Shown here: piece after piece, positions 1 to 64,000 of the stretch
Layout: each line of letters opens with the position of its first letter
Position numbering within the stretch: position 1 is the stretch's first letter
Assembly (NCBI GenBank): GCA_009702325.1
Contig: WLID01000007.1
Location: 1 to 64,000 of the forward strand
DNA length: 64,000 nt
Direction: 5' to 3'
DNA from: Actinomycetota bacterium
GTDB taxonomy: Bacteria; Actinomycetota; Thermoleophilia; Gaiellales; Gaiellaceae
Notes under the pieces: generated by a model
The model's input: only the letters and a program-made list of their open reading frames with translations
Told to the model about the DNA's origin: nothing
Databases searched by the model: none
Program-made: the position numbers and the translations under genes

Positions 1-868
1 CCCGGTTCACATCCGGCGCGCCACGAAGCGAACGATCCGACGCATCCGTTGGCACGAGCGTTTTGCGACGGCGATCGTGTCGCACGCACCGTCGTCACAG
101 CTGCATCGGCGACCGTTCGTCCCATCTTTTGTGATGGGCAGCCCGACCCGACAGATCGTGCAAACACCCCCAGTTCGAGATCGTGCTGACGGCCCGATCC
201 GGATCCTCCATTCGCCATCGAACCCCGACTTGAAGGGTTCGTCGGTGATCGCCGCCGCGGTTGAACATGTCAAGGCGCGCGGCTACGCCATTGAGTTCTC
301 CGAGATTCGAGGGCGCCCAAACCGCGAGGTGATCGAAGCGCTCGAAGACTGCGACCTTGTGATCGACCAGATCTACTCCGACCAGCCGCTCGCGAGCTTC
401 GCTGCGGAGGCGGCGTCACTCGGCGTTCCCGCCCTTGTGTGCGGTTACGCGGCCGACGATCCGGGTGCCGCGCTCACGCGCGTGCCCTCATTCTTCGTCC
501 AGCCTGAGCAGCTCGAAGCCACGCTCGTCGCCCTGCTTGAGAATGACGAGGCGCGCATCGCGATGGGCGCCGAGGCGTACGCGTTCGTCTCAGACGTCTG
601 GCACCCCCGCAGCGTCGCCGAGCGATATCTCCGGTTGATCAACGGTCAGCCCGACCCCGATTGGCTGCTCGATCCGCGCGTGGTCACCTATCCGCTCGGA
701 TGTGGTCTCTCCCGCGACGCAGTCGCCGCAATCGTCAGCCAACTTGTTGCGCGCTACGGCCGAGCCGCGCTCGGTGTCGACGACAAGCCCGAGCTCGAGC
801 GCCGGTTGCTCGAGCTGTGCGAGCCCGTGCCGACCACCGAATCGGTTCCTGTCACGGCGGGCCTCTAG
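1..868 (+). CDS. Glycosyltransferase, GT-B fold, C-terminal part (cut by left edge)
   Basis: The frame is open from the first bases of the window, so the N-terminus lies upstream. The visible part holds the second Rossmann domain of a GT-B glycosyltransferase: an ILHSPSNPDLKGS strand/loop, then CDLVIDQIYSDQPLASFAAEAASLGVPALV, here given in pieces as the CDLVIDQ and AAEAASLGVPALV donor-site region, and an AEAYAFVSDVWHP tail. It resembles the proteins at 3602-4678 and 28371-29297, which also read D-x-x-x-DQ followed by an EAMALGKP-like segment. It probably adds a sugar during surface polysaccharide synthesis. It precedes an epimerase, an aminotransferase and an acyltransferase on the same strand. 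Sugar donor and acceptor cannot be told from sequence. Confidence 0.7.
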   Translation, partial: PVHIRRATKRTIRRIRWHERFATAIVSHAPSSQLHRRPFVPSFVMGSPTRQIVQTPPVRDRADGPIRILHSPSNPDLKGSSVIAAAVEHVKARGYAIEFSEIRGRPNREVIEALEDCDLVIDQIYSDQPLASFAAEAASLGVPALVCGYAADDPGAALTRVPSFFVQPEQLEATLVALLENDEARIAMGAEAYAFVSDVWHPRSVAERYLRLINGQPDPDWLLDPRVVTYPLGCGLSRDAVAAIVSQLVARYGRAALGVDDKPELERRLLELCEPVPTTESVPVTAGL

Positions 869-871
869 AAT
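866..871 (+). promoter_or_regulatory. Candidate -10 box (TAGAAT), leaderless start
   Basis: TAGAAT lies 7 nt upstream of the ATG at 879. Its first three bases are the stop codon of the preceding gene. No Shine-Dalgarno site is visible before 879, so a leaderless transcript could start at the ATG. No good -35 box is seen. Confidence 0.4.
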
Positions 872-878
872 CGCTCCG

Positions 879-1847
879 ATGGCGAAGACGGCAAACGCAA
901 GGATCCTCGTCATCGGTGGCGCCGGCTTCATCGGCTCGACGATCATCGACCAACTTCTTGAAACCGACGTTCGTGAAGTCGTCGTGCTCGACAACTTTGT
1001 TCGTGGGACACGCGCGAATCTCGATGGGGCGCTCCGTGATCCACGCGTACGCCTCGTCGAAGGGTCGATCCTCGACCGCACCCTACTCGCGCAGCTGATG
1101 GAGGGAACCGACTACGTGTTCCACCTTGCCGCGCTCTGGCTCTACGAGTGTGTTCACGAACCACGCTCAGCGCTGGATGTCAACGTGGGCGGCACCTACA
1201 ACGTCGTTGAAGCCGCCCATGCCGCGGGCGTCAAGAAGGTCGTCTATTCGTCGTCTGCCTCCGTCTATGGGAACGCACGCACCCTGCCGATGACCGAAGA
1301 GCATCCGTTTGACAACCGCACGATGTACGGCGCCACCAAGATCGCAGGCGAGCAGTTCTTCCGTGCATTCAACGAGCAACACGGGCTCGACTGGGTCGGG
1401 CTGCGGTACATGAACGTCTACGGCCCGCGAATGGATGACAAGGGCACCTACGTCAGCGTGATCGTGAAGGTGCTCGACCGCATTGCGCGGGGTGAGCGCC
1501 CGCTCGTGTACGGCGACGGAACGCAGGCGTATGACTTCATTCACGTTGCAGACGTTGCGCGCGCGAACATCCTCGCGCTCGAAAGCGACGCGACCGATGA
1601 CTGCTTCAACGTCGGCACCGGCGTCCAAACGACGATCGACACCCTGGTGACACACCTTCTCGAGCTGACGAGCTCCGATCTCGAAATCGAGTATCTGCCG
1701 CAAGAGCAGACCTTCGTTACAAACCGTGTTGGCAGTACCGAGCACGCCGAACGCGAGATCGCATTCGTCGCCTCCGTGCCGCTCGAGGCAGGGCTTCGGT
1801 CGGTCGTCGACTGGCAACGAACACAGCCTGGCCTTCAGCGCACGTGA
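879..1847 (+). CDS. NAD-dependent nucleotide-sugar epimerase/dehydratase (SDR)
   Basis: This is a 322-residue extended short-chain dehydrogenase. The N-terminus has the Rossmann NAD-binding motif VIGGAGFIGS (about residues 11-20). The catalytic serines are in VYSSSASVYG, and the YxxxK pair is in MYGATKIAGE. NVYGPR and the C-terminal substrate-binding region follow. The family interconverts nucleotide sugars, usually at C4 or C4/C6. The ATG at 879 is preferred over upstream starts because the Rossmann motif begins within 12 residues of it. It follows the glycosyltransferase by 10 nt and overlaps the next gene by 4 nt, so all three probably serve one sugar pathway. The exact substrate is unknown. 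Confidence 0.85.
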   Translation: MAKTANARILVIGGAGFIGSTIIDQLLETDVREVVVLDNFVRGTRANLDGALRDPRVRLVEGSILDRTLLAQLMEGTDYVFHLAALWLYECVHEPRSALDVNVGGTYNVVEAAHAAGVKKVVYSSSASVYGNARTLPMTEEHPFDNRTMYGATKIAGEQFFRAFNEQHGLDWVGLRYMNVYGPRMDDKGTYVSVIVKVLDRIARGERPLVYGDGTQAYDFIHVADVARANILALESDATDDCFNVGTGVQTTIDTLVTHLLELTSSDLEIEYLPQEQTFVTNRVGSTEHAEREIAFVASVPLEAGLRSVVDWQRTQPGLQRT

Positions 1848-3013
1848 GCATCCCCATCACGAAGGTTCTCTTCGGAGACGAGGAGCTGCGCTCAGTTCAA
1901 CTCCCGCTCGAGAGCGGCTGGGTTGTGCAGGGCCCCTACGTGAAGGAGTTCGAGGATGAGTTCTCGAGACAGACTGGTGCTGGGGCCTCAATCGCGACAT
2001 CAAGCTGTACGACCGCGCTCCACATCGCAGTTGCCGCGCTCGGTCTGAAGCCCGGCGATGAGGTGATCGTCCCATCGTTCACCTGGGTCGCAACAGCAAA
2101 CGTCGTCGAATACATGGGGGCGACCCCGATCTTCTGCGACATCGACCCTGCAACGTTCAACATCGATACGAATCTTCTGCCCGCGCTCGTCACTGAGCGG
2201 ACAGTCGGAATCATTCCGGTGCACCTCTTTGGTGCCGCCGCCGAGATGGCGCCGATCCAGGAGCTCGCCCGCGCCAGAGGCCTGTGGATCGTTGAGGACG
2301 CCGCGTGTGGTTTCGGGACGTGGTACGGCGGCAAGCACGTCGGCACGTTTGGTGAGGCCGGGTGCTTCAGCTTTCACCCCCGAAAGTCGATCACGACGGG
2401 CGAAGGTGGCATGATCACGACCGACGGTGCGGAGATGGAGCGGCTATCGCGCTCACTCCGTGATCACGGTGCATCTCGCTCCGACCACGACCGTCACACG
2501 AGCCAGGGCTCGTTTCTCCTCTCGGATTACGACCTCCTCGGCTTCAACTTTCGGATGACCGATATTCAAGGGGCGCTCGGCTGCGCCCAGCTGAAACGTG
2601 CCGCGACCATTCTTGATGGTCGTCGTGCCCGCGCCGCCCGCTACGACGAGCTCCTTGCCAAGCTCGAATGGTTTCGGCCCCAAACAATCCCTGTCGGCAG
2701 CGTTCATGGCTACCAGGCCTACGTCGGCCTATTCGCACCCGAGGAGCCCTCCCTCACGAATATCGCAGAGCTGAACGCCCTACGTAACGCGCTAATGGCA
2801 CGGCTCGAAGCGAGCGGTATTGCCACCCGGCCAGGAACGCATGCTCCTCCGTTCTTGGGCTACTACCGCGCCAAGTACGGGTACCGGTCCGAGGACTTCC
2901 CTGGTGCCCACATCGCCGAGCAACTGAGCTTGGCGCTCCCGTTGTTCCCCCAGTTGACAGACGCCGAGCAAGACACCGTCTGCGCTGCACTCACCGAGGG
3001 TCTCAATGGCTGA
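1844..3013 (+). CDS. DegT/DnrJ/EryC1-family sugar aminotransferase
   Basis: This 389-residue PLP-dependent enzyme should transfer an amino group to a keto-sugar nucleotide. The likely Schiff-base lysine is K181 in HPRKSITTGEGG, which also carries the GEGG signature. PSFTWVATANVV and the DIDPATFNID strand are typical of the family. The GTG start overlaps the upstream stop as GTGA, implying translational coupling with the epimerase. The next gene is an acyltransferase, so a route epimerase/dehydratase, then aminotransferase, then N-acyltransferase to an acylated amino sugar is plausible. It is the first of four DegT paralogues in the window (others at 16576, 22984 and 53512). Confidence 0.88.
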   Translation: MSIPITKVLFGDEELRSVQLPLESGWVVQGPYVKEFEDEFSRQTGAGASIATSSCTTALHIAVAALGLKPGDEVIVPSFTWVATANVVEYMGATPIFCDIDPATFNIDTNLLPALVTERTVGIIPVHLFGAAAEMAPIQELARARGLWIVEDAACGFGTWYGGKHVGTFGEAGCFSFHPRKSITTGEGGMITTDGAEMERLSRSLRDHGASRSDHDRHTSQGSFLLSDYDLLGFNFRMTDIQGALGCAQLKRAATILDGRRARAARYDELLAKLEWFRPQTIPVGSVHGYQAYVGLFAPEEPSLTNIAELNALRNALMARLEASGIATRPGTHAPPFLGYYRAKYGYRSEDFPGAHIAEQLSLALPLFPQLTDAEQDTVCAALTEGLNG

Positions 3014-3590
3014 CTCGAGCGAGCCGCACGGGAACGAGGCCGGTCTCCGCGCCGACCTCGAGACGCTCTATCTCCACCTGCGCCAGACGGCAGAGGCTGA
3101 GTGGGACCGCGACCTTCCATTCAGCGAACTCCTCTTTGACCGCTGGGAGCGAGCACGGACATTGGGCTTCGGCGACGGCGCGTCGGTCTACCACGCGTCA
3201 TACGTCTACGGCGACGTCACGGTTGGCCCACGCACGTGGGTCGGCCCGTACACGCTCCTCGACGGTTCAGGCGGGCTCACGATCGGCGAGAACTGCAGCA
3301 TCAGCGCTGGTGTGCACATCTACACCCACGACACCGTTCAGTGGGCGCTCACAAATGGGGCCGCCGAAGCGGATCGAAGCCCGGTACGCATTGGGGATTG
3401 CTGCTTCATCGGGGCCCAGTCGGTCATCGTTCGTGGCGTGACCATCGGTGACCATTCGGTCGTTGGTGCCGGATCATTCGTCGACAAAGACATTCCGCCC
3501 TACAGCGTTGCTGCAGGCAGCCCGAGCCGAGTCATCGGCCGTGTCACCGTAAAAGACGGTCGAGCGACACTGACGTTTGACGCAGGCTGA
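3006..3590 (+). CDS. Hexapeptide-repeat (LbH) acyltransferase
   Basis: This 194-residue protein has a helical N-terminus of about 55 residues followed by a left-handed beta-helix. The helix is seen as repeated [LIV]-G-x-x turns such as VYGDVTVGPRTWVGPYTLL and IGENCSISAGVHIY. The catalytic histidine is likely in HIYTHDT (about residue 108), and IGDCCFIGAQSVIVRG forms the late coils. The C-terminal AAGSPSRVIG is typical of acetyltransferases of the NeuD/WbbJ type. The ATG overlaps the aminotransferase stop by 8 nt. It probably O- or N-acetylates the sugar made by the two preceding enzymes. Confidence 0.85.
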   Translation: MADSSEPHGNEAGLRADLETLYLHLRQTAEAEWDRDLPFSELLFDRWERARTLGFGDGASVYHASYVYGDVTVGPRTWVGPYTLLDGSGGLTIGENCSISAGVHIYTHDTVQWALTNGAAEADRSPVRIGDCCFIGAQSVIVRGVTIGDHSVVGAGSFVDKDIPPYSVAAGSPSRVIGRVTVKDGRATLTFDAG

Positions 3591-3601
3591 AGCGCCGACC
3601 G

Positions 3602-4678
3602 CTAGGCGGAGCGAGCGGCGCCGCGCCGCCGAATCGCTCCTTCGTACACCTCGATCAGCTGTGATGCGAGCCTACTCGCGTCGTGATGCTCTTCTGCGTA
3701 TCTCCGACTTAGCCGTCCGAGCTCCGCGCGCTTCGTCCCATCGACAATGAGTTCGGCGAGCACGCGGTCGAGGTTGTCCCCACGTCCGCTGAGCATCGGG
3801 AAGTCGGCCGGGTACTTGCCCTCCATCGTGGGCTTCACCCAGCCCACGACAGGCTTACCCAAAGCCATCGCCTCGATTGCTGCAGACCCGTGCGACCCCA
3901 GCACAAATTGATCGAGGAAGATGTCGCATCGCTTTACCGCACGCACCGCCTCTTCACGGGACACGCGCTCGAGAACGACCAGTTCGAAGTCGAGTGTCTG
4001 ACTCAGCCGCGCCGCGGCCGCCCGAACATCGCTCGTGCCTTTCGCAACCGGTGCCGATGCCGAATGGACGACAACAGGACGCCTGCAGTTCGGGTCGGGG
4101 TAGAGCGGCGTGTAGTTCTCGATGAGCACGCGTTGCCGCACCAGGTGTGTCTCACCGAACATGCCAGGCCGTAAGAACTCCCACTGGCTCGGGCAGCTGA
4201 TCAGCGCCTCAAATCCGGCGTCAGCAAATGCCTGCTGGCGCTTCGTCGAGCCGGCGCTGCTCTCCATCGAGCGATACTCGTAGCGATCCCAAATCGCGGC
4301 GTATGCAGGGTTGGTGGCAGCCTCGATCGCCGGATCGCGGATCTCACTTCCCGCGAACTCGACAATCGACGGCTTCGCAAACGATGCGATGAAGCGCAGA
4401 TCAAGACCTCCAGGCAGCACGGGCACCATGTACCAGTGCAGAACATCGGCAGCTCGGATCTCGGCGGCAAGCTTTGGGAGCTTCGGGACGATGTCCCTCC
4501 ACCACGCGAGCTGGCGACGCGACGCGACGCTGCTGTACACCTCAACGTGGTCGTTTGAATGAAACACCGATGCGCCAATCGCGGCGATTCCCCGCGCATC
4601 GACGCCGGCGTTACGCAGACCACCGATCGTCGCCGACATGTGCGAGGCGACGTTCACGGGGAGATGAAGGACGCGCAC
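3602..4678 (-). CDS. Glycosyltransferase, GT-B fold
   Basis: This 358-residue protein is related to the product of 28371-29297. Both begin MRV-x-H-x-PVN, carry a central SxxWxxxRP or equivalent linker, and end with DIFLDQFVLGSHGSAAIE followed by AMALGKPVV. The second Rossmann domain with an E-x-M-A-x-GKP donor site marks a GT4-like retaining enzyme. The start is GTG at 4678. TAGCCT lies 6 nt upstream, fitting a leaderless mRNA. It converges on the acyltransferase gene with an 11-nt gap and diverges from asnB. It probably adds a sugar to the same polysaccharide. Substrate is unknown. Confidence 0.75.
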   Translation of the reverse strand: MRVLHLPVNVASHMSATIGGLRNAGVDARGIAAIGASVFHSNDHVEVYSSVASRRQLAWWRDIVPKLPKLAAEIRAADVLHWYMVPVLPGGLDLRFIASFAKPSIVEFAGSEIRDPAIEAATNPAYAAIWDRYEYRSMESSAGSTKRQQAFADAGFEALISCPSQWEFLRPGMFGETHLVRQRVLIENYTPLYPDPNCRRPVVVHSASAPVAKGTSDVRAAAARLSQTLDFELVVLERVSREEAVRAVKRCDIFLDQFVLGSHGSAAIEAMALGKPVVGWVKPTMEGKYPADFPMLSGRGDNLDRVLAELIVDGTKRAELGRLSRRYAEEHHDASRLASQLIEVYEGAIRRRGAARSA

Positions 4679-4684
4679 CGGGCT

Positions 4685-4690
4685 AGGCTA
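4685..4690 (-). promoter_or_regulatory. Candidate -10 box (TAGCCT) for the 3602-4678 glycosyltransferase
   Basis: TAGCCT on the minus strand lies 6 nt before the GTG at 4678, with no Shine-Dalgarno site. This matches the leaderless pattern seen at several other transcription-unit heads in the window. Confidence 0.4.
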
Positions 4691-4733
4691 GCGGCCGCAT
4701 CCCTTCGGACCGTCGTAGGAGGCTTCCGGCTGT

Positions 4734-4739
4734 GATACT
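4734..4739 (+). promoter_or_regulatory. Candidate -10 box (GATACT) upstream of asnB
   Basis: GATACT in a TGTGATACT context lies exactly 7 nt before an ATG at 4747 that opens a 22-codon frame ending just before asnB. No convincing -35 is visible. Confidence 0.35.
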
Positions 4740-4746
4740 CGCACCT

Positions 4747-4815
4747 ATGGGCCGCCGAGCAATTGCTGCGATGCGCGTATGCGTATTCCCCGGCGTAAGT
4801 CTGGGGACGCGCTAA
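4747..4815 (+). CDS. Possible 22-residue leader ORF upstream of asnB
   Basis: An ATG 7 nt after a -10-like box opens a 22-residue frame (MGRRAIAAMRVCVFPG and so on). It ends with TAA 2 nt before the GTG of asnB. asnB has no clear Shine-Dalgarno site of its own, so the short frame could deliver ribosomes to it by reinitiation. The peptide has no asparagine codon run, so amino-acid attenuation is not suggested. It may be chance. Confidence 0.3.
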   Translation: MGRRAIAAMRVCVFPGVSLGTR

Positions 4816-4817
4816 CT

Positions 4818-6716
4818 GTGTGCGGCATCGCCGGCATCGTGCATCTCGATGGTCGCGCCGCGGACGAAACGCTCGCCAAACGCATGGCCGACGCGATCGC
4901 CCATCGCGGCCCCGACGGTGAGGGCACGTTCGCCGATGGACCCGTCGCGTTCAGCCATCGCCGCCTCGCGATTCTCGACCTCACCGATGCTGGACGACAG
5001 CCCATGTCCACCGACGACGGTGACCTCACGGTGATCCACAACGGCGAGATCTACAACTTCGCCGAACTACGCTCACACCTCCAAGGCGCCGGTCGCCGGT
5101 TCCATTCACGCACCGACACTGAGGTCATCCTCCAGAGCTATGCAGCCTGGGGCGAACAGTCTCTCGAGCGCTTCAACGGGATGTTTGCGTTCGCGCTTTG
5201 GGATCGCCGCAATCGACGAGTCATGGTTGCACGCGATCGCTACGGGGTGAAGCCGCTCTACTGGTGGACGGACGGCTCGACCGTGTTGTTTGCGTCCGAG
5301 ATCAAAGCGCTCCTCGCGAGTCGCCTTGTGCGGCGTGCCGTCTCGGTCGGCGCGCTGAACGAGTACTTCACCTTCCAAAACATCTTCACCGACCGCACGT
5401 TGTTTGAGGGGATTCGCCTCCTCCCGGCCGGGTGCAAGTTGATCCTTGAGCCCGGGTCGGGCAGGCAGCCCCGAATCGAACGGTGGTGGGACTTCGCGTT
5501 CACCTCCGACGGCTCGGTCACAGACCAAGCGGAGCTGACCGAGCGTGTCGCGGATACGTTCCGCGACTCGGTCGCGCGGCAGCTCGTCAGCGACGTGGAG
5601 GTCGGCAGCTATCTCAGCGGCGGCATGGACTCCAGTTCGATCGCCTCGATCGCCTCACGTCATCTCCCGCGACTCTCGACATTCACCGCCGGCTTCGACA
5701 TGTCCTCGGCCTCTGGGCTTGAGATCACATTCGACGAGCGGGTCGACGCCGAGGCAACCGCGAGCCTCCTGAAGACCGATCACTACGAGGTCGTGTTGCA
5801 CGCAGGTGACATGGAACACGTGCTTCCGGAACTCGTCTGGCACCTCGAAGATCTCCGCGTCGGGCAGTGCTACCCGAACTACTACGCCGCACGCCTCGCG
5901 AGCAAGTTCGTGAAGGTGGTGCTCTCCGGCTCCGGCGGAGACGAGCTTTTTGGCGGCTATCCGTGGCGCTACTACCGCAACGAGAACGCCGCCACGAAGG
6001 ACGCCTTTCTTGCTGGCTACTACAACTCGTGGCAGCGGCTTGTCCACGACGACGACAAGGCAAAGCTGTTTCGGCCAAACGTTCAGGCTGGACTGGGCGA
6101 CGAATCGTCATTTGATGCGTTCCGAAGCGTCTTTGACGGCTGGGATCAGCCCGTCACAACGCCCGAGGCGCGTGTCGAGGCGTCGCTCTACTTCGAGCTG
6201 AAGACCTTCTTGCACGGGCTGCTGCTCGTCGAGGACAAGGTGAGCATGGCCCACTCACTCGAAACGCGTGTGCCGTTTCTCGACAACGCCCTCGTGGATC
6301 TCGCGCTGACCATCCCTACGCGCTTCAAGACACCAACAACACCGACGCTCCCGCGCCCTGACGAAAACACCGCGGGAAAGAAGTTGCTCTACGAGAGCCA
6401 GTCGAGCGAGGGGAAGGCGATTCTGCGGCAGGCGATGGCGGCGGTGCTCCCGCCGAACGTGTCAGGACGACCGAAGCAAGGCTTCAGCGCCCCCGACGCC
6501 AGCTGGTTCCGTGGGGAGAGCGTCGACTATCTCAACCGACTGCTCCGTGATCCGGACGCCGCGATCTACGAGTTCCTTGAGCCCCGCTTTGTCGCAAGCG
6601 TGCTCGACCAACACTGCTCAGGCAAAGCGAATCGGCGTCTGCTGATCTGGTCGCTGCTCTCGTTTGAATGGTGGTGCCGGTCGTTTTTGAACGACGACGC
6701 TGCGCCAGCCCGCTGA
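4818..6716 (+). CDS. asnB: Asparagine synthase, glutamine-hydrolysing
   Basis: This 632-residue protein has two domains. The GTG start is fixed by the class II glutaminase nucleophile, Cys2 in (M)CGIAGIVHLDG. The glutaminase half also shows AHRGPDGEG, the NGEIYNF stretch and RDRYGVKPLYW. The C-terminal synthetase half has the PP-loop YLSGGMDSSS (about residues 264-273) for ATP binding, GSGGDELFGGY, and KVSMAHSLETRVPFLD. AsnB-type enzymes amidate aspartate using glutamine and ATP. Homologues in polysaccharide loci may amidate other carboxylates, such as uronic acids; that is a possibility here, not shown. It is flanked by glycosyltransferase genes and is probably transcribed alone. Confidence 0.93.
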   Translation: MCGIAGIVHLDGRAADETLAKRMADAIAHRGPDGEGTFADGPVAFSHRRLAILDLTDAGRQPMSTDDGDLTVIHNGEIYNFAELRSHLQGAGRRFHSRTDTEVILQSYAAWGEQSLERFNGMFAFALWDRRNRRVMVARDRYGVKPLYWWTDGSTVLFASEIKALLASRLVRRAVSVGALNEYFTFQNIFTDRTLFEGIRLLPAGCKLILEPGSGRQPRIERWWDFAFTSDGSVTDQAELTERVADTFRDSVARQLVSDVEVGSYLSGGMDSSSIASIASRHLPRLSTFTAGFDMSSASGLEITFDERVDAEATASLLKTDHYEVVLHAGDMEHVLPELVWHLEDLRVGQCYPNYYAARLASKFVKVVLSGSGGDELFGGYPWRYYRNENAATKDAFLAGYYNSWQRLVHDDDKAKLFRPNVQAGLGDESSFDAFRSVFDGWDQPVTTPEARVEASLYFELKTFLHGLLLVEDKVSMAHSLETRVPFLDNALVDLALTIPTRFKTPTTPTLPRPDENTAGKKLLYESQSSEGKAILRQAMAAVLPPNVSGRPKQGFSAPDASWFRGESVDYLNRLLRDPDAAIYEFLEPRFVASVLDQHCSGKANRRLLIWSLLSFEWWCRSFLNDDAAPAR

Positions 6717-6753
6717 GCAACGCCCACCGCCGCAGGCTGAGTCAGTCGCCCGG

Positions 6754-8559
6754 CTAGTCGGCGCACGGCGTGGGACGTGCACCACACCAGGCGTAGACGA
6801 TGAGGTGCTTGGCGGTGGTGTGGCCAAGAGCACGGCTCGTCACATCCGCGAACGGCAGCACAGCGATCTGCCGGAGCTCGGGCTGAACGAACACGAGGCT
6901 TGGCGGGATCACGCCATCAACGAGTGCGACGTAACGGACGTCGTAGGACCGCAGCCGCTCGGTGAGCTGCGAAGGGTTCTCGGCCGGGCCAAACAGCGGA
7001 ATGCTCAGACGCACGTACGGTCGCTCAAGCCAGTAGAGACCTTGAGAGCCGACCGCGACGCGACCGCCGGCAGGTAGGTGTGTGTCGAGCCAATGGAATG
7101 CGTCGTATGACCCCGTGAGCCGCTGCACGAATGCCGGGGACGTCTCGATGCCGAGCGCTCCGGGAAGCAGTTGCCGACTCACAACGGCGGAGATCGCAAG
7201 CCAGGGCAATAGGCAGAGAGACGCTGCGACGATCACGATGCGGCGTCGCGTACCGTCGCCGGTGAGCCTCACGAGCCCCATTGCTGCAAGCAGCGTGATC
7301 ACCGGCATGATCGGCAACAGGTATCGCGTGATCTGGTGCATCGCCCCAAACCACAGAACGAGATAGACGAGTACCCCCGCTGCGAGCAGCGTCACCCACC
7401 TTCGACGACACGCGAGAGCGAACGGCGCCACGAGAAGGGCGGGGCCGAAGCTGTAGCCCTTTTCGAAGCGCGCATGGTGGGTGATGAACTCCACGGGGAA
7501 GAACGGGAATCTCCACCAACCCGGAACTCCGTATCTCGCGTCAGCAGAGGCCTGAGTGGCTGCCGCTGCATGCGTCCAATAGCGGCCACCGAAGACCAGC
7601 GGGTACACCGGATTGCCTGTTAAGTGGAACGTCCGGATGAGCCACGGTGCGACCACCGCTGCCCCAAGTGTCGCGCAACCAATCGACACGGCCATTCTCG
7701 ATCGTGAGAAGCGCGCGCGGCGCGCGATCACAGCGAGTGTGACGAGCACGGGCGGAATGAACAGCAGCCCCAGGTACTTCGTGCTTCCGGCAAGACCCAC
7801 CCCAAGACCCGCCGTGGCAGCATCGAGCGTGGCCCTCGACCGGGCGAAGAGCACACATTCCCACAGCGCGAGCGCAACGAATCCTCCCACGAGAGCGTCG
7901 ACGAACGCGCCGGTCGCCTCCCACACGAACATTCCTTGAAAGACCCAGATCGCAGCCGCAACGAGTCCGACCGTTCGACCCGCCAACGCTCGTGCCATTC
8001 CAAATACGCAGAGGGCACTAAACCCGCAGAGCCCGGCCCCGACGATCATTGCAGCGCGCCCTCCCGACAACGCCTCTGCATAGGCGTACTGCATCTCGGT
8101 TGCGAATGGTTGGAACGTCGTCCAATCCCACCAGATCGGGAAGAGCTCGCCCGCGCTGAGCCAGAGCTTCGGTGCCGTGAGGTGATAGCTGATCGCATCA
8201 CCCGAGGTGGGCGGGGCTGACGCGAGGAGTGCGTCGTAGGCGACGGCGAGGATGAGGGCGACGGCGGGAAGGTGGCGTCGGCGAGGCGTGGTGATCCTCA
8301 GCTGGCTGAGGCGAATCCAGCCGAGCGCATGCAGGAGCGCGAGCGCAGCAGAACCCAACGCGATCACGCTAAGGCCGACGCGTGAAAACTGTCCGCTCCA
8401 TCCGAGAGCGAAGGCGACGAGCTCAAGCAGGGCGTAGCCGATCGCATATGCGCGAAGATGATCGAGCAGCGTCGTGCTCGAACGGCGGAGGGCGACTACG
8501 ACAGAGGCGCCGACGCCGTAGGGAGCGGCCAGCACGACCATCGCGGCAAGAACGTGCAC
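6754..8559 (-). CDS. GT-C-type membrane glycosyltransferase (ArnT/PMT-like)
   Basis: This 601-residue protein has about 11-12 hydrophobic segments and a soluble C-terminus of about 120 residues. The first large periplasmic loop carries SGDAISYHL (D121, H126), the D-x-x-x-x-H pattern used by GT-C enzymes that take sugar from a polyprenyl-phosphate donor. The stretch GSTKYLGLLFIPP is typical of the ArnT/GT39-like superfamily. It should transfer a lipid-linked sugar outside the membrane. The start is GTG at 8559 with TACGAT 6 nt before it. It diverges from the methyltransferase gene at 8607. The acceptor is unknown. Confidence 0.75.
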   Translation of the reverse strand: MHVLAAMVVLAAPYGVGASVVVALRRSSTTLLDHLRAYAIGYALLELVAFALGWSGQFSRVGLSVIALGSAALALLHALGWIRLSQLRITTPRRRHLPAVALILAVAYDALLASAPPTSGDAISYHLTAPKLWLSAGELFPIWWDWTTFQPFATEMQYAYAEALSGGRAAMIVGAGLCGFSALCVFGMARALAGRTVGLVAAAIWVFQGMFVWEATGAFVDALVGGFVALALWECVLFARSRATLDAATAGLGVGLAGSTKYLGLLFIPPVLVTLAVIARRARFSRSRMAVSIGCATLGAAVVAPWLIRTFHLTGNPVYPLVFGGRYWTHAAAATQASADARYGVPGWWRFPFFPVEFITHHARFEKGYSFGPALLVAPFALACRRRWVTLLAAGVLVYLVLWFGAMHQITRYLLPIMPVITLLAAMGLVRLTGDGTRRRIVIVAASLCLLPWLAISAVVSRQLLPGALGIETSPAFVQRLTGSYDAFHWLDTHLPAGGRVAVGSQGLYWLERPYVRLSIPLFGPAENPSQLTERLRSYDVRYVALVDGVIPPSLVFVQPELRQIAVLPFADVTSRALGHTTAKHLIVYAWCGARPTPCAD

Positions 8560-8565
8560 GACGCG

Positions 8566-8571
8566 ATCGTA
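8566..8571 (-). promoter_or_regulatory. Candidate -10 box (TACGAT), leaderless start
   Basis: TACGAT on the minus strand is 6 nt before the GTG at 8559. Together with the divergent TATCAT at 8594 it gives a very compact bidirectional promoter. Confidence 0.4.
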
Positions 8572-8593
8572 TCCCGGAGTTCGTGCCCCTCTC

Positions 8594-8599
8594 TATCAT
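8594..8599 (+). promoter_or_regulatory. Candidate -10 box (TATCAT), leaderless start
   Basis: TATCAT lies exactly 7 nt before the GTG at 8607, with no Shine-Dalgarno site between them. It supports that start for the methyltransferase. Confidence 0.45.
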
Positions 8600-8606
8600 C
8601 GACCCG

Positions 8607-9323
8607 GTGAGCGGCGACCCAGGCATCGATCGCGCGACGCTGCCTGCTGTCGACCACGGTATTGGGGCGATGGCGGCAGCAGGGAACTACAACCGCTGGC
8701 TCTTCTCGCGCGCTGCCCCATTCCTCGGTCGCCGCGTCCTCGATGCCGGGGCCGGAATCGGAACGTTTACGACAATCGCACTCGCAGCGGGCCACGCGGT
8801 GGTGGCAGTCGAGCCAGATCCCCCGATCGCGGCGCTCCTTCGCGAGCGACTACCCACCGTCTCTGTCACCGAAGCGGTGCTTGAGGAACTCTCGAGCGCA
8901 CTTCCAGCGGAGGTTGCCGATTCTGCGATCTGCTTCAACGTCATCGAGCACATCGAGGACGACATCCAGGCGCTCACCGGGATCAGACACGCGCTCGCAC
9001 CGGGCGCGCACCTCGCCCTGATCGTCCCGGCTCATCCCGCGCTGTTTGGATCGATCGACCGAACCGACCAGCACTACCGCCGCTACACCCGGCGTTCACT
9101 TTCCCAGGCGCTCGACGCCGCGGGCTTTGATGCGGTCGACGTTCGGTACGTGAATCCCGTTGGGGTTCTCGGCTGGTTTGTCGCCGGAAAGATCCTGCGC
9201 AAGCCGCAGGTTCCTGACGGGCCGCTCGCGCTCTACGACCGCCTCGTGCCGCTGTTTCGCCTGCTTGACGCGCTCCGACTTCCGTTCGGCCTGTCGGTCT
9301 GGGCAGTCGCTCGTCGCCGCTAA
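8607..9323 (+). CDS. SAM-dependent methyltransferase (class I)
   Basis: This 238-residue Rossmann methyltransferase has SAM-binding motif I VLDAGAGIGTFT. The acidic ribose-binding residue is in VVAVEPDPP, and motif II is DSAICFNVIEHIED. The methyltransf_11/12-like HYRRYTRRSL stretch is common in methyltransferases of polysaccharide and polyprenyl-glycan loci. The reading frame extends far upstream, but the GTG at 8607 leaves the usual spacing to motif I and has a -10 box 7 nt before it. It converges with the next glycosyltransferase, the two stop codons overlapping within 4 nt (9320-9323). It probably methylates a sugar or lipid-linked glycan. The target is unknown. Confidence 0.8.
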   Translation: MSGDPGIDRATLPAVDHGIGAMAAAGNYNRWLFSRAAPFLGRRVLDAGAGIGTFTTIALAAGHAVVAVEPDPPIAALLRERLPTVSVTEAVLEELSSALPAEVADSAICFNVIEHIEDDIQALTGIRHALAPGAHLALIVPAHPALFGSIDRTDQHYRRYTRRSLSQALDAAGFDAVDVRYVNPVGVLGWFVAGKILRKPQVPDGPLALYDRLVPLFRLLDALRLPFGLSVWAVARRR

Positions 9324-10318
9324 CGCGCGCGGCTATATGCGGCCACGAGCGCGTCGACCTCAGCGGCAGTCGAGAGCGCGGCGCGCGCGTAGGTTCTGCC
9401 GGCCTCGCCAAGACTGCGGCAGAGCGTCGGGTCGTCGAGCAACTTCGCGATCGTGCTGCGCAGGAGCTCACGGTCGTTCACGGGCACGTGCTCGGTGCCC
9501 GCCTGGGTGAGATCGGCGAGGCCACCAACCCCGGTGGTCACAACGGGCCGGCCGTATGCCATCGCTTCGCGAGCGACCATGCCGTATCCCTCGCGACGCG
9601 AGGGCACGCAAACGACGGCGGCACGTTCAAAGTACGGTCCGAGCTCGCTCGGCGGAACAAAGCCAACACGCTCGGGCGCGAGGTCGCGCAAGGGGCCATC
9701 GCCGACGATCACTCGGGGCAGACCTTCAGTCGCCTCAAGGAATTCCTCGATCCCCTTCTCGGCTGAGAGCCTGCCGGCAAACAACACGTGGCGTGGTTCG
9801 ATCGGCGCACCAACCGTCTCAGGTATCGCAACGGCGGTCGGCACGACGACAACCTCACGCGCACCAAGGCCTCCCGCGGCCTCAGCAAGAAAGGTCGATG
9901 CAGCGATCACAACCCGCGCGCGCCGAAGCAGCAGTCGAGCCAGAAATGGCGCACGCCGCGCCAGTTCAAGATCGGTTCCCCACACCTGAACGACGAGCGG
10001 GCGTCGCGTGAGCAGGCCGGGAAGTGCCGAGGGGAGCCAGTGGGCGTGTACGACATCGGCGCCGCGGGACGCTCGCCGAGCGGCGCGCACAAAGTTCGCG
10101 AGGAAGAGCGGCAGCAGGAGGATCCGTAGCGGCTGGCGTCGCAGGTTCTGAACGATCCCGTCGCCGTAGGCGATGCCGAAGTGGCGAAACGCGGCAGGCG
10201 ACACTACGTCGACCCGATGCCCCGCCGACCGGAGCGCCTCGACGGAGTGCGCGACGAAGTTTCCCGCGACATCGTCTGCATCTCGCGGATACGACGTCGT
10301 GAGGACGCAGATCCGCAC
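9320..10318 (-). CDS. GT4-family glycosyltransferase
   Basis: This 332-residue GT-B enzyme opens with VRICVLTTSYPRDADDVAGN, the nucleotide-free N-terminal Rossmann strand. ADVVHAHWLPSA is the mid-domain strand. The C-terminal donor domain shows HVLFAGRLSAEKGIEEFLEA, VIVGDGPL and the E-x7-E motif in SRREGYGMVAREAMAYGRP. Such enzymes transfer sugar from a nucleotide sugar with retention of configuration. The GTG start at 10318 is 2 nt past the stop of the upstream gene. It is the last gene of the ten-gene minus-strand operon that begins at 20870. Confidence 0.88.
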   Translation of the reverse strand: MRICVLTTSYPRDADDVAGNFVAHSVEALRSAGHRVDVVSPAAFRHFGIAYGDGIVQNLRRQPLRILLLPLFLANFVRAARRASRGADVVHAHWLPSALPGLLTRRPLVVQVWGTDLELARRAPFLARLLLRRARVVIAASTFLAEAAGGLGAREVVVVPTAVAIPETVGAPIEPRHVLFAGRLSAEKGIEEFLEATEGLPRVIVGDGPLRDLAPERVGFVPPSELGPYFERAAVVCVPSRREGYGMVAREAMAYGRPVVTTGVGGLADLTQAGTEHVPVNDRELLRSTIAKLLDDPTLCRSLGEAGRTYARAALSTAAEVDALVAAYSRAR

Positions 10319-10320
10319 GG

Positions 10321-11634
10321 CTATGCGCGTTGCTGCGTCAACGCTCGACTGAAGATCGGCGTGACGGCGATCGCAAACGCCAGCAAGACGTAGAAGTAAT
10401 AGAACTGCATCGTCAGGTAGAAGGCGTTCGAGGCCATCGTGCCGAGCAGTGCCGCGGTGTATCCCCATGCGAGCGGAGACACACGTGCCGCGAGCGGACT
10501 GCCGGCGAGCGCAAGCGCCTTCCCAAGCAGTCGTGCTCGCCGAAGCCGCGCGAATGTCCAGAGCAGGAAGAGCCCAAACACAGCGGTTCCGACGAGGCCT
10601 GTTTCAACAACAAGCGCGACGTAGTAGGAGTGCGGACCCCAGTTGGTCTTGCCCGTAACGAAGCCGTAGTACACCGAGAAGGTGTTGAAGCCAAGCCCGA
10701 AGAGAGGATGCGAATGGATAACGGCGGGAATGAAGCTGTAGACGGCAAAGTGGGCGTTCTCCGAGCCGCCACCTGTCTGCACCCGCGATTTGAAGACCAC
10801 CTCGAAGTAATGGTACTGGCTCACAACGACGGCTCCGAGGATGGCGAAGGCGCCACCGAGCGGGTACAGCAACGTCTTTGAGCGCAGGTAGGCGCGATAC
10901 GGAACCGCGAGCACGAGGGTGCCAACAGCGAGGCCGAGCATGCCGCTTCGTGAGAGCGTCAGCAACTCGACGATGATCAAGAACGCGATCGCGAGCCCGA
11001 GATGGCGCCGCAGCCGGTGCCCTCGCTCAAGTCGGAGATACAGCGGTGCCAGAACGAGCAGCGGCGCGATGATCATGATCCCAAGATGGTTCGGGTCGCC
11101 GGTCAGGGCGTTCGGGCGAAATACCGACGTGCCCTCGACGGCACCGTAAACGTTGATCTGACTTGCCCCGCCCGTGAGCGGCTGCACGGTGAAGGAGTCA
11201 AGGTTCGTTCCAGCATGCGCGGCGAGCAGCTCAAGGACACCGAATGCAGCGTTTCCCACAACCCCGAGCGCGAACACCGCGAGCGACTTCCAGTAGTAGT
11301 CCTGACCGCGCCGATAGAGCCATGTGACCGCGCCGACAAGAAAGCCAAAGTGGATCAGCCACTTCACGATTCCCTTGACGTACTGCTGCAGGTCGGCCGA
11401 AGTCTGGAGATCGAAAAAGCCGATCAGGTGCGAAACAAGAAAGAGCGTCCAGAAGCCCAGCAACACCTGCGTCGTTCGCGGGACGCGCGGCCCTGTACCC
11501 ATGAGGAACGCGGTCAGGAAGCAGATCGCGAGCAGGTCGGCGAGCGACACAGTGCCAGCGACGTTCCAGTGCACCTTCTCGAAGGTGCAGCAGAAGAGCG
11601 TTGCGAAGAAGAGTCCACTCGTCAGCCGCCTCAT
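10321..11634 (-). CDS. O-antigen ligase/polymerase-like membrane protein
   Basis: This 437-residue protein has about 10-12 hydrophobic segments. The C-terminal third holds a periplasmic loop with SHPLFGLGFNTFSVYY and GKTNWGPHSYYVALVVETGLVG. G-x-G-x-x-x-F followed by a HSYY/H-N-x-x-L-type segment is the signature of the Wzy_C/O-antigen ligase (WaaL) family. Members join lipid-linked glycans to an acceptor or polymerise repeat units. The ATG at 11634 overlaps the upstream stop as ATGA. A second ligase-like protein is encoded at 35881-37362. Confidence 0.8.
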   Translation of the reverse strand: MRRLTSGLFFATLFCCTFEKVHWNVAGTVSLADLLAICFLTAFLMGTGPRVPRTTQVLLGFWTLFLVSHLIGFFDLQTSADLQQYVKGIVKWLIHFGFLVGAVTWLYRRGQDYYWKSLAVFALGVVGNAAFGVLELLAAHAGTNLDSFTVQPLTGGASQINVYGAVEGTSVFRPNALTGDPNHLGIMIIAPLLVLAPLYLRLERGHRLRRHLGLAIAFLIIVELLTLSRSGMLGLAVGTLVLAVPYRAYLRSKTLLYPLGGAFAILGAVVVSQYHYFEVVFKSRVQTGGGSENAHFAVYSFIPAVIHSHPLFGLGFNTFSVYYGFVTGKTNWGPHSYYVALVVETGLVGTAVFGLFLLWTFARLRRARLLGKALALAGSPLAARVSPLAWGYTAALLGTMASNAFYLTMQFYYFYVLLAFAIAVTPIFSRALTQQRA

Positions 11635-12884
11635 TGGCCGCTCACCCGGTGGAGGAGGTCGGCGAGTTCCTGCATCCGTGCCCGTCGCGAGAGCTTTGCA
11701 CGCCACTCATCGGACAGTGGAGGCGCGTCTAGCTCGCCGGCACGGAACCGGTCGCGGAGAGCAGTCAGCTCGCGCACCATGGCCTCAACGTCATCGGTTG
11801 GGACGACAACGCCCGCGTCCGCCTCACGGATGAGCTGAGCGGCGGCACCATCGGGTGGCACGACCGCGAGGATCGGCCGCTCCGCCGCGAGATATTCGAA
11901 CACCTTTCCGGAGAGCACGGCTCGACCGCGGCCCCCTGATTCCGCGATCAGGAGCAGCAACGCCTCGGAGTCGCGTTGCAGTCGGAGCGATTCGGCTCGC
12001 GGGACGTAGGAGATCACCTCGAAGCGATCGCCGAGGTTGAGGCTCTTCGCGTACTCGAGGTCGCTGGCGCGGAAGTCGCCGACGAAGCGGGCGCTCACAC
12101 CCTCAACACGCGAAAGCGCGGTCAGGAACGGCTTCGGGTCGCGCTTGCCAAAGAACGAGCCGGCGTGCGTGATCCGGAATGTGTCTCCCCGTCGATACTC
12201 AAGGCCCGCGAAGTCGTCGAAGTCGCAACCGTTCGGAATCTCGAGGATCTCGCCACGGACGCCACGGTCTTTGGTCTCCTCCGTGATCGCGCCCGAGACG
12301 GTCACGACAGCGTCGGCGTAACGGCCGACGATCTCCGCAACACCTGCGGCTCCCTTCTCCTTTGCGCGAACAAGAAGCTTCTCGATATTTCGGTGGGTAT
12401 GACCGGTGAGCGGGTCGCGGAGATCGGCAACCCACGGAATGCCTGTTGCACGCTTCACACCAGCGCCGATCAGATGGACCGAGCCAGGTGGCGAGGTGGT
12501 GAGGATCACGTCGATGCCCTCGCGCTTCACAATGCGGATAGCAGCCGGGAGCGCGGTCAGATTCCAGCTCACCGCTTCGTCGGGAACGAGGAGCCGTCGA
12601 CCGAAGAGCTCAGCCTGCTTGCGGTAGCGCACGAGGCCCGTCGTCCCGCGAAGCTCCTCGGCGGGCTTCCGACCGCGCGGCCCGACGTATCGCGCCCGAT
12701 GCACCCAGGCAAGCGTGGGCGCCGCCAGCGCCTCGTCGTCTTGATGGATCCACTTGAAACCACTTGGGGCGAGCACGTGCGTCTCGATTCCGAGCTCGGG
12801 CAGGTGTGTTGCCATCTTCAGCGGCCGGGCCGTCCCCCCGCCGCCTGCGGGCGGGAAGTAGAGGGAGACGATGAGCGCTTTCAT
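11631..12884 (-). CDS. GT4-family glycosyltransferase
   Basis: This 417-residue protein begins MKALIVSLYFPPAGGGGTAR, the open-cleft glycine-rich N-terminus of WcaI/Gtf-type GT4 enzymes. ILTTSPPGSVHLIG, WVADLRDP and IPNGCDFDDF are all typical of this subgroup. The donor domain ends with SGKVFEYLAAERPILAVVPP. It overlaps its neighbours by ATGA on both sides (12881-12884 and 11631-11634), so it is co-translated with the membrane proteins around it. The sugar specificity is unknown. Confidence 0.88.
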   Translation of the reverse strand: MKALIVSLYFPPAGGGGTARPLKMATHLPELGIETHVLAPSGFKWIHQDDEALAAPTLAWVHRARYVGPRGRKPAEELRGTTGLVRYRKQAELFGRRLLVPDEAVSWNLTALPAAIRIVKREGIDVILTTSPPGSVHLIGAGVKRATGIPWVADLRDPLTGHTHRNIEKLLVRAKEKGAAGVAEIVGRYADAVVTVSGAITEETKDRGVRGEILEIPNGCDFDDFAGLEYRRGDTFRITHAGSFFGKRDPKPFLTALSRVEGVSARFVGDFRASDLEYAKSLNLGDRFEVISYVPRAESLRLQRDSEALLLLIAESGGRGRAVLSGKVFEYLAAERPILAVVPPDGAAAQLIREADAGVVVPTDDVEAMVRELTALRDRFRAGELDAPPLSDEWRAKLSRRARMQELADLLHRVSGQ

Positions 12885-14734
12885 GGACTCAGACGATAGA
12901 GGCGCGAGCCACGCACGGCCCAGGTGGCACCGTACTTCTTTGGAACGGCCGGATCTCCCGTTGCAAGCCAATGCTCGACTTCGCGGTAGCGACCGTAGGG
13001 ATCGTTTGAGCGCGTGTTCGCGACATGCGTGGGAGGTGCTGCCACGAGGTACACCGGGCGTAGCGCAGCGATGCGGTAACTCGTCTGGGTGTCTGCGAGC
13101 ACGACCGCCTGCGCTGGAAGCTCACGTAACGCCTGCACGAGTGCGGGCGACAGTGCCCCCGGATCGCGCCGTTCGCTGGGATTCCAGTGAATGAATCCCG
13201 AGATGGCGACGGGAAGCACAAAGACGGCCGCCGCGACTCCACCCGACCAGCGGCGCTCGATGAACGGCCGGTGGCGACGTACGAGAAAGCCTGCTGCGAC
13301 CGCACCGGCTCCGCCGATCGCCGCCCACCACGTGACGATCGCCGGCCCAGGATACGCGAGGTTGTAGTTGAAGTCGCCGGGATAGGCGATCTCGAGTGCG
13401 ATGCCTGCGATGAACGCGGCAGGCACCGTGGCGCGCGTGATCCCACAGAGCACTGCCAGGCCGCCGGCCACTGCAAACGGCACGGGAATGAAGCCGGCGG
13501 AGCGACGGGCCTGCGAGAGCGAGACGGCGTCTGCGAAACGCGGGAAGAGCTCGGGCATCAGAATCACCGCCAGGATCACGAGCGATCCGCCGAGGACGAA
13601 CGAACCCCACCGGCGCCGAACTGCGGCGCCGGCGAGCGGGATCAATGCGAAGCCGAGAATGACGACTGCCCCTGCTCGCGTGATCGTTCCGGGCCCCATG
13701 CGGTAGTGGTGGTCGTTCCACACCTGCAGCTGGTTGCCATAGCGAAGGAGTCCGGCGAGCCGTTCCCCCGGGCCTGGGTTGTGCGAGAGCGTCTCGTCGA
13801 CGATCGGCTTCAGCCACAGATAGGCAAGCCCGATCGGAACGACCGCCGCACCGAAGAACGCCGCGTTGACTCGCCAATCTCGCGGTCGCAACGCGGCGTA
13901 CCCCACGAGCGGCATCAAGACAAAGAGGGCGTAGGTCGGATGAACGAGGGCCAGCTCACCGAAGACGGCGGCGACACCAACGAGGTAGCCGCGCCGCCGC
14001 GTCTCAATCCAGCCGAAGACGAGCGCGAGCGCCACCGGCGCCAGCAGGAGGCGGGAGGCAGTCGCAGGCAGAGACAGCGAGGCGAACGAGCCGCCGTGTC
14101 CTGCCGCAAAAAGCAACGCGCCCAGCTGGGCGAGCAACACGGCCCACGCAAGTGATCGCGATCGAAAGAGCCGAAAGCCCGCCTCCCACGCCACAGCACA
14201 CGCAAGCGGGGTGAGGACAGCGGCCTCGTGCTTGACGACAGAGCCGGAATCGAGTCCAGAGAGCGATGCAACGAACGCGAGGAAACCGTGCCACAGGGGG
14301 AATGCGTAGCCGGGGTGTAGTCCGCCGCCAGCGAGTTCATCAACGCTTCGGAGGTGGAGTCCTGGCAGCTCGACAAGCTTCCGCACCCGAGCAAGGTGGA
14401 AGAGACCATCGCCCGTCACGGGGCCTGCAACATGCCAGAGCAGGAGGCCGAGAACGATCCCCACGAACCACACGGCAGGGTGGCCAGCGATTCGAGGGAC
14501 GCGGCGAACGCGTCTCGCGACAAGAAACAATGCGATGCCGATGAGAAACAGCACGGCAAGCCCGAAGTGGACGCTCGTGTGCAGTGTGAAGACGACGGTC
14601 CAGGCGACGAAGACGCAGGCAAGTCCGAGCGCAACCGTCGATGCCGTGTCGCGAAGCCCGAGTGCCCGTGCCGCCACCCGGCCGGGCAGCAGGACGATGC
14701 AGGTTGCGAGCGCGAGCCGGAGGTATTCGATCAC
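12881..14734 (-). CDS. Polytopic membrane protein, GT-C-like
   Basis: This 617-residue protein has about 12 hydrophobic segments and a soluble tail of about 100 residues. The first long loop contains GPVTGDGLFHLARVRKL, an Asp/His arrangement like the GT-C catalytic loop, followed by LHPGYAFPLWHG. I do not recognise a named family. The topology and locus fit a polyprenyl-phosphate-sugar-dependent glycosyltransferase, or an enzyme modifying the polymer outside the membrane. The GTG at 14734 is chosen because it overlaps the upstream stop as GTGA and is followed directly by the first hydrophobic segment (IEYLRLALATCIVLLPG). The long upstream extension in this frame is arginine-rich and antisense-like. 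Confidence 0.7.
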   Translation of the reverse strand: MIEYLRLALATCIVLLPGRVAARALGLRDTASTVALGLACVFVAWTVVFTLHTSVHFGLAVLFLIGIALFLVARRVRRVPRIAGHPAVWFVGIVLGLLLWHVAGPVTGDGLFHLARVRKLVELPGLHLRSVDELAGGGLHPGYAFPLWHGFLAFVASLSGLDSGSVVKHEAAVLTPLACAVAWEAGFRLFRSRSLAWAVLLAQLGALLFAAGHGGSFASLSLPATASRLLLAPVALALVFGWIETRRRGYLVGVAAVFGELALVHPTYALFVLMPLVGYAALRPRDWRVNAAFFGAAVVPIGLAYLWLKPIVDETLSHNPGPGERLAGLLRYGNQLQVWNDHHYRMGPGTITRAGAVVILGFALIPLAGAAVRRRWGSFVLGGSLVILAVILMPELFPRFADAVSLSQARRSAGFIPVPFAVAGGLAVLCGITRATVPAAFIAGIALEIAYPGDFNYNLAYPGPAIVTWWAAIGGAGAVAAGFLVRRHRPFIERRWSGGVAAAVFVLPVAISGFIHWNPSERRDPGALSPALVQALRELPAQAVVLADTQTSYRIAALRPVYLVAAPPTHVANTRSNDPYGRYREVEHWLATGDPAVPKKYGATWAVRGSRLYRLSP

Positions 14735-15621
14735 GAGAGGAGCGACTCCACGTTGCCCGACGACAGAAACCGCACGCCGTCGCGATACAGCGCGCCTCGC
14801 TCGCCGCGATACGCGATCGCACGCAAGCGCAGTGCGGTCACGAGCAGACGTTGTGCACGCCGAGCCGTGCGAATGCCTCGATGCTTGGCGAACCAGCGAA
14901 GGTGCCCGCGGAGATTTTCGACGTAGAGCTTCCCGCCGTGCGAGGCACCACCGACGTGGACGACGTCGGCGTTCGGATCGAACCACACGGTCCATCCTGC
15001 GTCGCGAAAGCGTCGCTGCCAATCGGACTCCTCGCTGAACATGAAGAACGCTTCGTCGAACAGTCCGGTCTCAGCCGTGGCGGCGCTCCGCACAAGCAGC
15101 GCCGCACCCGACACCCAGTCGACGCTGCGCGCCTCGTCGTGCTCGAAGCCACCGACATACATCGGGTTGAGCATGCGCGTGTTTGGCGCAAGCTTGCGGA
15201 GAAAGAAGTACTCGGTTGCAAGGCCCCAGAGTGTTGGGTCGGCCCGAACGCTCTTTTGGAGGGTGCCGTCGGTGTTGAGCAGTCGAGGCCCAACGACCGC
15301 AGCATCGGGATGGGTGTCTGCGAACGCGACGAGTTCGGCAAGCGCCCCTGGCGTGAGCCACGCATCGGAGTTGACGAGAAACCAGTAGCGCCCCTGCAGC
15401 GCCCGCATGCCCGCGTTGTTTCCGGCACCCATGCCGAGGTTGCCTTGTTCAATAAGCGTGACGTGGGGATAGCGGTCGCGCACGAGCTCAATCGTGCCGT
15501 CGGTCGATCCATGGTCGACGACGACGGTTGGTGTGTCGCCAAGCGAGTCGAGGCACTGCGGCAACCACGGGAGGCCGTTGAGTGTGACGACGACGGCCGC
15601 GACGTCGGGAAACTCAGACAT
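14731..15621 (-). CDS. GT2-family glycosyltransferase (rhamnosyltransferase-like)
   Basis: This 296-residue GT-A enzyme has the nucleotide-binding strand VAAVVVTLNGLPWLPQCLDS, the first acidic motif VVVDHGSTDGT, and an NSDAWLTPGAL segment that occupies the DxD position. VSGAALLVRS and FFMFSEESDWQRRFRDAG form the acceptor side, where the EE/ED pair supplies the catalytic base. This arrangement is typical of WbbL/RfbF-like rhamnosyltransferases. It overlaps the upstream gene by 8 nt and the downstream gene by GTGA. It should work on the cytoplasmic face in building the repeat unit. Confidence 0.86.
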   Translation of the reverse strand: MSEFPDVAAVVVTLNGLPWLPQCLDSLGDTPTVVVDHGSTDGTIELVRDRYPHVTLIEQGNLGMGAGNNAGMRALQGRYWFLVNSDAWLTPGALAELVAFADTHPDAAVVGPRLLNTDGTLQKSVRADPTLWGLATEYFFLRKLAPNTRMLNPMYVGGFEHDEARSVDWVSGAALLVRSAATAETGLFDEAFFMFSEESDWQRRFRDAGWTVWFDPNADVVHVGGASHGGKLYVENLRGHLRWFAKHRGIRTARRAQRLLVTALRLRAIAYRGERGALYRDGVRFLSSGNVESLLS

Positions 15622-16579
15622 CGGGTGTTGGCTCGCGCCGAACGCCCTCCCAGAGCAGCACGATCAATCCGGGCAGCGAGAGGACGAGTGTGAGGACAAA
15701 GAACAGGAACCCGGTCGCGAAGGCTGGATCAGCCCCGACACCGACATGGCCAAGGAAGTCGACGAAGAACGCTTCGCGGACGGCGAGTCCATTGACGGTG
15801 AACGGTACGAGCATCACGAGGAAGAGCAGCGGGCCAAGCACGAAGTAGGGGCGAAGTGACAGGTCGACTCCGACCGCCTCCCCTGCCGCCCAGATCGCCA
15901 CGATCCGACCCGACTGAACGAGAATCGTCGCGCCGCACACCCTCGCAAGCGTTGACGGGTAGGCGCGGTAGCCGTGGATGCCCTCGTAGACGGCCCGTGC
16001 CGGTCGTTCGATCTTGAATCGGCGGGCAATGGGAACGCCGAAGCGCAGCCACTGTCGCACGGTGCGTGAGAAGAAAACGATGCCCGCGAACGCGGTGAGA
16101 ACAACGAAGAGCGCCTCAATCCACAGGTAGGTCTGGATGTCGTATCGCCCGATCGCGAGCAGGAAGCCCACTGCAGCAAGGACAAGCGTGATCGCCCCGC
16201 CGAGTGCCCGTTCGAGCAGCACGGAGCCGGTGATCGGCGTTGTCATGCCGGGATGACGTTTGGCTGTCTCGTAGATACGCGAGGCGTCGCCGCCGACGGA
16301 GGTCGGCAAGACCTGCCCGACCGCGTACGAGACGAAGTACGCGCGTGTCAGCCACCAGTAGTTGTCGTTGATTCCTCGAACCTTCAAGAGCAGTTGCCAG
16401 CGCCAGGTCATTGGGGCGACGGTGATCAGCATCAAGAAGGTCGAGAGTGCGAGCCACCCGAGGTCGGCCGAGCCAAGGATGTGCAGCGTCTTGCCAATGT
16501 CGATCTTCCACACGATGTAGCCGCATGCAATGACCGTGACGATCAGTGTTCCGGCGAGCTTCAGGAGCTTCGTTCTCAT
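15614..16579 (-). CDS. Lysylphosphatidylglycerol-synthase TM-region/UPF0104 family membrane protein
   Basis: This 321-residue protein has eight or nine hydrophobic segments. LPTSVGGDASRIYE with VLLERALGGAITL is the core signature of the UPF0104/AglD_N family. VNGLAVREAFFVDFLGH is the second conserved region. Members include the flippase-like domain of MprF and proteins in archaeal and bacterial glycosylation loci. A role in moving or modifying a lipid-linked intermediate is plausible but not shown. It overlaps the DegT gene upstream by ATGA and the GT2 gene downstream by 8 nt. Confidence 0.82.
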   Translation of the reverse strand: MRTKLLKLAGTLIVTVIACGYIVWKIDIGKTLHILGSADLGWLALSTFLMLITVAPMTWRWQLLLKVRGINDNYWWLTRAYFVSYAVGQVLPTSVGGDASRIYETAKRHPGMTTPITGSVLLERALGGAITLVLAAVGFLLAIGRYDIQTYLWIEALFVVLTAFAGIVFFSRTVRQWLRFGVPIARRFKIERPARAVYEGIHGYRAYPSTLARVCGATILVQSGRIVAIWAAGEAVGVDLSLRPYFVLGPLLFLVMLVPFTVNGLAVREAFFVDFLGHVGVGADPAFATGFLFFVLTLVLSLPGLIVLLWEGVRREPTPDV

Positions 16580-17694
16580 GCTCCGACCCGCTGCTGAACC
16601 CGATGCACGGCGGCGATCGCGTCGCGAATGTCGTCGTCGAAGTGGGCTGGAGAAAGCGGCAACGAGAGCAGCTCTGCTCCCGCTCGATCGGTCACCGGCA
16701 GCTCGGGCTGGCCTGGCGCCAGGCGGTCGCGATAGGCGGTCAGGCGATGCACGGGCAGAAAGTGGATCGACGTCCCGATGTTCTCGGCGGTGAGCGCCTG
16801 CTGCACGTCATCGCGCGTTGCCCCAAATGCGTCGGCGTCGATACGCACCGCGTAGAGGTGGTAGGCGTGCGTGTCGCGCGGATCGCGCGCGATGGGTGTC
16901 ACTCCTGGGACGTCGGCGAGGCCCTCGTCGTAGAGCGCGAACTGCCGCTTCCGAATCGCGCCGTGCTTCTCAACCTTGTCGAGCTGCACGAGCGCGATCG
17001 AGGCGAGCACGTCAGAGAGATTCGCCTTGTATCCGGCAACCGGAATGTCGTAGAGCGAGCCGTGCCCTCGACGCATGACACGCAACGCGTCGATTGCCTC
17101 GGCGACGTTGGAATCGTTCGTCGCAATCAACCCGCCCTCGCCCGCTGCAATGTTCTTCGTTGCGTAGAGCGAGAAGCAGGTCGCTTCTGAGAGGCCACCC
17201 AGCTTCCGCCCGCGGTAGCGAGACTCGGCCGCATGGGCCGCATCCTCGACAACGGGAATGCCCAGGGCATGCAGCGGATCAAGGTCTGCTGGCTGGCCGT
17301 AAAGATGCACCGGCAAGATCACCTTCGTGCGCGGGGTGATCAGCTCCGCAACCCGTTCAGGATCGATGTTGAGGTCGCCGGGAGCGACATCGGCGAACAC
17401 GGGGGTGGCACCGCAGTGAACGACGACGTTTGCCGTGGCCGGCCACGTGAGTGACGTGGTGATCACCTCGTCGCCAGGCCCCACGCCCAAGGCGAGGAGC
17501 GAGAGGTGCAACGCTGCCGTGCCGGACGTGACGGCAAGAACGTGTTCGGCCTCGAGGTAGTCCCGCATCCGCCGCTCCAGCTCAGCGACGCGAGGGCCCG
17601 ACGTCAGCCACCCTGACCGGATCGTTTCGGCGACTGCCGCAACCTCCTCGTCCCCAACCGCGGGCGGCTGAAAGTGGAGAAAGCTCTCCCGCAC
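16576..17694 (-). CDS. DegT/DnrJ/EryC1-family sugar aminotransferase
   Basis: This 372-residue PLP enzyme has the internal-aldimine lysine at K180 in LYATKNIAAGEGG. TSLTWPATANVVVHCGATPVF and the VEDAAHAAES PLP-binding stretch are family hallmarks. The Y-A-T-K-N context is closer to ArnB/PseC-like 4-aminotransferases than the HPRK context of the paralogues at 1844 and 22984. It lies two genes after a 4,6-dehydratase-like enzyme (18885-19883), so a 4-keto-6-deoxy sugar is a likely substrate. The GTG start lies 42 nt past the upstream stop. Confidence 0.87.
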   Translation of the reverse strand: MRESFLHFQPPAVGDEEVAAVAETIRSGWLTSGPRVAELERRMRDYLEAEHVLAVTSGTAALHLSLLALGVGPGDEVITTSLTWPATANVVVHCGATPVFADVAPGDLNIDPERVAELITPRTKVILPVHLYGQPADLDPLHALGIPVVEDAAHAAESRYRGRKLGGLSEATCFSLYATKNIAAGEGGLIATNDSNVAEAIDALRVMRRGHGSLYDIPVAGYKANLSDVLASIALVQLDKVEKHGAIRKRQFALYDEGLADVPGVTPIARDPRDTHAYHLYAVRIDADAFGATRDDVQQALTAENIGTSIHFLPVHRLTAYRDRLAPGQPELPVTDRAGAELLSLPLSPAHFDDDIRDAIAAVHRVQQRVGA

Positions 17695-17736
17695 TGATTC
17701 GACGCTCAGGTCAGGCTCCTTCGGTGCGGGTAATGG

Positions 17737-18933
17737 TTATGCGAGCGCTCCTGCATCAGCAGTCACGAAGCGTATGCGGTCGGCAGCAATCTCGGCCCGT
17801 TCGAGCGCCTCGGCGCGCGTCCCGCCCACGGCGAGCACGGCCCCTGCACGATCGGAGCCGTAGCGAAACGGGCCAAAGCGGTGGCCCGGAGTGCGGTAGA
17901 GACGAACCTGGGCCACACCTTGGAGGTCTTCGGGAACCGAGACCGATTCGAGCGTTCCCTCGGGAGGAACGAGAAAGCGCGTGACCGCACCGCCCGCTCC
18001 TTCGCCTGAGATCGCTGGCTCTGGCCCATCACCGAACGCCGCCGCGAGCGCGAGCGCGTTCAGATCAACTCCGGTAGCGGCAAAGACGAGTTCGCCATCG
18101 TGGCCACCACCGAGTCGCGCAGCGATCTCGACGATCTTCGGCCCGTCGGCACCGATCCGTAGCTGCGCGTAGGTCGGTCCATTCGTGATGCCAAGCGCCT
18201 CGACGCCGCGCTGCGCAACCGCGGCCGCGCCGCCACCGTGTTGGGACGGCCACACGTGGGCGAGCGCGACTCCGAATGCGGGCGGGTCGGCGACGATCCG
18301 GTCGGTCACCGCAAGCGCTGTGTAGACACCGTCTCGGGAGTACCCGATTACCGTCACCTCGGGGCCGTCGACAAGGCCCTCGACGAGGGCGACACCGTTG
18401 CGTGATTCGGCTCGGGCTTTGGCGATTGCGGGCGCGAGCTCGGACGCGTCGCGCACAAGTGAGAGGCCCTTCTGGCCCTGCCGGTCGGGTGCCTTCACAA
18501 CGCATGGCACCGGCAACGTCACGTCGCCGTCGGTCACCGTCTCCCACGGCGGCTGTGGAACGCCCGCTGCCGCGAACGCCTCCCGTTGGCGCAACTTGTT
18601 GGTCGCCAAAATCCCGGTGGCCGGGTCGATTGGGTGCGGAAGGTTGAGCTTCGCGGCCACCCGCGCTGCGACCGCAACGGGCCAATCGGTGCCCGGTGCA
18701 ATGATCCCGTCGAGATCCAATGCCGCCGCGAGCCGCTCGATCGCCGACTCGTCTTCGGTCGACACGATGCAGCGGCGATCGGCAAACGCAAACCCGGGCG
18801 CGCGTGGATCGCGATCGGCAACCGCCGTCCACACTCCCGCAGCCTGGGCAGCCTCAAGCAGCCCAAGCTGTGCCGGGCCTCCGCCTAGGACGAGTAGGCG
18901 CCGACGTCTTTGGCCAGGATCCCGCGCCACCAC
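17737..18933 (-). CDS. ATP-grasp ligase (carbamoyl-phosphate synthase/PurK-like)
   Basis: This 398-residue protein has the three-part ATP-grasp fold. The N-terminal dinucleotide-like fold is LLVLGGGPAQLGLLEAAQ. The nucleotide-binding lysine is in PCVVKAPDRQGQKG. The hinge is VALVEGLVDGPEVTVIGY, and the Mg-binding segment is KIVEIAARLGGGHDGEL. The family joins a carboxylate, activated as acyl phosphate, to an amine, thiol or similar nucleophile. It resembles the protein at 26092-27309. Two adjacent GTG codons can serve as start, and either overlaps the dehydratase gene by about 46-49 nt. In this operon it may attach an amino acid or acyl group to an amino sugar. That is inference. Confidence 0.8.
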   Translation of the reverse strand: MVARDPGQRRRRLLVLGGGPAQLGLLEAAQAAGVWTAVADRDPRAPGFAFADRRCIVSTEDESAIERLAAALDLDGIIAPGTDWPVAVAARVAAKLNLPHPIDPATGILATNKLRQREAFAAAGVPQPPWETVTDGDVTLPVPCVVKAPDRQGQKGLSLVRDASELAPAIAKARAESRNGVALVEGLVDGPEVTVIGYSRDGVYTALAVTDRIVADPPAFGVALAHVWPSQHGGGAAAVAQRGVEALGITNGPTYAQLRIGADGPKIVEIAARLGGGHDGELVFAATGVDLNALALAAAFGDGPEPAISGEGAGGAVTRFLVPPEGTLESVSVPEDLQGVAQVRLYRTPGHRFGPFRYGSDRAGAVLAVGGTRAEALERAEIAADRIRFVTADAGALA

Positions 18934-19883
18934 GCCTCATTGTCGCGGTACCAGGCGACGGTGCGTTCGAGACCCTCCTCAAACGACGTGCGCGCACGCC
19001 AGCCGAGCAGATCGGCCGTGACGTCAGTCGAACCGATATGACGGTCGACCTGCCCAAGCCGTTCGGCTGTATGCACCCGATGGTCGCGCGGCTTGCCGAG
19101 CGCATCGAGCACCGCGTCGGCGACGTCGTTGACCGAGATATCAACGCCCGTCGCAATGTTCAGGACAGCCCCGTGGATCTTGTCGAGCGGCGCCTCGATC
19201 ACCGCCTGGATCGCCTCGGCGTCGTCGCCAACGTAGAGCCAGTCGCGTGAGGCATGCCCCTCACCATGGATCGTCAACGGCTCGCCCGACAGCGCCTGCG
19301 TGATGAAGCGGGGGATCAGCTTCTCGGGGTGCTGCCTCGGCCCATAGTTGTTGAACGGACGCAGAATCGCGATTGGCAGGTCGTACGTCGCGACGTACGA
19401 GTACGCGAGCCGGTCGGCGCCAGCCTTCGTGGCTGCGTACGGCGACCGCGGATTGAGCGGGTGCACCTCATCCATCGGCGCATATTCGGCCGTGCCGTAG
19501 ACCTCAGATGAGGAGATCAAGATGAAACGCTCGACGGGAGTTTGGCGGATCGCGTCGAGGAGGATCTGGGTGCCCTCGACGTTCGTCGTCACGAACTCCG
19601 ACGCCCCTTCGCGAATCGACTTCTCGACGTGCGACTCAGCTGCGGCGTTGACGATGACGTCAACTCCGGCGGCGAGCTCAGCAACGAGCCCCTTGTCACG
19701 AATGTCGCCATGGACGAACGACAGGCGCGGGTGGCTCAGCACGTCGGCGAGGTTCTCAAGGTTCCCCGCGTACGTCAGCGCGTCGAGCGAGATCACTTCG
19801 TGATCGGAATGGTCAAGGAGATGCCTGACCACGTTGGACGAGATGAACCCCGCCCCGCCAGTCACCAGTACACGCTTTCCCAT
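18885..19883 (-). CDS. dTDP-glucose 4,6-dehydratase-like SDR enzyme
   Basis: This 332-residue extended SDR closely follows RmlB over its length. It has VTGGAGFISSNVVRHLL, SLDALTYAGNLENL, NAAAESHVEKSI and PFNNYGPRQHPEKLIPRFI. The YxxxK pair is in SPYAATKAGADRL. The usual RmlB T-D-E triad is replaced by S-S-E in LISSSEVYG, so the catalytic aspartate is missing. The S-E pairing is more like GDP-mannose dehydratases. It may act on a different nucleotide sugar or do an epimerisation. It sits between the polyprenyl-sugar GT2 gene and the ATP-grasp gene in the minus-strand operon. Confidence 0.82.
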   Translation of the reverse strand: MGKRVLVTGGAGFISSNVVRHLLDHSDHEVISLDALTYAGNLENLADVLSHPRLSFVHGDIRDKGLVAELAAGVDVIVNAAAESHVEKSIREGASEFVTTNVEGTQILLDAIRQTPVERFILISSSEVYGTAEYAPMDEVHPLNPRSPYAATKAGADRLAYSYVATYDLPIAILRPFNNYGPRQHPEKLIPRFITQALSGEPLTIHGEGHASRDWLYVGDDAEAIQAVIEAPLDKIHGAVLNIATGVDISVNDVADAVLDALGKPRDHRVHTAERLGQVDRHIGSTDVTADLLGWRARTSFEEGLERTVAWYRDNEAWWRGILAKDVGAYSS

Positions 19884-19930
19884 GCTTGCCCTGCCCCTGT
19901 GGTCGTCGCTACGCCCGCCCGAGGCGGACG

Positions 19931-19946
19931 GCGCGGCGTCCCGCGC
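19931..19946 (-). terminator. Weak hairpin after the 19956-20870 gene
   Basis: GCGCGG and CCGCGC form a perfect 6-bp stem with a 4-nt loop in the 72-nt gap between the GT2 and dehydratase genes. No U-tract follows, so it may be a pause or processing site rather than a terminator. Confidence 0.3.
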
Positions 19947-19955
19947 GGTGCGAGC

Positions 19956-20870
19956 TTACAGCTCCTCGCGCACCGCGTAGAGGGGACGGTTCTCAACGTC
20001 ACGTTGAATCCGTCCGAGATACTCGCCGATGAGCGCAAGGATGAACCCCTCGACACCGAGGACGAACACGATCCCCGTCCCCGCAAACAGTGGCCCCGGG
20101 AAGTTCGCGTGGTGAATCCAGTAGGCGACGCCGTAGATCCCAAGTACCGCCGCCGCGAACGAGCAGACAAGGCCGAGCGCGAGGCCGATCCACTGGATCG
20201 GCTGTGGCCAGAAGCCGACGACGACGTGGAGTGCGAGCCGGATCAGGCGAAGCGGTGAGTAGGCCGAGCCGCCCCGGCTCGCCGCGTGCGCGACGTCGAC
20301 CTCCTCGACACTCGCGCCGCTTGCGAGCACAAGCGCCTTTGTGAACTTCTGCTTCCCGATCGACGGGAAGAGCGGCTCAATCGCGTCTCGGCGGTACGCG
20401 TTGAAGGCGCACCCGAAGTCTGAGATCGGCACCCCGGTGAACCGGCGCAAGAGGCCGTTGATCACCCGCGACGGCAGCGTGCGGCCAACGGAGTCAGCGC
20501 GATCAATACGACGACCCGAGGCGACATCGACGCGAGCGAGCGCCTCAACCAGCTTCGGGATGTCTTCGGGATGGTTCTGCAGGTCGCCATCCATCGTCAC
20601 GATCTGAGTGCCTCTCGTGCGAACGAGGCCTGCGTGCATCGCCGGATGCTGCCCGAAGTTGCGCTTGAGCCGGACGGCACGGACGCGGGAGTCGTCCGCG
20701 CAGAGTGCGCGCAGCTCGCCAAACGTTCCGTCGGTCGAACCGTCGTCGACGAAGATCAGCTCGAAGTCGCGGTCGCCTAGCGTCTCGACGACACGGCGGT
20801 GGAGCTCCCGCACGGAGGCCGCCTCGTTGAGGACTGTGACGACGACAGACAGCAAGGCTCCCTCGGCCAT
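19956..20870 (-). CDS. Polyprenyl-phosphate glycosyltransferase (GT2, ArnC/DPM1-like)
   Basis: This 304-residue protein has a GT-A domain followed by two C-terminal membrane segments. Motifs include LSVVVTVLNEAASVRELHRR, IFVDDGSTDGT, and the metal-binding DGDLQNHPEDIP. The membrane-proximal SDFGCAFNAYRRD and the IGEYLGRIQRDVENRPLY tail are typical of ArnC/GtrB/YkoT-type enzymes. These load a sugar from a nucleotide donor onto polyprenyl phosphate. The product could feed the GT-C-like membrane transferases encoded at 6754 and 12881. The ATG at 20870 begins just before the first GT-A strand. TATAGG 12 nt upstream may be the -10 box of the ten-gene operon. Confidence 0.87.
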   Translation of the reverse strand: MAEGALLSVVVTVLNEAASVRELHRRVVETLGDRDFELIFVDDGSTDGTFGELRALCADDSRVRAVRLKRNFGQHPAMHAGLVRTRGTQIVTMDGDLQNHPEDIPKLVEALARVDVASGRRIDRADSVGRTLPSRVINGLLRRFTGVPISDFGCAFNAYRRDAIEPLFPSIGKQKFTKALVLASGASVEEVDVAHAASRGGSAYSPLRLIRLALHVVVGFWPQPIQWIGLALGLVCSFAAAVLGIYGVAYWIHHANFPGPLFAGTGIVFVLGVEGFILALIGEYLGRIQRDVENRPLYAVREEL

Positions 20871-20901
20871 GGACCGAGGGAGCCTATACCGCGGAGCCGT
20901 G

Positions 20902-22302
20902 TTAGACCGATTCGAGCGCCGGTGTGACGGCCGGAGCGTGGGTGCGACGCTGCCGTCCGATGCCAAACGCGGCGATCGATCCGACCGCGACGATCACTGC
21001 GCCAACCCACACCGAGGGGACGAGGCCGTCGGTGAATGTCTGCCCGGATGCGTAGCCACCGTAGTGCGAGAAGATCGCGACGAGCACGGCGACGCCGAGA
21101 ACACCTCCGAGCTCGCGGATCGCGTTATTGGCGCCAGAGGCCTGTCCTTCCTCTTCCGGGCGAACCGACGAGAGCACGACATTGGCGACGGGAGCGAAGA
21201 AGAGTCCCATGCCGATGCCCGAGATCGAGAACGGCAGAACGAGATCGATGTAGGGCGTCGTCGGCGTTGAGACCGCAGCGATCCACCCAAGGCCAATCGC
21301 CTGCAGCGCGAGTCCCGCACCGAGCAGTCGGTGACCGCCGATCCGGTCGGACATCGCTCCCGCGATGGGAGCAACGATCATCGGCATTGCCGTCCATGGA
21401 AGGATCCGCAGACCCGAGCCGAGGGGCGAGTAGCCCTGCACCGTCTGGAAGAACTGCGCGAGCAGGAACACGGACCCGAACATGCCGAAGCTCATCAGGA
21501 GCGAAGCCACGCTCGAGAGCGTGAAGGCGCGGCTTCGGAAGAAGCGCAGTGGCAGCATCGGGTGTGGCGCTCGGAGCTCCCAGAGGACGAAGAGCACCAC
21601 GGCAGCACCGCCTGCGACGAGCGCCACGAGGATCTCAGGCGACCCCCAACCAACGGAGTTCCCGCGCACGAGACCCCAGACGACACCGAAGAGGCCACCG
21701 CTTGCGAGCACGAGCCCCGGCACGTCAACGGAGCTAGCTGGGCCACGACTCTCGTCGAGACGCACCATGGCGAGGGGCGCAAGGACGAGACCGATCGGAA
21801 CGTTCAGCCAGAAGATCCAGTGCCAGGAGATGCCATCGACGACAGCACCACCAACGAGCGGCCCGAAGGCGACAGCAAGACCGGAGATGCCACCCCACGC
21901 GCCAAGAGCAAGACCACGTCGCTCTGCCGGAACGGCGGCCGAGAGGATCGTCAGGGAGAGCGGCATCACGATTGCGCCGCCGAGACCTTGGATGGCACGA
22001 GCTGCATCGAGCGCCCCAATGGTCGGGGCAAGCGCTGCGCCGGCCGATGCCACAGTGAAGATCCCGAGGCCGATCGAGAACATGAGCCGTCGCCCGAACC
22101 GGTCGCCGAGTGCGGCGCCGGTGAGCAGCAGCACAGCGAAGACAAGCGTGTACGCGTTGACCGTCCACTCCAGCCCAGCGATGCCTGCGTGCAGGTCTTC
22201 GCGAATGACAGGAACGGCCGTCGTGACAACCAAGTTGTCGAGCGTGACCATGAACACCGCGAGCGAACTGATCGCAAATGTCCATCCTACTTTGTGATTC
22301 AT
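20902..22302 (-). CDS. MFS drug:H+ antiporter, DHA2 (14-TM) type
   Basis: This 466-residue protein has 14 predicted membrane segments. DHA2 signatures include FMVTLDNLVVTTAVPVI (motif D1), LGDRFGRRLMF (motif A) and AIQGLGGAIVMPLSLTIL. AFGPLVGGAVVDGISWHWIF contains motif C-like glycines. It should export a toxic compound using the proton gradient. The ATG at 22302 is preferred to the GTG at 22305, because GGAGGT at 22308-22313 is 5 nt from the former and only 2 nt from the latter. It lies downstream of a TetR gene with a terminator-like hairpin between them, so its expression probably depends on readthrough. Confidence 0.9.
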   Translation of the reverse strand: MNHKVGWTFAISSLAVFMVTLDNLVVTTAVPVIREDLHAGIAGLEWTVNAYTLVFAVLLLTGAALGDRFGRRLMFSIGLGIFTVASAGAALAPTIGALDAARAIQGLGGAIVMPLSLTILSAAVPAERRGLALGAWGGISGLAVAFGPLVGGAVVDGISWHWIFWLNVPIGLVLAPLAMVRLDESRGPASSVDVPGLVLASGGLFGVVWGLVRGNSVGWGSPEILVALVAGGAAVVLFVLWELRAPHPMLPLRFFRSRAFTLSSVASLLMSFGMFGSVFLLAQFFQTVQGYSPLGSGLRILPWTAMPMIVAPIAGAMSDRIGGHRLLGAGLALQAIGLGWIAAVSTPTTPYIDLVLPFSISGIGMGLFFAPVANVVLSSVRPEEEGQASGANNAIRELGGVLGVAVLVAIFSHYGGYASGQTFTDGLVPSVWVGAVIVAVGSIAAFGIGRQRRTHAPAVTPALESV

Positions 22303-22319
22303 CACTTACCTCCAAGGTC

Positions 22320-22347
22320 AAAAAAAGGGGCGGTCGCGAGCGACCGC
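22320..22347 (-). terminator. Intrinsic terminator/attenuator between tetR and the MFS gene
   Basis: On the minus strand GCGGTCG and CGACCGC pair around CTCG, followed by CCC and seven T. It starts 5 nt after the tetR stop and ends about 6 nt before the Shine-Dalgarno site of the exporter. It is the best intrinsic terminator in the window, placed inside a two-gene unit. Confidence 0.8.
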
Positions 22348-22351
22348 AGGA

Positions 22352-22927
22352 TCAGGATGGCGGTCGACAGCCTTCGAGCAGGCGGATTGCCCATGGTTCC
22401 GCGGCAACTCCCCCCGCGGCCATATCGGTGGGCGTCAGCCCCATCGAGGCGATGACGTTGAGCAACATGCCTTTTGCGAAAAACGAGGAGATCTCCGCGG
22501 GCTCGACCCCGGAAACACGCTCGGCGAAGCTGACCAGTTCGCCGTAGCCACGTCGGACTGCGGCGCAGATCTCCGGATCGTCGCAGGCGGAATAGGCCTG
22601 CATCTGAGCGCGAAGACGCAGTTCGTCGGTGAGCAGCTGTTCCATATAGGCGGCGCCGATCGCGTCGAGTGCCTCACGTCCGCGCAGCCCATCGGCAGCA
22701 CGCTCGAACATTTCGAGCGTCTCCGAGAAACACCGGTTGACCAACGCCTCGAAGAGATCGCGCTTGGTTCCGAAGAGACGGAACACGTATGGCTGCGAGA
22801 TCCCAGCCTGTCGAGCGATCTCTTCCGTTGAGCCACCGTGATAGCCCTTGGTGCCGAACTCGACGAGCGCCGCATCGAGCACAGCCGTGAGCCGCTCTTC
22901 CTTTGACTTTCGCTCCACCACAACCAT
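22352..22927 (-). CDS. TetR-family transcriptional regulator
   Basis: This 191-residue protein has an N-terminal helix-turn-helix at about residues 30-52 (STEEIARQAGISQPYVFRLF) preceded by AALVEFGTKGYHGG, the classical TetR_N layout. The C-terminal ligand domain is all-helical and unassigned. It is transcribed ahead of the DHA2 exporter. A perfect 9-bp dyad overlaps its own promoter, so it should repress itself and the exporter until an effector, perhaps an exporter substrate, binds. The ATG at 22927 is 7 nt after a -10 box, so the mRNA is probably leaderless. Confidence 0.9.
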   Translation of the reverse strand: MVVVERKSKEERLTAVLDAALVEFGTKGYHGGSTEEIARQAGISQPYVFRLFGTKRDLFEALVNRCFSETLEMFERAADGLRGREALDAIGAAYMEQLLTDELRLRAQMQAYSACDDPEICAAVRRGYGELVSFAERVSGVEPAEISSFFAKGMLLNVIASMGLTPTDMAAGGVAAEPWAIRLLEGCRPPS

Positions 22928-22934
22928 GGGTCGT

Positions 22935-22963
22935 AAGTTAGTGGCGACTCACTAACTTGTCAA
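22935..22963 (-). promoter_or_regulatory. tetR promoter with overlapping palindromic operator
   Basis: On the minus strand TTGACA (22958-22963) and TAACTT (22935-22940) are 17 bp apart, and the ATG follows 7 nt later. AAGTTAGTG (22935-22943) and CACTAACTT (22950-22958) form a perfect 9-bp inverted repeat with a 6-bp spacer. It fills the space between the -35 and -10 boxes, as expected for a TetR autorepressor site. Confidence 0.8.
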
Positions 22964-22983
22964 GCGCCGACGCGAAGTCGTGC

Positions 22984-24048
22984 TCAGTTAATCAGCGCGC
23001 GAATCGCGTCGGTCACGCGATCCAGCTCTGACTCGGTCAGGCTCGTGTGGAACGGCAACGCCAACGCCCGATCGAACACGCTGCTCGCGCCCGGAAACGG
23101 GCCTTGATCGCGGTAGGCGCCAAGCCGGTGCAGCGCGTATGTCCCAATCTGCGCCTCAATCCCTTGGGCGCGAAGCGCAGCCAAGATGCGGTCGCGATCG
23201 TCGAGCTGAATCACATATGCCTGCCAGCCATGCACGTCGCCAGCGTCCGCCTCGGGAAGCACAACCGGAAGGTCGCGCAGACGCTCGGTGTAGCCAGCAG
23301 CGATCCGGGTGCGCGCAGCGAGCAACTCCGGCAAACGCTGCATCTGGGGGATGCCGATCGCGCAGAGAATGTCGGGGATCCGGTAGTTCAGCCCCGGCGA
23401 TGGCATGTCGGTCGCCGTCGGGGGACGCCAGCCGTGGTGGCGCCACTGCCGAACGACGTCGGCGACCTCGTCGTCGTCGGTCGTGACAGCGCCGCCTTCA
23501 CCCGTCGTGACCGTCTTGCGCGGATGGAAGCTGAAGCAGCCAGTGATTCCCAGTGAGCCACAGGGCCGCCCCTTGTGGAGCGCGCCAAGCGCGCCGGCGG
23601 CGTCCTCGATCAACGGCAGGTCGGGCAGCGCTTCGACCCGCGCGGGGCGACCAAAGAGGTGCACCGCGAGCATCGCCTTCGTCCTCGGCCCGACGTCAAT
23701 CTTCGTCGGATCGACGTTCATCGTGACGGGATCGACATCGACAAGTACCGGGCGGAGACCGGAGAGCGCGACAACGTTTGCTGTGGCGGGGAACGTGTAC
23801 GCGGGAACGAGCACTTCATCACCGGGCTCAAGCCCAAGCGCAATCACCGCAAGATGGAGAGCAGCGGTGCCCGACGAAACAGCAACCGCGTGCGCGGTAC
23901 CGCACGCCTTTGCGATCTCCGCCTCAAACTCGGCGACCTTCGGCCCCATCGTGAGCATCCCGGTCTCGACCACAGCCGCGACCGCAGCAAGTTCTTCAGC
24001 ACCGACGTCGGGTTTGCCGAGCCGGACAGGCGGAAGCGTCTCGCTCAC
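22984..24048 (-). CDS. DegT/DnrJ/EryC1-family aminotransferase
   Basis: This 354-residue PLP enzyme has the Schiff-base lysine at K178 in HPRKTVTTGEGG. VPAYTFPATANVVALSG and LIEDAAGALGA bind the cofactor. It is most like the paralogue at 1844-3013, sharing the FHPRK-S/T-[IV]-TTGEGG context. It overlaps the upstream epimerase by ATGA, so the two form a small operon that makes an amino sugar. It ends about 20 nt from the tetR promoter region. The substrate is not known. Confidence 0.88.
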   Translation of the reverse strand: MSETLPPVRLGKPDVGAEELAAVAAVVETGMLTMGPKVAEFEAEIAKACGTAHAVAVSSGTAALHLAVIALGLEPGDEVLVPAYTFPATANVVALSGLRPVLVDVDPVTMNVDPTKIDVGPRTKAMLAVHLFGRPARVEALPDLPLIEDAAGALGALHKGRPCGSLGITGCFSFHPRKTVTTGEGGAVTTDDDEVADVVRQWRHHGWRPPTATDMPSPGLNYRIPDILCAIGIPQMQRLPELLAARTRIAAGYTERLRDLPVVLPEADAGDVHGWQAYVIQLDDRDRILAALRAQGIEAQIGTYALHRLGAYRDQGPFPGASSVFDRALALPFHTSLTESELDRVTDAIRALIN

Positions 24049-25013
24049 GCTCCACCGGCGCGCTGCCGGAACGAATCGATGGTACGCACGAGGCCATCGT
24101 CAAGCTCGACCTTCGGCTCCCAGCCGATCAGCTCGCGCGCCTTCTGCACGTTCGGAATCCGCAGTTCGACGTCGACATAACCGAGCGGGGCGAAGACGAT
24201 CTCGCCCGGGCACTCCGTAAGGCGCTTCACGCGGCTCGCGAGGTCGAAGATCGTGACCGACGAGCGCGGGTTGCCGATGTTGAACGCCTGCCCCACGGCG
24301 TTCGGGTGCTCGAGACACGAGAGGACGCCCTCGACCATGTCGTCGACGTAACACCAGGCGCGGATCTGCGAGCCGTCGCCGCGCACCGTCAGGTTGCGAC
24401 CAGCGAGCGCATCCTCGATGAACGCGCGAATCGCCCCGCCACCGATCTGGCCGGGGCCGAAGACGTTGAATGGATGAACCGTGACTGTGGGAAGGCCAAG
24501 CTCCTCGTGGTAGGCGTGCGCCATGTGCTCGCCCGCGAGCTTCGACACTGCGTATGTCCAGCGCGCCTCCCCGACCGAACCGATGGTCGAGACCTGACCT
24601 TCCGACACGTTGTAGGCATGCGTACCGAACACCTCGCTTGTCGAGAAGTCGACGAACCGCTCAAGCGTGCCCAGTGTTGCGAGCGCCGCTTCGAGCGCGT
24701 TGTAGGTGCCAATCACGTTGACGCGCATCGTCCGCACCGGGCTCGCGAGCACTGTGTCCACCCCAGCGATTGCGGCGCAGTGGACGATGTGTGTCGCTCC
24801 GGCAGCAAGCTCACGGAGCGCGGCGGCGTCGAGGACGTCTGCCTGGTGGAGCGTGAAGTTCGGATGTGAGCCCAGATCGGTCTGCTCGAGCGTGTTCCGG
24901 TGCAGGTTGTCGATCGCGAGGATCTCGTTGTCCTCGACGAGGCGGCGCGCCAGGGTGGTTGCGATAAACCCGGCGCCACCTGTGATCACAATCTTCTTTC
25001 CGGAGAGAGCCAC
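24045..25013 (-). CDS. NAD-dependent nucleotide-sugar epimerase/dehydratase (SDR)
   Basis: This 322-residue extended SDR has VITGGAGFIATTLARRLV at the N-terminus. The catalytic serine/threonine is in VDFSTSEVFGTHAYN, YxxxK in WTYAVSKLAGEHMAHAYH, and the substrate-binding NVFGPGQIGGGAIRAFI follows. The F-S-T-S-E-V-F-G core resembles 4,6-dehydratase/epimerase subgroups of UDP- or GDP-sugars. It is translationally coupled to the DegT aminotransferase downstream (ATGA). The GTG start at 25013 has TAGGCT 6 nt upstream, so a leaderless mRNA is likely. It diverges from the methyltransferase gene at 25100. Confidence 0.85.
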   Translation of the reverse strand: MALSGKKIVITGGAGFIATTLARRLVEDNEILAIDNLHRNTLEQTDLGSHPNFTLHQADVLDAAALRELAAGATHIVHCAAIAGVDTVLASPVRTMRVNVIGTYNALEAALATLGTLERFVDFSTSEVFGTHAYNVSEGQVSTIGSVGEARWTYAVSKLAGEHMAHAYHEELGLPTVTVHPFNVFGPGQIGGGAIRAFIEDALAGRNLTVRGDGSQIRAWCYVDDMVEGVLSCLEHPNAVGQAFNIGNPRSSVTIFDLASRVKRLTECPGEIVFAPLGYVDVELRIPNVQKARELIGWEPKVELDDGLVRTIDSFRQRAGGA

Positions 25014-25019
25014 GCCTGA

Positions 25020-25025
25020 AGCCTA
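25020..25025 (-). promoter_or_regulatory. Candidate -10 box (TAGGCT) for the epimerase-aminotransferase pair
   Basis: TAGGCT lies 6 nt before the GTG at 25013 on the minus strand. With the box at 25087 it defines an 86-nt divergent promoter region with no other feature. Confidence 0.4.
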
Positions 25026-25086
25026 GTTGTTTCCGGCGAGCCGTCGAGAACCGGCTGGTCGGTGGAGGGCATGCCGCACGTCCCCG

Positions 25087-25092
25087 TATTCT
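25087..25092 (+). promoter_or_regulatory. Candidate -10 box (TATTCT), leaderless start
   Basis: TATTCT lies exactly 7 nt before the GTG at 25100. It heads the plus-strand polysaccharide unit. No clear -35 box is seen. Confidence 0.45.
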
Positions 25093-25099
25093 TCAGCGC

Positions 25100-26095
25100 G
25101 TGACCGCTTCGGCCCCGAATCCCGTTCTGCAGGCGTGGATCGACGCGACCGCCGGATCCGACGAAGAGTTCGTTGAGCAGGCCTGGCGACGGATGTTGCG
25201 CCGCCCACCGGAAGAGGCTGGCAAGGCGCGCGCACTTGCCCGGCTCGCCGACGGCACGCTCTCTCGCGCGACGTTGCTGCGGGAACTCGCGACTGACGAC
25301 GAGTTCACACGCGTGACACTGCTCGACGATGGCCTCTCGCTCGCAGCAGGGGCACGTCGCTCAGGCGCACGTCCGCGTGGGCTCGTGGCGCCAGCCGACA
25401 CCGACGAGCGGCTGGTCGAGATCCCGTGGTGCCTCAGCCGGTACGCCGGAGAGCGTCGCGTGCTCGATGCGGGATACGCCTTTGCAGAGCCGTCGTACCT
25501 GGCCGGCCTCGTTGGGCTTGGCGTGCCGGAGCTCACGGGGGTCGACCTTGCCGAGGCGTCCGTGCCAGGCATGACGGGTGTCGTCGCCGATCTTCGTGAG
25601 CTGCCGTTTGCTGACCGCTCGTTCGACCTTGCGTTCTGCATCTCGACCCTCGAACACATTGGGCTCGACAACCAGGTGTACGGGCTGACTGCCGCGCATG
25701 AACCCGAGGGTCAGCTGCGCGCGCTGAAAGAGTTCCGGCGCGTCCTCGCCTCCCACGGCCGACTGTTGATCTCCGTTCCCACAGGAGAGCAGCAGGAGCT
25801 TGGTTGGCAGGTGCAGCGCCCGCCGGCTGCGTGGATCGATCTCTTCGAGAAGGCGGGCTTCATCGTCTTCGAGGACGAGGTGTACGAGCTCGGAAGCGAC
25901 GGTTGGCGATCAACGTCGTCGCTCGTGACGGAGGGCGCGCGCTACGGCGAACGCGGCCCCGCCGCGTCAGCCGTGCTGTGCGCGGAGCTGCGACCGAAGT
26001 CGCTTTCCGAGACCGTCCGGCTCGCAGTCCGCGACTTCCGCCATCGCGACGAACCACGTCGGTCTACGCGAGGCGACGGGACGGACGCGGCGTGA
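25100..26095 (+). CDS. Methyltransferase with N-terminal DUF4214-like domain
   Basis: This 331-residue protein has two parts. Residues 20-75 (DEEFVEQAWRRMLRRPPEE, then LSRATLLRELATDDEF) follow the DUF4214 pattern: an F-V-x-x-[AY]-x-x-x-L-x-R-x-P/A-D-x-x-G opening, then S-R-x-x-L-L-x-x-[FL]-x-x-[SD]-x-EF. The rest is a class I methyltransferase with a VLDAGYAFAEPSYLAGL glycine-poor motif I, GVDLAEASVPGM, and SFDLAFCISTLEHIGLDN. DUF4214 domains often accompany cell-surface and glycosylation proteins. It heads a plus-strand unit of two ATP-grasp ligases, a glycosyltransferase and a flippase. It probably modifies the glycan. Confidence 0.78.
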   Translation: MTASAPNPVLQAWIDATAGSDEEFVEQAWRRMLRRPPEEAGKARALARLADGTLSRATLLRELATDDEFTRVTLLDDGLSLAAGARRSGARPRGLVAPADTDERLVEIPWCLSRYAGERRVLDAGYAFAEPSYLAGLVGLGVPELTGVDLAEASVPGMTGVVADLRELPFADRSFDLAFCISTLEHIGLDNQVYGLTAAHEPEGQLRALKEFRRVLASHGRLLISVPTGEQQELGWQVQRPPAAWIDLFEKAGFIVFEDEVYELGSDGWRSTSSLVTEGARYGERGPAASAVLCAELRPKSLSETVRLAVRDFRHRDEPRRSTRGDGTDAA

Positions 26096-27309
26096 GTCGC
26101 ACCGTTCTGTTTGTTGGCGCTGGCAAGCATCAGCAGCGCGCGATCCTCTACGCCAAGTCGCTCGGACTGACGGTCGCTGCCGTCGATGGAAGCGCCGACG
26201 CACCGGGGCTGGCCGAGGCCGATGTGCAGTTCGTGGTCGACTTCGCCGATCTCGACGGGGTGCTCGCGGCGATCGACGGCTTCGAGTTCGATGGTGTGCT
26301 GACGGTGTCTGCCGACCGTGCAGTGCCGATCGTGGCGGCGATCGCTGAGGCGCGAGGGCTTCCCGGTATCGGTGTTGAGGCTGCCCATGCGATGACGCAC
26401 AAGGTGACGATGCGTCGTCTGCTCGCTGAGGCAGGTGTGCCGCAGCCGCGCTTCGCTGGCCTGCGCACGATCGCGGAGCGCCGGCGAGCCGCCGACGAGG
26501 TCGGCTTCCCGGCGGTGCTCAAACCTGCGAACTCGGGTGGGCAGCGGGGCGTGCATCGCGTCGAGTCGTTGGACGACATCGACGCGCACCTCCACGAAGC
26601 GGTCACGCTCTCCCCCACGGGCGAGGCGATCCTCGAGGAGTACGTCGAGGGCACGGAGATGAATGGCATCGTCATCGGCCGAGATGGCGAGCTCTCGGTG
26701 CTCACCCTGTCTGATCGGCTCCGGCCGCCGGGCAAGGGCTTCGCCGTGGGATGGATCCACGTCTACCCGGCAACCGTCTATGGCGACCAGCAGGAGGAGG
26801 CAGAACGCGTTGCCGTCCATGCCCCGCGCGCTCTCGGCATGAAGACCGGGATCGCCTTCCCCCAGCTGATCGCCACGCCCGATGGGCGCGTCGTTGTCGT
26901 CGAGTGTGCGGCACGCATCCCTGGTGGCCAGATGGCCGACCTCGTTCGCCACGCCGTCGGGGTTGACCTGATCGACGTGCAGCTTCGAATGGCGCTCGGC
27001 GATCCGCTTCCCGACAAGGTGGTGAAGCCGAAGTTCCGCCAGCCGCTCGCCATCCGGTTTCTCACCTCGTCCCCTGGCCCGCTTCCGGCGGGCCGTGTCA
27101 CCCGCCTGGGCCCGCTCGATGCGGTGCTCGCCGCTCCCGGCGTGGTCGGCGCCGGCACCTACATCGAGGTGGGCGAAGTCATCCGGCCAGTGCAGGTCGA
27201 CAACGACCGCCGCGGCTATGTGATCGCAACGGCCGACACGAACCTTGAGGCGCTCGAGCGTGCAGAGGCCGCCGCCGCCCTCGTCGATATCGATGTGGAG
27301 CCAGTCTGA
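26092..27309 (+). CDS. ATP-grasp ligase (carbamoyl-phosphate synthase/PurK-like)
   Basis: This 405-residue protein has an N-terminal VLFVGAGKHQQRAILYAKSL fold. The ATP-grasp lysine region is FPAVLKPANSGGQRGVHRV, the hinge AILEEYVEGTEMNGIVIG, and the metal site RVVVVECAARIPGGQMADL. It looks like the paralogue of 17737-18933. Both replace the common E-x-N metal triad with E-x-A-A-R. The GTG at 26092 overlaps the methyltransferase stop as GTGA. The downstream neighbour is a second, more divergent ATP-grasp enzyme with 1-nt overlap. Tandem ATP-grasp genes in a glycan locus suggest attachment of amino acids or short peptides. The substrates are unknown. Confidence 0.82.
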   Translation: MSRTVLFVGAGKHQQRAILYAKSLGLTVAAVDGSADAPGLAEADVQFVVDFADLDGVLAAIDGFEFDGVLTVSADRAVPIVAAIAEARGLPGIGVEAAHAMTHKVTMRRLLAEAGVPQPRFAGLRTIAERRRAADEVGFPAVLKPANSGGQRGVHRVESLDDIDAHLHEAVTLSPTGEAILEEYVEGTEMNGIVIGRDGELSVLTLSDRLRPPGKGFAVGWIHVYPATVYGDQQEEAERVAVHAPRALGMKTGIAFPQLIATPDGRVVVVECAARIPGGQMADLVRHAVGVDLIDVQLRMALGDPLPDKVVKPKFRQPLAIRFLTSSPGPLPAGRVTRLGPLDAVLAAPGVVGAGTYIEVGEVIRPVQVDNDRRGYVIATADTNLEALERAEAAAALVDIDVEPV

Positions 27310-28349
27310 TGGGCAAGCTCGCGCCGCTGACGGTGATCGTGACAGCCTCGGGCGCCCCGGGTACCGCGGCGCTGCTGCGCTCGTTGCGCCAGAACGGTGA
27401 ACGCGACATTCGTCTCGTTGGCACCGACATGAGCGAACGTGCGATCGGCCGTCACCTGTGCGACGCGTTCCATGTCGTACCGCGCGGCTCCGACCCAAGC
27501 TTCCCCGACGCGATTCGCGACATCGCAGCGCGGGAAGGCGCTGCCGCAGTGCTGCCGCAGTCGTCGTTTGACCTTGAGGGTCTCGCGGGATCGCGCGACA
27601 CCTTCGGTGATGTCGCTGTTCTTGTCTCGTCGCCCGATGCGATCCACCGGTGCAACGACAAGGCCGAAACGTACGAGCTGCTGCATCGCCTCGGCCTGCC
27701 TGCACCGGCGTTTCGCCGCGTTGCTGGTGGCCGCGCCGTTGAAGCAGCTGCACGCGAGCTCGGGTACCCGGACGTTCCCGTGTGCTTCAAGCCGGTCTTC
27801 TCGTCCGGCTCACGCGGCTTCCGCATCCTCGACCCCACTGTCGATCGGGCGCACCAGCTGTTGCATGAGCGGCCCGGTTCCGTTGCGATGCGACTTGAGG
27901 AGGCCGTCGAGCTGCTCCCCGAAGCGGGTGGAACCGAGCTGCTTGTGATGGAACTCGCGACGGGCGGCGAGCGCACGATCGACGGAATCGCAAACGGGGA
28001 GCGCATCGTCCTTGGCCACCCGAAGACGCGCGAGGCGATGCGCGCCGGGCTCGCGATGTACTTCGAAACGCTCGAAGATCCCGCGCTGATGGAGGTCGCA
28101 AACACCCTCGTCGCCGAGCTGAAGATCGAGCACTTCTACAACATCCAACTTGTCGGCGACTACGTGATCGAGATCAACCCTCGCATCTCGACGATCGTCT
28201 ACCAGGAGGATCTCAACCTTCCCTATCTCGGCATCAAGCGCGCGATTGGCGAGATCAGCGATGAGGAGCTGGTTGCGCTTCGCAGCCGCATTCGCCCAGG
28301 ACGGTCGGCGTTGCGGTACTTCGACCAGGTTGAGTTCGATGTCCGGTAG
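27309..28349 (+). CDS. ATP-grasp ligase, CarB-like
   Basis: This 346-residue protein starts with VTASGAPGTAALLRSLRQNG, like the CarB-type N-terminal fold. VCFKPVFSSGSRGFRIL carries the ATP-binding lysine. ELLVMELATGGERTIDGI is the hinge. YVIEINPRISTIVYQE holds the intact E-x-N-x-R metal and phosphate ligands. It should be catalytically active, unlike degenerate copies. Start and upstream stop overlap as TGATG, showing tight coupling with the first ligase. It differs from the other two ATP-grasp proteins in its metal motif, so it may catalyse a separate condensation in the same pathway. Confidence 0.82.
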   Translation: MGKLAPLTVIVTASGAPGTAALLRSLRQNGERDIRLVGTDMSERAIGRHLCDAFHVVPRGSDPSFPDAIRDIAAREGAAAVLPQSSFDLEGLAGSRDTFGDVAVLVSSPDAIHRCNDKAETYELLHRLGLPAPAFRRVAGGRAVEAAARELGYPDVPVCFKPVFSSGSRGFRILDPTVDRAHQLLHERPGSVAMRLEEAVELLPEAGGTELLVMELATGGERTIDGIANGERIVLGHPKTREAMRAGLAMYFETLEDPALMEVANTLVAELKIEHFYNIQLVGDYVIEINPRISTIVYQEDLNLPYLGIKRAIGEISDEELVALRSRIRPGRSALRYFDQVEFDVR

Positions 28350-28370
28350 TCGCGGAGGTCAGGCCTGACC

Positions 28371-29297
28371 TTGCGCGTCACCCACTGCCCGGTGAACATC
28401 GCCGGAATCCCGTGGGAGAACACGCTCGCCCTTCGGCGGAAGGGCATCGATGCCCGACTCGTCGTCTTCAACCGCGGCACGCTTCACCACGAGGCCGACT
28501 GGTCTCTCGACCGCGACGGTCGACTCCCGAAGCGCCTCATCACGCAGTTCGCGGCGCTCGCCCGACTGATGCCGCAGACCGACATCTTTCACTTCTACTT
28601 CGGGCTTACCCTCGTCCCCAAGTCGGTGCAGTTTCCGCTCCTGCGTCTGTTTGGCAAGAAGAGCGTGTTCCACTACCTCGGGTCGGACATTCGTGGCAAG
28701 ACACCCGCTGAGCTCGCGTTCGGCAAGCGCGCCAACGCCGAGATCGTGGGGTCGTACGACGCACTCAAGTGGGTTCCCGAGGCACGCGTGATTCCGCCCG
28801 GGCTCGACTTGACACCGTTCACCCCGGTACCGCCGAGCGACAGTCCGCGACCGCTCGTCGTGCACGCACCTTCGAGCCGAACAAAGAAGGGCACCGAGTT
28901 TGTGATTGAGGCGTGCCGCCAGCTCAACGTCGAGCTGGATCTCGTCGAAGGCGTACCCCACGAACAGGCACGTGAGCGATATGCACGAGCCGACATCATC
29001 ATCGACCAGCTGCTTGTGGGTTGGCATGGCGTCTTCGCGCTTGAGGCGATGGCGCTCGGCAAACCTGTGATCACCTACCTCCATCCCGAGGTCGTCGAGA
29101 CCAGCGCTGCAGGCTTTGGCGCACGGCTTCCAATCGTCTCCGCCACACCCGAGACGCTTGTCGCCCAGCTCCGGCCGCTCGTCGAGAGCCCGGCGCTACG
29201 ACGCGAGATCGGCGCAGCGAGCCGCGCCTACGTTGAGCAGGTGCACGACATCGACCAGGTCGCGAACCGGCTCATCGATCTTTACCGTTCGCTCTAG
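28371..29297 (+). CDS. Glycosyltransferase, GT-B fold
   Basis: This 308-residue protein starts with TTG at 28371, supported by GGAGGT about 11 nt upstream. It opens MRVTHCPVNIAGIPWENTLA and has DIFHFYFGLTLVPKS, VFHYLGSDIRGK and a C-terminal Rossmann domain. The C-terminal domain shows LVVHAPSSRTKKGTEFV and DIIIDQLLVGWHGVFALEA followed by MALGKP. It is a paralogue of 3602-4678. It is shorter than typical GT4 proteins, but both domains are present. It lies between the ATP-grasp pair and the flippase, so it probably assembles the same lipid-linked glycan. Confidence 0.78.
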   Translation: MRVTHCPVNIAGIPWENTLALRRKGIDARLVVFNRGTLHHEADWSLDRDGRLPKRLITQFAALARLMPQTDIFHFYFGLTLVPKSVQFPLLRLFGKKSVFHYLGSDIRGKTPAELAFGKRANAEIVGSYDALKWVPEARVIPPGLDLTPFTPVPPSDSPRPLVVHAPSSRTKKGTEFVIEACRQLNVELDLVEGVPHEQARERYARADIIIDQLLVGWHGVFALEAMALGKPVITYLHPEVVETSAAGFGARLPIVSATPETLVAQLRPLVESPALRREIGAASRAYVEQVHDIDQVANRLIDLYRSL

Positions 29298-29299
29298 CG

Positions 29300-30724
29300 A
29301 TGGTTGGGCGCGAACTCAAACGGCTCGGCAGCCAGTCGATGCTGTACGGCCTCGGCGGGATCATCTCGCGCTTCATCGCGTTCTTCTTGCTGCCGGTCTA
29401 CACCGCCTACCTCGGGCGTGTGGGCCTCGGAAAAATCGAGACGATCGTCGCGTTCACCGCCGTCCTGGCGGTGCTGCTGCGGCTCGGTGTCACGAATGCG
29501 TTCTTCCGTTTCTACTTCGACGCTGAGGACGACGCGGGCCGAACCCTCGTTGTCCGCACATCGTTCTGGTTCACGATGGTCGCCGCCACGGCTGGACTGC
29601 TCGTGGGCTTCGCTGTCGCTGCGCCGATCGCGACCTGGCTCGGCCTCGACGACCCGTGGCTTGTTCGCGCGGGATTCGTCGGACTTTGGGCGCAGATGAA
29701 CTACCAGCAGATGAGCGCAGTGTTTCGGGTCGAGCAACGGCCCGTTGGGTATGCAATCGCGAGCATCTCAAACGTGCTGATCACGATCGGCTCGACGATC
29801 GTGCTTGTGGTGGGACGCCACGAGGGAGCGATGGGTGCGGTTGTCGGCAACTTCCTCGGAACGCTCACGGTGTACGTGGTGCTGCTCGGCTACCGCCGAT
29901 ATCAGCTAGGCCTGCAGTTCGACCGCCAGCTGTTCCGCGAGATGAACCGGTTCGGAATGCCACTCGTGCCGGCCGCCCTCGCACTCTGGGCGATCAACTT
30001 CATCGACAGGCTCCTGATTCAGCAGTTCAAAGGGCAGGCCGAGGTCGGTATCTACTCGCTGGCCGTTCGCATCGCATCGGTTCTCGTGTTCGTGATGACG
30101 GCGTTCCAACTTGCCTGGCCTGCGTTTGCGTACTCGATCAAGAACGATGAGCAGGCCAAGCGCACCTACGCGTTTGTGCTCACCTACCTCCTCTTCCTGT
30201 GCTGCTGGATCTCGCTTGCGCTCGGCTCGCTTGCCCCATGGCTGGTCGAGATCCTCGCCACCGACGCCTTCAAGCGCTCAGCCCCGGCTGTCCCGGTGTT
30301 GGCGTTCGCCACCGCGGCGTACGCTGCCTACAACGTGTTCGCGATCGGTGTCGGTCGCACGCGCCAGACCCAGGCGAACTGGATTGTCAGCGGCATCGCC
30401 GCCGTCGTGAACATCGGCCTTAACGTGTTGCTGATTCCGCCGTACGGAATGATGGGCGCCGCGATCGCGACGCTTGCCGCGTACGTCGTGCTGTTTTTCG
30501 CCATGTGGTACCGGTCAGATCAGGTGTTTCCGGTTCCGTACCAGTGGCGTCGCGTAGCCCTGCTTGCGGCGGTCGCCCCGACCCTCACGGTTGCAGCGTG
30601 GGAGGCCCACTCTCTCTACGTTTCCCTCCTTGTTACTGCGTTGTTCCCGATCGTTCTGATCCCGCTTCGCTTCTACCTCCCGGCCGAGATTGCGCGCCTT
30701 CGCAAGCTCCGGCCAGGGTGGTAG
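29300..30724 (+). CDS. Wzx-like polysaccharide flippase (MATE/MOP superfamily)
   Basis: This 474-residue protein has about 12-14 hydrophobic segments. It opens LKRLGSQSMLYGLGGIISRFIAFFLLPVYTAYLG, here summarised as the GxxxxxIxFFLLPVYT signature of the polysaccharide_synt/RfbX family. INFIDRLLIQQFKGQAEVGIYSLA is the second conserved block, and NIGLNVLLIPPYGMMGAAIAT the third. It should translocate a lipid-linked glycan across the membrane. The ATG is 2 nt after the glycosyltransferase stop, and it is the natural last step of this plus-strand unit. Confidence 0.88.
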   Translation: MVGRELKRLGSQSMLYGLGGIISRFIAFFLLPVYTAYLGRVGLGKIETIVAFTAVLAVLLRLGVTNAFFRFYFDAEDDAGRTLVVRTSFWFTMVAATAGLLVGFAVAAPIATWLGLDDPWLVRAGFVGLWAQMNYQQMSAVFRVEQRPVGYAIASISNVLITIGSTIVLVVGRHEGAMGAVVGNFLGTLTVYVVLLGYRRYQLGLQFDRQLFREMNRFGMPLVPAALALWAINFIDRLLIQQFKGQAEVGIYSLAVRIASVLVFVMTAFQLAWPAFAYSIKNDEQAKRTYAFVLTYLLFLCCWISLALGSLAPWLVEILATDAFKRSAPAVPVLAFATAAYAAYNVFAIGVGRTRQTQANWIVSGIAAVVNIGLNVLLIPPYGMMGAAIATLAAYVVLFFAMWYRSDQVFPVPYQWRRVALLAAVAPTLTVAAWEAHSLYVSLLVTALFPIVLIPLRFYLPAEIARLRKLRPGW

Positions 30725-30764
30725 CTTGGCCGCGGGGACTCAGAGACAACGGAGGGAGATACGC

Positions 30765-32201
30765 ATGGCATCGCACGACCACCGGCGGCGGTGGATCGCG
30801 CTCATCGTCATTTGTGCCGTGCAGTTCATGGTGGTGCTTGACGTCTCGATCGTGAACGTCGCTCTGCCGTCAATCAAGACGGCACTTAACTTCAGTGAGT
30901 CGAACTTGCAGTGGGTTGTCAGCGCCTACACGCTGGTTGCCGGCGGCTTCTTGCTGCTCGGCGGGCGCATCGGCGACATCATGGGCAGGCGCTTGCTGTT
31001 CATCTCGGGTCTCGTGCTGTTCACGGCGGGCTCGCTGATGTGCGGCCTCGCATGGACGCACGGGGCGTTGATCACCTTCCGGGCCGTCCAGGGCCTCGGA
31101 GCCGCGCTCGTTGCACCGTCAGCGCTCTCGCTGATCACCGCACTGTTTGATGAGGGTTCAGAACGCAACAAGGCGCTGGGCATCCTCGGCGCAATCTCCG
31201 GCTCGGGGGCGGCGTTCGGCGTCCTGCTCGGCGGCGTGCTGACGAGCGCGTTCTCATGGGAGTGGATCTTCTTCGTGAACGTGCCGGTTGGCGCCGCAGC
31301 CGTGATCGCGACGCTCCTGATCATTCCGGAGAGCAAGGGCGAACTTGGTCATCGCAGGTTCGATGTGGCCGGCGCGGTAACGATCACCGCCAGCCTGACG
31401 CTTCTCGTCTATGCGATCGTCAAAGCGTCAGAGTACGGCTGGGGGTCGGCAAAGACGCTCGGGATGATCGCTGTGGCGGTCGCAGGACACGCGCTCTTCC
31501 TGCTGATCGAGTGGAAGTCGAAGGCGCCGCTGATGCCGCTTCGCATCTGGTTGAACCGGACTCTCGCCGGAGCGAACATCGTCGGGTTCATGGTCGGTGC
31601 AGCGATCTTCGCGATGTTCTTCGTGCTGTCGCTGTATATGCAGCAAGTGCTCGGCTTCTCGGCACTCAAGGCTGGCGTTTCGTATCTCGCATGCGCCTTG
31701 AGCGTCATCTTCGCCGCAGCCCTCGCAGGCCAGCTTGTGACGAAGGTGGGTGTTCGAAACGTGCTTGTCGCAGGGACGGTCATCACGGCGATCGGGCTCT
31801 ACTACTTCACACATGTTTCGGAGAACGGGTCGTATTGGGGAGATCTCTTCCCCGGCCTCGTGATCGCCGGTGTTGGCCTCGGCTTCTCGTTCGTTCCGGT
31901 AACGATCGCCGCACTCTCGGGCGTCTCAAACCAGGACGCCGGGCTTGCGTCGGGATTGATCAACACGTCACAACAGATCGGTGGCGCGCTTGGCACCGCG
32001 ATCGTGACGACGGTGTATGTCTCGCGCTCGAACACGCTGGTGAAGCACGGCGACACCGTCCAGGTCGCTCTCACAAGCGGGTTCCAGCGTGCGTTCATGA
32101 TCAACCTTGGCTTCGCCATCGTTGGCCTGATCGCGACGCTGCTTGTGATCAAGCGTGTGGCGCTCGCGGCCGAGGGTGCGCCGACAACGCCAGGTATCTA
32201 G
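30765..32201 (+). CDS. MFS drug:H+ antiporter, DHA2 (14-TM) type
   Basis: This 478-residue, 14-segment transporter has FMVVLDVSIVNVALPSI (motif D1), GGRIGDIMGRRLLF (motif A) and FRAVQGLGAALVAPSALSLI. SGSGAAFGVLLGGVLTSAFSWEW covers motif C. It is similar in design to the exporter at 20902 but without an adjacent regulator. ATG 30765 has a good GGAGGG site 5-6 nt upstream. It lies 40 nt after the flippase gene, so it may be the last gene of that unit or be expressed alone. The substrate is unknown. Confidence 0.9.
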   Translation: MASHDHRRRWIALIVICAVQFMVVLDVSIVNVALPSIKTALNFSESNLQWVVSAYTLVAGGFLLLGGRIGDIMGRRLLFISGLVLFTAGSLMCGLAWTHGALITFRAVQGLGAALVAPSALSLITALFDEGSERNKALGILGAISGSGAAFGVLLGGVLTSAFSWEWIFFVNVPVGAAAVIATLLIIPESKGELGHRRFDVAGAVTITASLTLLVYAIVKASEYGWGSAKTLGMIAVAVAGHALFLLIEWKSKAPLMPLRIWLNRTLAGANIVGFMVGAAIFAMFFVLSLYMQQVLGFSALKAGVSYLACALSVIFAAALAGQLVTKVGVRNVLVAGTVITAIGLYYFTHVSENGSYWGDLFPGLVIAGVGLGFSFVPVTIAALSGVSNQDAGLASGLINTSQQIGGALGTAIVTTVYVSRSNTLVKHGDTVQVALTSGFQRAFMINLGFAIVGLIATLLVIKRVALAAEGAPTTPGI

Positions 32202-32208
32202 CGAAACG

Positions 32209-32257
32209 CTGTGTGGTGGGGCGGCCCGGGATCACCCGTTGCCGTCCCACCACACAG
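32209..32257. terminator. Bidirectional hairpin between converging MFS and leuA genes
   Basis: CTGTGTGGTGGG (32209-32220) pairs perfectly with CCCACCACACAG (32246-32257). Five further pairs, one of them G-U, give a 17-bp stem with a 15-nt loop. It lies 7 nt from each converging stop codon. No U-tract follows on either side. Confidence 0.7.
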
Positions 32258-32264
32258 TCTCGCG

Positions 32265-33962
32265 CTACCGACTGTCGAAGAGCGCCGCAGCTGTAGCTGC
32301 CGCATCGCGTGCTGCGATTGCGCGATTCACGGCGTTCAGGACAGCGCGCAGCGATGCCGTGACGATGCTCGGGTGAAGACCAACACCCCAGAAGGCCTCG
32401 TCGTCAACGTCGGCTTCGATGTATGCGGCGGCTGTTGCGTCAGCGGACGCGGCCATCGTGTGTTCGTGGTAATCACGAATCCGCACGTTGACCCCGAACG
32501 TCGTCGAGATCGCATCGACGAGCGCCGCGATCGGCCCGTTGCCGTTGCCAACGATCTCTTGTTCTTCCCCGTTCACGCGAACCTTCGCCGTGATCGTGTC
32601 GTGGTCGTTCGCACTCATGTGCGTGTACGAGACGATCTCGTAGGGGCGCGTGTGTGAGAGGTAGTGATCGTGGAACGCGGCGAGCAGCTCGTCGGCCGTC
32701 AGCTCGTCGCCGCGTCCATCGGTGATCGACTGAACTTTCTGAGCGAAATCGACCTGCAGCCCGCGCGGGAGGTCGAGGTGGTGCTCAGCCTCCATCAGGT
32801 AGGCGACCCCACCTTTGCCTGATTGGGAATTGACCCGAATGATCGCTTCGTACGTGCGGCCGAGATCCATGGGGTCAATCGGCAGGTACGGCACATCCCA
32901 CACTCCGGTTTCGGAGCGCTGCTGCGCGTACATGCCTTTCTTGATCGCGTCCTGGTGTGATCCCGAGAAGGCGGTGTAGACGAGCTCTCCCACATACGGG
33001 TGGCGGGGGTGCACGGGGAGCTCGTTGCACTCTTCGACGATGCGCTTGGCCTCGTCGATCCGTGAGAAGTCGAGTTCGGGATCGACACCTTGGGTGAGCA
33101 GGTTGATCGCAAGGGTGACCATGTCGACGTTGCCGGTTCGCTCGCCGTTGCCGAAGAGCGTCCCTTCGACGCGGTCGGCGCCAGCCATCAGGCCGAGTTC
33201 GGCGGTGGCGACGGCTGTGCCGCGATCGTTGTGCGGATGGACGGAAAGCAGGAAGACGTCTCGGTCGGAGACGTGCCGCTGGAACCATTCGAGACGGTCG
33301 GCATAGATGTTCGGCGGGAATGCCTCGACGGTGGTCGGCAGGTTGAGGATCATCTTGTCGGTTGCTGTCGGACCCCATTCGGCCATAACCGCCTCACAGA
33401 TCTCGAGGGCGTAGTCGAGCTCAGTTCCGTGGAAGCTTTCCGGCGAGTACTGGAAGACGACCTTCGTGTCGGTTTTCGCGGCGAGCTGCTTGCAGAGCGC
33501 GGTGCCGCGCACTGCGAGATCGGTGATGCCGGCCTTGTCGAGCCGAAACACGACGCGCCGCTGGGTCTCGGACGTTGAGTTGTAGAGGTGGACGATCGCC
33601 TGCTTTGCTCCTGCGATCGCCTCATAGGTGCGCTCGATCAGCTCGGGTCGCGCCTGCGTGAGGACGGCGATTGTCGTGTCGTCGGGAATCAGGTTCTCGT
33701 CGATCAGCTTGCGTACGAAGTCGAAGTCGGTCTTCGACGCGGACGGGAACCCAACTTCGATCTCCTTCACGCCGAGCTGCAGGAGCAGGTCGAACATCTT
33801 CTGCTTGCGCTCAGCGTCCATCGGCTTGACGAGCGACTGGTTGCCGTCGCGTAGGTCGGTTGAGCACCAGATTGGCGCGTGGTCGACGACGGTGTCTGGC
33901 CATGTCCGGTCAGACAGCGCAACGGTGGTGTAGGGACGGTATTTCCAGGACGGCATCGGCAT
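32265..33962 (-). CDS. leuA: 2-isopropylmalate synthase (LeuA, long form with regulatory domain)
   Basis: This 565-residue enzyme condenses acetyl-CoA with 2-ketoisovalerate, the first committed step of leucine synthesis. The TIM-barrel domain shows WCSTDLRDGNQSL, with the metal-binding Asp in LRDGNQ, and LLSVHPHNDRGTAVATAEL, with the HxH-like metal ligands. GNGERTGNVDMVTLA is the conserved glycine-rich loop. The C-terminal part from about residue 440 is the LeuA dimer domain for leucine feedback. The length matches the actinobacterial type that begins MPSWKYRPY. ATG 33962 has AGGAG 8 nt upstream. The 5' leader contains a leucine-rich leader peptide and competing hairpins, so it is probably attenuated. 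Confidence 0.95.
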   Translation of the reverse strand: MPMPSWKYRPYTTVALSDRTWPDTVVDHAPIWCSTDLRDGNQSLVKPMDAERKQKMFDLLLQLGVKEIEVGFPSASKTDFDFVRKLIDENLIPDDTTIAVLTQARPELIERTYEAIAGAKQAIVHLYNSTSETQRRVVFRLDKAGITDLAVRGTALCKQLAAKTDTKVVFQYSPESFHGTELDYALEICEAVMAEWGPTATDKMILNLPTTVEAFPPNIYADRLEWFQRHVSDRDVFLLSVHPHNDRGTAVATAELGLMAGADRVEGTLFGNGERTGNVDMVTLAINLLTQGVDPELDFSRIDEAKRIVEECNELPVHPRHPYVGELVYTAFSGSHQDAIKKGMYAQQRSETGVWDVPYLPIDPMDLGRTYEAIIRVNSQSGKGGVAYLMEAEHHLDLPRGLQVDFAQKVQSITDGRGDELTADELLAAFHDHYLSHTRPYEIVSYTHMSANDHDTITAKVRVNGEEQEIVGNGNGPIAALVDAISTTFGVNVRIRDYHEHTMAASADATAAAYIEADVDDEAFWGVGLHPSIVTASLRAVLNAVNRAIAARDAAATAAALFDSR

Positions 33963-33969
33963 CGGAAAA

Positions 33970-34053
33970 GCTCCTTTGGAGACGGACTACTCCCTTGAGG
34001 CAGGGAGCGCGGACGGGTATGTCAAGCGGTCTCCTCCCCTACCGGGGAAGGAG
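33970..34053 (-). promoter_or_regulatory. leuA attenuator: competing hairpins around the Shine-Dalgarno site
   Basis: On the minus strand the leader-peptide 3' end CTCCTTCCCC (34044-34053) pairs with GGGGAGGAG (34031-34039) around GGTA. The overlapping GGAGAC (34029-34034) can instead pair with GTCTCC (33978-33983), which directly abuts the leuA AAAGGAGC. GCTCCTT inside the leucine codons (34048-34054) is exactly complementary to AAGGAGC of the Shine-Dalgarno site (33970-33976). A further CTCCCT/AGGGAG hairpin is at 33990-34007. These folds are mutually exclusive, so ribosome position on the leader could set access to leuA. No U-tract terminator is seen, which favours control of translation. 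Confidence 0.65.
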
Positions 34054-34128
34054 CAGGCCGAGGCCGAGGAGGTCCGCGCCAAGCAGGGCCGGGGTGGCCA
34101 GAAGCTGCGAGATGCGGAACTCACCCAT
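34039..34128 (-). CDS. leuL: Leucine-rich leader peptide of leuA
   Basis: A 29-codon frame runs from ATG 34128 to TAG 34039, 76 nt upstream of leuA on the same strand. Ten of 29 residues are leucine, clustered as LL, LL, LL, L, LLL (the end reads LLGLGLLLPR). The start lies 7 nt after a good -10 box, so the mRNA is leaderless. The last leucine codons and the stop lie in a hairpin arm that competes with the leuA ribosome-binding region. This is the architecture of leucine attenuation leaders: slow decoding of leucine codons when leucyl-tRNA is scarce should change the downstream fold and raise leuA expression. The function is inferred from this layout. Confidence 0.75.
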   Translation of the reverse strand: MGEFRISQLLATPALLGADLLGLGLLLPR

Positions 34129-34135
34129 CCCCGAG

Positions 34136-34164
34136 AGCGTACCGAGAGGGGGAAGGGTTGGCAA
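34136..34164 (-). promoter_or_regulatory. Promoter of the leuL-leuA transcript
   Basis: TTGCCA (34159-34164) and TACGCT (34136-34141) are 17 bp apart on the minus strand. The leader-peptide ATG follows the -10 box by 7 nt. It is one of the two promoters in the window with both boxes recognisable. Confidence 0.65.
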
Positions 34165-34172
34165 CGCGGACA

Positions 34173-34468
34173 CGGATTCGCCTGCTCGGTCGCCAGGGTT
34201 CGGGCTCGTAGAGTGCGCGAGCCAAGACCGAGGACGCCGGATTCGCGTGCTCTACGCGCTCGCCAGGATTCGGGCTCGTCGAGTGCGCGAGCCAAGGACG
34301 CAGGGAGCCCCAATAGTGGGGCTATTGGGGCGACCGAGGACGCCGGATTCGCGTGCTCTACGCGCTCGCCAGGATTCGGGCTCGTAGAGTGCGCGAGCCA
34401 AGGACGCAGGGAGCCCCAATAGTGGGGCTATTGGGGCGACCGAGGACGCCGGATTCGCGTGCTCTACG
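34173..34468. repeat. 106-bp tandem repeat array with internal dyads
   Basis: Two complete 106-bp units (34226-34331 and 34332-34437) differ at a single base (34280 C against 34386 A). A partial 5' copy (34173-34225) lacks the last about 36 bp of the unit and has several differences. A partial 3' copy (34438-34468) stops inside the unit. Each full unit carries a perfect dyad, GCCCCAATAG and CTATTGGGGC around TGGGG (34307-34331 and 34413-34437). It also carries GGCTCG/CGAGCC and CTCTACG/CGTAGAG inverted repeats. The array fills most of the 594-nt gene gap between leuA and the secreted-protein gene. No coding sequence is supported here. Confidence 0.9.
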
Positions 34469-34479
34469 AGCCCGAAAGA

Positions 34480-34507
34480 AGAAGGCCCGGCGGGGGCCGG
34501 GCCTTCT
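34480..34507 (-). terminator. Strong hairpin terminator of the secreted-protein gene
   Basis: AGAAGGCCCGGC (34480-34491) and GCCGGGCCTTCT (34496-34507) form a perfect 12-bp stem with a 4-nt loop. Read on the minus strand it lies about 50 nt past the stop at 34557 and is followed by TCTTTC. The near-identical sequence on both strands means it could also stop transcription the other way. Confidence 0.7.
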
Positions 34508-34510
34508 AGG

Positions 34511-34550
34511 GGAGGGGTACGTCTACTGCGGGAGGGGTATGTCTACTGCG
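34511..34550. repeat. 20-bp tandem direct repeat, two copies
   Basis: GGAGGGGTACGTCTACTGCG is followed directly by the same 20 bp with one change (TAC to TAT). It lies between the stop at 34557 and the hairpin at 34480. The function is unknown. Confidence 0.85.
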
Positions 34551-34556
34551 GGGGTA

Positions 34557-35105
34557 CTACGGGCCGGACACTGCCGCGACGGTGAGCGTCGAGGTGTAGG
34601 TGCCGGAGAAGGAGTTGCCGGGGATCGTGACGCTGACGGTCGGCGTGACGGTGAAGCGTCCGAGGCCGGTGGCTGATGCTGCGTTGAAGATTTTGACTGC
34701 GGCCGGCGCGGTTGCTGCTGCCGGGACGGTGAGCGGGTAGCTGATCGCGTTGGTCGGCGAGGTGCAGGTGCCGCCGCCGTTGCAGGTTGCGGTGATGCCG
34801 GTGATCGACGATGCGGTGGTCGCGAGTGACTTCACACCCGTTGTGAACGTGGTGGAGGTGAGCGTGACGTTCCAGCCTGCGCCGGTGCCGCGCGCATCGA
34901 TCAGCGTGAGCGGAACCGTGTAGGTGACGTTCTGGTCTGAACCGTCGAGCGTGCTCGAAAGGGAGGAGGTTGCGCCGTGGCTCAGTGTGATCGCGCCTGC
35001 ACCGGTGACCGTGGTCGTCGCGGTGACGGTGCCTGCAAGGGCCGTCGCTGCGAGAGCGAGGACGGCGACTGCAACTGCAAGGGATGAGGTGATTGCGGGC
35101 TTCAC
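34557..35105 (-). CDS. Small secreted beta-rich protein, WxL-like
   Basis: This 182-residue protein starts with a clear signal peptide: K3, then SSLAVAVAVLALAATALAG, with cleavage likely after ALA near residue 24. The mature part is rich in Thr, Ser, Val and Ala and looks like repeated beta strands. It includes GAGWNVTLTSTTF in the middle and SGTYTSTLTVAAVSGP at the end. The GW-x-V-T-[LV] strand and the Y-T-x-T-L-T-V tail resemble WxL-type cell-wall-binding domains. That match is by eye only. The one cysteine pair is in TCNGGGTC. The GTG start has GAATCT 7 nt upstream. It is probably exported and attached to the envelope. Its neighbours suggest a surface role. Confidence 0.7.
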   Translation of the reverse strand: MKPAITSSLAVAVAVLALAATALAGTVTATTTVTGAGAITLSHGATSSLSSTLDGSDQNVTYTVPLTLIDARGTGAGWNVTLTSTTFTTGVKSLATTASSITGITATCNGGGTCTSPTNAISYPLTVPAAATAPAAVKIFNAASATGLGRFTVTPTVSVTIPGNSFSGTYTSTLTVAAVSGP

Positions 35106-35161
35106 AGTTCACAGATTCGGGCACGCGTGTGGGAACTTGACCAGGACCCACGTAAGAATTT

Positions 35162-35202
35162 GGTTTGCGTGGCTCCTGGATGCGCGAGAACCTACGCAAA
35201 CC
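35162..35202 (-). other. Hairpin in the lmbE/secreted-protein gap
   Basis: GGTTTGCGT and ACGCAAACC (9 bp, perfect) flank 23 nt that can extend the stem with two mismatches. On the minus strand AAATTCTT follows the hairpin. It lies between the stop of the deacetylase gene (35249) and the secreted-protein start (35105). It could terminate the upstream operon or be a binding site. No other feature is seen in this 143-nt gap. Confidence 0.55.
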
Positions 35203-35248
35203 TGTGCGAACTCACTCGTCCGAGGGAGAAGCCGGGGATGAAGCGGCG

Positions 35249-35884
35249 TTACGTGACGACGCGATAGACCTGGAACACCTCGGCGTAGTCGCGCGCGACG
35301 TTCGTTCCGTGCGTGCGTGCGAGGCTCCAGACGTACTCGGCGTTTGCGTACCGGCGGTGCATCTGCGAGGCGTACTTCTCGAGGGCGGCGACCTTCTTCT
35401 CGAGGTGGCGCTTCTCAAGGGCGATGTAGGCCTGGTAGGCGAAGTCGAAGTTGTTCCACGGGATCTCGTAGCCGAGGATCGTCGTGTGCTTGAAGGCCCG
35501 CAGACCTTCGGCCGCGATCGTTTGGTGATCCTGGTGCACGTCGTGATGCGACGGTTGAAACACGAGATCGGGCCTGAACTCCTGCGAGACCTTGATCAGG
35601 AGCTCGAGGATGTCCTGTCGAAACTCTGGGAAGCGGCGCACGTCGAAGTCGTGAACGGTGAGCTGCGACTCCGGGATCCCGAGCTCGCCGGTCGCCTCGC
35701 GCACTTCACGGGCAAGCGTGTCGGGTGGAAATCCGGGTGGGAGCGACCGTGTTGCGATCGAGAAGGCGATGTAGTGCACTTCCGCTCCCGCCTCGACCAG
35801 CCGAGCCATTGTTCCGCCGCAGCCGAACTCACCATCGTCGGTGTGCGGCGCAAGAACCAGCACGCGCTTTGCCCCCGAGATCAT
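35249..35884 (-). CDS. LmbE/PIG-L-family deacetylase
   Basis: This 211-residue zinc hydrolase has the family motif LAPHTDDGEFGCGG (H14 and D17 as zinc ligand and base). The second metal motif is SHHDVHQDH. Known members remove acetyl groups from N-acetylglucosaminyl compounds (GlcNAc-PI, mycothiol and bacillithiol precursors, teicoplanin). A thiol-precursor role is possible given the sulfur operon upstream. The immediate neighbours are an O-antigen-ligase-like protein and a secreted protein, so glycan deacetylation is at least as likely. ATG overlaps the upstream stop by 4 nt. Confidence 0.87.
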   Translation of the reverse strand: MISGAKRVLVLAPHTDDGEFGCGGTMARLVEAGAEVHYIAFSIATRSLPPGFPPDTLAREVREATGELGIPESQLTVHDFDVRRFPEFRQDILELLIKVSQEFRPDLVFQPSHHDVHQDHQTIAAEGLRAFKHTTILGYEIPWNNFDFAYQAYIALEKRHLEKKVAALEKYASQMHRRYANAEYVWSLARTHGTNVARDYAEVFQVYRVVT

Positions 35885-37362
35885 GCGCGTTCTTTCACGG
35901 CGACGGGAACAAGTGCGAGCAGGCTCCAGAAGATCGGGTCTTCAAAGAGGGAGTCGTAGAAGAGGCTGTGTGTGACCATCGCTAGCAAGGCTAGTCCGTA
36001 GACGAGCTGCGCGCGGCCGACACCGGTTGCGGGGTTCGCGTTCCGGTACGCGAGGCCGAACACCGTGACGAGCACCCAGGCAAACAACGCGAGCAGCGGG
36101 ATGCCACCTTCAGCCGCGATCGTGATTGGTGTGTCGTGTGACGCGGCGGCCTTTGGCTCCTTGCCTTTCAGGTGGGTGACCTCCGCGTACGCCCGCCGGA
36201 AGCCCCCGGTGCCGGCGCCGAACACCGGCCGGTCGAAAGCGACCTTGAGTCCGTTCGACACGAGCTTTGATCGCCCGCCGGTTGCGTGCGAGAGGCCGTG
36301 TGTACCTACGACCTTGTGCCGGACTGATGGGACGACCATCGATCCGAGCGCAACCACCAGTGCGATCACCGCAAGCGGAGCGACCGCTCGGCGCCCCCAC
36401 ACGACGATCAGCAGGCCGACGATCACAACGGCGAGCGCAACAAAGCTTGACTGTGAGAACGACGGCACGAGTCCGGCGAAGATGACACCGGTTGCCGAAG
36501 CTGCGACGAGGGACGTTCGGTTGCGCGAGAAAATGGTGAAGGCAATCGTCACCGTCAGGGCGACAACCAGGAACCGTCCGTAGATCGACGGGTCGTAGAA
36601 GACCGAGTTGACGCGGTAGAACCAGCTGCTCGGCGCGTAGGCGTTGTCGACGATCACCTTGGGGTTCCAAAACACGTTGCGCGTTGCGTACTCCCACAGC
36701 CCGATCGCACCGAAGAGCGCCGCCATCAATGCGATGAGCTTTGCGAGCCGAACGTTCCATCGCAGATGCCACGGTAGGCGGGCGAGCGTCACTGCCAACA
36801 CCCCAAACGGCAGCACGAAGAAGAGGAGGTAGATCGCACCTTGCCTTGGATCGACGGTCCACAGGAACGCGACACCCGTCCAGGCGATGAATGCGGCGAG
36901 CGGTGTTGAGAGTACGCCGAGCGGGGGCCCCTCGGGAGACGCAGGGAGCAGCACCGGCTCACCGTGAATCAGCTCAACGCTCTGCTCTTCGAACGCCTTC
37001 CAGGCGAGCACCAATGCGGCAGCGGCGACCACGAGATAGAGCGGCAACAGCAGGTTTGCAGTCGTGTGACCGACGCTGACGGGAATGCGGGCCGGCGCAC
37101 AGAGGAGAACCGACACAGCAAGCAACCAGGGGTGCCGCACATACGCCCATGCGAGGAGCGCAGCAGCAACTGCACCGAAGACAGCAGCCGCCGCATACGC
37201 ACGGTGATGGCCGGCTGGCGCGAGGTAGATCGCGAGCATGCCGGAGCCGAGCGCCCACGCCACAAGGCCGGCCACGCGTTCTGTTCGTCCAGCACGAAGG
37301 ATCATCAGCGCAACGCCGATCGCGCCGATCGCGCCGCCAACCTGGGCGAGTCCCGCGCTCAT
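35881..37362 (-). CDS. O-antigen ligase/polymerase-like membrane protein
   Basis: This 493-residue protein has about 12 hydrophobic segments. The Wzy_C/WaaL signature is in the large loop near residues 375-430: FDRPVFGAGTGGFRRAY, then AASHDTPITIAAEGGIPLLAL, with the conserved H and E-x-G. FSRNRTSLVAAS precedes it. It should join or polymerise glycans on the outer face of the membrane. It overlaps both neighbours by 4 nt (ATGA), forming a three-gene set with the Ig-like protein and the deacetylase. It is the second ligase-like protein of the window, so at least two glycan systems may be present. Confidence 0.8.
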   Translation of the reverse strand: MSAGLAQVGGAIGAIGVALMILRAGRTERVAGLVAWALGSGMLAIYLAPAGHHRAYAAAAVFGAVAAALLAWAYVRHPWLLAVSVLLCAPARIPVSVGHTTANLLLPLYLVVAAAALVLAWKAFEEQSVELIHGEPVLLPASPEGPPLGVLSTPLAAFIAWTGVAFLWTVDPRQGAIYLLFFVLPFGVLAVTLARLPWHLRWNVRLAKLIALMAALFGAIGLWEYATRNVFWNPKVIVDNAYAPSSWFYRVNSVFYDPSIYGRFLVVALTVTIAFTIFSRNRTSLVAASATGVIFAGLVPSFSQSSFVALAVVIVGLLIVVWGRRAVAPLAVIALVVALGSMVVPSVRHKVVGTHGLSHATGGRSKLVSNGLKVAFDRPVFGAGTGGFRRAYAEVTHLKGKEPKAAASHDTPITIAAEGGIPLLALFAWVLVTVFGLAYRNANPATGVGRAQLVYGLALLAMVTHSLFYDSLFEDPIFWSLLALVPVAVKERA

Positions 37363-38282
37363 CGGACAACCACCTCGGTACGTGCCGCGTGGGTGCCGAC
37401 CTTCACGTAGAGCGTGTAGGTGCCCGACGTGCTCGGTGCGGTGAATCGAAGCCGCCCGGTTGCGAAGCGGCCATGGACACCGGCAAAGAGCCAGCCCACA
37501 GACTTCGCGTCGGTCACGGCCTTCACCGTGAAGGTCTCGCCAGGGGCGACCTCAATGCGGGACGGCGAAACGGTTACGTACGCGACTCGCACCTCACCGG
37601 CAGGCACAGGCTTCGACCGATTCCCGGCCGTGTCCTCTGTCGCAACGAGGAGCCGGTACACACCGGCCTTTGCCGGACGGTCACGGAACCGGCCGTACCA
37701 AACAAGTCGCCCGCGCACCGGCTGGAAGCGTGTGTACTCCACGTCGCCGCGGCCAGCAACGCTCAGGATCGCGTGCCCAGCGCCACTCAGGCGGTACGTC
37801 ACATAGACCGCGGGATTCGTCAGATCGCCGTCGGGTGAGATCGTCGTTGGCGCGACCGCCACGACGGTCGGAACGGGCGCGATGGTGTCGAGCGCGATCG
37901 GGTTCGGAAGGCGAATCGTGTCGCGCGCGGCGGCCAGGTGAACGACAGGCTCGTAGGTGCCATCGGGCAGCGTGAGCCCGTCTGCACCGCGCCCACGGAA
38001 CACAACAGCGATCCGACCCGCCGGGTAGCGGCGATTGGAGGTGAGGGTCGCAATCCGTTCGCCGCCGCGCTCAATCCACACGCTCACCCGTTGCGCTTTG
38101 CGCAGGCGAAATTCGATGTGCGCGACGCGCGTCGGGCAACCGCACGTCGGCGAAAACGTCTTGTCAACGGCCGTGTCGTAGATCGGTGCCAGCTCGAGCT
38201 TCGCACCTTGCGTCAACGCAAACGCCCCCGCCGTTGCGGCGAGGAGCGCTACAAGCAGAACGGTCGAGGACAGCCGGGCCAC
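37359..38282 (-). CDS. Exported protein with Ig-like/FlgD-like beta domains
   Basis: This 307-residue protein begins with a hydrophobic segment (STVLLVALLAATAGAFALTQ) that is a signal peptide or anchor. CGCPTR lies just after it. Residues 55-115 (AHIEFRLRKAQRVSVWIERGG, then LPDGTYEPVV) match the pattern of FlgD/FlgT-type Ig-like modules. A second module is near 150-220 (GRLVWYGRFRDRPAKAGVYRLLVATED). A third, YVTVSPSRIEVAPGETFTVKAV, resembles bacterial Ig repeats. It is probably a surface scaffold. The GTG is 12 nt after the exporter stop upstream, so it may be co-transcribed with the sulfur operon. A TAGAAT, formed partly by that stop, lies 9 nt before it. Confidence 0.7.
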   Translation of the reverse strand: MARLSSTVLLVALLAATAGAFALTQGAKLELAPIYDTAVDKTFSPTCGCPTRVAHIEFRLRKAQRVSVWIERGGERIATLTSNRRYPAGRIAVVFRGRGADGLTLPDGTYEPVVHLAAARDTIRLPNPIALDTIAPVPTVVAVAPTTISPDGDLTNPAVYVTYRLSGAGHAILSVAGRGDVEYTRFQPVRGRLVWYGRFRDRPAKAGVYRLLVATEDTAGNRSKPVPAGEVRVAYVTVSPSRIEVAPGETFTVKAVTDAKSVGWLFAGVHGRFATGRLRFTAPSTSGTYTLYVKVGTHAARTEVVVR

Positions 38283-38294
38283 GGCCCGCGGATT

Positions 38295-39173
38295 CTACGC
38301 CTGGCTGGAGGAACTGACGACGGGTGGCCGCGGACGTCGCAGCCACTTGATCCCCCACACTGAAAGCGCGACGACTCCAACAATGAGCGCTCCGACGATG
38401 ATCCAACTCGCGTACGGGACAGCGACAAGCTTGATTCCCGAGAGAACAAGGATGACGCCGAACGCGACGCGAAGCTCCCGATCTGGCACACGCACCGACA
38501 GGTGCGAGCCAATCAACACACCGGGAATCGACCCCACAAGCAGCCATCGCATCGCGTGGGTGTCGACATCACCGTGTACGAGGTGTGACACGCCCGCGAC
38601 CCAGAGAAGCGCGGCCGCGTGAAACATGTCCGTCCCAACCATTCGACGCGACGTGATCGGATAGGCAAACAACATCGCGAGGCCGAAGAACGTCCCGGAC
38701 CCAACCGAAGTCATTCCGACAACGAAACCGCCGACGGCACCGATCGCGAACGCCACAATCTTGTCGCGTCGTGACAGCACCGCGAATGGGCGATCGGCGC
38801 GGGCTCGCACAAACGTCTTTGCAAGAAAGCCAAGACCGCCGACAACTAGCGCACCTCCGACAACCTTCTGCATCGTTGTCATGGATGAATCGCTGATCGC
38901 CCGTGCCGCCTCAACACCGAGCAACGACAGCGGGGCGGAGCCACACAGCATCCAGAGCCCGAGTCGAGCATGCACTGTGCCGAGCTGGCGGTGCCGGATC
39001 GCACCCAGGGTCTTGAAGATCGCGCCGTGCAGGATGTCGGTGCCGATTGCGACCTTCGCGTTGAAGTTGAAAAGCAGAATCAGGATCGGCGTCATCAGCG
39101 ACCCGCCGCCCATACCCGTCATCCCAACAAGCACCCCGACCAGTAGGCCGGCGAGAGAGAACTCCCAGGTCAC
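38295..39173 (-). CDS. TauE/SafE-family sulfite/organosulfonate exporter
   Basis: This 292-residue membrane protein has eight or so segments. The repeated family signature appears as GLLVGVLVGMTGMGGGSLMTPIL near the N-terminus and GGFVVGMTSVGSGTFFGLAM in the second half. Members export sulfite or sulfonates such as sulfoacetate. The GTG at 39173 overlaps the DUF4395 stop as GTGA, so it is a member of the sulfate-activation operon. This placement suggests it exports the end product, either excess sulfite or the sulfonate made by ComA. Confidence 0.85.
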   Translation of the reverse strand: MTWEFSLAGLLVGVLVGMTGMGGGSLMTPILILLFNFNAKVAIGTDILHGAIFKTLGAIRHRQLGTVHARLGLWMLCGSAPLSLLGVEAARAISDSSMTTMQKVVGGALVVGGLGFLAKTFVRARADRPFAVLSRRDKIVAFAIGAVGGFVVGMTSVGSGTFFGLAMLFAYPITSRRMVGTDMFHAAALLWVAGVSHLVHGDVDTHAMRWLLVGSIPGVLIGSHLSVRVPDRELRVAFGVILVLSGIKLVAVPYASWIIVGALIVGVVALSVWGIKWLRRPRPPVVSSSSQA

Positions 39174-39613
39174 GAGCGGGGTGCGCCCGGGATCGGACAC
39201 GAGACGAACGGGTGTCCACGGAGGCGGCAGCTCAGCTTGTACGCCTCGCATCCAGTGCAGAACCCAGTGATCGCCGCGAGCAGCGCGAGCGCCGCCACCA
39301 TGCCGCCAAAGACGATCCCTGCGGTCGTCCAGCCAACGGCGTAACAGAGCGACGCCACCGCGAGCACCGAGAAGCCGACCATGTTGGCGACGCGTGGCGG
39401 ACGCGAATCTTCAAGCGGGCCCTCACCAAATCGTGGCTGGATCAGCTGGAAGTACGTCACACACGGAATGCAGTAGCGACGCCCGAGCGTCAACCCCACG
39501 AGCAGCTGCAGGGCAAGGACGGCGAGGATCCCCCACCAACCTGTGATCAACGCGACAACCGAGAGCCCGCCGATCACTGTCTGGTTGAACCGAGGTGCGC
39601 GCGAGTCGATCAC
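39170..39613 (-). CDS. DUF4395 membrane protein with CxxC motifs
   Basis: This 147-residue protein has about four hydrophobic segments and fits DUF4395 in length and motifs. RFNQTVIGGL is at the N-terminus. Two cysteine pairs are present: RYCIPCVTYFQLIQPRFGEGPLED in the middle and TGFCTGCEAYKLSCRLRG at the end. I know no proven function. The cysteine pairs suggest thiol redox or sulfur transfer at the membrane. It is placed between cysN and the TauE-like exporter and may form part of the export machinery. It lies 41 nt after cysN. Confidence 0.8.
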   Translation of the reverse strand: MIDSRAPRFNQTVIGGLSVVALITGWWGILAVLALQLLVGLTLGRRYCIPCVTYFQLIQPRFGEGPLEDSRPPRVANMVGFSVLAVASLCYAVGWTTAGIVFGGMVAALALLAAITGFCTGCEAYKLSCRLRGHPFVSCPIPGAPRS

Positions 39614-39654
39614 GTTCAGATCGCGGTAGGGATGGGCGATTGGCGGACGCGAGC

Positions 39655-40947
39655 TTATGACGCCTCCAGGATCATTCCGGCGCCGACGGTCTCGTTCGTT
39701 GACTCGTCGATGAGGATGAATGCGCCCGTGGCGCGGTTCCGACTGAACGTGTCGACCGCAAGCGGTTCCGAAAGGCGGAGCTTCACCACTGCCAAGTCGT
39801 TCAGCTCCAGCTTGCTCGGCGACGGCTGATCGACGAGCGTCGTGATGTCGACGACGGACACGAGCTCGTCAACGATCGCGCGAACGTTCCGTGTCGTGTG
39901 CTTGATCCCCAACGTGGCCCGGCCTTCGAGTGGGCGCTCGCTCATCCAGCAGAGCTTGGCCGTCAGCTCGCGGGCGACGATCGGTGCACGGTCAGGGTCG
40001 GCGAGCATGTCGCCGCGACCGACATCCACATCGTCTTCGAGACGAATCGTGACCGACAATGGCGCCGCGACAGCCTCAAGCTCACCATCGAGCGTCTCGA
40101 CCGCTGCCACTCGGCTACGGCGACCCGACGGGAGCACGACAACTTCGTCGCCCGGCCGCCAAACGCCACCGGCGACCTGACCGGCATAGCCGCGGTAGTC
40201 GTGGAACTCGTCCGCCATCGGGCGGATCACCCACTGCACGGGGAACCGCCGATCTTCAAGGTTCTTGTCGGCCGAAATGTCGAGCGTCTCAAGATGCTCA
40301 AGCAGCGTTGGTCCTGTCCACCACGGCATGCCGTCACCTGCTTCGACGACGTTGTCGCCACGGAGCGCCGACATCGGTATCGCCCGCATGTCGTGCAGGC
40401 CGAGAGCATCGGCAAGCTCGCGCAGGTCGGCTTCGATCTCGGCGAATCGCTCCTGCGAGAAGTCGACGAGATCCATCTTGTTCACCGCCACAACGATGTG
40501 CGGGATCTCAAGCATCGCCGCGATGTAGCTATGGCGGCGGGTCTGCTCGACCACCCCGTTGCGGGCATCGACGAGGATCACCGCGACATGTGCCGTCGAG
40601 GCGCCCGTCACCATGTTGCGGGTGTACTGCACGTGACCCGGTGCGTCGGCGAGCTGGAACCGGCGACGCGGCGTCACAAACGAGCGGTAGGCCACATCGA
40701 TCGTGATGCCCTGCTCGCGCTCAGCGCGTAGACCATCAGTAAGCAGCGCCAGGTTGACGTACCCGTCGCCTCGGCGCTGGGAGGTCTCTTCGATCGCCTC
40801 CATCTGGTCGGCGAGGATCTGCTTGGTGTCGTAGAGCAGCCGCCCGATCAGGGTCGACTTGCCGTCATCGACAGAGCCAGCGGTAACGAGCCGCAGGAGC
40901 TCTGCCTGCATCATCTCCTCGGAGATCGGATCAGAAATAGCCGACAC
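39655..40947 (-). CDS. cysN: Sulfate adenylyltransferase subunit 1 (GTPase)
   Basis: This 430-residue GTPase drives ATP sulfurylase (ATP plus sulfate to APS) together with CysD. The G domain shows TAGSVDDGKSTLIG (P-loop, residues 23-35), GITIDVAYRSF (switch I), DAPGHVQYTRNM (101-112) and NKMD (156-159). Two beta-barrel domains follow, as in EF-Tu. There is no fused APS kinase; cysC is separate. The GTG at 40947 is chosen because the G domain follows closely. It overlaps cysD by 17 nt. A later pair of ATG codons (M12 and M13) is an alternative start. Confidence 0.95.
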   Translation of the reverse strand: MSAISDPISEEMMQAELLRLVTAGSVDDGKSTLIGRLLYDTKQILADQMEAIEETSQRRGDGYVNLALLTDGLRAEREQGITIDVAYRSFVTPRRRFQLADAPGHVQYTRNMVTGASTAHVAVILVDARNGVVEQTRRHSYIAAMLEIPHIVVAVNKMDLVDFSQERFAEIEADLRELADALGLHDMRAIPMSALRGDNVVEAGDGMPWWTGPTLLEHLETLDISADKNLEDRRFPVQWVIRPMADEFHDYRGYAGQVAGGVWRPGDEVVVLPSGRRSRVAAVETLDGELEAVAAPLSVTIRLEDDVDVGRGDMLADPDRAPIVARELTAKLCWMSERPLEGRATLGIKHTTRNVRAIVDELVSVVDITTLVDQPSPSKLELNDLAVVKLRLSEPLAVDTFSRNRATGAFILIDESTNETVGAGMILEAS

Positions 40948-41851
40948 GCTTGCGGTCCTCCATTGCTGCTTCGGAAACACGGTCATCGGCGCGCGTCTCG
41001 CCACGCTCGGTAATGCGGGTCGCTGCGATTTCGGCAACCACCTGGTCGATCGTCGATGCGGTCGACTCCACCCCACCCGTACAGGTCATGTCGCCCACGG
41101 TGCGGAACCGCACGTCGATCTCAAACGGATCTTCGCCAGGCAGCCGCTCCACGTAGGGCGAAACGGCGTAGAGCATGTTGTCGCGCCGAAAGACTTCGCG
41201 CTTGTGCGAGAAGTAGATCGAGGGAAGCTCAAGGTTCTCGCGTGCGACGTACTGCCACACGTCAAGCTCCGTCCAGTTCGAGATCGGGAACACACGAATC
41301 TGCTCGCCCTTGCGGATGCGGGCGTTGTAGAGGTTCCACAGCTCGGGCCGCTGTGCCCGCGGATTCCACTGGCCGAAGTCATCACGGAAGCTGAAGATCC
41401 GCTCCTTGGCGCGCGCCTTCTCTTCGTCGCGCCGCGCACCGCCCATGGCGGCGTCGAACTGATGTTCCTGGATTGCGTCAAGCAGGGTCACCGTCTGCAG
41501 CTGGTTGCGCGATGCGCGAGGCCCGGTCTGCTCTACCGCCCGGCCTTTGTCGATTGACTCCTGGACGCTCGCAACGATCAGCCGCTCGCCGAGCTCGGCG
41601 ACACGACGGTCTCGATACTCGACGACCTCAGCGAAGTTGTGGCCCGTGTCGACGTGCATGACCGGGAACGGGAACTTGCCTGGACGAAACGCCTTCTCGG
41701 CGAGACGGAGCAGCACGATCGAGTCCTTGCCGCCCGAGAAGAGCAGCACCGGGCGCTCACGTTCGGCCGCGATCTCCCGAATGATGTGGATCGCCTCAGC
41801 TTCAAGCTCGTCGAGGTGGGAGAGCACATGGGGTTGGGTCAGCGCGGTCAC
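40931..41851 (-). CDS. cysD: Sulfate adenylyltransferase subunit 2
   Basis: This 306-residue protein is the catalytic ATP pyrophosphatase subunit of ATP sulfurylase. The PP-loop is VLLFSGGKDSIVLLRLAEKAF. FPVMHVDTGHNFAEV, the GGARRDEEKARAKERIFSFRD region and FPISNWTELDVWQYV are all diagnostic. The C-terminus ends RKRVGYF. It forms the heterodimer with CysN to make adenosine 5'-phosphosulfate. It is translationally coupled to cysC upstream by a 4-nt overlap (41848-41851). Confidence 0.96.
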   Translation of the reverse strand: MTALTQPHVLSHLDELEAEAIHIIREIAAERERPVLLFSGGKDSIVLLRLAEKAFRPGKFPFPVMHVDTGHNFAEVVEYRDRRVAELGERLIVASVQESIDKGRAVEQTGPRASRNQLQTVTLLDAIQEHQFDAAMGGARRDEEKARAKERIFSFRDDFGQWNPRAQRPELWNLYNARIRKGEQIRVFPISNWTELDVWQYVARENLELPSIYFSHKREVFRRDNMLYAVSPYVERLPGEDPFEIDVRFRTVGDMTCTGGVESTASTIDQVVAEIAATRITERGETRADDRVSEAAMEDRKRVGYF

Positions 41852-42399
41852 GCAGATACCTCCGCAGGGTCGAGCAGGTCGTTTTCGACGAGGTAGTCAA
41901 GGACAATGGCCGCCGCCTCTTCCGGGGTGCGGCCTTCCGTCGTCAGGATGATCTCGGCGTTCTCAGGAGCTTCGTATGGATCGGAGACACCGGTAAATTC
42001 TGGGATCTCGCCCGCGAACGCCTTCGCGTAGAGCCCCTTCGGGTCGCGCCGTGCGCACTCCTCGATCGACGTCGCGACGTACACCTCGATGAACGGCACA
42101 TGCTCCTCGGCCAACGATCGGGCCTTTCGCCGGGCAGTAGCGTAGGGCGAGATGGCGGAGACAACGACGCCGCCGCCCGCACGTGCAACGCGCGACGCAA
42201 CCCAGCCGATGCGTTCGATGTTTAGGTCACGGTCTTCCTTCGAGAAGCCGAGGCCCTTCGACAGGTGCTCGCGCACGATGTCGCCGTCGAGACGCTCGAC
42301 CGTGACACCACGACCTTCGAGCTCGTTCGCAACGAGCCCCGCAACCGTCGACTTGCCCGCACCCGAAAGGCCGGTCAGCCACAACACAAATCCGCTCAC
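41848..42399 (-). CDS. cysC: Adenylylsulfate (APS) kinase
   Basis: This 183-residue P-loop kinase phosphorylates APS to PAPS. It has LWLTGLSGAGKST (residues 6-18), VERLDGDIVREHLSKGLGFSKEDRDLN (the APS-binding region with RDxN), VVSAISPYATAR and the lid-side DPKGLYAKAFAGEI. The length is normal for a free-standing CysC. The GTG start is set by overlap with the cysH stop (GTGA). Its presence beside an iron-sulfur, APS-type reductase is notable. PAPS may serve sulfotransferases rather than reduction. Confidence 0.95.
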   Translation of the reverse strand: MSGFVLWLTGLSGAGKSTVAGLVANELEGRGVTVERLDGDIVREHLSKGLGFSKEDRDLNIERIGWVASRVARAGGGVVVSAISPYATARRKARSLAEEHVPFIEVYVATSIEECARRDPKGLYAKAFAGEIPEFTGVSDPYEAPENAEIILTTEGRTPEEAAAIVLDYLVENDLLDPAEVSA

Positions 42400-43079
42400 G
42401 CGGTCACCTCCGCGGGCTCGTCGATATGAAGACCGCACTCGGTCTTGTCGAGGCCAGCCCAGCGGCCCTCGCGACCCTCGCCCGGATTCGTGCAATGGAT
42501 ACAGCCGATCGAGGCATACCCCTTGTCGTGCAGTTCGTTGTACGGCAGCTCACGTGCGCGGACGTACTCCCAGCAGCGAGCATCGTCCCAATCTGCAAGC
42601 GGATTCGCCTTCCAAAGCTCGTGCTGCTCATCCCAACCGACCTTCGGGGCGTTGGCGCGCGTCGGCGACTGATCGCGACGCAGACCCGTGATCCACCCGT
42701 CGAGATCAGCCAAGGCGCGGCCGAGCGGCTCAACCTTGCGGATCGCGCAACACAGCGTCGGATTCGACGCCCACAGCGCGTCGCCGTGCGTGGCGGTCTG
42801 GCGACCAAGCGACGGCCCTTCGAACACCTCAATCTTTGTCTTGTAGCGCTGCTCGACCTGACGCCACACCGTGTAGGTCTCAGGGAAGAGCAGGTGTGTG
42901 TCGAGAGCAAACACGCGGGCCTTCGGCTCAATCGCAAACACCATGTCGAGCAGAACCGCCTCTTCCTTCTGGAAGGAGCATGCGAGCGAGACGTTGCCGG
43001 GGAACGTTTCGAGGAACGCTGCGACGATCTCTTCAGCGGTCGCTGTCTCCCAGTCGCGCTCAGGAAGCGTTGCTGCCAA
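42396..43079 (-). CDS. cysH: Adenylylsulfate reductase, iron-sulfur type
   Basis: This 227-residue enzyme reduces APS (possibly PAPS) to sulfite with thioredoxin. The PP-loop-like region is VSLACSFQKEEAVLLDM. The [4Fe-4S] ligands are Cys110-Cys111 (NPTLCCAIRK) and Cys193/Cys196 (SIGCIHCTNPGEGREGRW). The catalytic cysteine is C215 in KTECGLH. The CC plus CxxC set marks the APS-reductase branch rather than the cluster-free PAPS reductases. The N-terminus overlaps comA by 20 nt. The sulfite it makes has no reductase in this operon but does have ComA as a neighbour. Confidence 0.94.
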   Translation of the reverse strand: MAATLPERDWETATAEEIVAAFLETFPGNVSLACSFQKEEAVLLDMVFAIEPKARVFALDTHLLFPETYTVWRQVEQRYKTKIEVFEGPSLGRQTATHGDALWASNPTLCCAIRKVEPLGRALADLDGWITGLRRDQSPTRANAPKVGWDEQHELWKANPLADWDDARCWEYVRARELPYNELHDKGYASIGCIHCTNPGEGREGRWAGLDKTECGLHIDEPAEVTA

Positions 43080-43833
43080 GGAGCACCTCCTTCAACGTGT
43101 CGCCACGAAGCCCAAGACGGAGTGTTTCGAGCGGAATCACCTCGTCGGGCGGAATGTTGCCGAGGTTGACCTCGGGTCCGAAATGCTTGATGAACCAGGC
43201 CTGGCTCGCCTTCGTGGGCGCCTCCCAGACGAGGTCATGAAGGTCGATCTCGCCGGCGATGTCGTCGACGAGATTCGTGCGCATCTCGCCTGACGAGCTG
43301 AAGATGCCGGCGGTACCGCCCTCGCGTGCCTCGGTGATCACCTTCCACGCACCTGCAGCCTTCTCTTCCTTGATCCACTGCACCCACTCCTCGGGCGCAA
43401 ACTCGACCGCGGAATCCTTCGAGCCAACCTCCGAGAGCACCGTGAAGTCACGTGCGAACTCTGCGATCAGCTCAAGCTTGCGCTCGCGCGGAATGTCGAC
43501 GGTGCCGTCCGAGATCTCAACGTGGGTAAGGCCAAGGTCAGTGAGCCACCGCTTGTAGTCGTCGAGCCGGTTCTTTGCATAGACCACCTCAAAGAACGTG
43601 CCGCCGACGACCACGCGCTTCTCCTTCAACACGTCGATCTTCGCTTTCAGGTTCGGGGTGACGTACGACGTCCCCCAGCCGAACTTGACGATGTCGATGT
43701 AGGCACCGCTCGTCTCGAGCACGTCGGTCCAGCCGCGCGGGCCAAGCCCCTTGTCGATCACATGGGTGAGGCCGGCGCTACGGGTGATGCCAAGGTCAAA
43801 CCCCGACACGGATGCCGAGTTAAAGCCGGGCAT
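43060..43833 (-). CDS. comA: Phosphosulfolactate synthase
   Basis: This 257-residue TIM-barrel protein should add sulfite to phosphoenolpyruvate, giving (R)-2-phospho-3-sulfolactate. Family motifs run through its whole length: THVIDKGLGPRGW, GAYIDIVKFGWGTSYVTP, VVGGTFFEVVYAKN, LTHVEISDGTVDIPRE, LSEVGSKDS and IFSSSGEMR. The C-terminus has WEAPTKASQAWFIKHFG and PLETLRLGLRGDTL. In methanogens this is the first step of coenzyme M synthesis. In Bacillus spores it leads to sulfolactate. It is translated between the fumarase beta-like subunit (14-nt overlap) and cysH (20-nt overlap), so sulfite from CysH is probably its substrate. Confidence 0.93.
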   Translation of the reverse strand: MPGFNSASVSGFDLGITRSAGLTHVIDKGLGPRGWTDVLETSGAYIDIVKFGWGTSYVTPNLKAKIDVLKEKRVVVGGTFFEVVYAKNRLDDYKRWLTDLGLTHVEISDGTVDIPRERKLELIAEFARDFTVLSEVGSKDSAVEFAPEEWVQWIKEEKAAGAWKVITEAREGGTAGIFSSSGEMRTNLVDDIAGEIDLHDLVWEAPTKASQAWFIKHFGPEVNLGNIPPDEVIPLETLRLGLRGDTLKEVLLGSNAS

Positions 43834-44407
43834 AGAGCTCCTTCAGCTTCTCGTGGGCTGCCGCCTGAACGTCGTGGTAGAGCGAGTTGCCGTGGGCGTC
43901 GATGCCGACGGTCAGCGGGCCGAAGTCCTTGACGCGGAACTTCCAAAGGCACTCCGGCATCAGCTCCTCCCACAGCACCTCTTCGATCTCCTCGATCTGT
44001 GTGGTTTCAAGCGCAGCAGCGCCACCGACGATCGCGAAATAGACCATGCCGAGCCGCTGCATCGGCTCGATCGCCTCGTCGGGAAAGCCACCCTTGCCGC
44101 AGATTGCACGAACGCCGTACTGCGCGCCAAGGCCCTCCGTAAAGCGCACCATGCGGGCGCTCGTCGTCGTGCCGATGCAGATCTTCTCGTACTTGCCCGG
44201 GCCGAGCTTGCGCACGTTCGGTGCGGTGTGCAGCAGGAACGCGCCCGAGAGATCCATCGGGGGAGGAACACCCTGGTCGAAGATCCGGATCTGCGTGCGG
44301 TCGCGGATACCGATGATGTGGCCCTGGACGGTGACCTCGTCGCCCGCGCGCAGCTTGAGGATCTCCTGCGGATCGGTGATCGGGAACGTGACGGTATGCG
44401 ATGCCAT
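43820..44407 (-). CDS. Class I fumarate hydratase/tartrate dehydratase-type beta subunit
   Basis: This 195-residue protein matches the C-terminal (beta) part of iron-sulfur hydro-lyases. It has LKLRAGDEVTVQGHIIGIRDRTQ, the GAFLLHTAPNVRK loop, GTTTSARM and AICGKGGFPDEAI. KDFGPLTVGIDAHGNSLYHDV is near the end. It pairs with the alpha subunit encoded 2 nt upstream. The complex normally interconverts malate and fumarate. Here it is embedded between comA and the alpha gene, so an analogous hydro-lyase reaction on sulfolactate, where a sulfonate replaces one carboxylate of malate, should be considered. That is inference. Confidence 0.87.
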   Translation of the reverse strand: MASHTVTFPITDPQEILKLRAGDEVTVQGHIIGIRDRTQIRIFDQGVPPPMDLSGAFLLHTAPNVRKLGPGKYEKICIGTTTSARMVRFTEGLGAQYGVRAICGKGGFPDEAIEPMQRLGMVYFAIVGGAAALETTQIEEIEEVLWEELMPECLWKFRVKDFGPLTVGIDAHGNSLYHDVQAAAHEKLKELYARL

Positions 44408-44409
44408 CT

Positions 44410-45306
44410 CTAGAACTCCCGGTCGTAGTCGATGGACCCGTCAGGGCCGATGTGGGCGCTCGCACGACGTGCGGCCCAGCACTGGTAGTTGACGGCAACA
44501 GGATTGAGCGTCATGTGGGTGTCGGCATGCTCAATGTGGCACTGCAGGACGGTGACATCGCCACCGAGCCCCATCGGGCCAATCCCGGTTTCGTTGAGGA
44601 GGCCATAGAGCTCGTCCTCAAGCTGAGCAACGAGCGGATCGCCGTTGCGCGTGCCGATCGGCCGCATGATCGCTTCCTTCGCGAGATGCATCGCGTAGTC
44701 GGCCGAACCACCGATGCCTACGCCGACGATCCCGGGCGGGCACGGCTTGCCACCCGCGCCGACGATCGATTCGAGCACGAACTGCTTGATGCCCTTCACG
44801 CCATCCGCAGGGATGCACATCTTCAGGAAGCTCATGTTCTCGGAACCTGATCCCTTGGGGACGCACTTAACGTCAAGGCCGTCCCAATCCGGAATGAACT
44901 CCCAGTGGACGATCGGCAGCCGGTAGCCGATGTTCGCACCGGTGTTCTCGCGCGTAATCGTGTGGACAGCATTCGAACGCAACGGATGGTCGATCGTCGC
45001 ACGCTCAGTGCCATCACGAAGGGCCTCGTAGATCCGGGCTGGATGGAGCGGGAAGTGCTCGCCCACATTGCAGTGGTACACCGCGATGCCAGTGTCTTGG
45101 CACACGAGATTCTTCTGCTCGTCGGCGATGCTGACATTCCGGTGGATGACTTCGAGGACGCGCTTGCCCGGGGTTGATGTCTCCCGATCGCGGGCGGCCG
45201 CAAGCGCGTCGCGCAGGTCCTGCGGAATGTCCTTCAAGGCCGAGACGTAGAGGTTGGCTGCTGCGTCTTGGACGGACTTCTGGAGATCTGTGGCGACTGT
45301 GCTCAT
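44410..45306 (-). CDS. Class I fumarate hydratase/tartrate dehydratase-type alpha subunit
   Basis: This 298-residue protein carries the [4Fe-4S] catalytic site. Likely ligands are Cys69 in NLVCQDTGIAVYH, Cys189 in GAGGKPCPPGIVGVGIGG, and one of Cys148 or Cys164 around KCVPKGSGSENMSFLKMC. The pattern is that of FumA N-terminal/TtdA proteins, not the class II fumarase (aspartase) superfamily. ATG 45306 overlaps the flavoprotein stop by 4 nt. With the beta subunit it forms an oxygen-sensitive hydro-lyase. Ordinary fumarase activity is the conservative reading. The sulfur context leaves room for a sulfonate analogue. Confidence 0.88.
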   Translation of the reverse strand: MSTVATDLQKSVQDAAANLYVSALKDIPQDLRDALAAARDRETSTPGKRVLEVIHRNVSIADEQKNLVCQDTGIAVYHCNVGEHFPLHPARIYEALRDGTERATIDHPLRSNAVHTITRENTGANIGYRLPIVHWEFIPDWDGLDVKCVPKGSGSENMSFLKMCIPADGVKGIKQFVLESIVGAGGKPCPPGIVGVGIGGSADYAMHLAKEAIMRPIGTRNGDPLVAQLEDELYGLLNETGIGPMGLGGDVTVLQCHIEHADTHMTLNPVAVNYQCWAARRASAHIGPDGSIDYDREF

Positions 45307-46499
45307 GCGATCGCTTTCCCGGCGGCCGCTCGACCTGACCGTCGACCGAAGACCACGCATTCGAGCAGGCTGTTGCCCATCATGCGGTTGCGCCCATGGG
45401 TGCCGCCGGCGATCTCACCGCAGGCGTAGAGCCCTTCGAGCGTGGTCTCAGCGTCGGGGTCAATAACAAGCCCGCCGTTTTGGTAATGGAGTACCGGGTA
45501 GGTGAGTAGCTTCTCCGTGAGGGGATCGATGCCTGCGCCACGGTATCGGCGCAGCATGTACGGCAAGGAACGCTCGGCGTCGCTCTCCGGAATACGCGTC
45601 GTATCGAGGTAGACCGCAGGGCGACCGTCGGGTGTCTGCACACCGCGGCCCGCTTCGACCTCGTCGAAGATCGCCTGACTGACTTGGTCGCGCGGGCCAA
45701 GCGAATCGGTGAACTCCTCGCCGTTCGCGTTGAGCAGCACTGCGCCGTACGCACGGGTCGTCTCGGGGATCGAGTACCCCTGCATCGTCGTTGGCCAAGC
45801 GCCTCCGTTTGGGTGGTACTGGAGGGCGTCAAGGTCGCGGGCCTCCGCGCCGAGCCCGATGACCATCTTCGTCACCTCACCCGTCGCGTTCGGATGGTTC
45901 GTCGAAAGCTCACCGCGCTCAAGCGCCTCGGCATAACATCGGCCGCCGGCAGCCAAGATCACGGCGCCCGCCTCGACAACGTGCTCGCCGCAGGTGGCGC
46001 GCCAGCCAGAGGCGATCGGGACAAGCTCGTGGAGTGGTGCGTCTTCGAAGGTGGTGCCGTCGGTTGCCGACCAGGCGTCACGCAGCGCCTTCGTCATTGC
46101 ATGACCGGTTCGGTCTCCGACCTGCAATAGACGTTGCCGGGAGGCGCCACCGCACCGCGCGACGCGGTAGCTTCCGTCGGCTTCACGATTGAACTCGACG
46201 CCGAGCTCTTCGAGCCAGGCGATCGCGGACGGCGCATCACCTGTGAGCGCCTCGACGAGCCGCAGGTCAGCGGTGTCGTGCGAGCTCTTTACGACGTCTG
46301 CTGCGTGCAGTTCGGGCGAGTCGTCGGGAGCGACCGCAGCCTGGATGCCGCCCTGGGCCTTCGACGAGTTGTTCGCCTGGATCGACGCCTTGGTGGCGAC
46401 ACCCGTGCGCGCTCCGGCGCGATGCGCGGAGACTGCGGCAGCGAGGCCTGCGGCCCCACTTCCGATGACGAGCACATCAAGGTTGACCGGCGCGGCCAT
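45303..46499 (-). CDS. Fumarate reductase/L-aspartate oxidase-like flavoprotein, short form
   Basis: This 398-residue FAD enzyme has the dinucleotide fold VLVIGSGAAGLAAA (9-22). Active-site residues of the SdhA/FrdA/NadB family are kept: R270 in SLGPRDQVSQAI, H338 in PVLHYQNGGL and R372 in THGRNRMMGNSLLE. The HPTG substrate loop reads QYHPNGG (T to N). The covalent-FAD histidine is absent (NNSSKAQGG at 43-51), so FAD is noncovalent, as in NadB. The protein ends after FGRRSGRAA, without the C-terminal helical domain (families usually 530-600 residues). It heads the sulfur operon, with TAGCCT 6 nt before the ATG. It may reduce or form a fumarate-like compound. Confidence 0.82.
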   Translation of the reverse strand: MAAPVNLDVLVIGSGAAGLAAAVSAHRAGARTGVATKASIQANNSSKAQGGIQAAVAPDDSPELHAADVVKSSHDTADLRLVEALTGDAPSAIAWLEELGVEFNREADGSYRVARCGGASRQRLLQVGDRTGHAMTKALRDAWSATDGTTFEDAPLHELVPIASGWRATCGEHVVEAGAVILAAGGRCYAEALERGELSTNHPNATGEVTKMVIGLGAEARDLDALQYHPNGGAWPTTMQGYSIPETTRAYGAVLLNANGEEFTDSLGPRDQVSQAIFDEVEAGRGVQTPDGRPAVYLDTTRIPESDAERSLPYMLRRYRGAGIDPLTEKLLTYPVLHYQNGGLVIDPDAETTLEGLYACGEIAGGTHGRNRMMGNSLLECVVFGRRSGRAAAGKAIA

Positions 46500-46505
46500 G
46501 ACCGC

Positions 46506-46568
46506 AGGCTACCAGACATCGCTAATTCCCCGCATTAGCTGCGCTTATGTCTACTAGTTTGGTAGACA
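46506..46568 (-). promoter_or_regulatory. Promoter region of the sulfur operon with two dyads
   Basis: On the minus strand TAGCCT (46506-46511) lies 6 nt before the flavoprotein ATG. Upstream are two inverted repeats: GCTAAT/ATTAGC (46521-46539), sitting where the -35 should be, and TGTCTAC/GTAGACA around a 7-bp spacer (46548-46568). The second is long enough to be a dimeric regulator site. The regulator is not known. The LysR protein at 48991 is the nearest candidate. Confidence 0.5.
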
Positions 46569-46577
46569 AGGAAAGCA

Positions 46578-46609
46578 TATGGCTCGCGGAGCGAACTCCG
46601 CGAGCCATA
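46578..46609 (-). terminator. Terminator of the MMPL gene
   Basis: TATGGCTCGCGGAG (46578-46591) and CTCCGCGAGCCATA (46596-46609) pair perfectly over 14 bp with a 4-nt loop, 17 nt past the MMPL stop. TGCTTTCC follows on the minus strand. It insulates the sulfur operon from the upstream gene. Confidence 0.75.
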
Positions 46610-46626
46610 CCTCTTCCTGAAGCGAG

Positions 46627-48861
46627 CTACGACGCCGGATCGACTGCTGGAGCAGACACCGCACCTGCGCCCTGCGGAGCGTCGTGCGTAGCGTGGAACT
46701 CGTGGCCGAATGATCCCTGCGGCAACCACTCAAGCCAGCGTGGGAGGTACCAGTTCCAATCCCCGAGCAGCTTCATCACCGACGGCAGCAGCACGCCGCG
46801 GACGATCGTCGCGTCGATCAAGATCGCTGCCGCGAGACCGAAGCCCATCTGCTTGATGTCGATGGTGTGGAGCGTCATGAAGATCCCAAACACGGCGACC
46901 ATGACCGCGGCGGCACTCGTCACCGTCGAAGCGGTGCCCTTGATGCCACGCGCCACCGCCTCGGGTGTCGGGACTCCCGCATCGACGAGCTCCTTGACTC
47001 GACTGAGGATGAACACGTGATAGTCCATCGAGAGTCCGAACAGGATCACGAAGAGGAAGAGCGGCAACCACGAGGCGATCGCCCCATTGGAGTGGAAGCC
47101 CAGGATCCCCTCCGCCCACGTGTGCTGGAACACGAGCACGAGCAGCCCGTATGCAGCCCCAACCGAGAGCAGGTTGAGCAGCACCGCCTTGATCGGAATC
47201 ACGATCGAGCGGAACGTGACGAGCAGCAGGATGAAGCAGAGTGCGAGCACGAAGCCGAACACCAGGGGCGCGTGTGACTTCATCTGATCGTTGAAGTCGT
47301 GCGTACCTGCCGTCTGACCTGTGACGGGTGCTTCAACGCCCGGCACCTTGCCGACCGTGGCGGGAATCACAACGTTGCGAAGCGTCTGAAGCGCGTCGAC
47401 CGAGATCTGATTCGAACCATCTCCCGCGAGCGCAATCGAAACACGCTCGACGTTGCCGGCCGGGTTGATCTCGCTGTGGATCGGCTCGGTCATCTTGCCG
47501 GTGGCGAGAGCCTGCTTCGTCATCTCGGTAATCGCAGCCTGCACTGCCGGTGTGCGCACGTCAGGCGCCGAGATCACCACTTCGGCCGGAGTCTGGGCAC
47601 CAGGGAATGCCGTCTGGATCTGCTCGTATGTCCGCACGATCGGCAGCGACTTCGGCAGATCGGTGAAGCTCGGAAGCTGCGTGTGCAGCGTGAGCGTGGG
47701 CAGTGCGAGTGCGAGGAGTGCACCGCCCGATGCAACCGCTGCGATCACCGGATGTGCGAGCACGCGATCCAGGACGAAGCCCCAGACCCGCGACGGCTTG
47801 TGCGAACGGCCGCCGAAGAACGGAATGCGTCCCTTGTTGATGCGGTCGCCGAGCTTCGACATGAGCGCCGGCAGGATCGAGAGTGATCCGATGAGCGCTA
47901 CGGCAACCATCAACATCGCACCCACGGCAATCGAGGTGAAGATCGCGTTGCCGGTGAAGAGCATTCCGGCCATGGCGATCAGCACCGTCGCGCCGGAGAT
48001 CAGCACGGCGTAGCCCGACGTCGCAGAGGTGCGGAGCAACGCGTCGTGCGAGCTCAGCCCCGACGATCGCTCTTCGCGCTCACGTCGGATGTAGAAGAGC
48101 GAATAGTCGACGCCAACGGCCATGCCGATCAGGAGGATCACCGACTGGGTTGCGTCCCCTGCTGGCACGAGGTGGCTCGCGATCGCTGAGAGCCCGACCG
48201 TTGCGAGCACGCCCGAGAATGCGAGCAGCACGGGCAGACCCGCGGCGACGAGCGCACCGAACGCGACGAGCAGGATCACGAGCGTGACGGGAAGCGAGGA
48301 GTACTCGGCCCGCTTGAAGTCGTCACCGATCGTCTTCGAGAGGATGTGGTTGGCACTCGCCTGTCCAAACTCGGCAACGACGAAGTCCTTGTGCGCGGCT
48401 TGCACCTGCGCGACCGCATCGAGCGTCGGCTGGATCTTGTCCATCGCCTTCGTCACGTCACCCGCAACATCGAACTGAACGAGGACGTCGCGGTTGGTCG
48501 CCGCGATCTGGCCGGCGTTGCCTGGGTCAAGCGGCGACCGAACATTCTCCATGTTGGGGAGCGCAGACACCGCCTTGACGACGTCGGCCACGACAACCTT
48601 GAACGCCGGATCGGAAACGGTCTTGGTTGTGGAAGAGACGAGCACGCTTTCGCCCGCGCGGCCACCGAATCCAGCCGACGCCATGATCTTCTCGGCCTTC
48701 TGGGTGTCGCCCGATGCCGTATCGGCGTCGGTGACCTTCTTCGTTCCGAGGGCGCCACCGATCATGGCGGCGCCGATGCAGAACACGATCCACACGACGA
48801 GCGCGCTCTTCCAATGGGCCGCGCTGATGCGGCCGGCCCGTGCCGCAAGGTTGGTATTCAC
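46627..48861 (-). CDS. MMPL/RND-family membrane exporter
   Basis: This 744-residue protein has the duplicated MMPL design: one N-terminal segment, a periplasmic domain, six segments, then the same again. The proton-relay Asp-Tyr pairs are present in both halves, in IGMAVGVDYSLFYIRREREE and FGLSMDYHVFILSRVKELV. PEAVARGIKGTASTVTSAAAVMVAV is a conserved loop. Such proteins export lipids, glycolipids or drugs. The start is GTG 48861 with AGAAGGG upstream. Two copies of AAGGCTGCG on the plus strand (48894 and 48938) lie in its 5' region. It is a single-gene unit ended by the strong hairpin at 46578. The substrate is unknown. Confidence 0.9.
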   Translation of the reverse strand: MNTNLAARAGRISAAHWKSALVVWIVFCIGAAMIGGALGTKKVTDADTASGDTQKAEKIMASAGFGGRAGESVLVSSTTKTVSDPAFKVVVADVVKAVSALPNMENVRSPLDPGNAGQIAATNRDVLVQFDVAGDVTKAMDKIQPTLDAVAQVQAAHKDFVVAEFGQASANHILSKTIGDDFKRAEYSSLPVTLVILLVAFGALVAAGLPVLLAFSGVLATVGLSAIASHLVPAGDATQSVILLIGMAVGVDYSLFYIRREREERSSGLSSHDALLRTSATSGYAVLISGATVLIAMAGMLFTGNAIFTSIAVGAMLMVAVALIGSLSILPALMSKLGDRINKGRIPFFGGRSHKPSRVWGFVLDRVLAHPVIAAVASGGALLALALPTLTLHTQLPSFTDLPKSLPIVRTYEQIQTAFPGAQTPAEVVISAPDVRTPAVQAAITEMTKQALATGKMTEPIHSEINPAGNVERVSIALAGDGSNQISVDALQTLRNVVIPATVGKVPGVEAPVTGQTAGTHDFNDQMKSHAPLVFGFVLALCFILLLVTFRSIVIPIKAVLLNLLSVGAAYGLLVLVFQHTWAEGILGFHSNGAIASWLPLFLFVILFGLSMDYHVFILSRVKELVDAGVPTPEAVARGIKGTASTVTSAAAVMVAVFGIFMTLHTIDIKQMGFGLAAAILIDATIVRGVLLPSVMKLLGDWNWYLPRWLEWLPQGSFGHEFHATHDAPQGAGAVSAPAVDPAS

Positions 48862-48958
48862 CGAACGTATTCCCTTCTTCTCCCTGGGGCCGCAAGGCTG
48901 CGTCCCTCACACTGGCCTGACCGTAGCTGTACGGAGTAAGGCTGCGCCATCGGGGGTT

Positions 48959-48988
48959 CCCCCGAGGCTCCCCTGAGTGTCTCGGGGG
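48959..48988 (-). terminator. Hairpin after the LysR gene
   Basis: CCCCCGAG (48959-48966) and CTCGGGGG (48981-48988) form an 8-bp stem with a 14-nt loop, 2 nt past the LysR stop. An alternative smaller hairpin (CGGGGG/CCCCCG, 48951-48964) shares one arm. No U-tract follows. Confidence 0.55.
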
Positions 48989-48990
48989 AG

Positions 48991-49887
48991 CTAGGCGTCG
49001 ACGCGGTCGCGTGCGAACGCGAGGAATTCGCGTGCCGCGCGTGACTCGGCCCGGCCGGTGGCCCGGACGAGGAACAGCTCTCTCTCGAGCTCAAGGCCGA
49101 CGACGGTCGCTTCCGACACAGCACCGCTCGCCAGGTCGTTGACAACCGACGCACGCGAGATGAATGTCACGCCGTGCCCCGCGCGCACCGCGGTGAGAAC
49201 CGACTCCTGCAGGCCAAGCTCGAGACGGACGTTCAGATCGCGCAGGCGGAGGCCCGCGGAGCGGAGCTCGTCTTCGATCATCTGCCGCACGCCGGCGCCT
49301 TCCTGCATCACGATCAAGTTCGCGGTGCGGAGCTCGTCGAGCGTTACCTCGCGTCCTGCAAACGGGTGCCCTGGCGGACAGGCAAGTACGACACGATCGT
49401 GGGCGAACGGTTCAAACGCTACGCCGCGATGCCGTCGGGCGGCGCCCACGACACCGAGCTCGAGATCGCGCTCGGCAACCTTCTCCACCACGGTCTGCGT
49501 GTCGAACACGAGTAGCGACACGTGCAGCAGTGGGTTGCGGTCGGCGAACTCCGGCAGCAGGTGGGCGAGCACGATGCCACCCGGCCCTGTTGATGCCCCG
49601 AGCTCGAACGTGCCTGCGAGCTCGCCCTCGCTCTCGTCGGCGACCTCGGCGATCACCTGCTCTTCCATCGCAAGCAGCCGCTGGGCGCCCCGGTAGAGAC
49701 GAAGACCTGCCTGCGTCGGCTCGACCCGACGCCCCGAACGATCGAGCAGCTGGGTACCAAGTCGCTTCTCAAGCGCCCGAACCTGCAGGCTCACCGCAGG
49801 CTGCGTCACCCCAAGCCGCTCGGCCGCCTGCGAAAAGCTGCGGCGTTCGACAACCTCACAGAATGCGGCCAGCTGCCTCGTATCCAT
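48991..49887 (-). CDS. LysR-family transcriptional regulator (CysL/CbbR-like)
   Basis: This 298-residue protein begins MDTRQLAAFCEVVERRSF with the winged helix-turn-helix SQAAERLGVTQPAVSLQVRALEKRLG (about residues 18-43). The effector domain reads GTFELGASTGPGGIVLAHLL and VVEKVAERDLELGVVGA, closest by eye to the CysL/CbbR group that senses metabolites of sulfur or carbon assimilation. ATG 49887 is chosen because the HTH starts at the usual distance. It diverges from the gene at 49976 and lies upstream of the MMPL and sulfur operons on the same strand. Control of either is possible but unproven. Confidence 0.88.
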   Translation of the reverse strand: MDTRQLAAFCEVVERRSFSQAAERLGVTQPAVSLQVRALEKRLGTQLLDRSGRRVEPTQAGLRLYRGAQRLLAMEEQVIAEVADESEGELAGTFELGASTGPGGIVLAHLLPEFADRNPLLHVSLLVFDTQTVVEKVAERDLELGVVGAARRHRGVAFEPFAHDRVVLACPPGHPFAGREVTLDELRTANLIVMQEGAGVRQMIEDELRSAGLRLRDLNVRLELGLQESVLTAVRAGHGVTFISRASVVNDLASGAVSEATVVGLELERELFLVRATGRAESRAAREFLAFARDRVDA

Positions 49888-49962
49888 AAGCGAAACATAT
49901 ACCGACAACAGCGTCAGGGCGGGGCGTCGCGGCCTGACTCCAAGGCTGTCACTCGCCGGGGA

Positions 49963-49968
49963 TAGACT
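49963..49968 (+). promoter_or_regulatory. Candidate -10 box (TAGACT), leaderless start
   Basis: TAGACT lies exactly 7 nt before the ATG at 49976, with no Shine-Dalgarno site. It lies in the 88-nt divergent gap with the LysR gene, so the LysR protein may bind here. Confidence 0.45.
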
Positions 49969-49975
49969 CGCCCGA

Positions 49976-50992
49976 ATGCGCGTCTGGGTCGATCTCACCG
50001 CGAGCGCGCACCCGCTCGTCTTCGCACCGCTCGTCCGACTGCTCGAGGCCGATGGTCACACGGTCGAGATCACAACGCGTGCCTATGCACAGACGACACA
50101 GTTGATCGAGAGCCACGGCATGACCGCGACGGTGCTCGGCCACCACGGCGGCGCCTCGGCGAAGGGTAAGGCGAAGCAGCTCACCTCGCGCCTCCAGGCA
50201 CTCCACCGCTTCGCGAAAGATCGCGACTTCGACATCGCTCTCGCACACGGCTCGCATGAGCTGACCCTGACAGCGCGGCGCCTCGGGATCCCCAGCGCAA
50301 CGACCTTCGACTACGAGTGGGCATGGCTCCAGCATCAGCTCGGCTGTCGTGCGGCGACCCGCGTCGTTGTGCCCGCCGCGATTCCGCAGGAGCGATGGCG
50401 GCGCTACGGGTTGCGACAACCAAAGCTCGCGACGTACGAGGGGCTCAAGGAGGAGTACTACCTTGCAGGCTTCGAACCCGACGCGCGGGTGCTCGACGAG
50501 CTTGCGATCGATCGGGCGCGGATTCTCGTCGTGTTGCGCCCACCCCCGGAGGTGTCGCTCTACCACCGCCACGGCAACCCCCTCTTTCTCGAGACGCTCT
50601 CTCGCATAGGCTCGCGCGACGACGCACACGCCGTCGTCATCCCACGCACCGAGGAGCAGCGCGACTACATCCGGTCGCTCGCGCTCCCGTCAGCGATCGT
50701 TCCCGAGCGGGCGATCGATGCGCAGAGCCTGATCGCATTCTCCGATCTCGTTGTCTCGGCAGGCGGAACGATGAACCGGGAAGCTGTCGCTCTCGGCGTC
50801 CCTGTCCTCACGACCTTCAGTGGACGCCTCGGTGGCGTCGATGAGTGGCTGATGCGCGAGGGACGCCTGCGGCCACTCAACGACCCCGACGATCTCGATC
50901 TCCGCAAGCGCGATTTGGGCTCCCGGCCAGCCATGCGCGACCCGCGAACGATGCTCGACCTGCTGCTTGGCGCGCTTGAACTGAAGCGCTAG
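49976..50992 (+). CDS. DUF354 family protein, GT-B/UDP-GlcNAc 2-epimerase-like fold
   Basis: This 338-residue protein follows the DUF354 pattern: MRVWVDLTASAHPLVFAPLV at the N-terminus, TTRAYAQTTQLIESHGM, and a C-terminal FSDLVVSAGGTMNREAVALGVPVLT, which mirrors the MurG/WecB sugar-nucleotide site. The family is common in actinobacteria and archaea, and its reaction is not settled. The fold suggests it acts on a nucleotide sugar. A -10 box 7 nt before the ATG supports the start. It is isolated on the plus strand among minus-strand genes. Confidence 0.8.
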   Translation: MRVWVDLTASAHPLVFAPLVRLLEADGHTVEITTRAYAQTTQLIESHGMTATVLGHHGGASAKGKAKQLTSRLQALHRFAKDRDFDIALAHGSHELTLTARRLGIPSATTFDYEWAWLQHQLGCRAATRVVVPAAIPQERWRRYGLRQPKLATYEGLKEEYYLAGFEPDARVLDELAIDRARILVVLRPPPEVSLYHRHGNPLFLETLSRIGSRDDAHAVVIPRTEEQRDYIRSLALPSAIVPERAIDAQSLIAFSDLVVSAGGTMNREAVALGVPVLTTFSGRLGGVDEWLMREGRLRPLNDPDDLDLRKRDLGSRPAMRDPRTMLDLLLGALELKR

Positions 50993-51008
50993 GAAGCGAC
51001 GCGGCGCG

Positions 51009-51434
51009 TTAGACGAGCGCAGGCTCGAGCTGGATGTCGGCCCAGTCGCCGAGACGCTCCTCGCTCAACACCCACACGCCTGCGTGGCGACGAAGGGTGA
51101 CCGAACGCTCCTCGACCAGACAGATCGCTGGGGCGAGGCGGTAGCCGAGGTGAGCTGAGAGCACCCGTGCGCGCATCGTGATCGCCGCAAGATCCTTCGA
51201 GCTGTAGCCACCATCGCGGCATTCGAACAAGAAGCTGCCCCCAGGAGTGTGCACGACATGCCCGGCACGATCACCGTAGTGATCGACATCAAGCTCGACG
51301 TCAAGCCCGACGTAGGAAAGCTCGTTGAGCGCCTCACGCAACGTCCGCTCACCGCGTCCAGAGACACCCGAAGCGATACCTCGGAACATCTTCCCTGGCA
51401 GGGTTCGGCGTGGTGTGAGCTGGAGGGTAGCCAT
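51009..51434 (-). CDS. Small protein, possibly NERD/nuclease-like fold
   Basis: This 141-residue protein is not confidently recognised. The middle reads LDVELDVDHYGDRAGHVVHTPGGSFLFECRDGGYSS. Then comes a helix (KDLAAITMRARVLSAHLG) and a strand, APAICLVEERSVTLRRHAGVWVLS. An acidic residue, a glycine loop, then E-x-[KR] and a helix followed by a P/A-x-I-C-L-V strand resembles NERD-type restriction-endonuclease folds. Here the usual E-x-K is E-C-R. ATG 51434 has no Shine-Dalgarno site. An inner ATG (51389, with AGGGA upstream) is an alternative. A 58-codon frame with a strong site overlaps its start. Confidence 0.5.
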   Translation of the reverse strand: MATLQLTPRRTLPGKMFRGIASGVSGRGERTLREALNELSYVGLDVELDVDHYGDRAGHVVHTPGGSFLFECRDGGYSSKDLAAITMRARVLSAHLGYRLAPAICLVEERSVTLRRHAGVWVLSEERLGDWADIQLEPALV

Positions 51435-51525
51435 TGGCGCAGAGGGGACACGTAGAAAGCCGCAGGTGTCTACGAGCGAAAGTACCCGGACCGGTCCGCA
51501 GAAAACAGGTTTGTAAGGGTTTCAT
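51349..51525 (-). CDS. Possible 58-residue ORF overlapping the NERD-like gene
   Basis: ATG 51525 is preceded by GGAGGA at the ideal distance of 7 nt, the best Shine-Dalgarno site in this area. The frame encodes 58 residues, including STCPLCANGYPPAHTTPNP and a C-terminal RYRFGCLWTR. It ends inside the 51009-51434 gene in another frame. It has no recognised domain; the CPLC pair could bind metal. It may be a coupling ORF that brings ribosomes to the downstream start. A CGGACCGGTCCG palindrome lies within it at 51487-51498. Confidence 0.35.
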   Translation of the reverse strand: MKPLQTCFLRTGPGTFARRHLRLSTCPLCANGYPPAHTTPNPAREDVPRYRFGCLWTR

Positions 51526-51601
51526 ACGGAATTCCTCCAATACCTGCCGGTCGCCAAATGCCCTGCATACAGGCGCACATCCACACACTGGTGGTGTCAG
51601 C

Positions 51602-51617
51602 GGTGCGAACACGCACC
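51602..51617 (-). terminator. Small hairpin downstream of the CapD-like gene
   Basis: GGTGCG and CGCACC pair over 6 bp with a 4-nt loop, 18 nt after the stop at 51635. No U-tract follows. It is the only structure seen in the 109-nt gap between 51526 and 51634. Confidence 0.3.
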
Positions 51618-51634
51618 TTGCTGGCGCGGATGTA

Positions 51635-53515
51635 CTAGTGCAGGGTGTCTTCGAGGACGGCTGAGCCGCTGCGCACAGGCGCGGCGACCATCGACGAAAG
51701 GTGCGACACAACACCCGTGACGTCGCCCTCATGCGCCAACCGCTCAAGTATCGCAAGCTGCTCGTCAAGCCAGACCGCGTCGATCGGCGCGCGTGCAGCA
51801 CGGGAGATCTTCGGATGCGAGGTCGGCCCAACTGCCTCGCCTTCGTTCCACAGCTCTTCGTGCATCTTCTCGCCAGCCCGAGAGCCGACGAACTGGATCG
51901 GCACCTCGTCTTCGGTGCGGCCCGAGAGCTCGATCATCTGGCGTGCGAGGTCGAGGATCTTCACCGGACGGCCCATGTCGAGCACGTAGACCTGCCCACG
52001 CCCACCCATAGCACCGGCCTGAACGACGAGCGACGACGCCTCAGGAATCGTCATGAAGAACCGTGTCATTTCGGGATGGGTCACAGTCAAGGGGCCACCA
52101 CGTTCGATCTGGCGGCGGAAGATCGGAATCACCGAGCCCGACGATCCGAGCACGTTGCCGAAGCGAACAGCGACAAAACGCGTCTCAATATCATCACGAT
52201 GGGCGAACGACTCAACGATCCATTCGCAGATCGCCTTCGACTGCCCGAGCAGATTCTTTGGCTTCGCAGCCTTGTCGGTCGAGATCATCACGAACCGCTT
52301 CACCCCGTACTCGACTGCGACCTGCACGAGCGTGCGGGTTGCAAGCACGTTGTTGGTGACCGCCTGCAGCGGGTTCGACTCAAGCATCGGCACGTGCTTG
52401 TACGCGGCCGCATGGAACACAACGTCGGGCCGATAACGCTCAAACACGCGGCGCATACGCTCGCGATCGCCACAATCGGCAAGCACGGGTGCTGCGGCCG
52501 GGAAGTCGCGCTCATCGACGAGTTCGCGCTCGATCTCATACAACGCTGTCTCGCCCTGCTCAACAAGCACCAAGCGAGCGACACCAAGGCGGGCTAGCTG
52601 TCGACAGAGCTCCGAACCGATCGAACCGCCAGCGCCTGAGACAAGCACCGTGCGATCACGGACGTAGGTTGCGACCGCGTCAAGATCGACCTCAACCTGC
52701 TCCCGACCGAGCACATCCTCAACCTGGACCGACCGGATCTGGCGGGCCAAATTGATGTCTCCCTTAATCAGCTCATGCAAACCCGGAAGGGTCTTGACAG
52801 GGATCCCTTCGGCGCGCGTGAGATCAACCACCTTGCGCCGGACTTCACCCGGTGCGGAGGGCATGGCGATCAACACCTCGTCGGGGCGGTTGTCGCGCAG
52901 CAACCGTGGCATCTCATCGGTCGTTCCGAGCACGCGCACACCGTGGATGCGGAGGTTCTTTTTGCGTGGGTCATCGTCGATAAGGCCGATAGGTGTGTAG
53001 GCGAGATACGGGTTGCGTTGGATCTCACGCACAAGCAGCTGGGCGGCATCGCCTGCGCCAACGATCAAGAGCTCACGACCCCGAGCGACGATCGTCCCCT
53101 GCGGTCGCTCGATCAGCGAGCGTGCAAGCAGTCGCGTTCCTGCGACAAATGCGAGCAGGAGCAGCAGGTCGAGTGCCGCGATCCGCCGCGGCAGGTGCGA
53201 TGTGGCCGACGGCGGAAACGCGTAGAGCGCGAGGTACGCGAGCAGCGAGCCCGTCACGACTCCACGGGCAGCACCCCACATGTCACGCGTCGAGACGTAC
53301 CGCCACCAGCGGTTGTAGAACCCGAACAGCACGAACGTCGCAAGCTTGATGGCGACAACAACTGCGATCACCCGCCAACCAAGCAGGTGCCGGTAGAACG
53401 GCGGAACATCGCGGTCGAACGTGAGGAAGAAGGTGATCCGCCAGGCGGCTGCAATCAGGACAGCGTCAGCGAGCAGCTGCCAGATGCGATGCCGGGTGAT
53501 CGGGAACGAGATCAC
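51635..53515 (-). CDS. Membrane-bound nucleotide-sugar 4,6-dehydratase/epimerase (CapD/FlaA1/WbpM type)
   Basis: This 626-residue protein has four N-terminal membrane segments, a CoA-binding-like Rossmann domain (ELLIVGAGDAAQLLVREI, about 150-165) and the catalytic Rossmann domain (VLVSGAGGSIGSELCRQL, about 290-307). Catalytic motifs are FHAAAYKHVPMLESNP, MISTDKAAKPKNLLGQSKAI, FGNVLGSSGSVIPIF and MTRFFMTIPEA. The family makes 4-keto-6-deoxy sugars from UDP-GlcNAc for surface glycans. The usual S-M-K triad reads S-L-K here (NLLGQSK). GTG 53515 overlaps the DegT stop as GTGA, so its keto-sugar product probably goes to that aminotransferase. Confidence 0.9.
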   Translation of the reverse strand: MISFPITRHRIWQLLADAVLIAAAWRITFFLTFDRDVPPFYRHLLGWRVIAVVVAIKLATFVLFGFYNRWWRYVSTRDMWGAARGVVTGSLLAYLALYAFPPSATSHLPRRIAALDLLLLLAFVAGTRLLARSLIERPQGTIVARGRELLIVGAGDAAQLLVREIQRNPYLAYTPIGLIDDDPRKKNLRIHGVRVLGTTDEMPRLLRDNRPDEVLIAMPSAPGEVRRKVVDLTRAEGIPVKTLPGLHELIKGDINLARQIRSVQVEDVLGREQVEVDLDAVATYVRDRTVLVSGAGGSIGSELCRQLARLGVARLVLVEQGETALYEIERELVDERDFPAAAPVLADCGDRERMRRVFERYRPDVVFHAAAYKHVPMLESNPLQAVTNNVLATRTLVQVAVEYGVKRFVMISTDKAAKPKNLLGQSKAICEWIVESFAHRDDIETRFVAVRFGNVLGSSGSVIPIFRRQIERGGPLTVTHPEMTRFFMTIPEASSLVVQAGAMGGRGQVYVLDMGRPVKILDLARQMIELSGRTEDEVPIQFVGSRAGEKMHEELWNEGEAVGPTSHPKISRAARAPIDAVWLDEQLAILERLAHEGDVTGVVSHLSSMVAAPVRSGSAVLEDTLH

Positions 53516-54591
53516 GTCGGAAGGAGCGCCGACGCCTTCCGAAGCACGTCGACAACCTCCGCTTGCTGCGCCTCGGAGATTCCACCCCACATCGGGAGGC
53601 AGAGGTTTTCGAGTGCCGCCTGCTCGGTCACCGGCAGATCGCCAGGCTTGTATCCGAGGTATGCGAGCGCAGGCTGTAGATGGAGTGGCGGGTCGTAGTA
53701 GACCGCGAAGCCGATGCCGGCTGCGCCGAGTGCCGCGGCAAGCTGATCCCGCTCCGAGCTGCGAACGCAATACATGTGGTAGACGTGCCCCGCCTCATCG
53801 ACCGGAAGCTCGACAAGGTCGCCGAGGCCGAGCTCGGCATACCGCCCAGCAGCCTCACGACGCTGCGTATTCCACGTGGGCAGGTGCGGCAGGAAGATCC
53901 GGAGCATCGATGCTTGAACCGCATCGAGACGCGAGTTATAGCCGACGTATTCGAACGTCTTCTTCGCGCGCGAGCCGTGGAAGCGGAGCATGCGGAGCCG
54001 TTCGGCGACCGCGGGATCGTTGACGCCGATCAGCCCACCGTCGCCGAGGGCGAACAGGTTCTTTGTTGGGAAGAAGCTGAAGGTCGACACGACGCTCGTG
54101 GCGATTCCGGCAGCACCGAATGCCTGCGCCGAATCCTCGATCACCGGCAGCCCGAACGCCTGAATCTCGGCGAGCGGTGCAGGGCGGCCGAAGAGGTGCA
54201 CCGGCATGATCGCCTTCGTGTTGGCCGTGATCTTGCGAGCGACTTCTGCGGGGTCAATGTTGAGCGACACCGGATCGATGTCGGCGAAGACGGGGGTCGC
54301 GCCGCGTCGTGCGATCGCCTCGGCAGTCGCGTAGAACGTGAAGGCCGGGCAGATCACCTCGTCGCCAGGGCCGATGTCGAGCGCATCCATTGCGAGCACT
54401 AGTGCGTCGGTGCCGTTCGCACAGCTGACAGTTTCGGCGCAGCCGAGGTAGGCGGCTGCTTCGCGTTCGAAGGCCTCTACTTCGGGGCCAAAGATGAACC
54501 GTCCAGACTCAAGCGTGTCGGCGAACGCCGCCTTGAGCTGATCCATGAGGGGCGCGTATTGCGCTTTGACGTCTACGTGTGGGATTCCCAT
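53512..54591 (-). CDS. DegT/DnrJ/EryC1-family aminotransferase (WbpE/PglE-like)
   Basis: This 359-residue PLP enzyme has the Schiff-base lysine at K177 in FSFFPTKNLFALGDGG. The GDGG ending and N-terminal IPHVDVKAQYAPLMDQL place it nearer the WbpE/PglE group than the other three DegT proteins here. CPAFTFYATAEAIARRGATPVF and IEDSAQAFGA bind PLP. It is directly upstream of, and coupled to, the CapD-like dehydratase, giving a dehydratase-aminotransferase pair for a 4-amino or 3-amino deoxy sugar. Its ATG lies 3 nt past the DedA stop. Confidence 0.9.
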   Translation of the reverse strand: MGIPHVDVKAQYAPLMDQLKAAFADTLESGRFIFGPEVEAFEREAAAYLGCAETVSCANGTDALVLAMDALDIGPGDEVICPAFTFYATAEAIARRGATPVFADIDPVSLNIDPAEVARKITANTKAIMPVHLFGRPAPLAEIQAFGLPVIEDSAQAFGAAGIATSVVSTFSFFPTKNLFALGDGGLIGVNDPAVAERLRMLRFHGSRAKKTFEYVGYNSRLDAVQASMLRIFLPHLPTWNTQRREAAGRYAELGLGDLVELPVDEAGHVYHMYCVRSSERDQLAAALGAAGIGFAVYYDPPLHLQPALAYLGYKPGDLPVTEQAALENLCLPMWGGISEAQQAEVVDVLRKASALLPT

Positions 54592-54594
54592 AAG

Positions 54595-55218
54595 TCAGGA
54601 CATCGTAATGGAGCGGCGCTTACGAACCACTAAATACGTCACCCACACGACGATTCCCACCACGACGGCAACTTCGACGTACTTGAACGCATGGTCGAAT
54701 CGCTCCCATTGTGAGCCGAGGCCCCATCCGGCACCGGCGAGCGCGAAGGCCCAAGCGGCGCTACCGATCGCTGTTAGAACGGTGTACGACCCAAGCGGCG
54801 CACGGAAGAGGCCGGCCGGAATCGAGATGAACGATCGGGCAACTGGCGTCACGCGGCCAATCAGCACAGCCCAGGAACCGAACCGGGTGAACCATCGCTC
54901 GGCACGAGCGACACGGTCGGGCCCAAGGTGGAGGCGGCGCCCGTACCGTTCGATGAACGGGTGGCCGCCGTACCAGCCGAGCGCCCAACCCCCGATCGAG
55001 CCGGCGAGATAGCCGAGCGTCCCGGCGAGAGCGATCGCGAGGTAGGCACTCGTGCCAGTCTGGTGCGAGCCGAACACATCGAGCTGCGACGCAAGCGCGC
55101 CCGAGGCGAGTGCGCCGCCGTACACCATCACGAGTTCGCTGAATGCGGGGAGCACCGCGTCGATCGCCATCAGGACGAACACCGCAATTACCCCGTAGTG
55201 GGCGAGAAAGCTCGTCAT
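54595..55218 (-). CDS. DedA-family membrane protein
   Basis: This 207-residue protein has five or six hydrophobic segments. DedA/VTT signatures are present: the early AFSELVMVYGGALA region with the conserved glutamate, GYLAGSIGGWALGWYGG, and WFTRFGSWAVLIGRVTPVARSFISIPAG, where the F-x-x-R-x-x-P-x-x-R arginines are essential in studied homologues. The family is implicated in undecaprenyl-phosphate or phospholipid flipping. It lies between mqnC and polysaccharide genes, which could fit recycling of the lipid carrier used by those genes. Confidence 0.88.
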   Translation of the reverse strand: MTSFLAHYGVIAVFVLMAIDAVLPAFSELVMVYGGALASGALASQLDVFGSHQTGTSAYLAIALAGTLGYLAGSIGGWALGWYGGHPFIERYGRRLHLGPDRVARAERWFTRFGSWAVLIGRVTPVARSFISIPAGLFRAPLGSYTVLTAIGSAAWAFALAGAGWGLGSQWERFDHAFKYVEVAVVVGIVVWVTYLVVRKRRSITMS

Positions 55219-55228
55219 GAGGCGCCCG

Positions 55229-56335
55229 CTAGCTCCAGACCTTCACGTCGCGATACAGCGTGTCGCGCTGCACCGGCGTCTTGCCAAGCGCCCGGATCGT
55301 GCGTGCGAAATCTTCCGCGGACGCCCGGTAGGTGGTACCGGCGGCCGACACGACGTTCTCCTCGATCATGATTGAGCCAAGGTCGTCTGCACCGAACTCA
55401 AGCGCGACCTGTCCAACCTTCATTCCCTGGGTCACCCAGCTCGACTGAATGTGATCGACGTTGTCGAGGAACAGGCGTGAGACAGCCTGGGTCAGCAGAT
55501 AGTCGAACGATGTCGGCCGGCTCTCGGGCGGAACGAGCTCCGCGACTCTGTTGCCGTCGTCTTGGAATGTCCACGAGATGAACGCGCGGAAGCCGCGTGT
55601 TTCGTCTTGGAGTTCCCGCACCTTCCGCATGTGTTCGACGCGCTCTTCGAGCGTCTCGACGTGCCCGTACATCATCGTTGCGGTCGTTGACATCCCAAGC
55701 CGATGCGCCTGCCGCATGATGCCAAGCCATTCGGCCGATTTCGTCTTCTTCGGCGCGATGATCGCGCGCACCCGATCGACAAGGATCTCCGCGCCGCCAC
55801 CGGGAATTGAGTCGAGACCGGCGTCGCGCAGACGGGTCAGAACATCGGGGACGGTGAGCTTCGACGCCCGCGAGATGTGCTGGATCTCGGGCGGCGACAG
55901 CGCGTGCAGATGGATCGGGTAGCGCTCCTTGATCGACTTGAAGAGATCCTCGTAGTAGTCGATTCCGAGATCCGGGTGATGGCCGCCTTGCATCAGCACC
56001 CCGGTCCCGCCGAGCGCGAGCGTCTCCTCGATCTTCTTGAAGATGATCGGCTTCGGAAGCAGGTAGCCCTCACCGCCGTCGCCGGGGCTGCGGTAGAACG
56101 CGCAAAAGTCGCAGTCGGTCTTGCAGATGTTCGTGTAGTTGATGTTGCGATCGATGATGAACGTGACCCGTGAAGGATCGACCTTCCGTGACCGCATCTC
56201 GTTCGCTGCCCGGCCGATCGCGATCAGATCGCGCGAACGCAGCAATGTGATGGCGTCGTCGTCGCTCAACCGTTCCCCGGACAACGCGCGATCGAGAATC
56301 TCCGCCGTGGCGGAGCCTGTTGCAACAGCTGCCAT
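55229..56335 (-). CDS. mqnC: Cyclic dehypoxanthinyl futalosine synthase
   Basis: This 368-residue radical SAM enzyme cyclises dehypoxanthine futalosine in the futalosine pathway of menaquinone synthesis. The cluster motif is NICKTDCDFCAFYRSP (C-x3-C-x2-C). Other hallmarks are GGTGVLMQGGHHPDLGIDYYE, ALSPPEIQH, IPGGGAEILVDRVR and MMYGHVETLEERVEHM. MqnE at 57098 is a relative, and the MQGG block and IIAPKKTKSAEW distinguish this as MqnC. The ATG overlaps the mqnA stop as TGATG. Confidence 0.94.
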   Translation of the reverse strand: MAAVATGSATAEILDRALSGERLSDDDAITLLRSRDLIAIGRAANEMRSRKVDPSRVTFIIDRNINYTNICKTDCDFCAFYRSPGDGGEGYLLPKPIIFKKIEETLALGGTGVLMQGGHHPDLGIDYYEDLFKSIKERYPIHLHALSPPEIQHISRASKLTVPDVLTRLRDAGLDSIPGGGAEILVDRVRAIIAPKKTKSAEWLGIMRQAHRLGMSTTATMMYGHVETLEERVEHMRKVRELQDETRGFRAFISWTFQDDGNRVAELVPPESRPTSFDYLLTQAVSRLFLDNVDHIQSSWVTQGMKVGQVALEFGADDLGSIMIEENVVSAAGTTYRASAEDFARTIRALGKTPVQRDTLYRDVKVWS

Positions 56336-57096
56336 CAGACGACCGCCGGGGTGGTTGCAAATCGCAGCTCGGGCACTTCGTCAAGCTCGCCAACCTCGTG
56401 CGCCAGCTCGAGGAAGGTGTAGAGCCCTGCCCGTTCCCGTGGGCCAAATCGGTAGCGCAGCTTCTCGAAGTAGCGCGCGAGGAACCCGGCGGGATAGCCG
56501 TAGAGTGCCGCCGCCTCGTGGGCGAGCGTCTCTGGCTCTGATCGTGCGGCACGGAGCGATGCGACCAACGCATCTTCGAGCGACGCGAGGTCGGGATGCA
56601 ACGGTTCAGGCGCGGCCCAGACCGCGAAGACCATCGGCAGCCCTGTTCGTTCAAGCCAGAGTCGGCCGAGATCGTGATGGGGGGTCGGATCTTCGAACGC
56701 CGACTTCAGCGCGGCATCACCGATCAGCAGCGTTGCTTCGGCGTCCTCGCCGAGCGGCACCTGTTCCGCGTCGGGCAGAAGGATCTTCGTCAGGACGACC
56801 GAGGTTGCCGACTCAGGGGTCACCGCGACGGTGCGGATGCGATCGAACGGCGTGCGCGACACGAGCTGGATCGAGTCGACCGCACCCTCCGATGAAACAC
56901 AGAGGCGCGGAAGCAGCCGAAGCGTGTCGGCGTTGCGCGCGTACTCGATCGATGAGATCGGAGCGGTGTCGAGCTCTCCGGCGACGAGCCGCTTGTTGAG
57001 CTCCGTCGGCACACCTGTGACCTCTTCGTACTCAGCATCGACCCGGAAGAAGACGGGCGCCATATTGGCGTAGGAGATCCGGCCGAGGCGAATCAC
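56335..57096 (-). CDS. mqnA: Chorismate dehydratase
   Basis: This 253-residue protein has a periplasmic-binding-protein fold without signal peptide, as known for MqnA. It dehydrates chorismate to 3-enolpyruvylbenzoate, the first step of the futalosine route. Motifs are IRLGRISYANMAPVFFRV at the N-terminus, LNKRLVAGELDTAPISSIEYARN, VAVTPESATSVVLTKILL, and the late LLIGDAAL and DLGRLWLERTGLPMVFAVWA. The GTG at 57096 is chosen as the codon just before IRLGRISYAN, 1 nt from the mqnE stop. Confidence 0.93.
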   Translation of the reverse strand: MIRLGRISYANMAPVFFRVDAEYEEVTGVPTELNKRLVAGELDTAPISSIEYARNADTLRLLPRLCVSSEGAVDSIQLVSRTPFDRIRTVAVTPESATSVVLTKILLPDAEQVPLGEDAEATLLIGDAALKSAFEDPTPHHDLGRLWLERTGLPMVFAVWAAPEPLHPDLASLEDALVASLRAARSEPETLAHEAAALYGYPAGFLARYFEKLRYRFGPRERAGLYTFLELAHEVGELDEVPELRFATTPAVV

Positions 57097-57097
57097 G

Positions 57098-58207
57098 CTA
57101 CGACTCCCACCGGCGGATCTCGTTGTAGAGCGTGTCGCGCTGCACCGGGATGCGGCCTGCCTCCTGCACGACACGGACGAGCTCGGCGATCTTCTGCTCG
57201 GTGCCCGTCGTCGCGCCCGCAGAGTGGAAGATCGACTCGCGCACGACCGTGCCCTGCACGTCGTTTGCCCCCATGTGGAGAGCGATCTGCGCGACCGGCA
57301 TCGTGAGGCTGATCCAGTACGCCTTGATGTTCGCGATGTTGTCGAGCATCAGCCGCGACACAGCCAGCATCTTGAGATCCTCAGCGCCGGTCTGGAACGT
57401 GAACCCGCGGCGCTCAAAGACGGTGTTCTCCGGATGGAACGCGAGCGGAACAAAGGCGAGAAAGCCGCCCGTCTTGTCCTGCTGATCGCGCAGCCGGAGG
57501 AGATGGTCGATCCGCTCCTCGTAGGTCTCGACGTGCCCGTAGAGCATCGTGCAGTGCGTTGGAATTCCCATCTTGTGCGCCGTGTCGTGCACGTGGAACC
57601 AGATGTCCGGATGCTCCTTGCCCGGTGTAACGAGACGCCGGACGCGATCGGCGAAGATCTCTGCCCCACCGCCGGGCAGCGACCCGAGCCCAACGGCCTT
57701 GAGCTCGCGCAGCACTTCCTCGTGCGTGAGGCCCGAGAGGGTCGTCATGTGGTGGATCTCGGAGGCGGTGTAGCACTTGAGGTGCACGTCGGGCATCGCC
57801 TCGTGGAGCCGTCGAATGGTGTCGAGGTAGAACTCGAAATCGATGTGCGGATTCTCGCCGTTCACCATGTGAATCTCGGTGAACCCTGTGACTTCGCGCT
57901 GTGCGAGCGCGTCGGCAACAAGCTCTTCCGGCGTCGTTGTGTAGGCCTGCTCCTGCTTCTGCGTCGCCGCGAACGCGCAGAACTTGCACTTCACGCGGCA
58001 GACGTTTGTCTGGTTCAAGTACAGGTTCTGGACGAAGTAGACGTTGTCGTCGCCGCCACGCACGCGACGAGAGAAGTCGGCGAGCTCACCGAGCGCGAGC
58101 AGGTCGTCGGACTCGAGGAGCGTCAGGCCGTCCTCAAGATCAAGGCGCACATTCGCCGCGACTTTCTCGCGGATCTGGTCCAGTGCTCTGTCGACTGCGA
58201 TTGCCAT
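57098..58207 (-). CDS. mqnE: Aminodeoxyfutalosine synthase
   Basis: This 369-residue radical SAM enzyme joins 3-enolpyruvylbenzoate to SAM, giving aminodeoxyfutalosine. The cluster motif is NVCRVKCKFCAFAAT (C-x3-C-x2-C). TGFTEIHMVNGENPHIDFEFY and KCYTASEIHHM are MqnE-specific, and SLPGGGAEIFADRVRR and MLYGHVETYEERIDHLLRLR follow. The ATG abuts the stop of the prenyl synthase gene (TAAATG). With mqnA and mqnC it gives three of the four or five early futalosine enzymes. mqnB and mqnD are not in the window. Confidence 0.94.
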   Translation of the reverse strand: MAIAVDRALDQIREKVAANVRLDLEDGLTLLESDDLLALGELADFSRRVRGGDDNVYFVQNLYLNQTNVCRVKCKFCAFAATQKQEQAYTTTPEELVADALAQREVTGFTEIHMVNGENPHIDFEFYLDTIRRLHEAMPDVHLKCYTASEIHHMTTLSGLTHEEVLRELKAVGLGSLPGGGAEIFADRVRRLVTPGKEHPDIWFHVHDTAHKMGIPTHCTMLYGHVETYEERIDHLLRLRDQQDKTGGFLAFVPLAFHPENTVFERRGFTFQTGAEDLKMLAVSRLMLDNIANIKAYWISLTMPVAQIALHMGANDVQGTVVRESIFHSAGATTGTEQKIAELVRVVQEAGRIPVQRDTLYNEIRRWES

Positions 58208-59122
58208 TTAGCGGACTCTGTCGACGACGGCGTAGGTCAGGGCTTCCAACTCCTCGCGATGCGCTCCGGACACGAGATGGGCGCGTGCCTTGGCAGCGTA
58301 GTCGAGCGCGGCCTCCCGGGAGCGCGGCAGGGCATCGGTTGCGGCCACACGGACGAGCGCACCATCGAGCGGGCCACCCGCAAGCGCTGCCCGAACAACC
58401 TCATCCTGCTCGGCAGCCAGAAGCAGAGGCAACGTCGGCGTACCTTCGCGGAGGTCGGTGCCGGGGATCTTGCCGGTGTCCTCGCTCTCACCCGCGCAAT
58501 CGAGGATGTCGTCTGCAATCTGGAACGCGATTCCGAGCGCGAGGCCGTAGGCGCCAAGCTCACGGTTGCCCCCAGAGCCGAGCAGGCAGGCTGCTTCAAA
58601 GAGCTTCCCGGTCTTGAGGGCGCAGCGTTCGAGATAGGCATCAACGGTGGTCTCCGGCTTGCGCACCTGCAGTCGCTGCATTGCCTCGCCTCGAGCAAGC
58701 GCGAGGCTCGCTTCGGCAAGTGTGGCGACAGCGTTCGCATCACCCGTCGAGGCGAGTTCGGCGAACGCGCATGAGAAGAGATAGTCGCCGGCCCCAAGCG
58801 CCGCCTCCGCTCCAAACACCGACCACGCAGCGGGGGCACCGCGCCGAATCCGCGCACCATCGACGAGGTCGTCATGGACGAGCGTCGCCATGTGCACGAG
58901 CTCGACGGCAACGGCCGCGGGAACCGACGGCGGCTCGTTCGGGTCGGAGACAAGGAAACAGAGGAGCGGGCGGAGCCGCTTCCCTCCGGCCGCAAGCACC
59001 TCAGCCGAGACACCGGCGGCGAGACCTGGCCGACGCTCAACCGCCCGCGCGAGGCGCGCTTCAAGCTCGCCGAGATAGGCGGCCAGCCCGGGAACCGTCT
59101 CAAGCGCTTCGAGCTGACTCAC
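58208..59122 (-). CDS. Polyprenyl (heptaprenyl/octaprenyl-type) diphosphate synthase
   Basis: This 304-residue trans-isoprenyl diphosphate synthase has both aspartate-rich motifs, HDDLVD (84-88) followed by GARIRRGAPA, and ADDILD (204-208). GGKRLRPLLCFL near residue 47 binds isopentenyl diphosphate. Being placed between menG and mqnE, it most likely makes the menaquinone side chain. Chain length cannot be read safely. The GTG at 59122 is set by overlap with the menG stop (GTGA). The upstream in-frame extension is antisense-like. Confidence 0.9.
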   Translation of the reverse strand: MSQLEALETVPGLAAYLGELEARLARAVERRPGLAAGVSAEVLAAGGKRLRPLLCFLVSDPNEPPSVPAAVAVELVHMATLVHDDLVDGARIRRGAPAAWSVFGAEAALGAGDYLFSCAFAELASTGDANAVATLAEASLALARGEAMQRLQVRKPETTVDAYLERCALKTGKLFEAACLLGSGGNRELGAYGLALGIAFQIADDILDCAGESEDTGKIPGTDLREGTPTLPLLLAAEQDEVVRAALAGGPLDGALVRVAATDALPRSREAALDYAAKARAHLVSGAHREELEALTYAVVDRVR

Positions 59123-59799
59123 CCGGTGACCTCGGCAACGCCCGTGTGGAGGGCGACGATGCTGCCACCGAGCAGCGTGAACCGAACCGCACCAAAGCCT
59201 GCCTCGGCAAGACGAGATGCAAGCTCCTCGGCTCCAGGGAACCGTTTCACCGATGCCGGCAAGTAGGCGTAGGCCTTGCCGCCCGGGAGCACCTTGCCGA
59301 GCACCGGCACGATCCGATCGAACCACAACGAAAAGAAGGGACGCACGATGCCACGAGGCGTTGTGATCTCAAGAATCGCGACGCGACCACCGGGGCGCAG
59401 CACCCGCCGTAGCTCACGCAGAGCGAGATCGAGATCGGCGACGTTACGCACACCGAAGCCCACGGTCGCCGCATCGAACGATCCGTCGGCAAACGGCAGT
59501 GCAAGCAGGTCACCCTGAATCCACTCAATGTCGGGTGCCTTGCTGCGGGCGCGCGCCAACATCCGTTCGGAGAAGTCGAGCCCAATCACCTCGCTGGCCC
59601 CAGCTCGCCGATCGGCGAGCGCGAAATCGCCTGTTCCGCACGCGCCGTCGAGCACGCGATCTCCCGGCATCACAACCGATTCTGCGGCGAGCCGACGCCA
59701 ACGCCGATCGAGCCCAACGGTCATGACGCGGTTCATCACGTCATACACGGGGGCGATCCGGTCGAACATCGACCGCACTGCCTCTGGTGCGAGCGTCAC
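59119..59799 (-). CDS. menG: Demethylmenaquinone methyltransferase (UbiE/MenG family)
   Basis: This 226-residue methyltransferase performs the last C-methylation of menaquinone. It begins near VRSMFDRIAPVYDVMNRVMTVG, the UbiE family signature. SAM motif I is VLDGACGTGDFA, then GLDFSERML and GFGVRNVADLDLALRELRRVL, and the C-terminal FSLWFDRIVPVLGKVL with YLPASVKRFPGAEEL. The GTG at 59799 overlaps the ubiX stop as GTGA. The family signature begins 10 residues from that start, which argues against the much longer upstream frame. Confidence 0.94.
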   Translation of the reverse strand: MTLAPEAVRSMFDRIAPVYDVMNRVMTVGLDRRWRRLAAESVVMPGDRVLDGACGTGDFALADRRAGASEVIGLDFSERMLARARSKAPDIEWIQGDLLALPFADGSFDAATVGFGVRNVADLDLALRELRRVLRPGGRVAILEITTPRGIVRPFFSLWFDRIVPVLGKVLPGGKAYAYLPASVKRFPGAEELASRLAEAGFGAVRFTLLGGSIVALHTGVAEVTG

Positions 59800-60398
59800 G
59801 CCTGCTCCGCGGCAGGTTCGCCCCACCGTGGGACGAGTGTGTTTTCGACACCCAGCTGATCGAGGATCCGGGCGACCACGAAGTCGACGAGGTCGGCGAT
59901 TGTCTCTGCGCCCGCATAGAAGCCGGGCGAAAGCGGCAGGATCGTTCCGCCCGCCCGCTTCAAGCTCACCATGTTCTCGAGGTGGATCAGCGAGTACGGC
60001 GTCTCGCGCGGGCACACGATCAGCTTCCGCTCCTCCTTGAGGGCGACCGATGCGGCCCGATGAATCAGGTTCTGGCTGCCCCCTGTGGCGATCGTGCCGA
60101 GCGTCCCCATCGAGCACGGGCAGATCACGTAGCCGTCGATCTTTGCCGAGCCCGACGCATACGGCGAACGCCAATCGCGGTCGTCGACGATCGTCACTCC
60201 TTCAAGCCCCGCCGTCAGACGAGCGAGCGTTTCATCACGGGAAAGTCGAGCATCACCGTAGAGCTCGGTTGCGATCACTTCGAGCGCCGCGCTCGACGCA
60301 CACACGCCAACCTCCGCACCCGCACCTGCAAGCGCCTCGAGGAGTCGAGCCGCATAGGGGGCGCCAGAGCCGCCGGTGATGCCGAGGAAGATACGCAT
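59796..60398 (-). CDS. ubiX: Flavin prenyltransferase
   Basis: This 200-residue flavoprotein makes prenylated FMN, the cofactor of UbiD decarboxylases. Motifs are MRIFLGITGGSGAPYAARLL, VICPCSMGTLGTIATGGSQNLIHRAA, ERKLIVCPRETPYSLIHLENM, and ILPLSPGFYAGAETI. The length is normal. A UbiD gene is at 63100. In the futalosine pathway the UbiD/UbiX pair (MqnL/MqnM) decarboxylates the 1,4-dihydroxy-6-naphthoate derivative after prenylation. ATG 60398 follows the cytochrome gene by 50 nt. Confidence 0.94.
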   Translation of the reverse strand: MRIFLGITGGSGAPYAARLLEALAGAGAEVGVCASSAALEVIATELYGDARLSRDETLARLTAGLEGVTIVDDRDWRSPYASGSAKIDGYVICPCSMGTLGTIATGGSQNLIHRAASVALKEERKLIVCPRETPYSLIHLENMVSLKRAGGTILPLSPGFYAGAETIADLVDFVVARILDQLGVENTLVPRWGEPAAEQA

Positions 60399-60421
60399 AG
60401 GTCGTTACAGCCTAGATCCGG

Positions 60422-60438
60422 CGGCCGGGAAGCGGCCG
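60422..60438 (-). terminator. Short hairpin between the cytochrome and ubiX genes
   Basis: Two CGGCCG elements with a 5-nt loop form a 6-bp stem, 10 nt past the cytochrome stop. There is no U-tract. TAGGCT (on the minus strand) 10 nt before the ubiX ATG could be a weak -10 box. Confidence 0.35.
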
Positions 60439-60448
60439 ACGGCGGGCG

Positions 60449-61312
60449 CTACTTCGGGCCTTGTGAGGCTTCGAGGAACTCGGCCATCAGCGTCAGGTTG
60501 GCCTGACCCTGGCTTGCGAACGCCGGCATCGCGCTGCCCTTCGTCACGCAGCTCGGACACTTCAGGTGTTCGACCTGGAAGAGGATCCCGCGATGCTGCG
60601 CACCTTCAGCTGTCAGTTCTGGCCCACCGAGGTTGGACGCACCATTGCCGAGGTACACGTGACAGTTCATACAGCCGGCGACGGCAAAAAGCTTCGCGCC
60701 AGCAACTGCCTTGGGGTTATTGGCAAATCCCTGCTGCTTCGCCCATTCCGGCACCTTGCCGATCAGCTCAGACCCGAGAGACTCGTTCGCGGTGGCGCCA
60801 CGGTAGGTCATGATCCCCATCGAGAAGATCACGAGCACGCCCGTCACCATGGCAACAGGACGGCGCAGCGGACGACGCTCCGCACGGGTGTCGAGGAACG
60901 GAAGCGCGATCAACAACAGCACGCAGATCGTGGGAATACCGATCGTTCCGAGGATCACCGACTCCGGCCACTTGAAGATCCGGAGGAGGTAGAAGAGGAA
61001 GTAGAAGTACCAGTCAGGACGCGGCGTAAAGCTGATCGTTCCTGGGTCGGCCGGGTCGTCTGTGAGCTTGCCGAGCCAGCCCGACGTCCCTTCGGTCGAC
61101 GCGACGCCGTCGTGCATCACGATGCCGGTGTGGTCTCCCGGCGTTGTCCACTTCCACACAACCGCGAGGGCGATGATGACGCCGACGGTGACGAGCGACA
61201 TGATCGTGTCGTGCAACATCGCGTACGGGTGGAACGGCTTCCCCCGCTTCTTGACGTCTGACTTGTACTGACGGAACTGACGCTCCCGGAAGACGCGACG
61301 ATCGTCAGCCAT
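60449..61312 (-). CDS. qcrC: Cytochrome b subunit IV-like/cytochrome c fusion of the menaquinol oxidoreductase
   Basis: This 287-residue protein joins the C-terminal half of cytochrome b (three hydrophobic segments) to a monohaem cytochrome c domain. The Qo-site motif reads PDWY (99-102, in TPRPDWYFYFLFYLLR) instead of the more common PEWY. The haem site is GCMNCH (C214, C217, H218), with M262 in SAMPAF as the likely sixth ligand. A second pair, CPSC (252-255), is not a haem site. A haem-bearing third subunit occurs in Bacillus QcrC. It overlaps the cytochrome b gene by 8 nt. ATG 61312 is taken. Confidence 0.9.
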   Translation of the reverse strand: MADDRRVFRERQFRQYKSDVKKRGKPFHPYAMLHDTIMSLVTVGVIIALAVVWKWTTPGDHTGIVMHDGVASTEGTSGWLGKLTDDPADPGTISFTPRPDWYFYFLFYLLRIFKWPESVILGTIGIPTICVLLLIALPFLDTRAERRPLRRPVAMVTGVLVIFSMGIMTYRGATANESLGSELIGKVPEWAKQQGFANNPKAVAGAKLFAVAGCMNCHVYLGNGASNLGGPELTAEGAQHRGILFQVEHLKCPSCVTKGSAMPAFASQGQANLTLMAEFLEASQGPK

Positions 61313-62042
61313 GCTTCTCCTCGGATTCATCGTCGAGCGGCCCGCTACCAGCGGCGTCCTTCGACCACGGCGGCGACGTGACACCAAGGCGGATCACGAG
61401 GTACAGGTGGAGGGCGATCAGCCCGGCGATCATGGCCGGCAGTAGCAGCATGTGGATCGCGTAGAAGCGACTCAAGGTGTCGTTATTGATGAACTCGCCA
61501 CCCTGCAGGAACTGTGCGATGAACGGTCCAAGGAACGGAGCGGTGCCGTTGATGCTGATGCCGACCGTGGTTGCCCAGTATGCCGTCTGATCCCACGGCA
61601 GCAGGTAGCCGGTGAAGCCTTCGGCGAGACCCAGCGCGACAAGGATGACGCCGATAATCCAGGTGAGCTCCCGCGGGTACTTGTATGCACCAAACAGGAA
61701 CACGCGGCCCATGTGCATGAACATCAAGATGATGAACACCGACGCTCCCCAACGGTGCATACCGCGCACGAGCCAGCCGGCGAACAGGTCGTTCGTGATG
61801 TGGACGATCGACGGGTAGGCACTCTTCGCGTCGGGCTTGTAGTACATCGCGAGCATCACGCCCGTCGTCGCCTGCACAAGGAATGCAGTGAGCGTCGCCG
61901 AGCCAAGCGTCTGGAACCAGTTGATGTCGCTTGGCACCTTGCGGAACAGGAAGTACTTGATGCCGCCGACGAGCCCAGACCGCTCCTCGATCCAGTCGAT
62001 GGGGTACATCAGGTGCTCGTACTTTGAACGCTGGTTTGCCAC
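61305..62042 (-). CDS. qcrB: Cytochrome b6-type subunit of the menaquinol:cytochrome c oxidoreductase
   Basis: This 245-residue membrane protein has four hydrophobic segments and the two histidine pairs for the b haems, in RGMHRWGASVFIILMFMHMGR and SRFYAIHMLLLP with ALHLYLV. Qo-site glycine regions are QATTGVMLAMYYKP and GLAEGFTGYLLPWDQTAYW. No cysteine lies where b6f/Bacillus proteins bind an extra covalent haem (SDINWFQTLGSATL). The split from subunit IV follows the b6f plan. The GTG at 62042 is 14 nt past the Rieske stop. Confidence 0.93.
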   Translation of the reverse strand: MANQRSKYEHLMYPIDWIEERSGLVGGIKYFLFRKVPSDINWFQTLGSATLTAFLVQATTGVMLAMYYKPDAKSAYPSIVHITNDLFAGWLVRGMHRWGASVFIILMFMHMGRVFLFGAYKYPRELTWIIGVILVALGLAEGFTGYLLPWDQTAYWATTVGISINGTAPFLGPFIAQFLQGGEFINNDTLSRFYAIHMLLLPAMIAGLIALHLYLVIRLGVTSPPWSKDAAGSGPLDDESEEKHG

Positions 62043-62056
62043 GGTCGCTCTTCGCC

Positions 62057-62962
62057 TTAGTTGGGTGGCTGGATCGGATACAGCCAGGACTCAATACCGC
62101 CAGCCTGCTCGCCCGGAGGTGAGTAGGAGTTCTTGTGGATCTTCGCGCCGGCGCCTTCACCTTCGACGATCGCCACGGAGTACGGTGCGCCGATGTAGAG
62201 GTTGCCGTTGCGGATCGAGAAGGCGTAACGGTCGAGAGCACGTACCGGCGGGCCGGCGACACAGTTGCCTTCAGAGTCGTACTGGCCACCGTGACAGGGA
62301 CAGCCGAAACCGGACGGCTTCGTCGGGATGAGCGTCACGTCACCGAAGGTCTTGGTCTGCTTGTCGTAGACCGGGCCGTTCGGCTGCACCGGGCAGCCAA
62401 GGTGGACGCAGTGGTTCGAGATGATCGTGAAGCTCGGCTGCGCGCCAAGGAGGCCGTTGTATCGAACGAACGCCGTGCGGCGCGAGACTTCACCTTGGCT
62501 CGGATCAGACATGTAGGTGGCGACGACGAACGAGCCCTGCGGGAAGTTTTCGACGGGGCCGAGGTCGTGATCCTTGACCCCCTGGTTGAGGAATGCCGGG
62601 CCAACCATGAATCCAAGCGCGGGGAGCGACACGAGGCCGCCGATAACGCCACCAAGGCCGAGCGTCGACATCTCAAGGAAGACGTTGCGCGGGTACTTCT
62701 CGCGTGTTGAGGGAGGCGGGATGGTTGGGCCTGGATGGCCAGGGCCAAACTCCGGCTCGACCGGAAGAGCCTCGGCAATACCGCGCCGGCCAGCCGCTTC
62801 GCGGATCCACAAGATCCCGAACAGCACCGAGATCACGATGCCCAGGGCGATGATCTGCCAACGCACCACAAGCCCGAGCAGCGCGACTGCAACGCCAATG
62901 GCGAAGCCGACGGGCCACAAGCTCGGGCCGGGGACGTGCGGGGTTTTCCGTCTGGGATCCAC
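62057..62962 (-). CDS. qcrA: Rieske iron-sulfur protein of the menaquinol:cytochrome c oxidoreductase
   Basis: This 301-residue protein has two hydrophobic segments near residues 15-55, a third around 95-125, then the Rieske domain. The [2Fe-2S] ligands are in NHCVHLGCPV (C185, H187; C190 forms the disulfide) and GFGCPCHGGQYD (C221, H224; C223 disulfide). The three-segment N-terminus is an actinobacterial trait. A TTG five codons earlier is possible, but TATCTT lies 6 nt before the GTG at 62962, fitting the leaderless pattern. It transfers electrons from menaquinol to cytochrome c. Confidence 0.93.
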   Translation of the reverse strand: MDPRRKTPHVPGPSLWPVGFAIGVAVALLGLVVRWQIIALGIVISVLFGILWIREAAGRRGIAEALPVEPEFGPGHPGPTIPPPSTREKYPRNVFLEMSTLGLGGVIGGLVSLPALGFMVGPAFLNQGVKDHDLGPVENFPQGSFVVATYMSDPSQGEVSRRTAFVRYNGLLGAQPSFTIISNHCVHLGCPVQPNGPVYDKQTKTFGDVTLIPTKPSGFGCPCHGGQYDSEGNCVAGPPVRALDRYAFSIRNGNLYIGAPYSVAIVEGEGAGAKIHKNSYSPPGEQAGGIESWLYPIQPPN

Positions 62963-62968
62963 TCTCGA

Positions 62969-62974
62969 AAGATA
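62969..62974 (-). promoter_or_regulatory. Candidate -10 box (TATCTT) of the qcr genes
   Basis: TATCTT on the minus strand is 6 nt before the GTG at 62962. It supports that start and a leaderless qcrA-qcrB-qcrC mRNA. Confidence 0.4.
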
Positions 62975-63029
62975 CAAACGTCACGAACGCGGATTGCGGA
63001 GCCTAGCGGACGCCGCAGCAATGGTGTTG

Positions 63030-63056
63030 AAGAACCGTTACGACAGAGCGGTTCTT
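63030..63056 (-). terminator. Hairpin between ubiD and qcrA
   Basis: AAGAACCG and CGGTTCTT pair perfectly over 8 bp with an 11-nt loop, 43 nt past the ubiD stop. It may end the ubiD transcript. A U-tract is absent. Confidence 0.45.
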
Positions 63057-63099
63057 GCGTGTCTGAGGGCGCTTATCGGCCTTACTCCTCGGGTTTTTC

Positions 63100-64000
63100 C
63101 TATAGATCGATGCCGTACTGGGCCCAGCGCTCATCGACGCGCTGCGCAATCTCCCGACTCATCGAGATCTCGGGAGGCCACGTTCGAGCGCCTTCGGCTG
63201 GGCTTTTCGCGGTCGCGTCGATCCCGATCTTCCCTGAAATGAAGGGGAGGGTCGAGGCGTGATCGAGATGATCGATTGGCCCGTCCGCCATCACGATGTC
63301 GCGTGCCGGATCGACGTTTGCCCCAACGTAGAAGAACACCTCGCCGTAGTCGTGCACGTTGACGTGCTCGTCGACGACCACGACCGCTTTCGTGAGCGAA
63401 AGCAGACCGAGGCCCCACACGGCATACATCACCTTCCGGGCATGCCCAGGGAACATCTTCCGAATCGAGACGATCACGCAGTTGTGGAACGCCCCCGCAA
63501 ACGGCAGGTCGTAGTCAACGATCTCCGGAACGCTCGCCTTGATCGCTGGCAAGAAGATGCGTTCGGTCGCCTTGCCAAGCCATGCGTCTTCTTGGAGCGG
63601 CTTGCCGACGACGATCGATGGGTAGATCGCGTCGCGGCGCATCGTCATCGCGGTGACGTGGAACACCGGGAACTCCTCCGGCGGCGTGTAGAAGCCTGTG
63701 TGGTCGCCAAACGGCCCTTCGACTGCAACATCGCCCTTCTCGACGTATCCCTCGAGGATGATCTCGGCGTTCGCCGGCACCTCGAGATCGACCGTGACGC
63801 CTTTGACAAGCTCTACCGCCTCACCGCGGAGATAGCCGGCAAACATGAACTCGTCGATGTGCTTGGGCAGCGGCGCTGAGGCGCTGTAGGCGGTAATCGG
63901 GTCGAGGCCGAGAGCAACAGCGACCTCCATCCGGCCTTCGCTGAATAGGTAGTCGGCCCGGCCGTCCTTGTGGATCTGCCAGTGCATGCCCGTCGTGTTC
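63100..64000 (-). CDS. ubiD: UbiD-family decarboxylase, C-terminal part (cut by right edge)
   Basis: The frame stays open to the last base (NTTGMHWQIHKDG at the edge), so the N-terminus lies beyond the window. About 299 of an expected 480-490 residues are visible. Family motifs include DEFMFAGYLRGEAVELVKG, EIILEGYVEKGDVAVEGPFGDHTG, with the catalytic E-x-P-F-G-D-H-T-G block, and AFHNCVIVSIRKMFPGHARKVM. VVVVDEHVNVHDYGEV is in the distal half. It needs the prenylated FMN made by ubiX (59796). The context fits the late decarboxylation of futalosine-pathway menaquinone synthesis. Confidence 0.92.
   Translation of the reverse strand, partial: NTTGMHWQIHKDGRADYLFSEGRMEVAVALGLDPITAYSASAPLPKHIDEFMFAGYLRGEAVELVKGVTVDLEVPANAEIILEGYVEKGDVAVEGPFGDHTGFYTPPEEFPVFHVTAMTMRRDAIYPSIVVGKPLQEDAWLGKATERIFLPAIKASVPEIVDYDLPFAGAFHNCVIVSIRKMFPGHARKVMYAVWGLGLLSLTKAVVVVDEHVNVHDYGEVFFYVGANVDPARDIVMADGPIDHLDHASTLPFISGKIGIDATAKSPAEGARTWPPEISMSREIAQRVDERWAQYGIDL

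Follow-up and report, generated by a model that had tools for sequence, protein, structure and literature searches.

A gene run that may make a sulfonate from sulfate was identified on the minus strand of the window, i.e., the whole stretch of 64,000 nucleotides that was analysed, and this run is common to many uncultured Thermoleophilia and is not incidental. We judge the chances to be about even that it encodes a sulfonate biosynthesis route parallel to the malate–fumarate–succinate series, leading from sulfate through sulfite, phosphosulfolactate, sulfolactate and sulfoacrylate to 3-sulfopropionate. Sulfate would be activated and reduced to sulfite by CysDN, CysC and CysH, and ComA would join the sulfite to phosphoenolpyruvate to give phosphosulfolactate. 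A ComB-family phosphatase encoded elsewhere would convert this to sulfolactate, which the FumAB-like enzyme would dehydrate to sulfoacrylate, and the flavoprotein would reduce sulfoacrylate to 3-sulfopropionate. By our own derivation, (R)-sulfolactate has the spatial arrangement of (S)-malate, the exchange of carboxymethyl for sulfomethyl altering the naming priority only, and fumarase-like and fumarate-reductase-like enzymes are therefore chemically natural next steps. We infer every reaction and substrate of the route from what the sequences display directly, namely the genes, their order and conservation, the two sulfate modules, the kept residues and the family-specific changes. The original prediction had left the product as sulfolactate or a derivative of it; the flavoprotein and fumarase-like genes extend this, pointing to sulfoacrylate and then to 3-sulfopropionate as predicted product. 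The accessible part of the open-access literature yielded no sulfoacrylate reductase, sulfolactate dehydratase or enzyme of sulfopropionate biosynthesis.

The ten open reading frames between positions 38295 and 46499 overlap or nearly touch, and they match the families FAD_binding_2, Fumerase, Fumerase_C, ComA, PAPS_reduct (CysH), APS_kinase, CysD, CysN, DUF4395 and TauE. These coordinates and matches bear out the ten-gene run first read from the sequence, and the claimed overlap of cysH with comA was measured at 20 nt. The run continues past the TauE gene to position 35249, adding three cell-surface genes: 12 nt separate the TauE gene from the Ig-like gene, which overlaps the Wzy_C gene by 4 nt, as does the Wzy_C gene the PIG-L gene. 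Upstream of the run lies the MMPL gene and, further out, the LysR gene. The listed starts of fumA, cysC, cysN and tauE are probably too far upstream, because the family domains begin 30–60 residues into these proteins.

Features of the gene run and its flanks, with positions in the window and supporting evidence
Feature	Position	Strand	Evidence or remark
LysR-family regulator	48991..49998	-	Pfam HTH_1 and LysR_substrate; upstream of run
MMPL-family transporter	46627..48861	-	Pfam MMPL; 127 nt upstream of flavoprotein gene; operon membership uncertain
Soluble fumarate-reductase-like flavoprotein, predicted sulfoacrylate reductase	45303..46499	-	FAD_binding_2
Class I fumarase-like alpha, predicted sulfolactate dehydratase alpha	44410..45360	-	PF05681, 302 bits; true start probably 45306
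Predicted beta subunit of sulfolactate dehydratase, class I fumarase-like, RDxTQ motif	43820..44407	-	PF05683
ComA, predicted phosphosulfolactate synthase	43060..43833	-	PF02679, 278 bits
CysH, APS/PAPS reductase with iron-sulfur cysteine motifs	42396..43079	-	CCAIRK and GCIHCT motifs
CysC, APS kinase	41848..42495	-	PF01583 from residue 35; true start probably further in
CysD, sulfate adenylyltransferase small subunit	40931..41851	-	TIGR02039, 435 bits
CysN, sulfate adenylyltransferase large subunit	39655..41076	-	TIGR02034, 549 bits from residue 61; true start probably further in
DUF4395 protein	39170..39613	-	PF14340
TauE/SafE permease	38295..39251	-	PF01925, 146.6 bits
Protein with one helix followed by Ig-like beta domains, predicted to be membrane-anchored	37359..38282	-	AlphaFold pLDDT 89; no Pfam match
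O-antigen ligase/polymerase (Wzy_C)	35881..37362	-	PF04932
PIG-L family deacetylase	35249..35884	-	PF02585

The survey of the flavoprotein–fumarase–comA–cysH order proposed with the prediction showed that it is conserved in Thermoleophilia. FumA and FumB adjoin comA in 37 of the 77 well-flanked distinct comA loci, and 33 of these 37 also contain the flavoprotein; downstream on the same strand, CysH and ATP sulfurylase each occur in 26 of the 37, and a same-strand TauE is found near comA in 33. Because the arrangement is conserved over many genomes, a chance association of these genes is excluded. Class-wide, ComA is present in 120/124 flavoprotein-bearing genomes and in 79/83 genomes with the operon-type FumA, compared with 212/399 genomes overall. 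The concern that comA stands beside cys genes only incidentally in relatives was not borne out for the fumAB-bearing lineages, as shown by the 26 loci with a same-strand cysH downstream, but it holds elsewhere in the class, in lineages whose comA occurs without cys genes nearby. Among f1 loci, 13 of 23 have a LysR gene no further than 7.5 kb from comA, as do six of seven f5 loci. Nearly all of the 80 named loci come from metagenome assemblies, and among them the complete operon was found in no cultured strain that bears a name. FumB, ComA and the flavoprotein are common in public data, at least 7999 of 8000, 7997 of 8000 and 7997 of 7998 scored candidates, respectively, among the matches listed having passed the thresholds, counts that take in more distant family members.

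The analysis of the fumarase-like pair revealed all three cysteine motifs, VCQDTG, PCPPG and QCWA, in the alpha subunit. The pair shares these cluster motifs, as well as TTSARM and GKGG, with class I two-subunit fumarases (e.g., 7xky), from which it differs in the beta subunit, where RDxTQ replaces ARDxAH. RDxTQ is present in 31/31 beta-subunit sequences, including that of the window, and in the 120 closest FumB homologues among the matches listed, whereas, among the 30 best-scoring loci for ordinary class I fumarase in Thermoleophilia, 29 carry RDxAH (no motif was found in the remaining one, L200). The changed motif lowers the reading of the pair as a plain fumarase. Operon-type and ordinary class I FumA form separate score classes. 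With both places listed, 43 of 47 operon-type fumA genes share the strand of comA at a distance of no more than 2 kb, as against none of eight ordinary ones (none of nine if genome G358, with its two genes on different contigs, is counted). The host genome also encodes an SdhA-type protein and a FumC/AspA-type enzyme. No PF05681 gene was found in three near-complete genomes of the same family (G009, G021 and G033), so that the TCA cycle of the family seems not to need one.

The AlphaFold model of the flavoprotein (pLDDT 92.5) gave E. coli FrdA as the best Foldseek match, and its fold resembles those of soluble fumarate reductases, urocanate reductase and L-aspartate oxidase. The catalytic residues of FrdA are shared: H229, E246, R249, R270, H338 and R372 are kept in the alignment, the equivalents of FrdA H232, E245, R248, R287, H355 and R390 are retained in the family, and the catalytic Arg, the proton-path Glu/Arg and the carboxylate-binding His/His/Arg are invariant in 23 aligned flavoprotein sequences. 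In the accessible text on FrdA, the binding and twisting of fumarate are assigned to the threonine T244 and proton donation to R287 (PMC5773532). Unlike these enzymes, the flavoprotein has a proline (P245) in place of the substrate-binding threonine T244, Asn44 at the site of the covalent-flavin His of FrdA, and a short C-terminus. All 40 flavoprotein sequences examined have the proline, as do the 120 nearest homologues among the matches listed. A precedent for keeping one carboxylate side and altering the other is urocanate reductase, as described in the available part of the source (PMC7921117).

ComA exceeds the PF02679 cut-off of 25.2 by far and matches the solved ComA chains 1u83 (E 1.1e-60, the closest) and 1qwg; against TIGR03849, a model named arch_ComA, it scores 241.7, below the cut-off of 280. 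Chain 1u83 is presumably YitD of B. subtilis, in which the ComA family profile also finds a match. The Bacillus homologue has a role in spore sulfolactate, and we know of no link between it and FumAB or the flavoprotein. Two ComB-family genes (PF04029) are located outside the operon in the host genome, both over the Pfam cut-off and below the curated NCBIfam cut-offs; the family occurs in 69/83 genomes with operon-type FumA. One protein, P0249, was considered as a ComA–CysH fusion that would tie the two functions together and rejected: its ComA part ends and its CysH part begins mid-domain, and it was taken as an assembly or deletion join.

The place behind comA is taken either by CysDN or by Sat, ATP sulfurylases that are not homologous to each other, and in most cases the CysH type differs between the two. 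The identity to the window CysH was 62–95% in 20 of 23 CysDN loci (42–44% in the other three) and 42–48% in all 34 loci with Sat; duplicate loci are included in these counts. The absence of a sulfite reductase, as claimed originally, stands for the operon but not for the genome, which contains one NIR_SIR gene elsewhere with its own second cysH adjoining. The only CysD of the host genome is that of the operon, and Sat was not found in it. Because two non-homologous cys modules sit behind comA and the sulfite/nitrite-type reductase has a separate cysH, the sulfite of the operon is probably destined for ComA, as was predicted, even though the sole CysD lies in the operon. Since sulfate activation costs ATP, the operon more plausibly serves synthesis than breakdown.

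A C3 sulfonate might be made with the pathway stopping at sulfolactate or sulfoacrylate, which would be exported or attached to a cell-surface glycan, the flavoprotein and FumAB being lineage-dependent side reactions. We regard this as unlikely, though it is the strongest of the rival explanations: f2 and f5 lack FumAB, f6 lacks the flavoprotein, in f10 comA lies amid surface-glycan genes with neither nearby, and in the window the three surface genes continue unbroken after TauE. Relatives without FumAB, the flavoprotein or ComB are left unexplained by the route to 3-sulfopropionate. However, f1 and f3 strongly keep the order flavoprotein–FumA–FumB–ComA, and both enzymes carry family-specific changes. 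These changed motifs also speak against FumB and the flavoprotein being ordinary enzymes of C4 metabolism (a fumarase, and an L-aspartate oxidase or fumarate reductase) beside sulfur assimilation genes, with sulfite removed by ComA and TauE, a reading to which we give a low probability. Several results lower the reading of the flavoprotein as NadB: the nadB cut-off of 452.75 bits is far above its score of 251.6, the 398-aa protein matches positions 3–389 of 489 only, and its presence follows that of ComA, which is unexpected for NAD synthesis.

The cys module could instead supply PAPS for the sulfation of surface glycans, the comA neighbourhood being secondary. A surface-glycan locus takes up much of the window and CysC is retained in 26 of the 30 well-flanked loci having CysH, but CysH is kept alongside CysC and overlaps comA, and a Pfam scan of 40 proteins of the window gave no match to a sulfotransferase family, which makes this explanation improbable. 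Coenzyme M biosynthesis of the archaeal or bacterial type appears very improbable, even though ComA and the ComB family are present. In the archaeal pathway (ComA-ComB-ComC-ComDE), ComA joins sulfite and phosphoenolpyruvate to phosphosulfolactate, according to the accessible text of PMC5695019. Shared with it are the operon ComA and, at the level of the Pfam family, ComB; in contrast, the proposed genome search for ComB and ComC found no match to the ComC family (PF02615) in the host genome (93% complete), and a FumAB-like dehydratase and a flavoprotein are present instead, together with sulfate reduction genes in the operon. As for the bacterial type, the three Lyase_1 genes of the host (FumC/AspA-type, PurB and ArgH) have best scores of 118 and 284, far below the XcbC (575) and XcbD (600) cut-offs. 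The Xanthobacter pathway, said to have been described by Partovi in 2018 and Wu in 2022, reportedly has a ComA homologue at its first step and sulfoacrylate as an intermediate, both as predicted here. Its Xcb lyases are members of the aspartase/class II fumarase superfamily, to which the dehydratase predicted here, a class I iron-sulfur enzyme, is unrelated; the next step, 3-sulfopropionylcysteine synthase by its NCBIfam name, is replaced here by a predicted reductase.

If the route ends at 3-sulfopropionate, the product may be exported by TauE or MMPL or attached to a surface glycan, the neighbouring surface-glycan genes hinting at the latter use. The Ig-like protein is present in 35 of the 80 named comA loci, and its structure matches in PDB are generic Ig-type folds with TM-scores of about 0.2–0.3. 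A bolder and rather doubtful extension is that many Thermoleophilia make 3-sulfopropionate from sulfate by means of re-tuned relatives of fumarase and fumarate reductase and hang this strong acid on their surface glycan as other bacteria succinylate theirs. ComA would then have had the surface-glycan machinery as its oldest partner in the class, and the sulfate module would have been acquired on two or more occasions.

The synthesis of sulfonates from sulfite by the ComA route is known for coenzyme M and for the sulfolactate of Bacillus spores, and the carbon-bonded sulfur of soils is a pool with a poorly explained biological origin. If the proposed route is true, it would add a new mode of microbial sulfonate synthesis, and it would give a testable function to two enzymes annotated in databases as 'L(+)-tartrate dehydratase' and 'L-aspartate oxidase'. 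An operon dedicated to turning sulfate into sulfopropionate, carried by widespread bacteria that are mostly uncultured, would then be a source of soil carbon-bonded sulfur.

The ten genes of the operon were confirmed in the window as open reading frames with family profile matches, in the order originally noted. The gaps in the table are based on the longest-ORF starts, and the large overlaps shrink with later start codons, e.g., with fumA starting at 45306, 4 nt are shared with the flavoprotein gene. Downstream of TauE, the same strand carries, after a 12-nt gap and then two 4-nt overlaps, genes for a protein predicted to be Ig-like and membrane-anchored, for an O-antigen ligase and for a PIG-L deacetylase. 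Among the matches listed from public data, the close homologues of the operon proteins are named Gaiellaceae or Thermoleophilia.

Features of the window and of its genome (contig C1); a negative gap is an overlap
Feature	Position	Gap to next gene (nt)	Remark
Flavoprotein		-58	operon, minus strand
FumA		2
FumB		-14
ComA		-20
CysH		-100
CysC		-4
CysD		-146
CysN		41
DUF4395		-82
TauE
Surface-glycan locus	1844-37362; 49976-54591		embeds the operon
Radical SAM gene	55229-56335		CofH_C domain; beyond glycan locus
Further likely cofactor genes	within 55229-60398		beyond glycan locus; radical SAM gene alone checked
Second CysH	C1:587508-588038		adjoins NIR_SIR gene
NIR_SIR gene	C1:588254-589378		outside the operon

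ComA is present in 212 of the 399 genomes of the class Thermoleophilia. Its neighbourhood was analysed in 60 loci from 59 genomes and in 80 further loci (the best 80 of at least 586); removal of identical comA sequences left 117 loci, 77 of them flanked by more than 4.2 kb on the upstream side and 5 kb on the downstream side. The neighbouring genes were called by tblastn (queries: the proteins of the window, together with Sat, LysR and other proteins of relatives) at E 1e-8, at which distant forms may be missed. FumA and FumB lie directly upstream of comA in 37 of the 77 well-flanked loci, mostly with the flavoprotein (33 of 37) and TauE (33), with CysH downstream on the same strand in 26 and CysN or Sat in 26. 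Of the 77, 18 have none of these operon genes near comA. The flavoprotein alone occurs in 15, and the remaining loci are mixtures. Thermoleophilia-like comA operons were also seen in four loci titled Bifidobacterium breve (L160, L165, L173, L184) and one titled Burkholderiales (L128); the titles seem to be wrong, or the bins to be mixed.

The matches to PF05681, the FumA family, showed two score classes in the 399 genomes (fragments excluded): 44 matches scored 348-390 bits and 75 scored 259-317 bits. Where the place of ComA was listed, 43 of 47 low-class genes shared the strand of comA and lay no more than 2 kb from it; for the high class this was 0 of 8, or 0 of 9 counting genome G358. The operon-type FumB differs from the ordinary class I fumarase beta subunit in one motif: RDxTQ, present in all 31 sequences (window and 30 loci) and in the best 120 of about 8000 scored FumB homologues, versus RDxAH, present in the solved class I enzymes compared. 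Of the 30 ordinary loci with the highest scores, 29 have RDxAH, and no motif was found in L200.

The flavoprotein was detected in 124 of the 399 genomes, 120 of which also have ComA; the other four (G205, G231, G285 and G337) are 56-84% complete. It is confidently modelled as a fumarate-reductase fold, to which urocanate reductase, soluble fumarate reductase and L-aspartate oxidase are about equally close. In the alignment to E. coli FrdA, residues H232, E245, R248, R287, H355 and R390 are retained; their flavoprotein counterparts, in this order H229, E246, R249, R270, H338 and R372, are invariant in 23 aligned sequences. The covalent-flavin histidine of FrdA is Asn44 in the flavoprotein, and T244, the substrate-binding threonine according to PMC5773532, is a proline.

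Downstream of comA lies either CysH-CysC-CysDN or CysH-CysC-Sat. CysDN and Sat catalyse the same reaction and are unrelated enzymes. With duplicates kept, CysH beside CysDN is 62-95% identical to the CysH of the window in 20 of 23 cases and 42-44% in the other three, and CysH beside Sat is 42-48% identical in all 34. In L048, L139, L148 and L149 the CysN-CysD-CysH block is encoded on the other strand. Such replacement of modules behind comA is what selection for sulfite next to ComA would be expected to leave. A third version, with CysD and CysN just 47-51% identical to those of the window and a second CysC-like segment after them, was seen in L054 and L134, whose contigs are equally long, and in L118.

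The window's own genome (1.91 Mb, 13 contigs, 93% complete) encodes one ComA. Its only NIR_SIR gene scored highest against ferredoxin-nitrite reductase or the NirA family, under all cut-offs. The second CysH is 40% identical to the operon CysH and carries iron-sulfur motifs; together with the reductase gene it occupies C1:587508-589378 (loci L002 and L223). Judged by this neighbour, the NirA/Sir-type reductase may be the assimilatory sulfite reductase, and assimilation thus seems to have its own CysH adjoining its likely reductase. CysD is present as the operon copy only, and homomeric ATP sulfurylase was not found in this 93% complete genome. Of the further genes that the original prediction had left to be sought outside the operon, two of the ComB family are present, both away from it, but ComC was not found. 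The genome also encodes an SdhA-type protein and three Lyase_1 genes: FumC/AspA-type (below both cut-offs), PurB and ArgH.

In archaea, ComA forms (R)-phosphosulfolactate and ComB (R)-sulfolactate, and both (R)-sulfolactate and (S)-malate are substrates of an archaeal ComC enzyme (PMC5695019). By our own derivation, (R)-sulfolactate matches (S)-malate in spatial arrangement. We infer for this organism a route in which ComA and ComB would yield sulfolactate, a fumarase-like dehydratase would convert it to sulfoacrylate, and a fumarate-reductase-like enzyme would reduce this to 3-sulfopropionate. The open-access literature searched contained no description that we could find of the operon or of a sulfoacrylate reductase; where 3-sulfopropionate is mentioned there, the subject is mainly the breakdown of sulfoquinovose or dihydroxypropanesulfonate.

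Several lineages count against a route common to the class. In f5, ComB occurs in none of the 33 genomes with flavoprotein and ComA, and there is no PF05681 match; loci with this gene pattern include Miltoncostaeales, and an Xcb-type phosphate-eliminating lyase could explain it. Lineage f2 has the flavoprotein and ComA without FumAB, and in f6 FumAB adjoins comA in some genomes, yet no f6 genome has the flavoprotein. Several f6 genomes have a histidine phosphatase behind comA, which could be an alternative phosphosulfolactate phosphatase; a gene of this family follows comA in f6 loci L069, L070, L071, L078 and L079, and in L190. Within the window's genus, G295 (loci L036/L125) lacks FumAB between flavoprotein and comA with the rest of the operon intact, and in L150 and L152 FumAB and the flavoprotein are both missing. 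In f10, comA stands alone beside surface-glycan genes. ComB-family genes are not bound to ComA, occurring with it in 107 of 133 cases and without it in 26.

Much of the remaining window is a surface-glycan locus with four DegT aminotransferases, two epimerase-type enzymes, glycosyltransferases, a flippase, a second O-antigen ligase (two in all) and ATP-grasp ligases with LAL_C2 domains; an MMPL gene lies upstream of the operon. The Ig-like protein and the O-antigen ligase are found repeatedly around comA. A simple gene caller, which overlooks genes, detected the Ig-like protein in 12/23 f1, 6/6 f2, 3/6 f3 and 7/12 f10 loci, and in 0/7 f5, 0/5 f6 and 0/1 f11 loci. The product of the inferred route may be exported by TauE, and these surroundings are only suggestive of a link between the pathway and the surface glycan. 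The parts of the operon belong to known families; their combination appears to be new.
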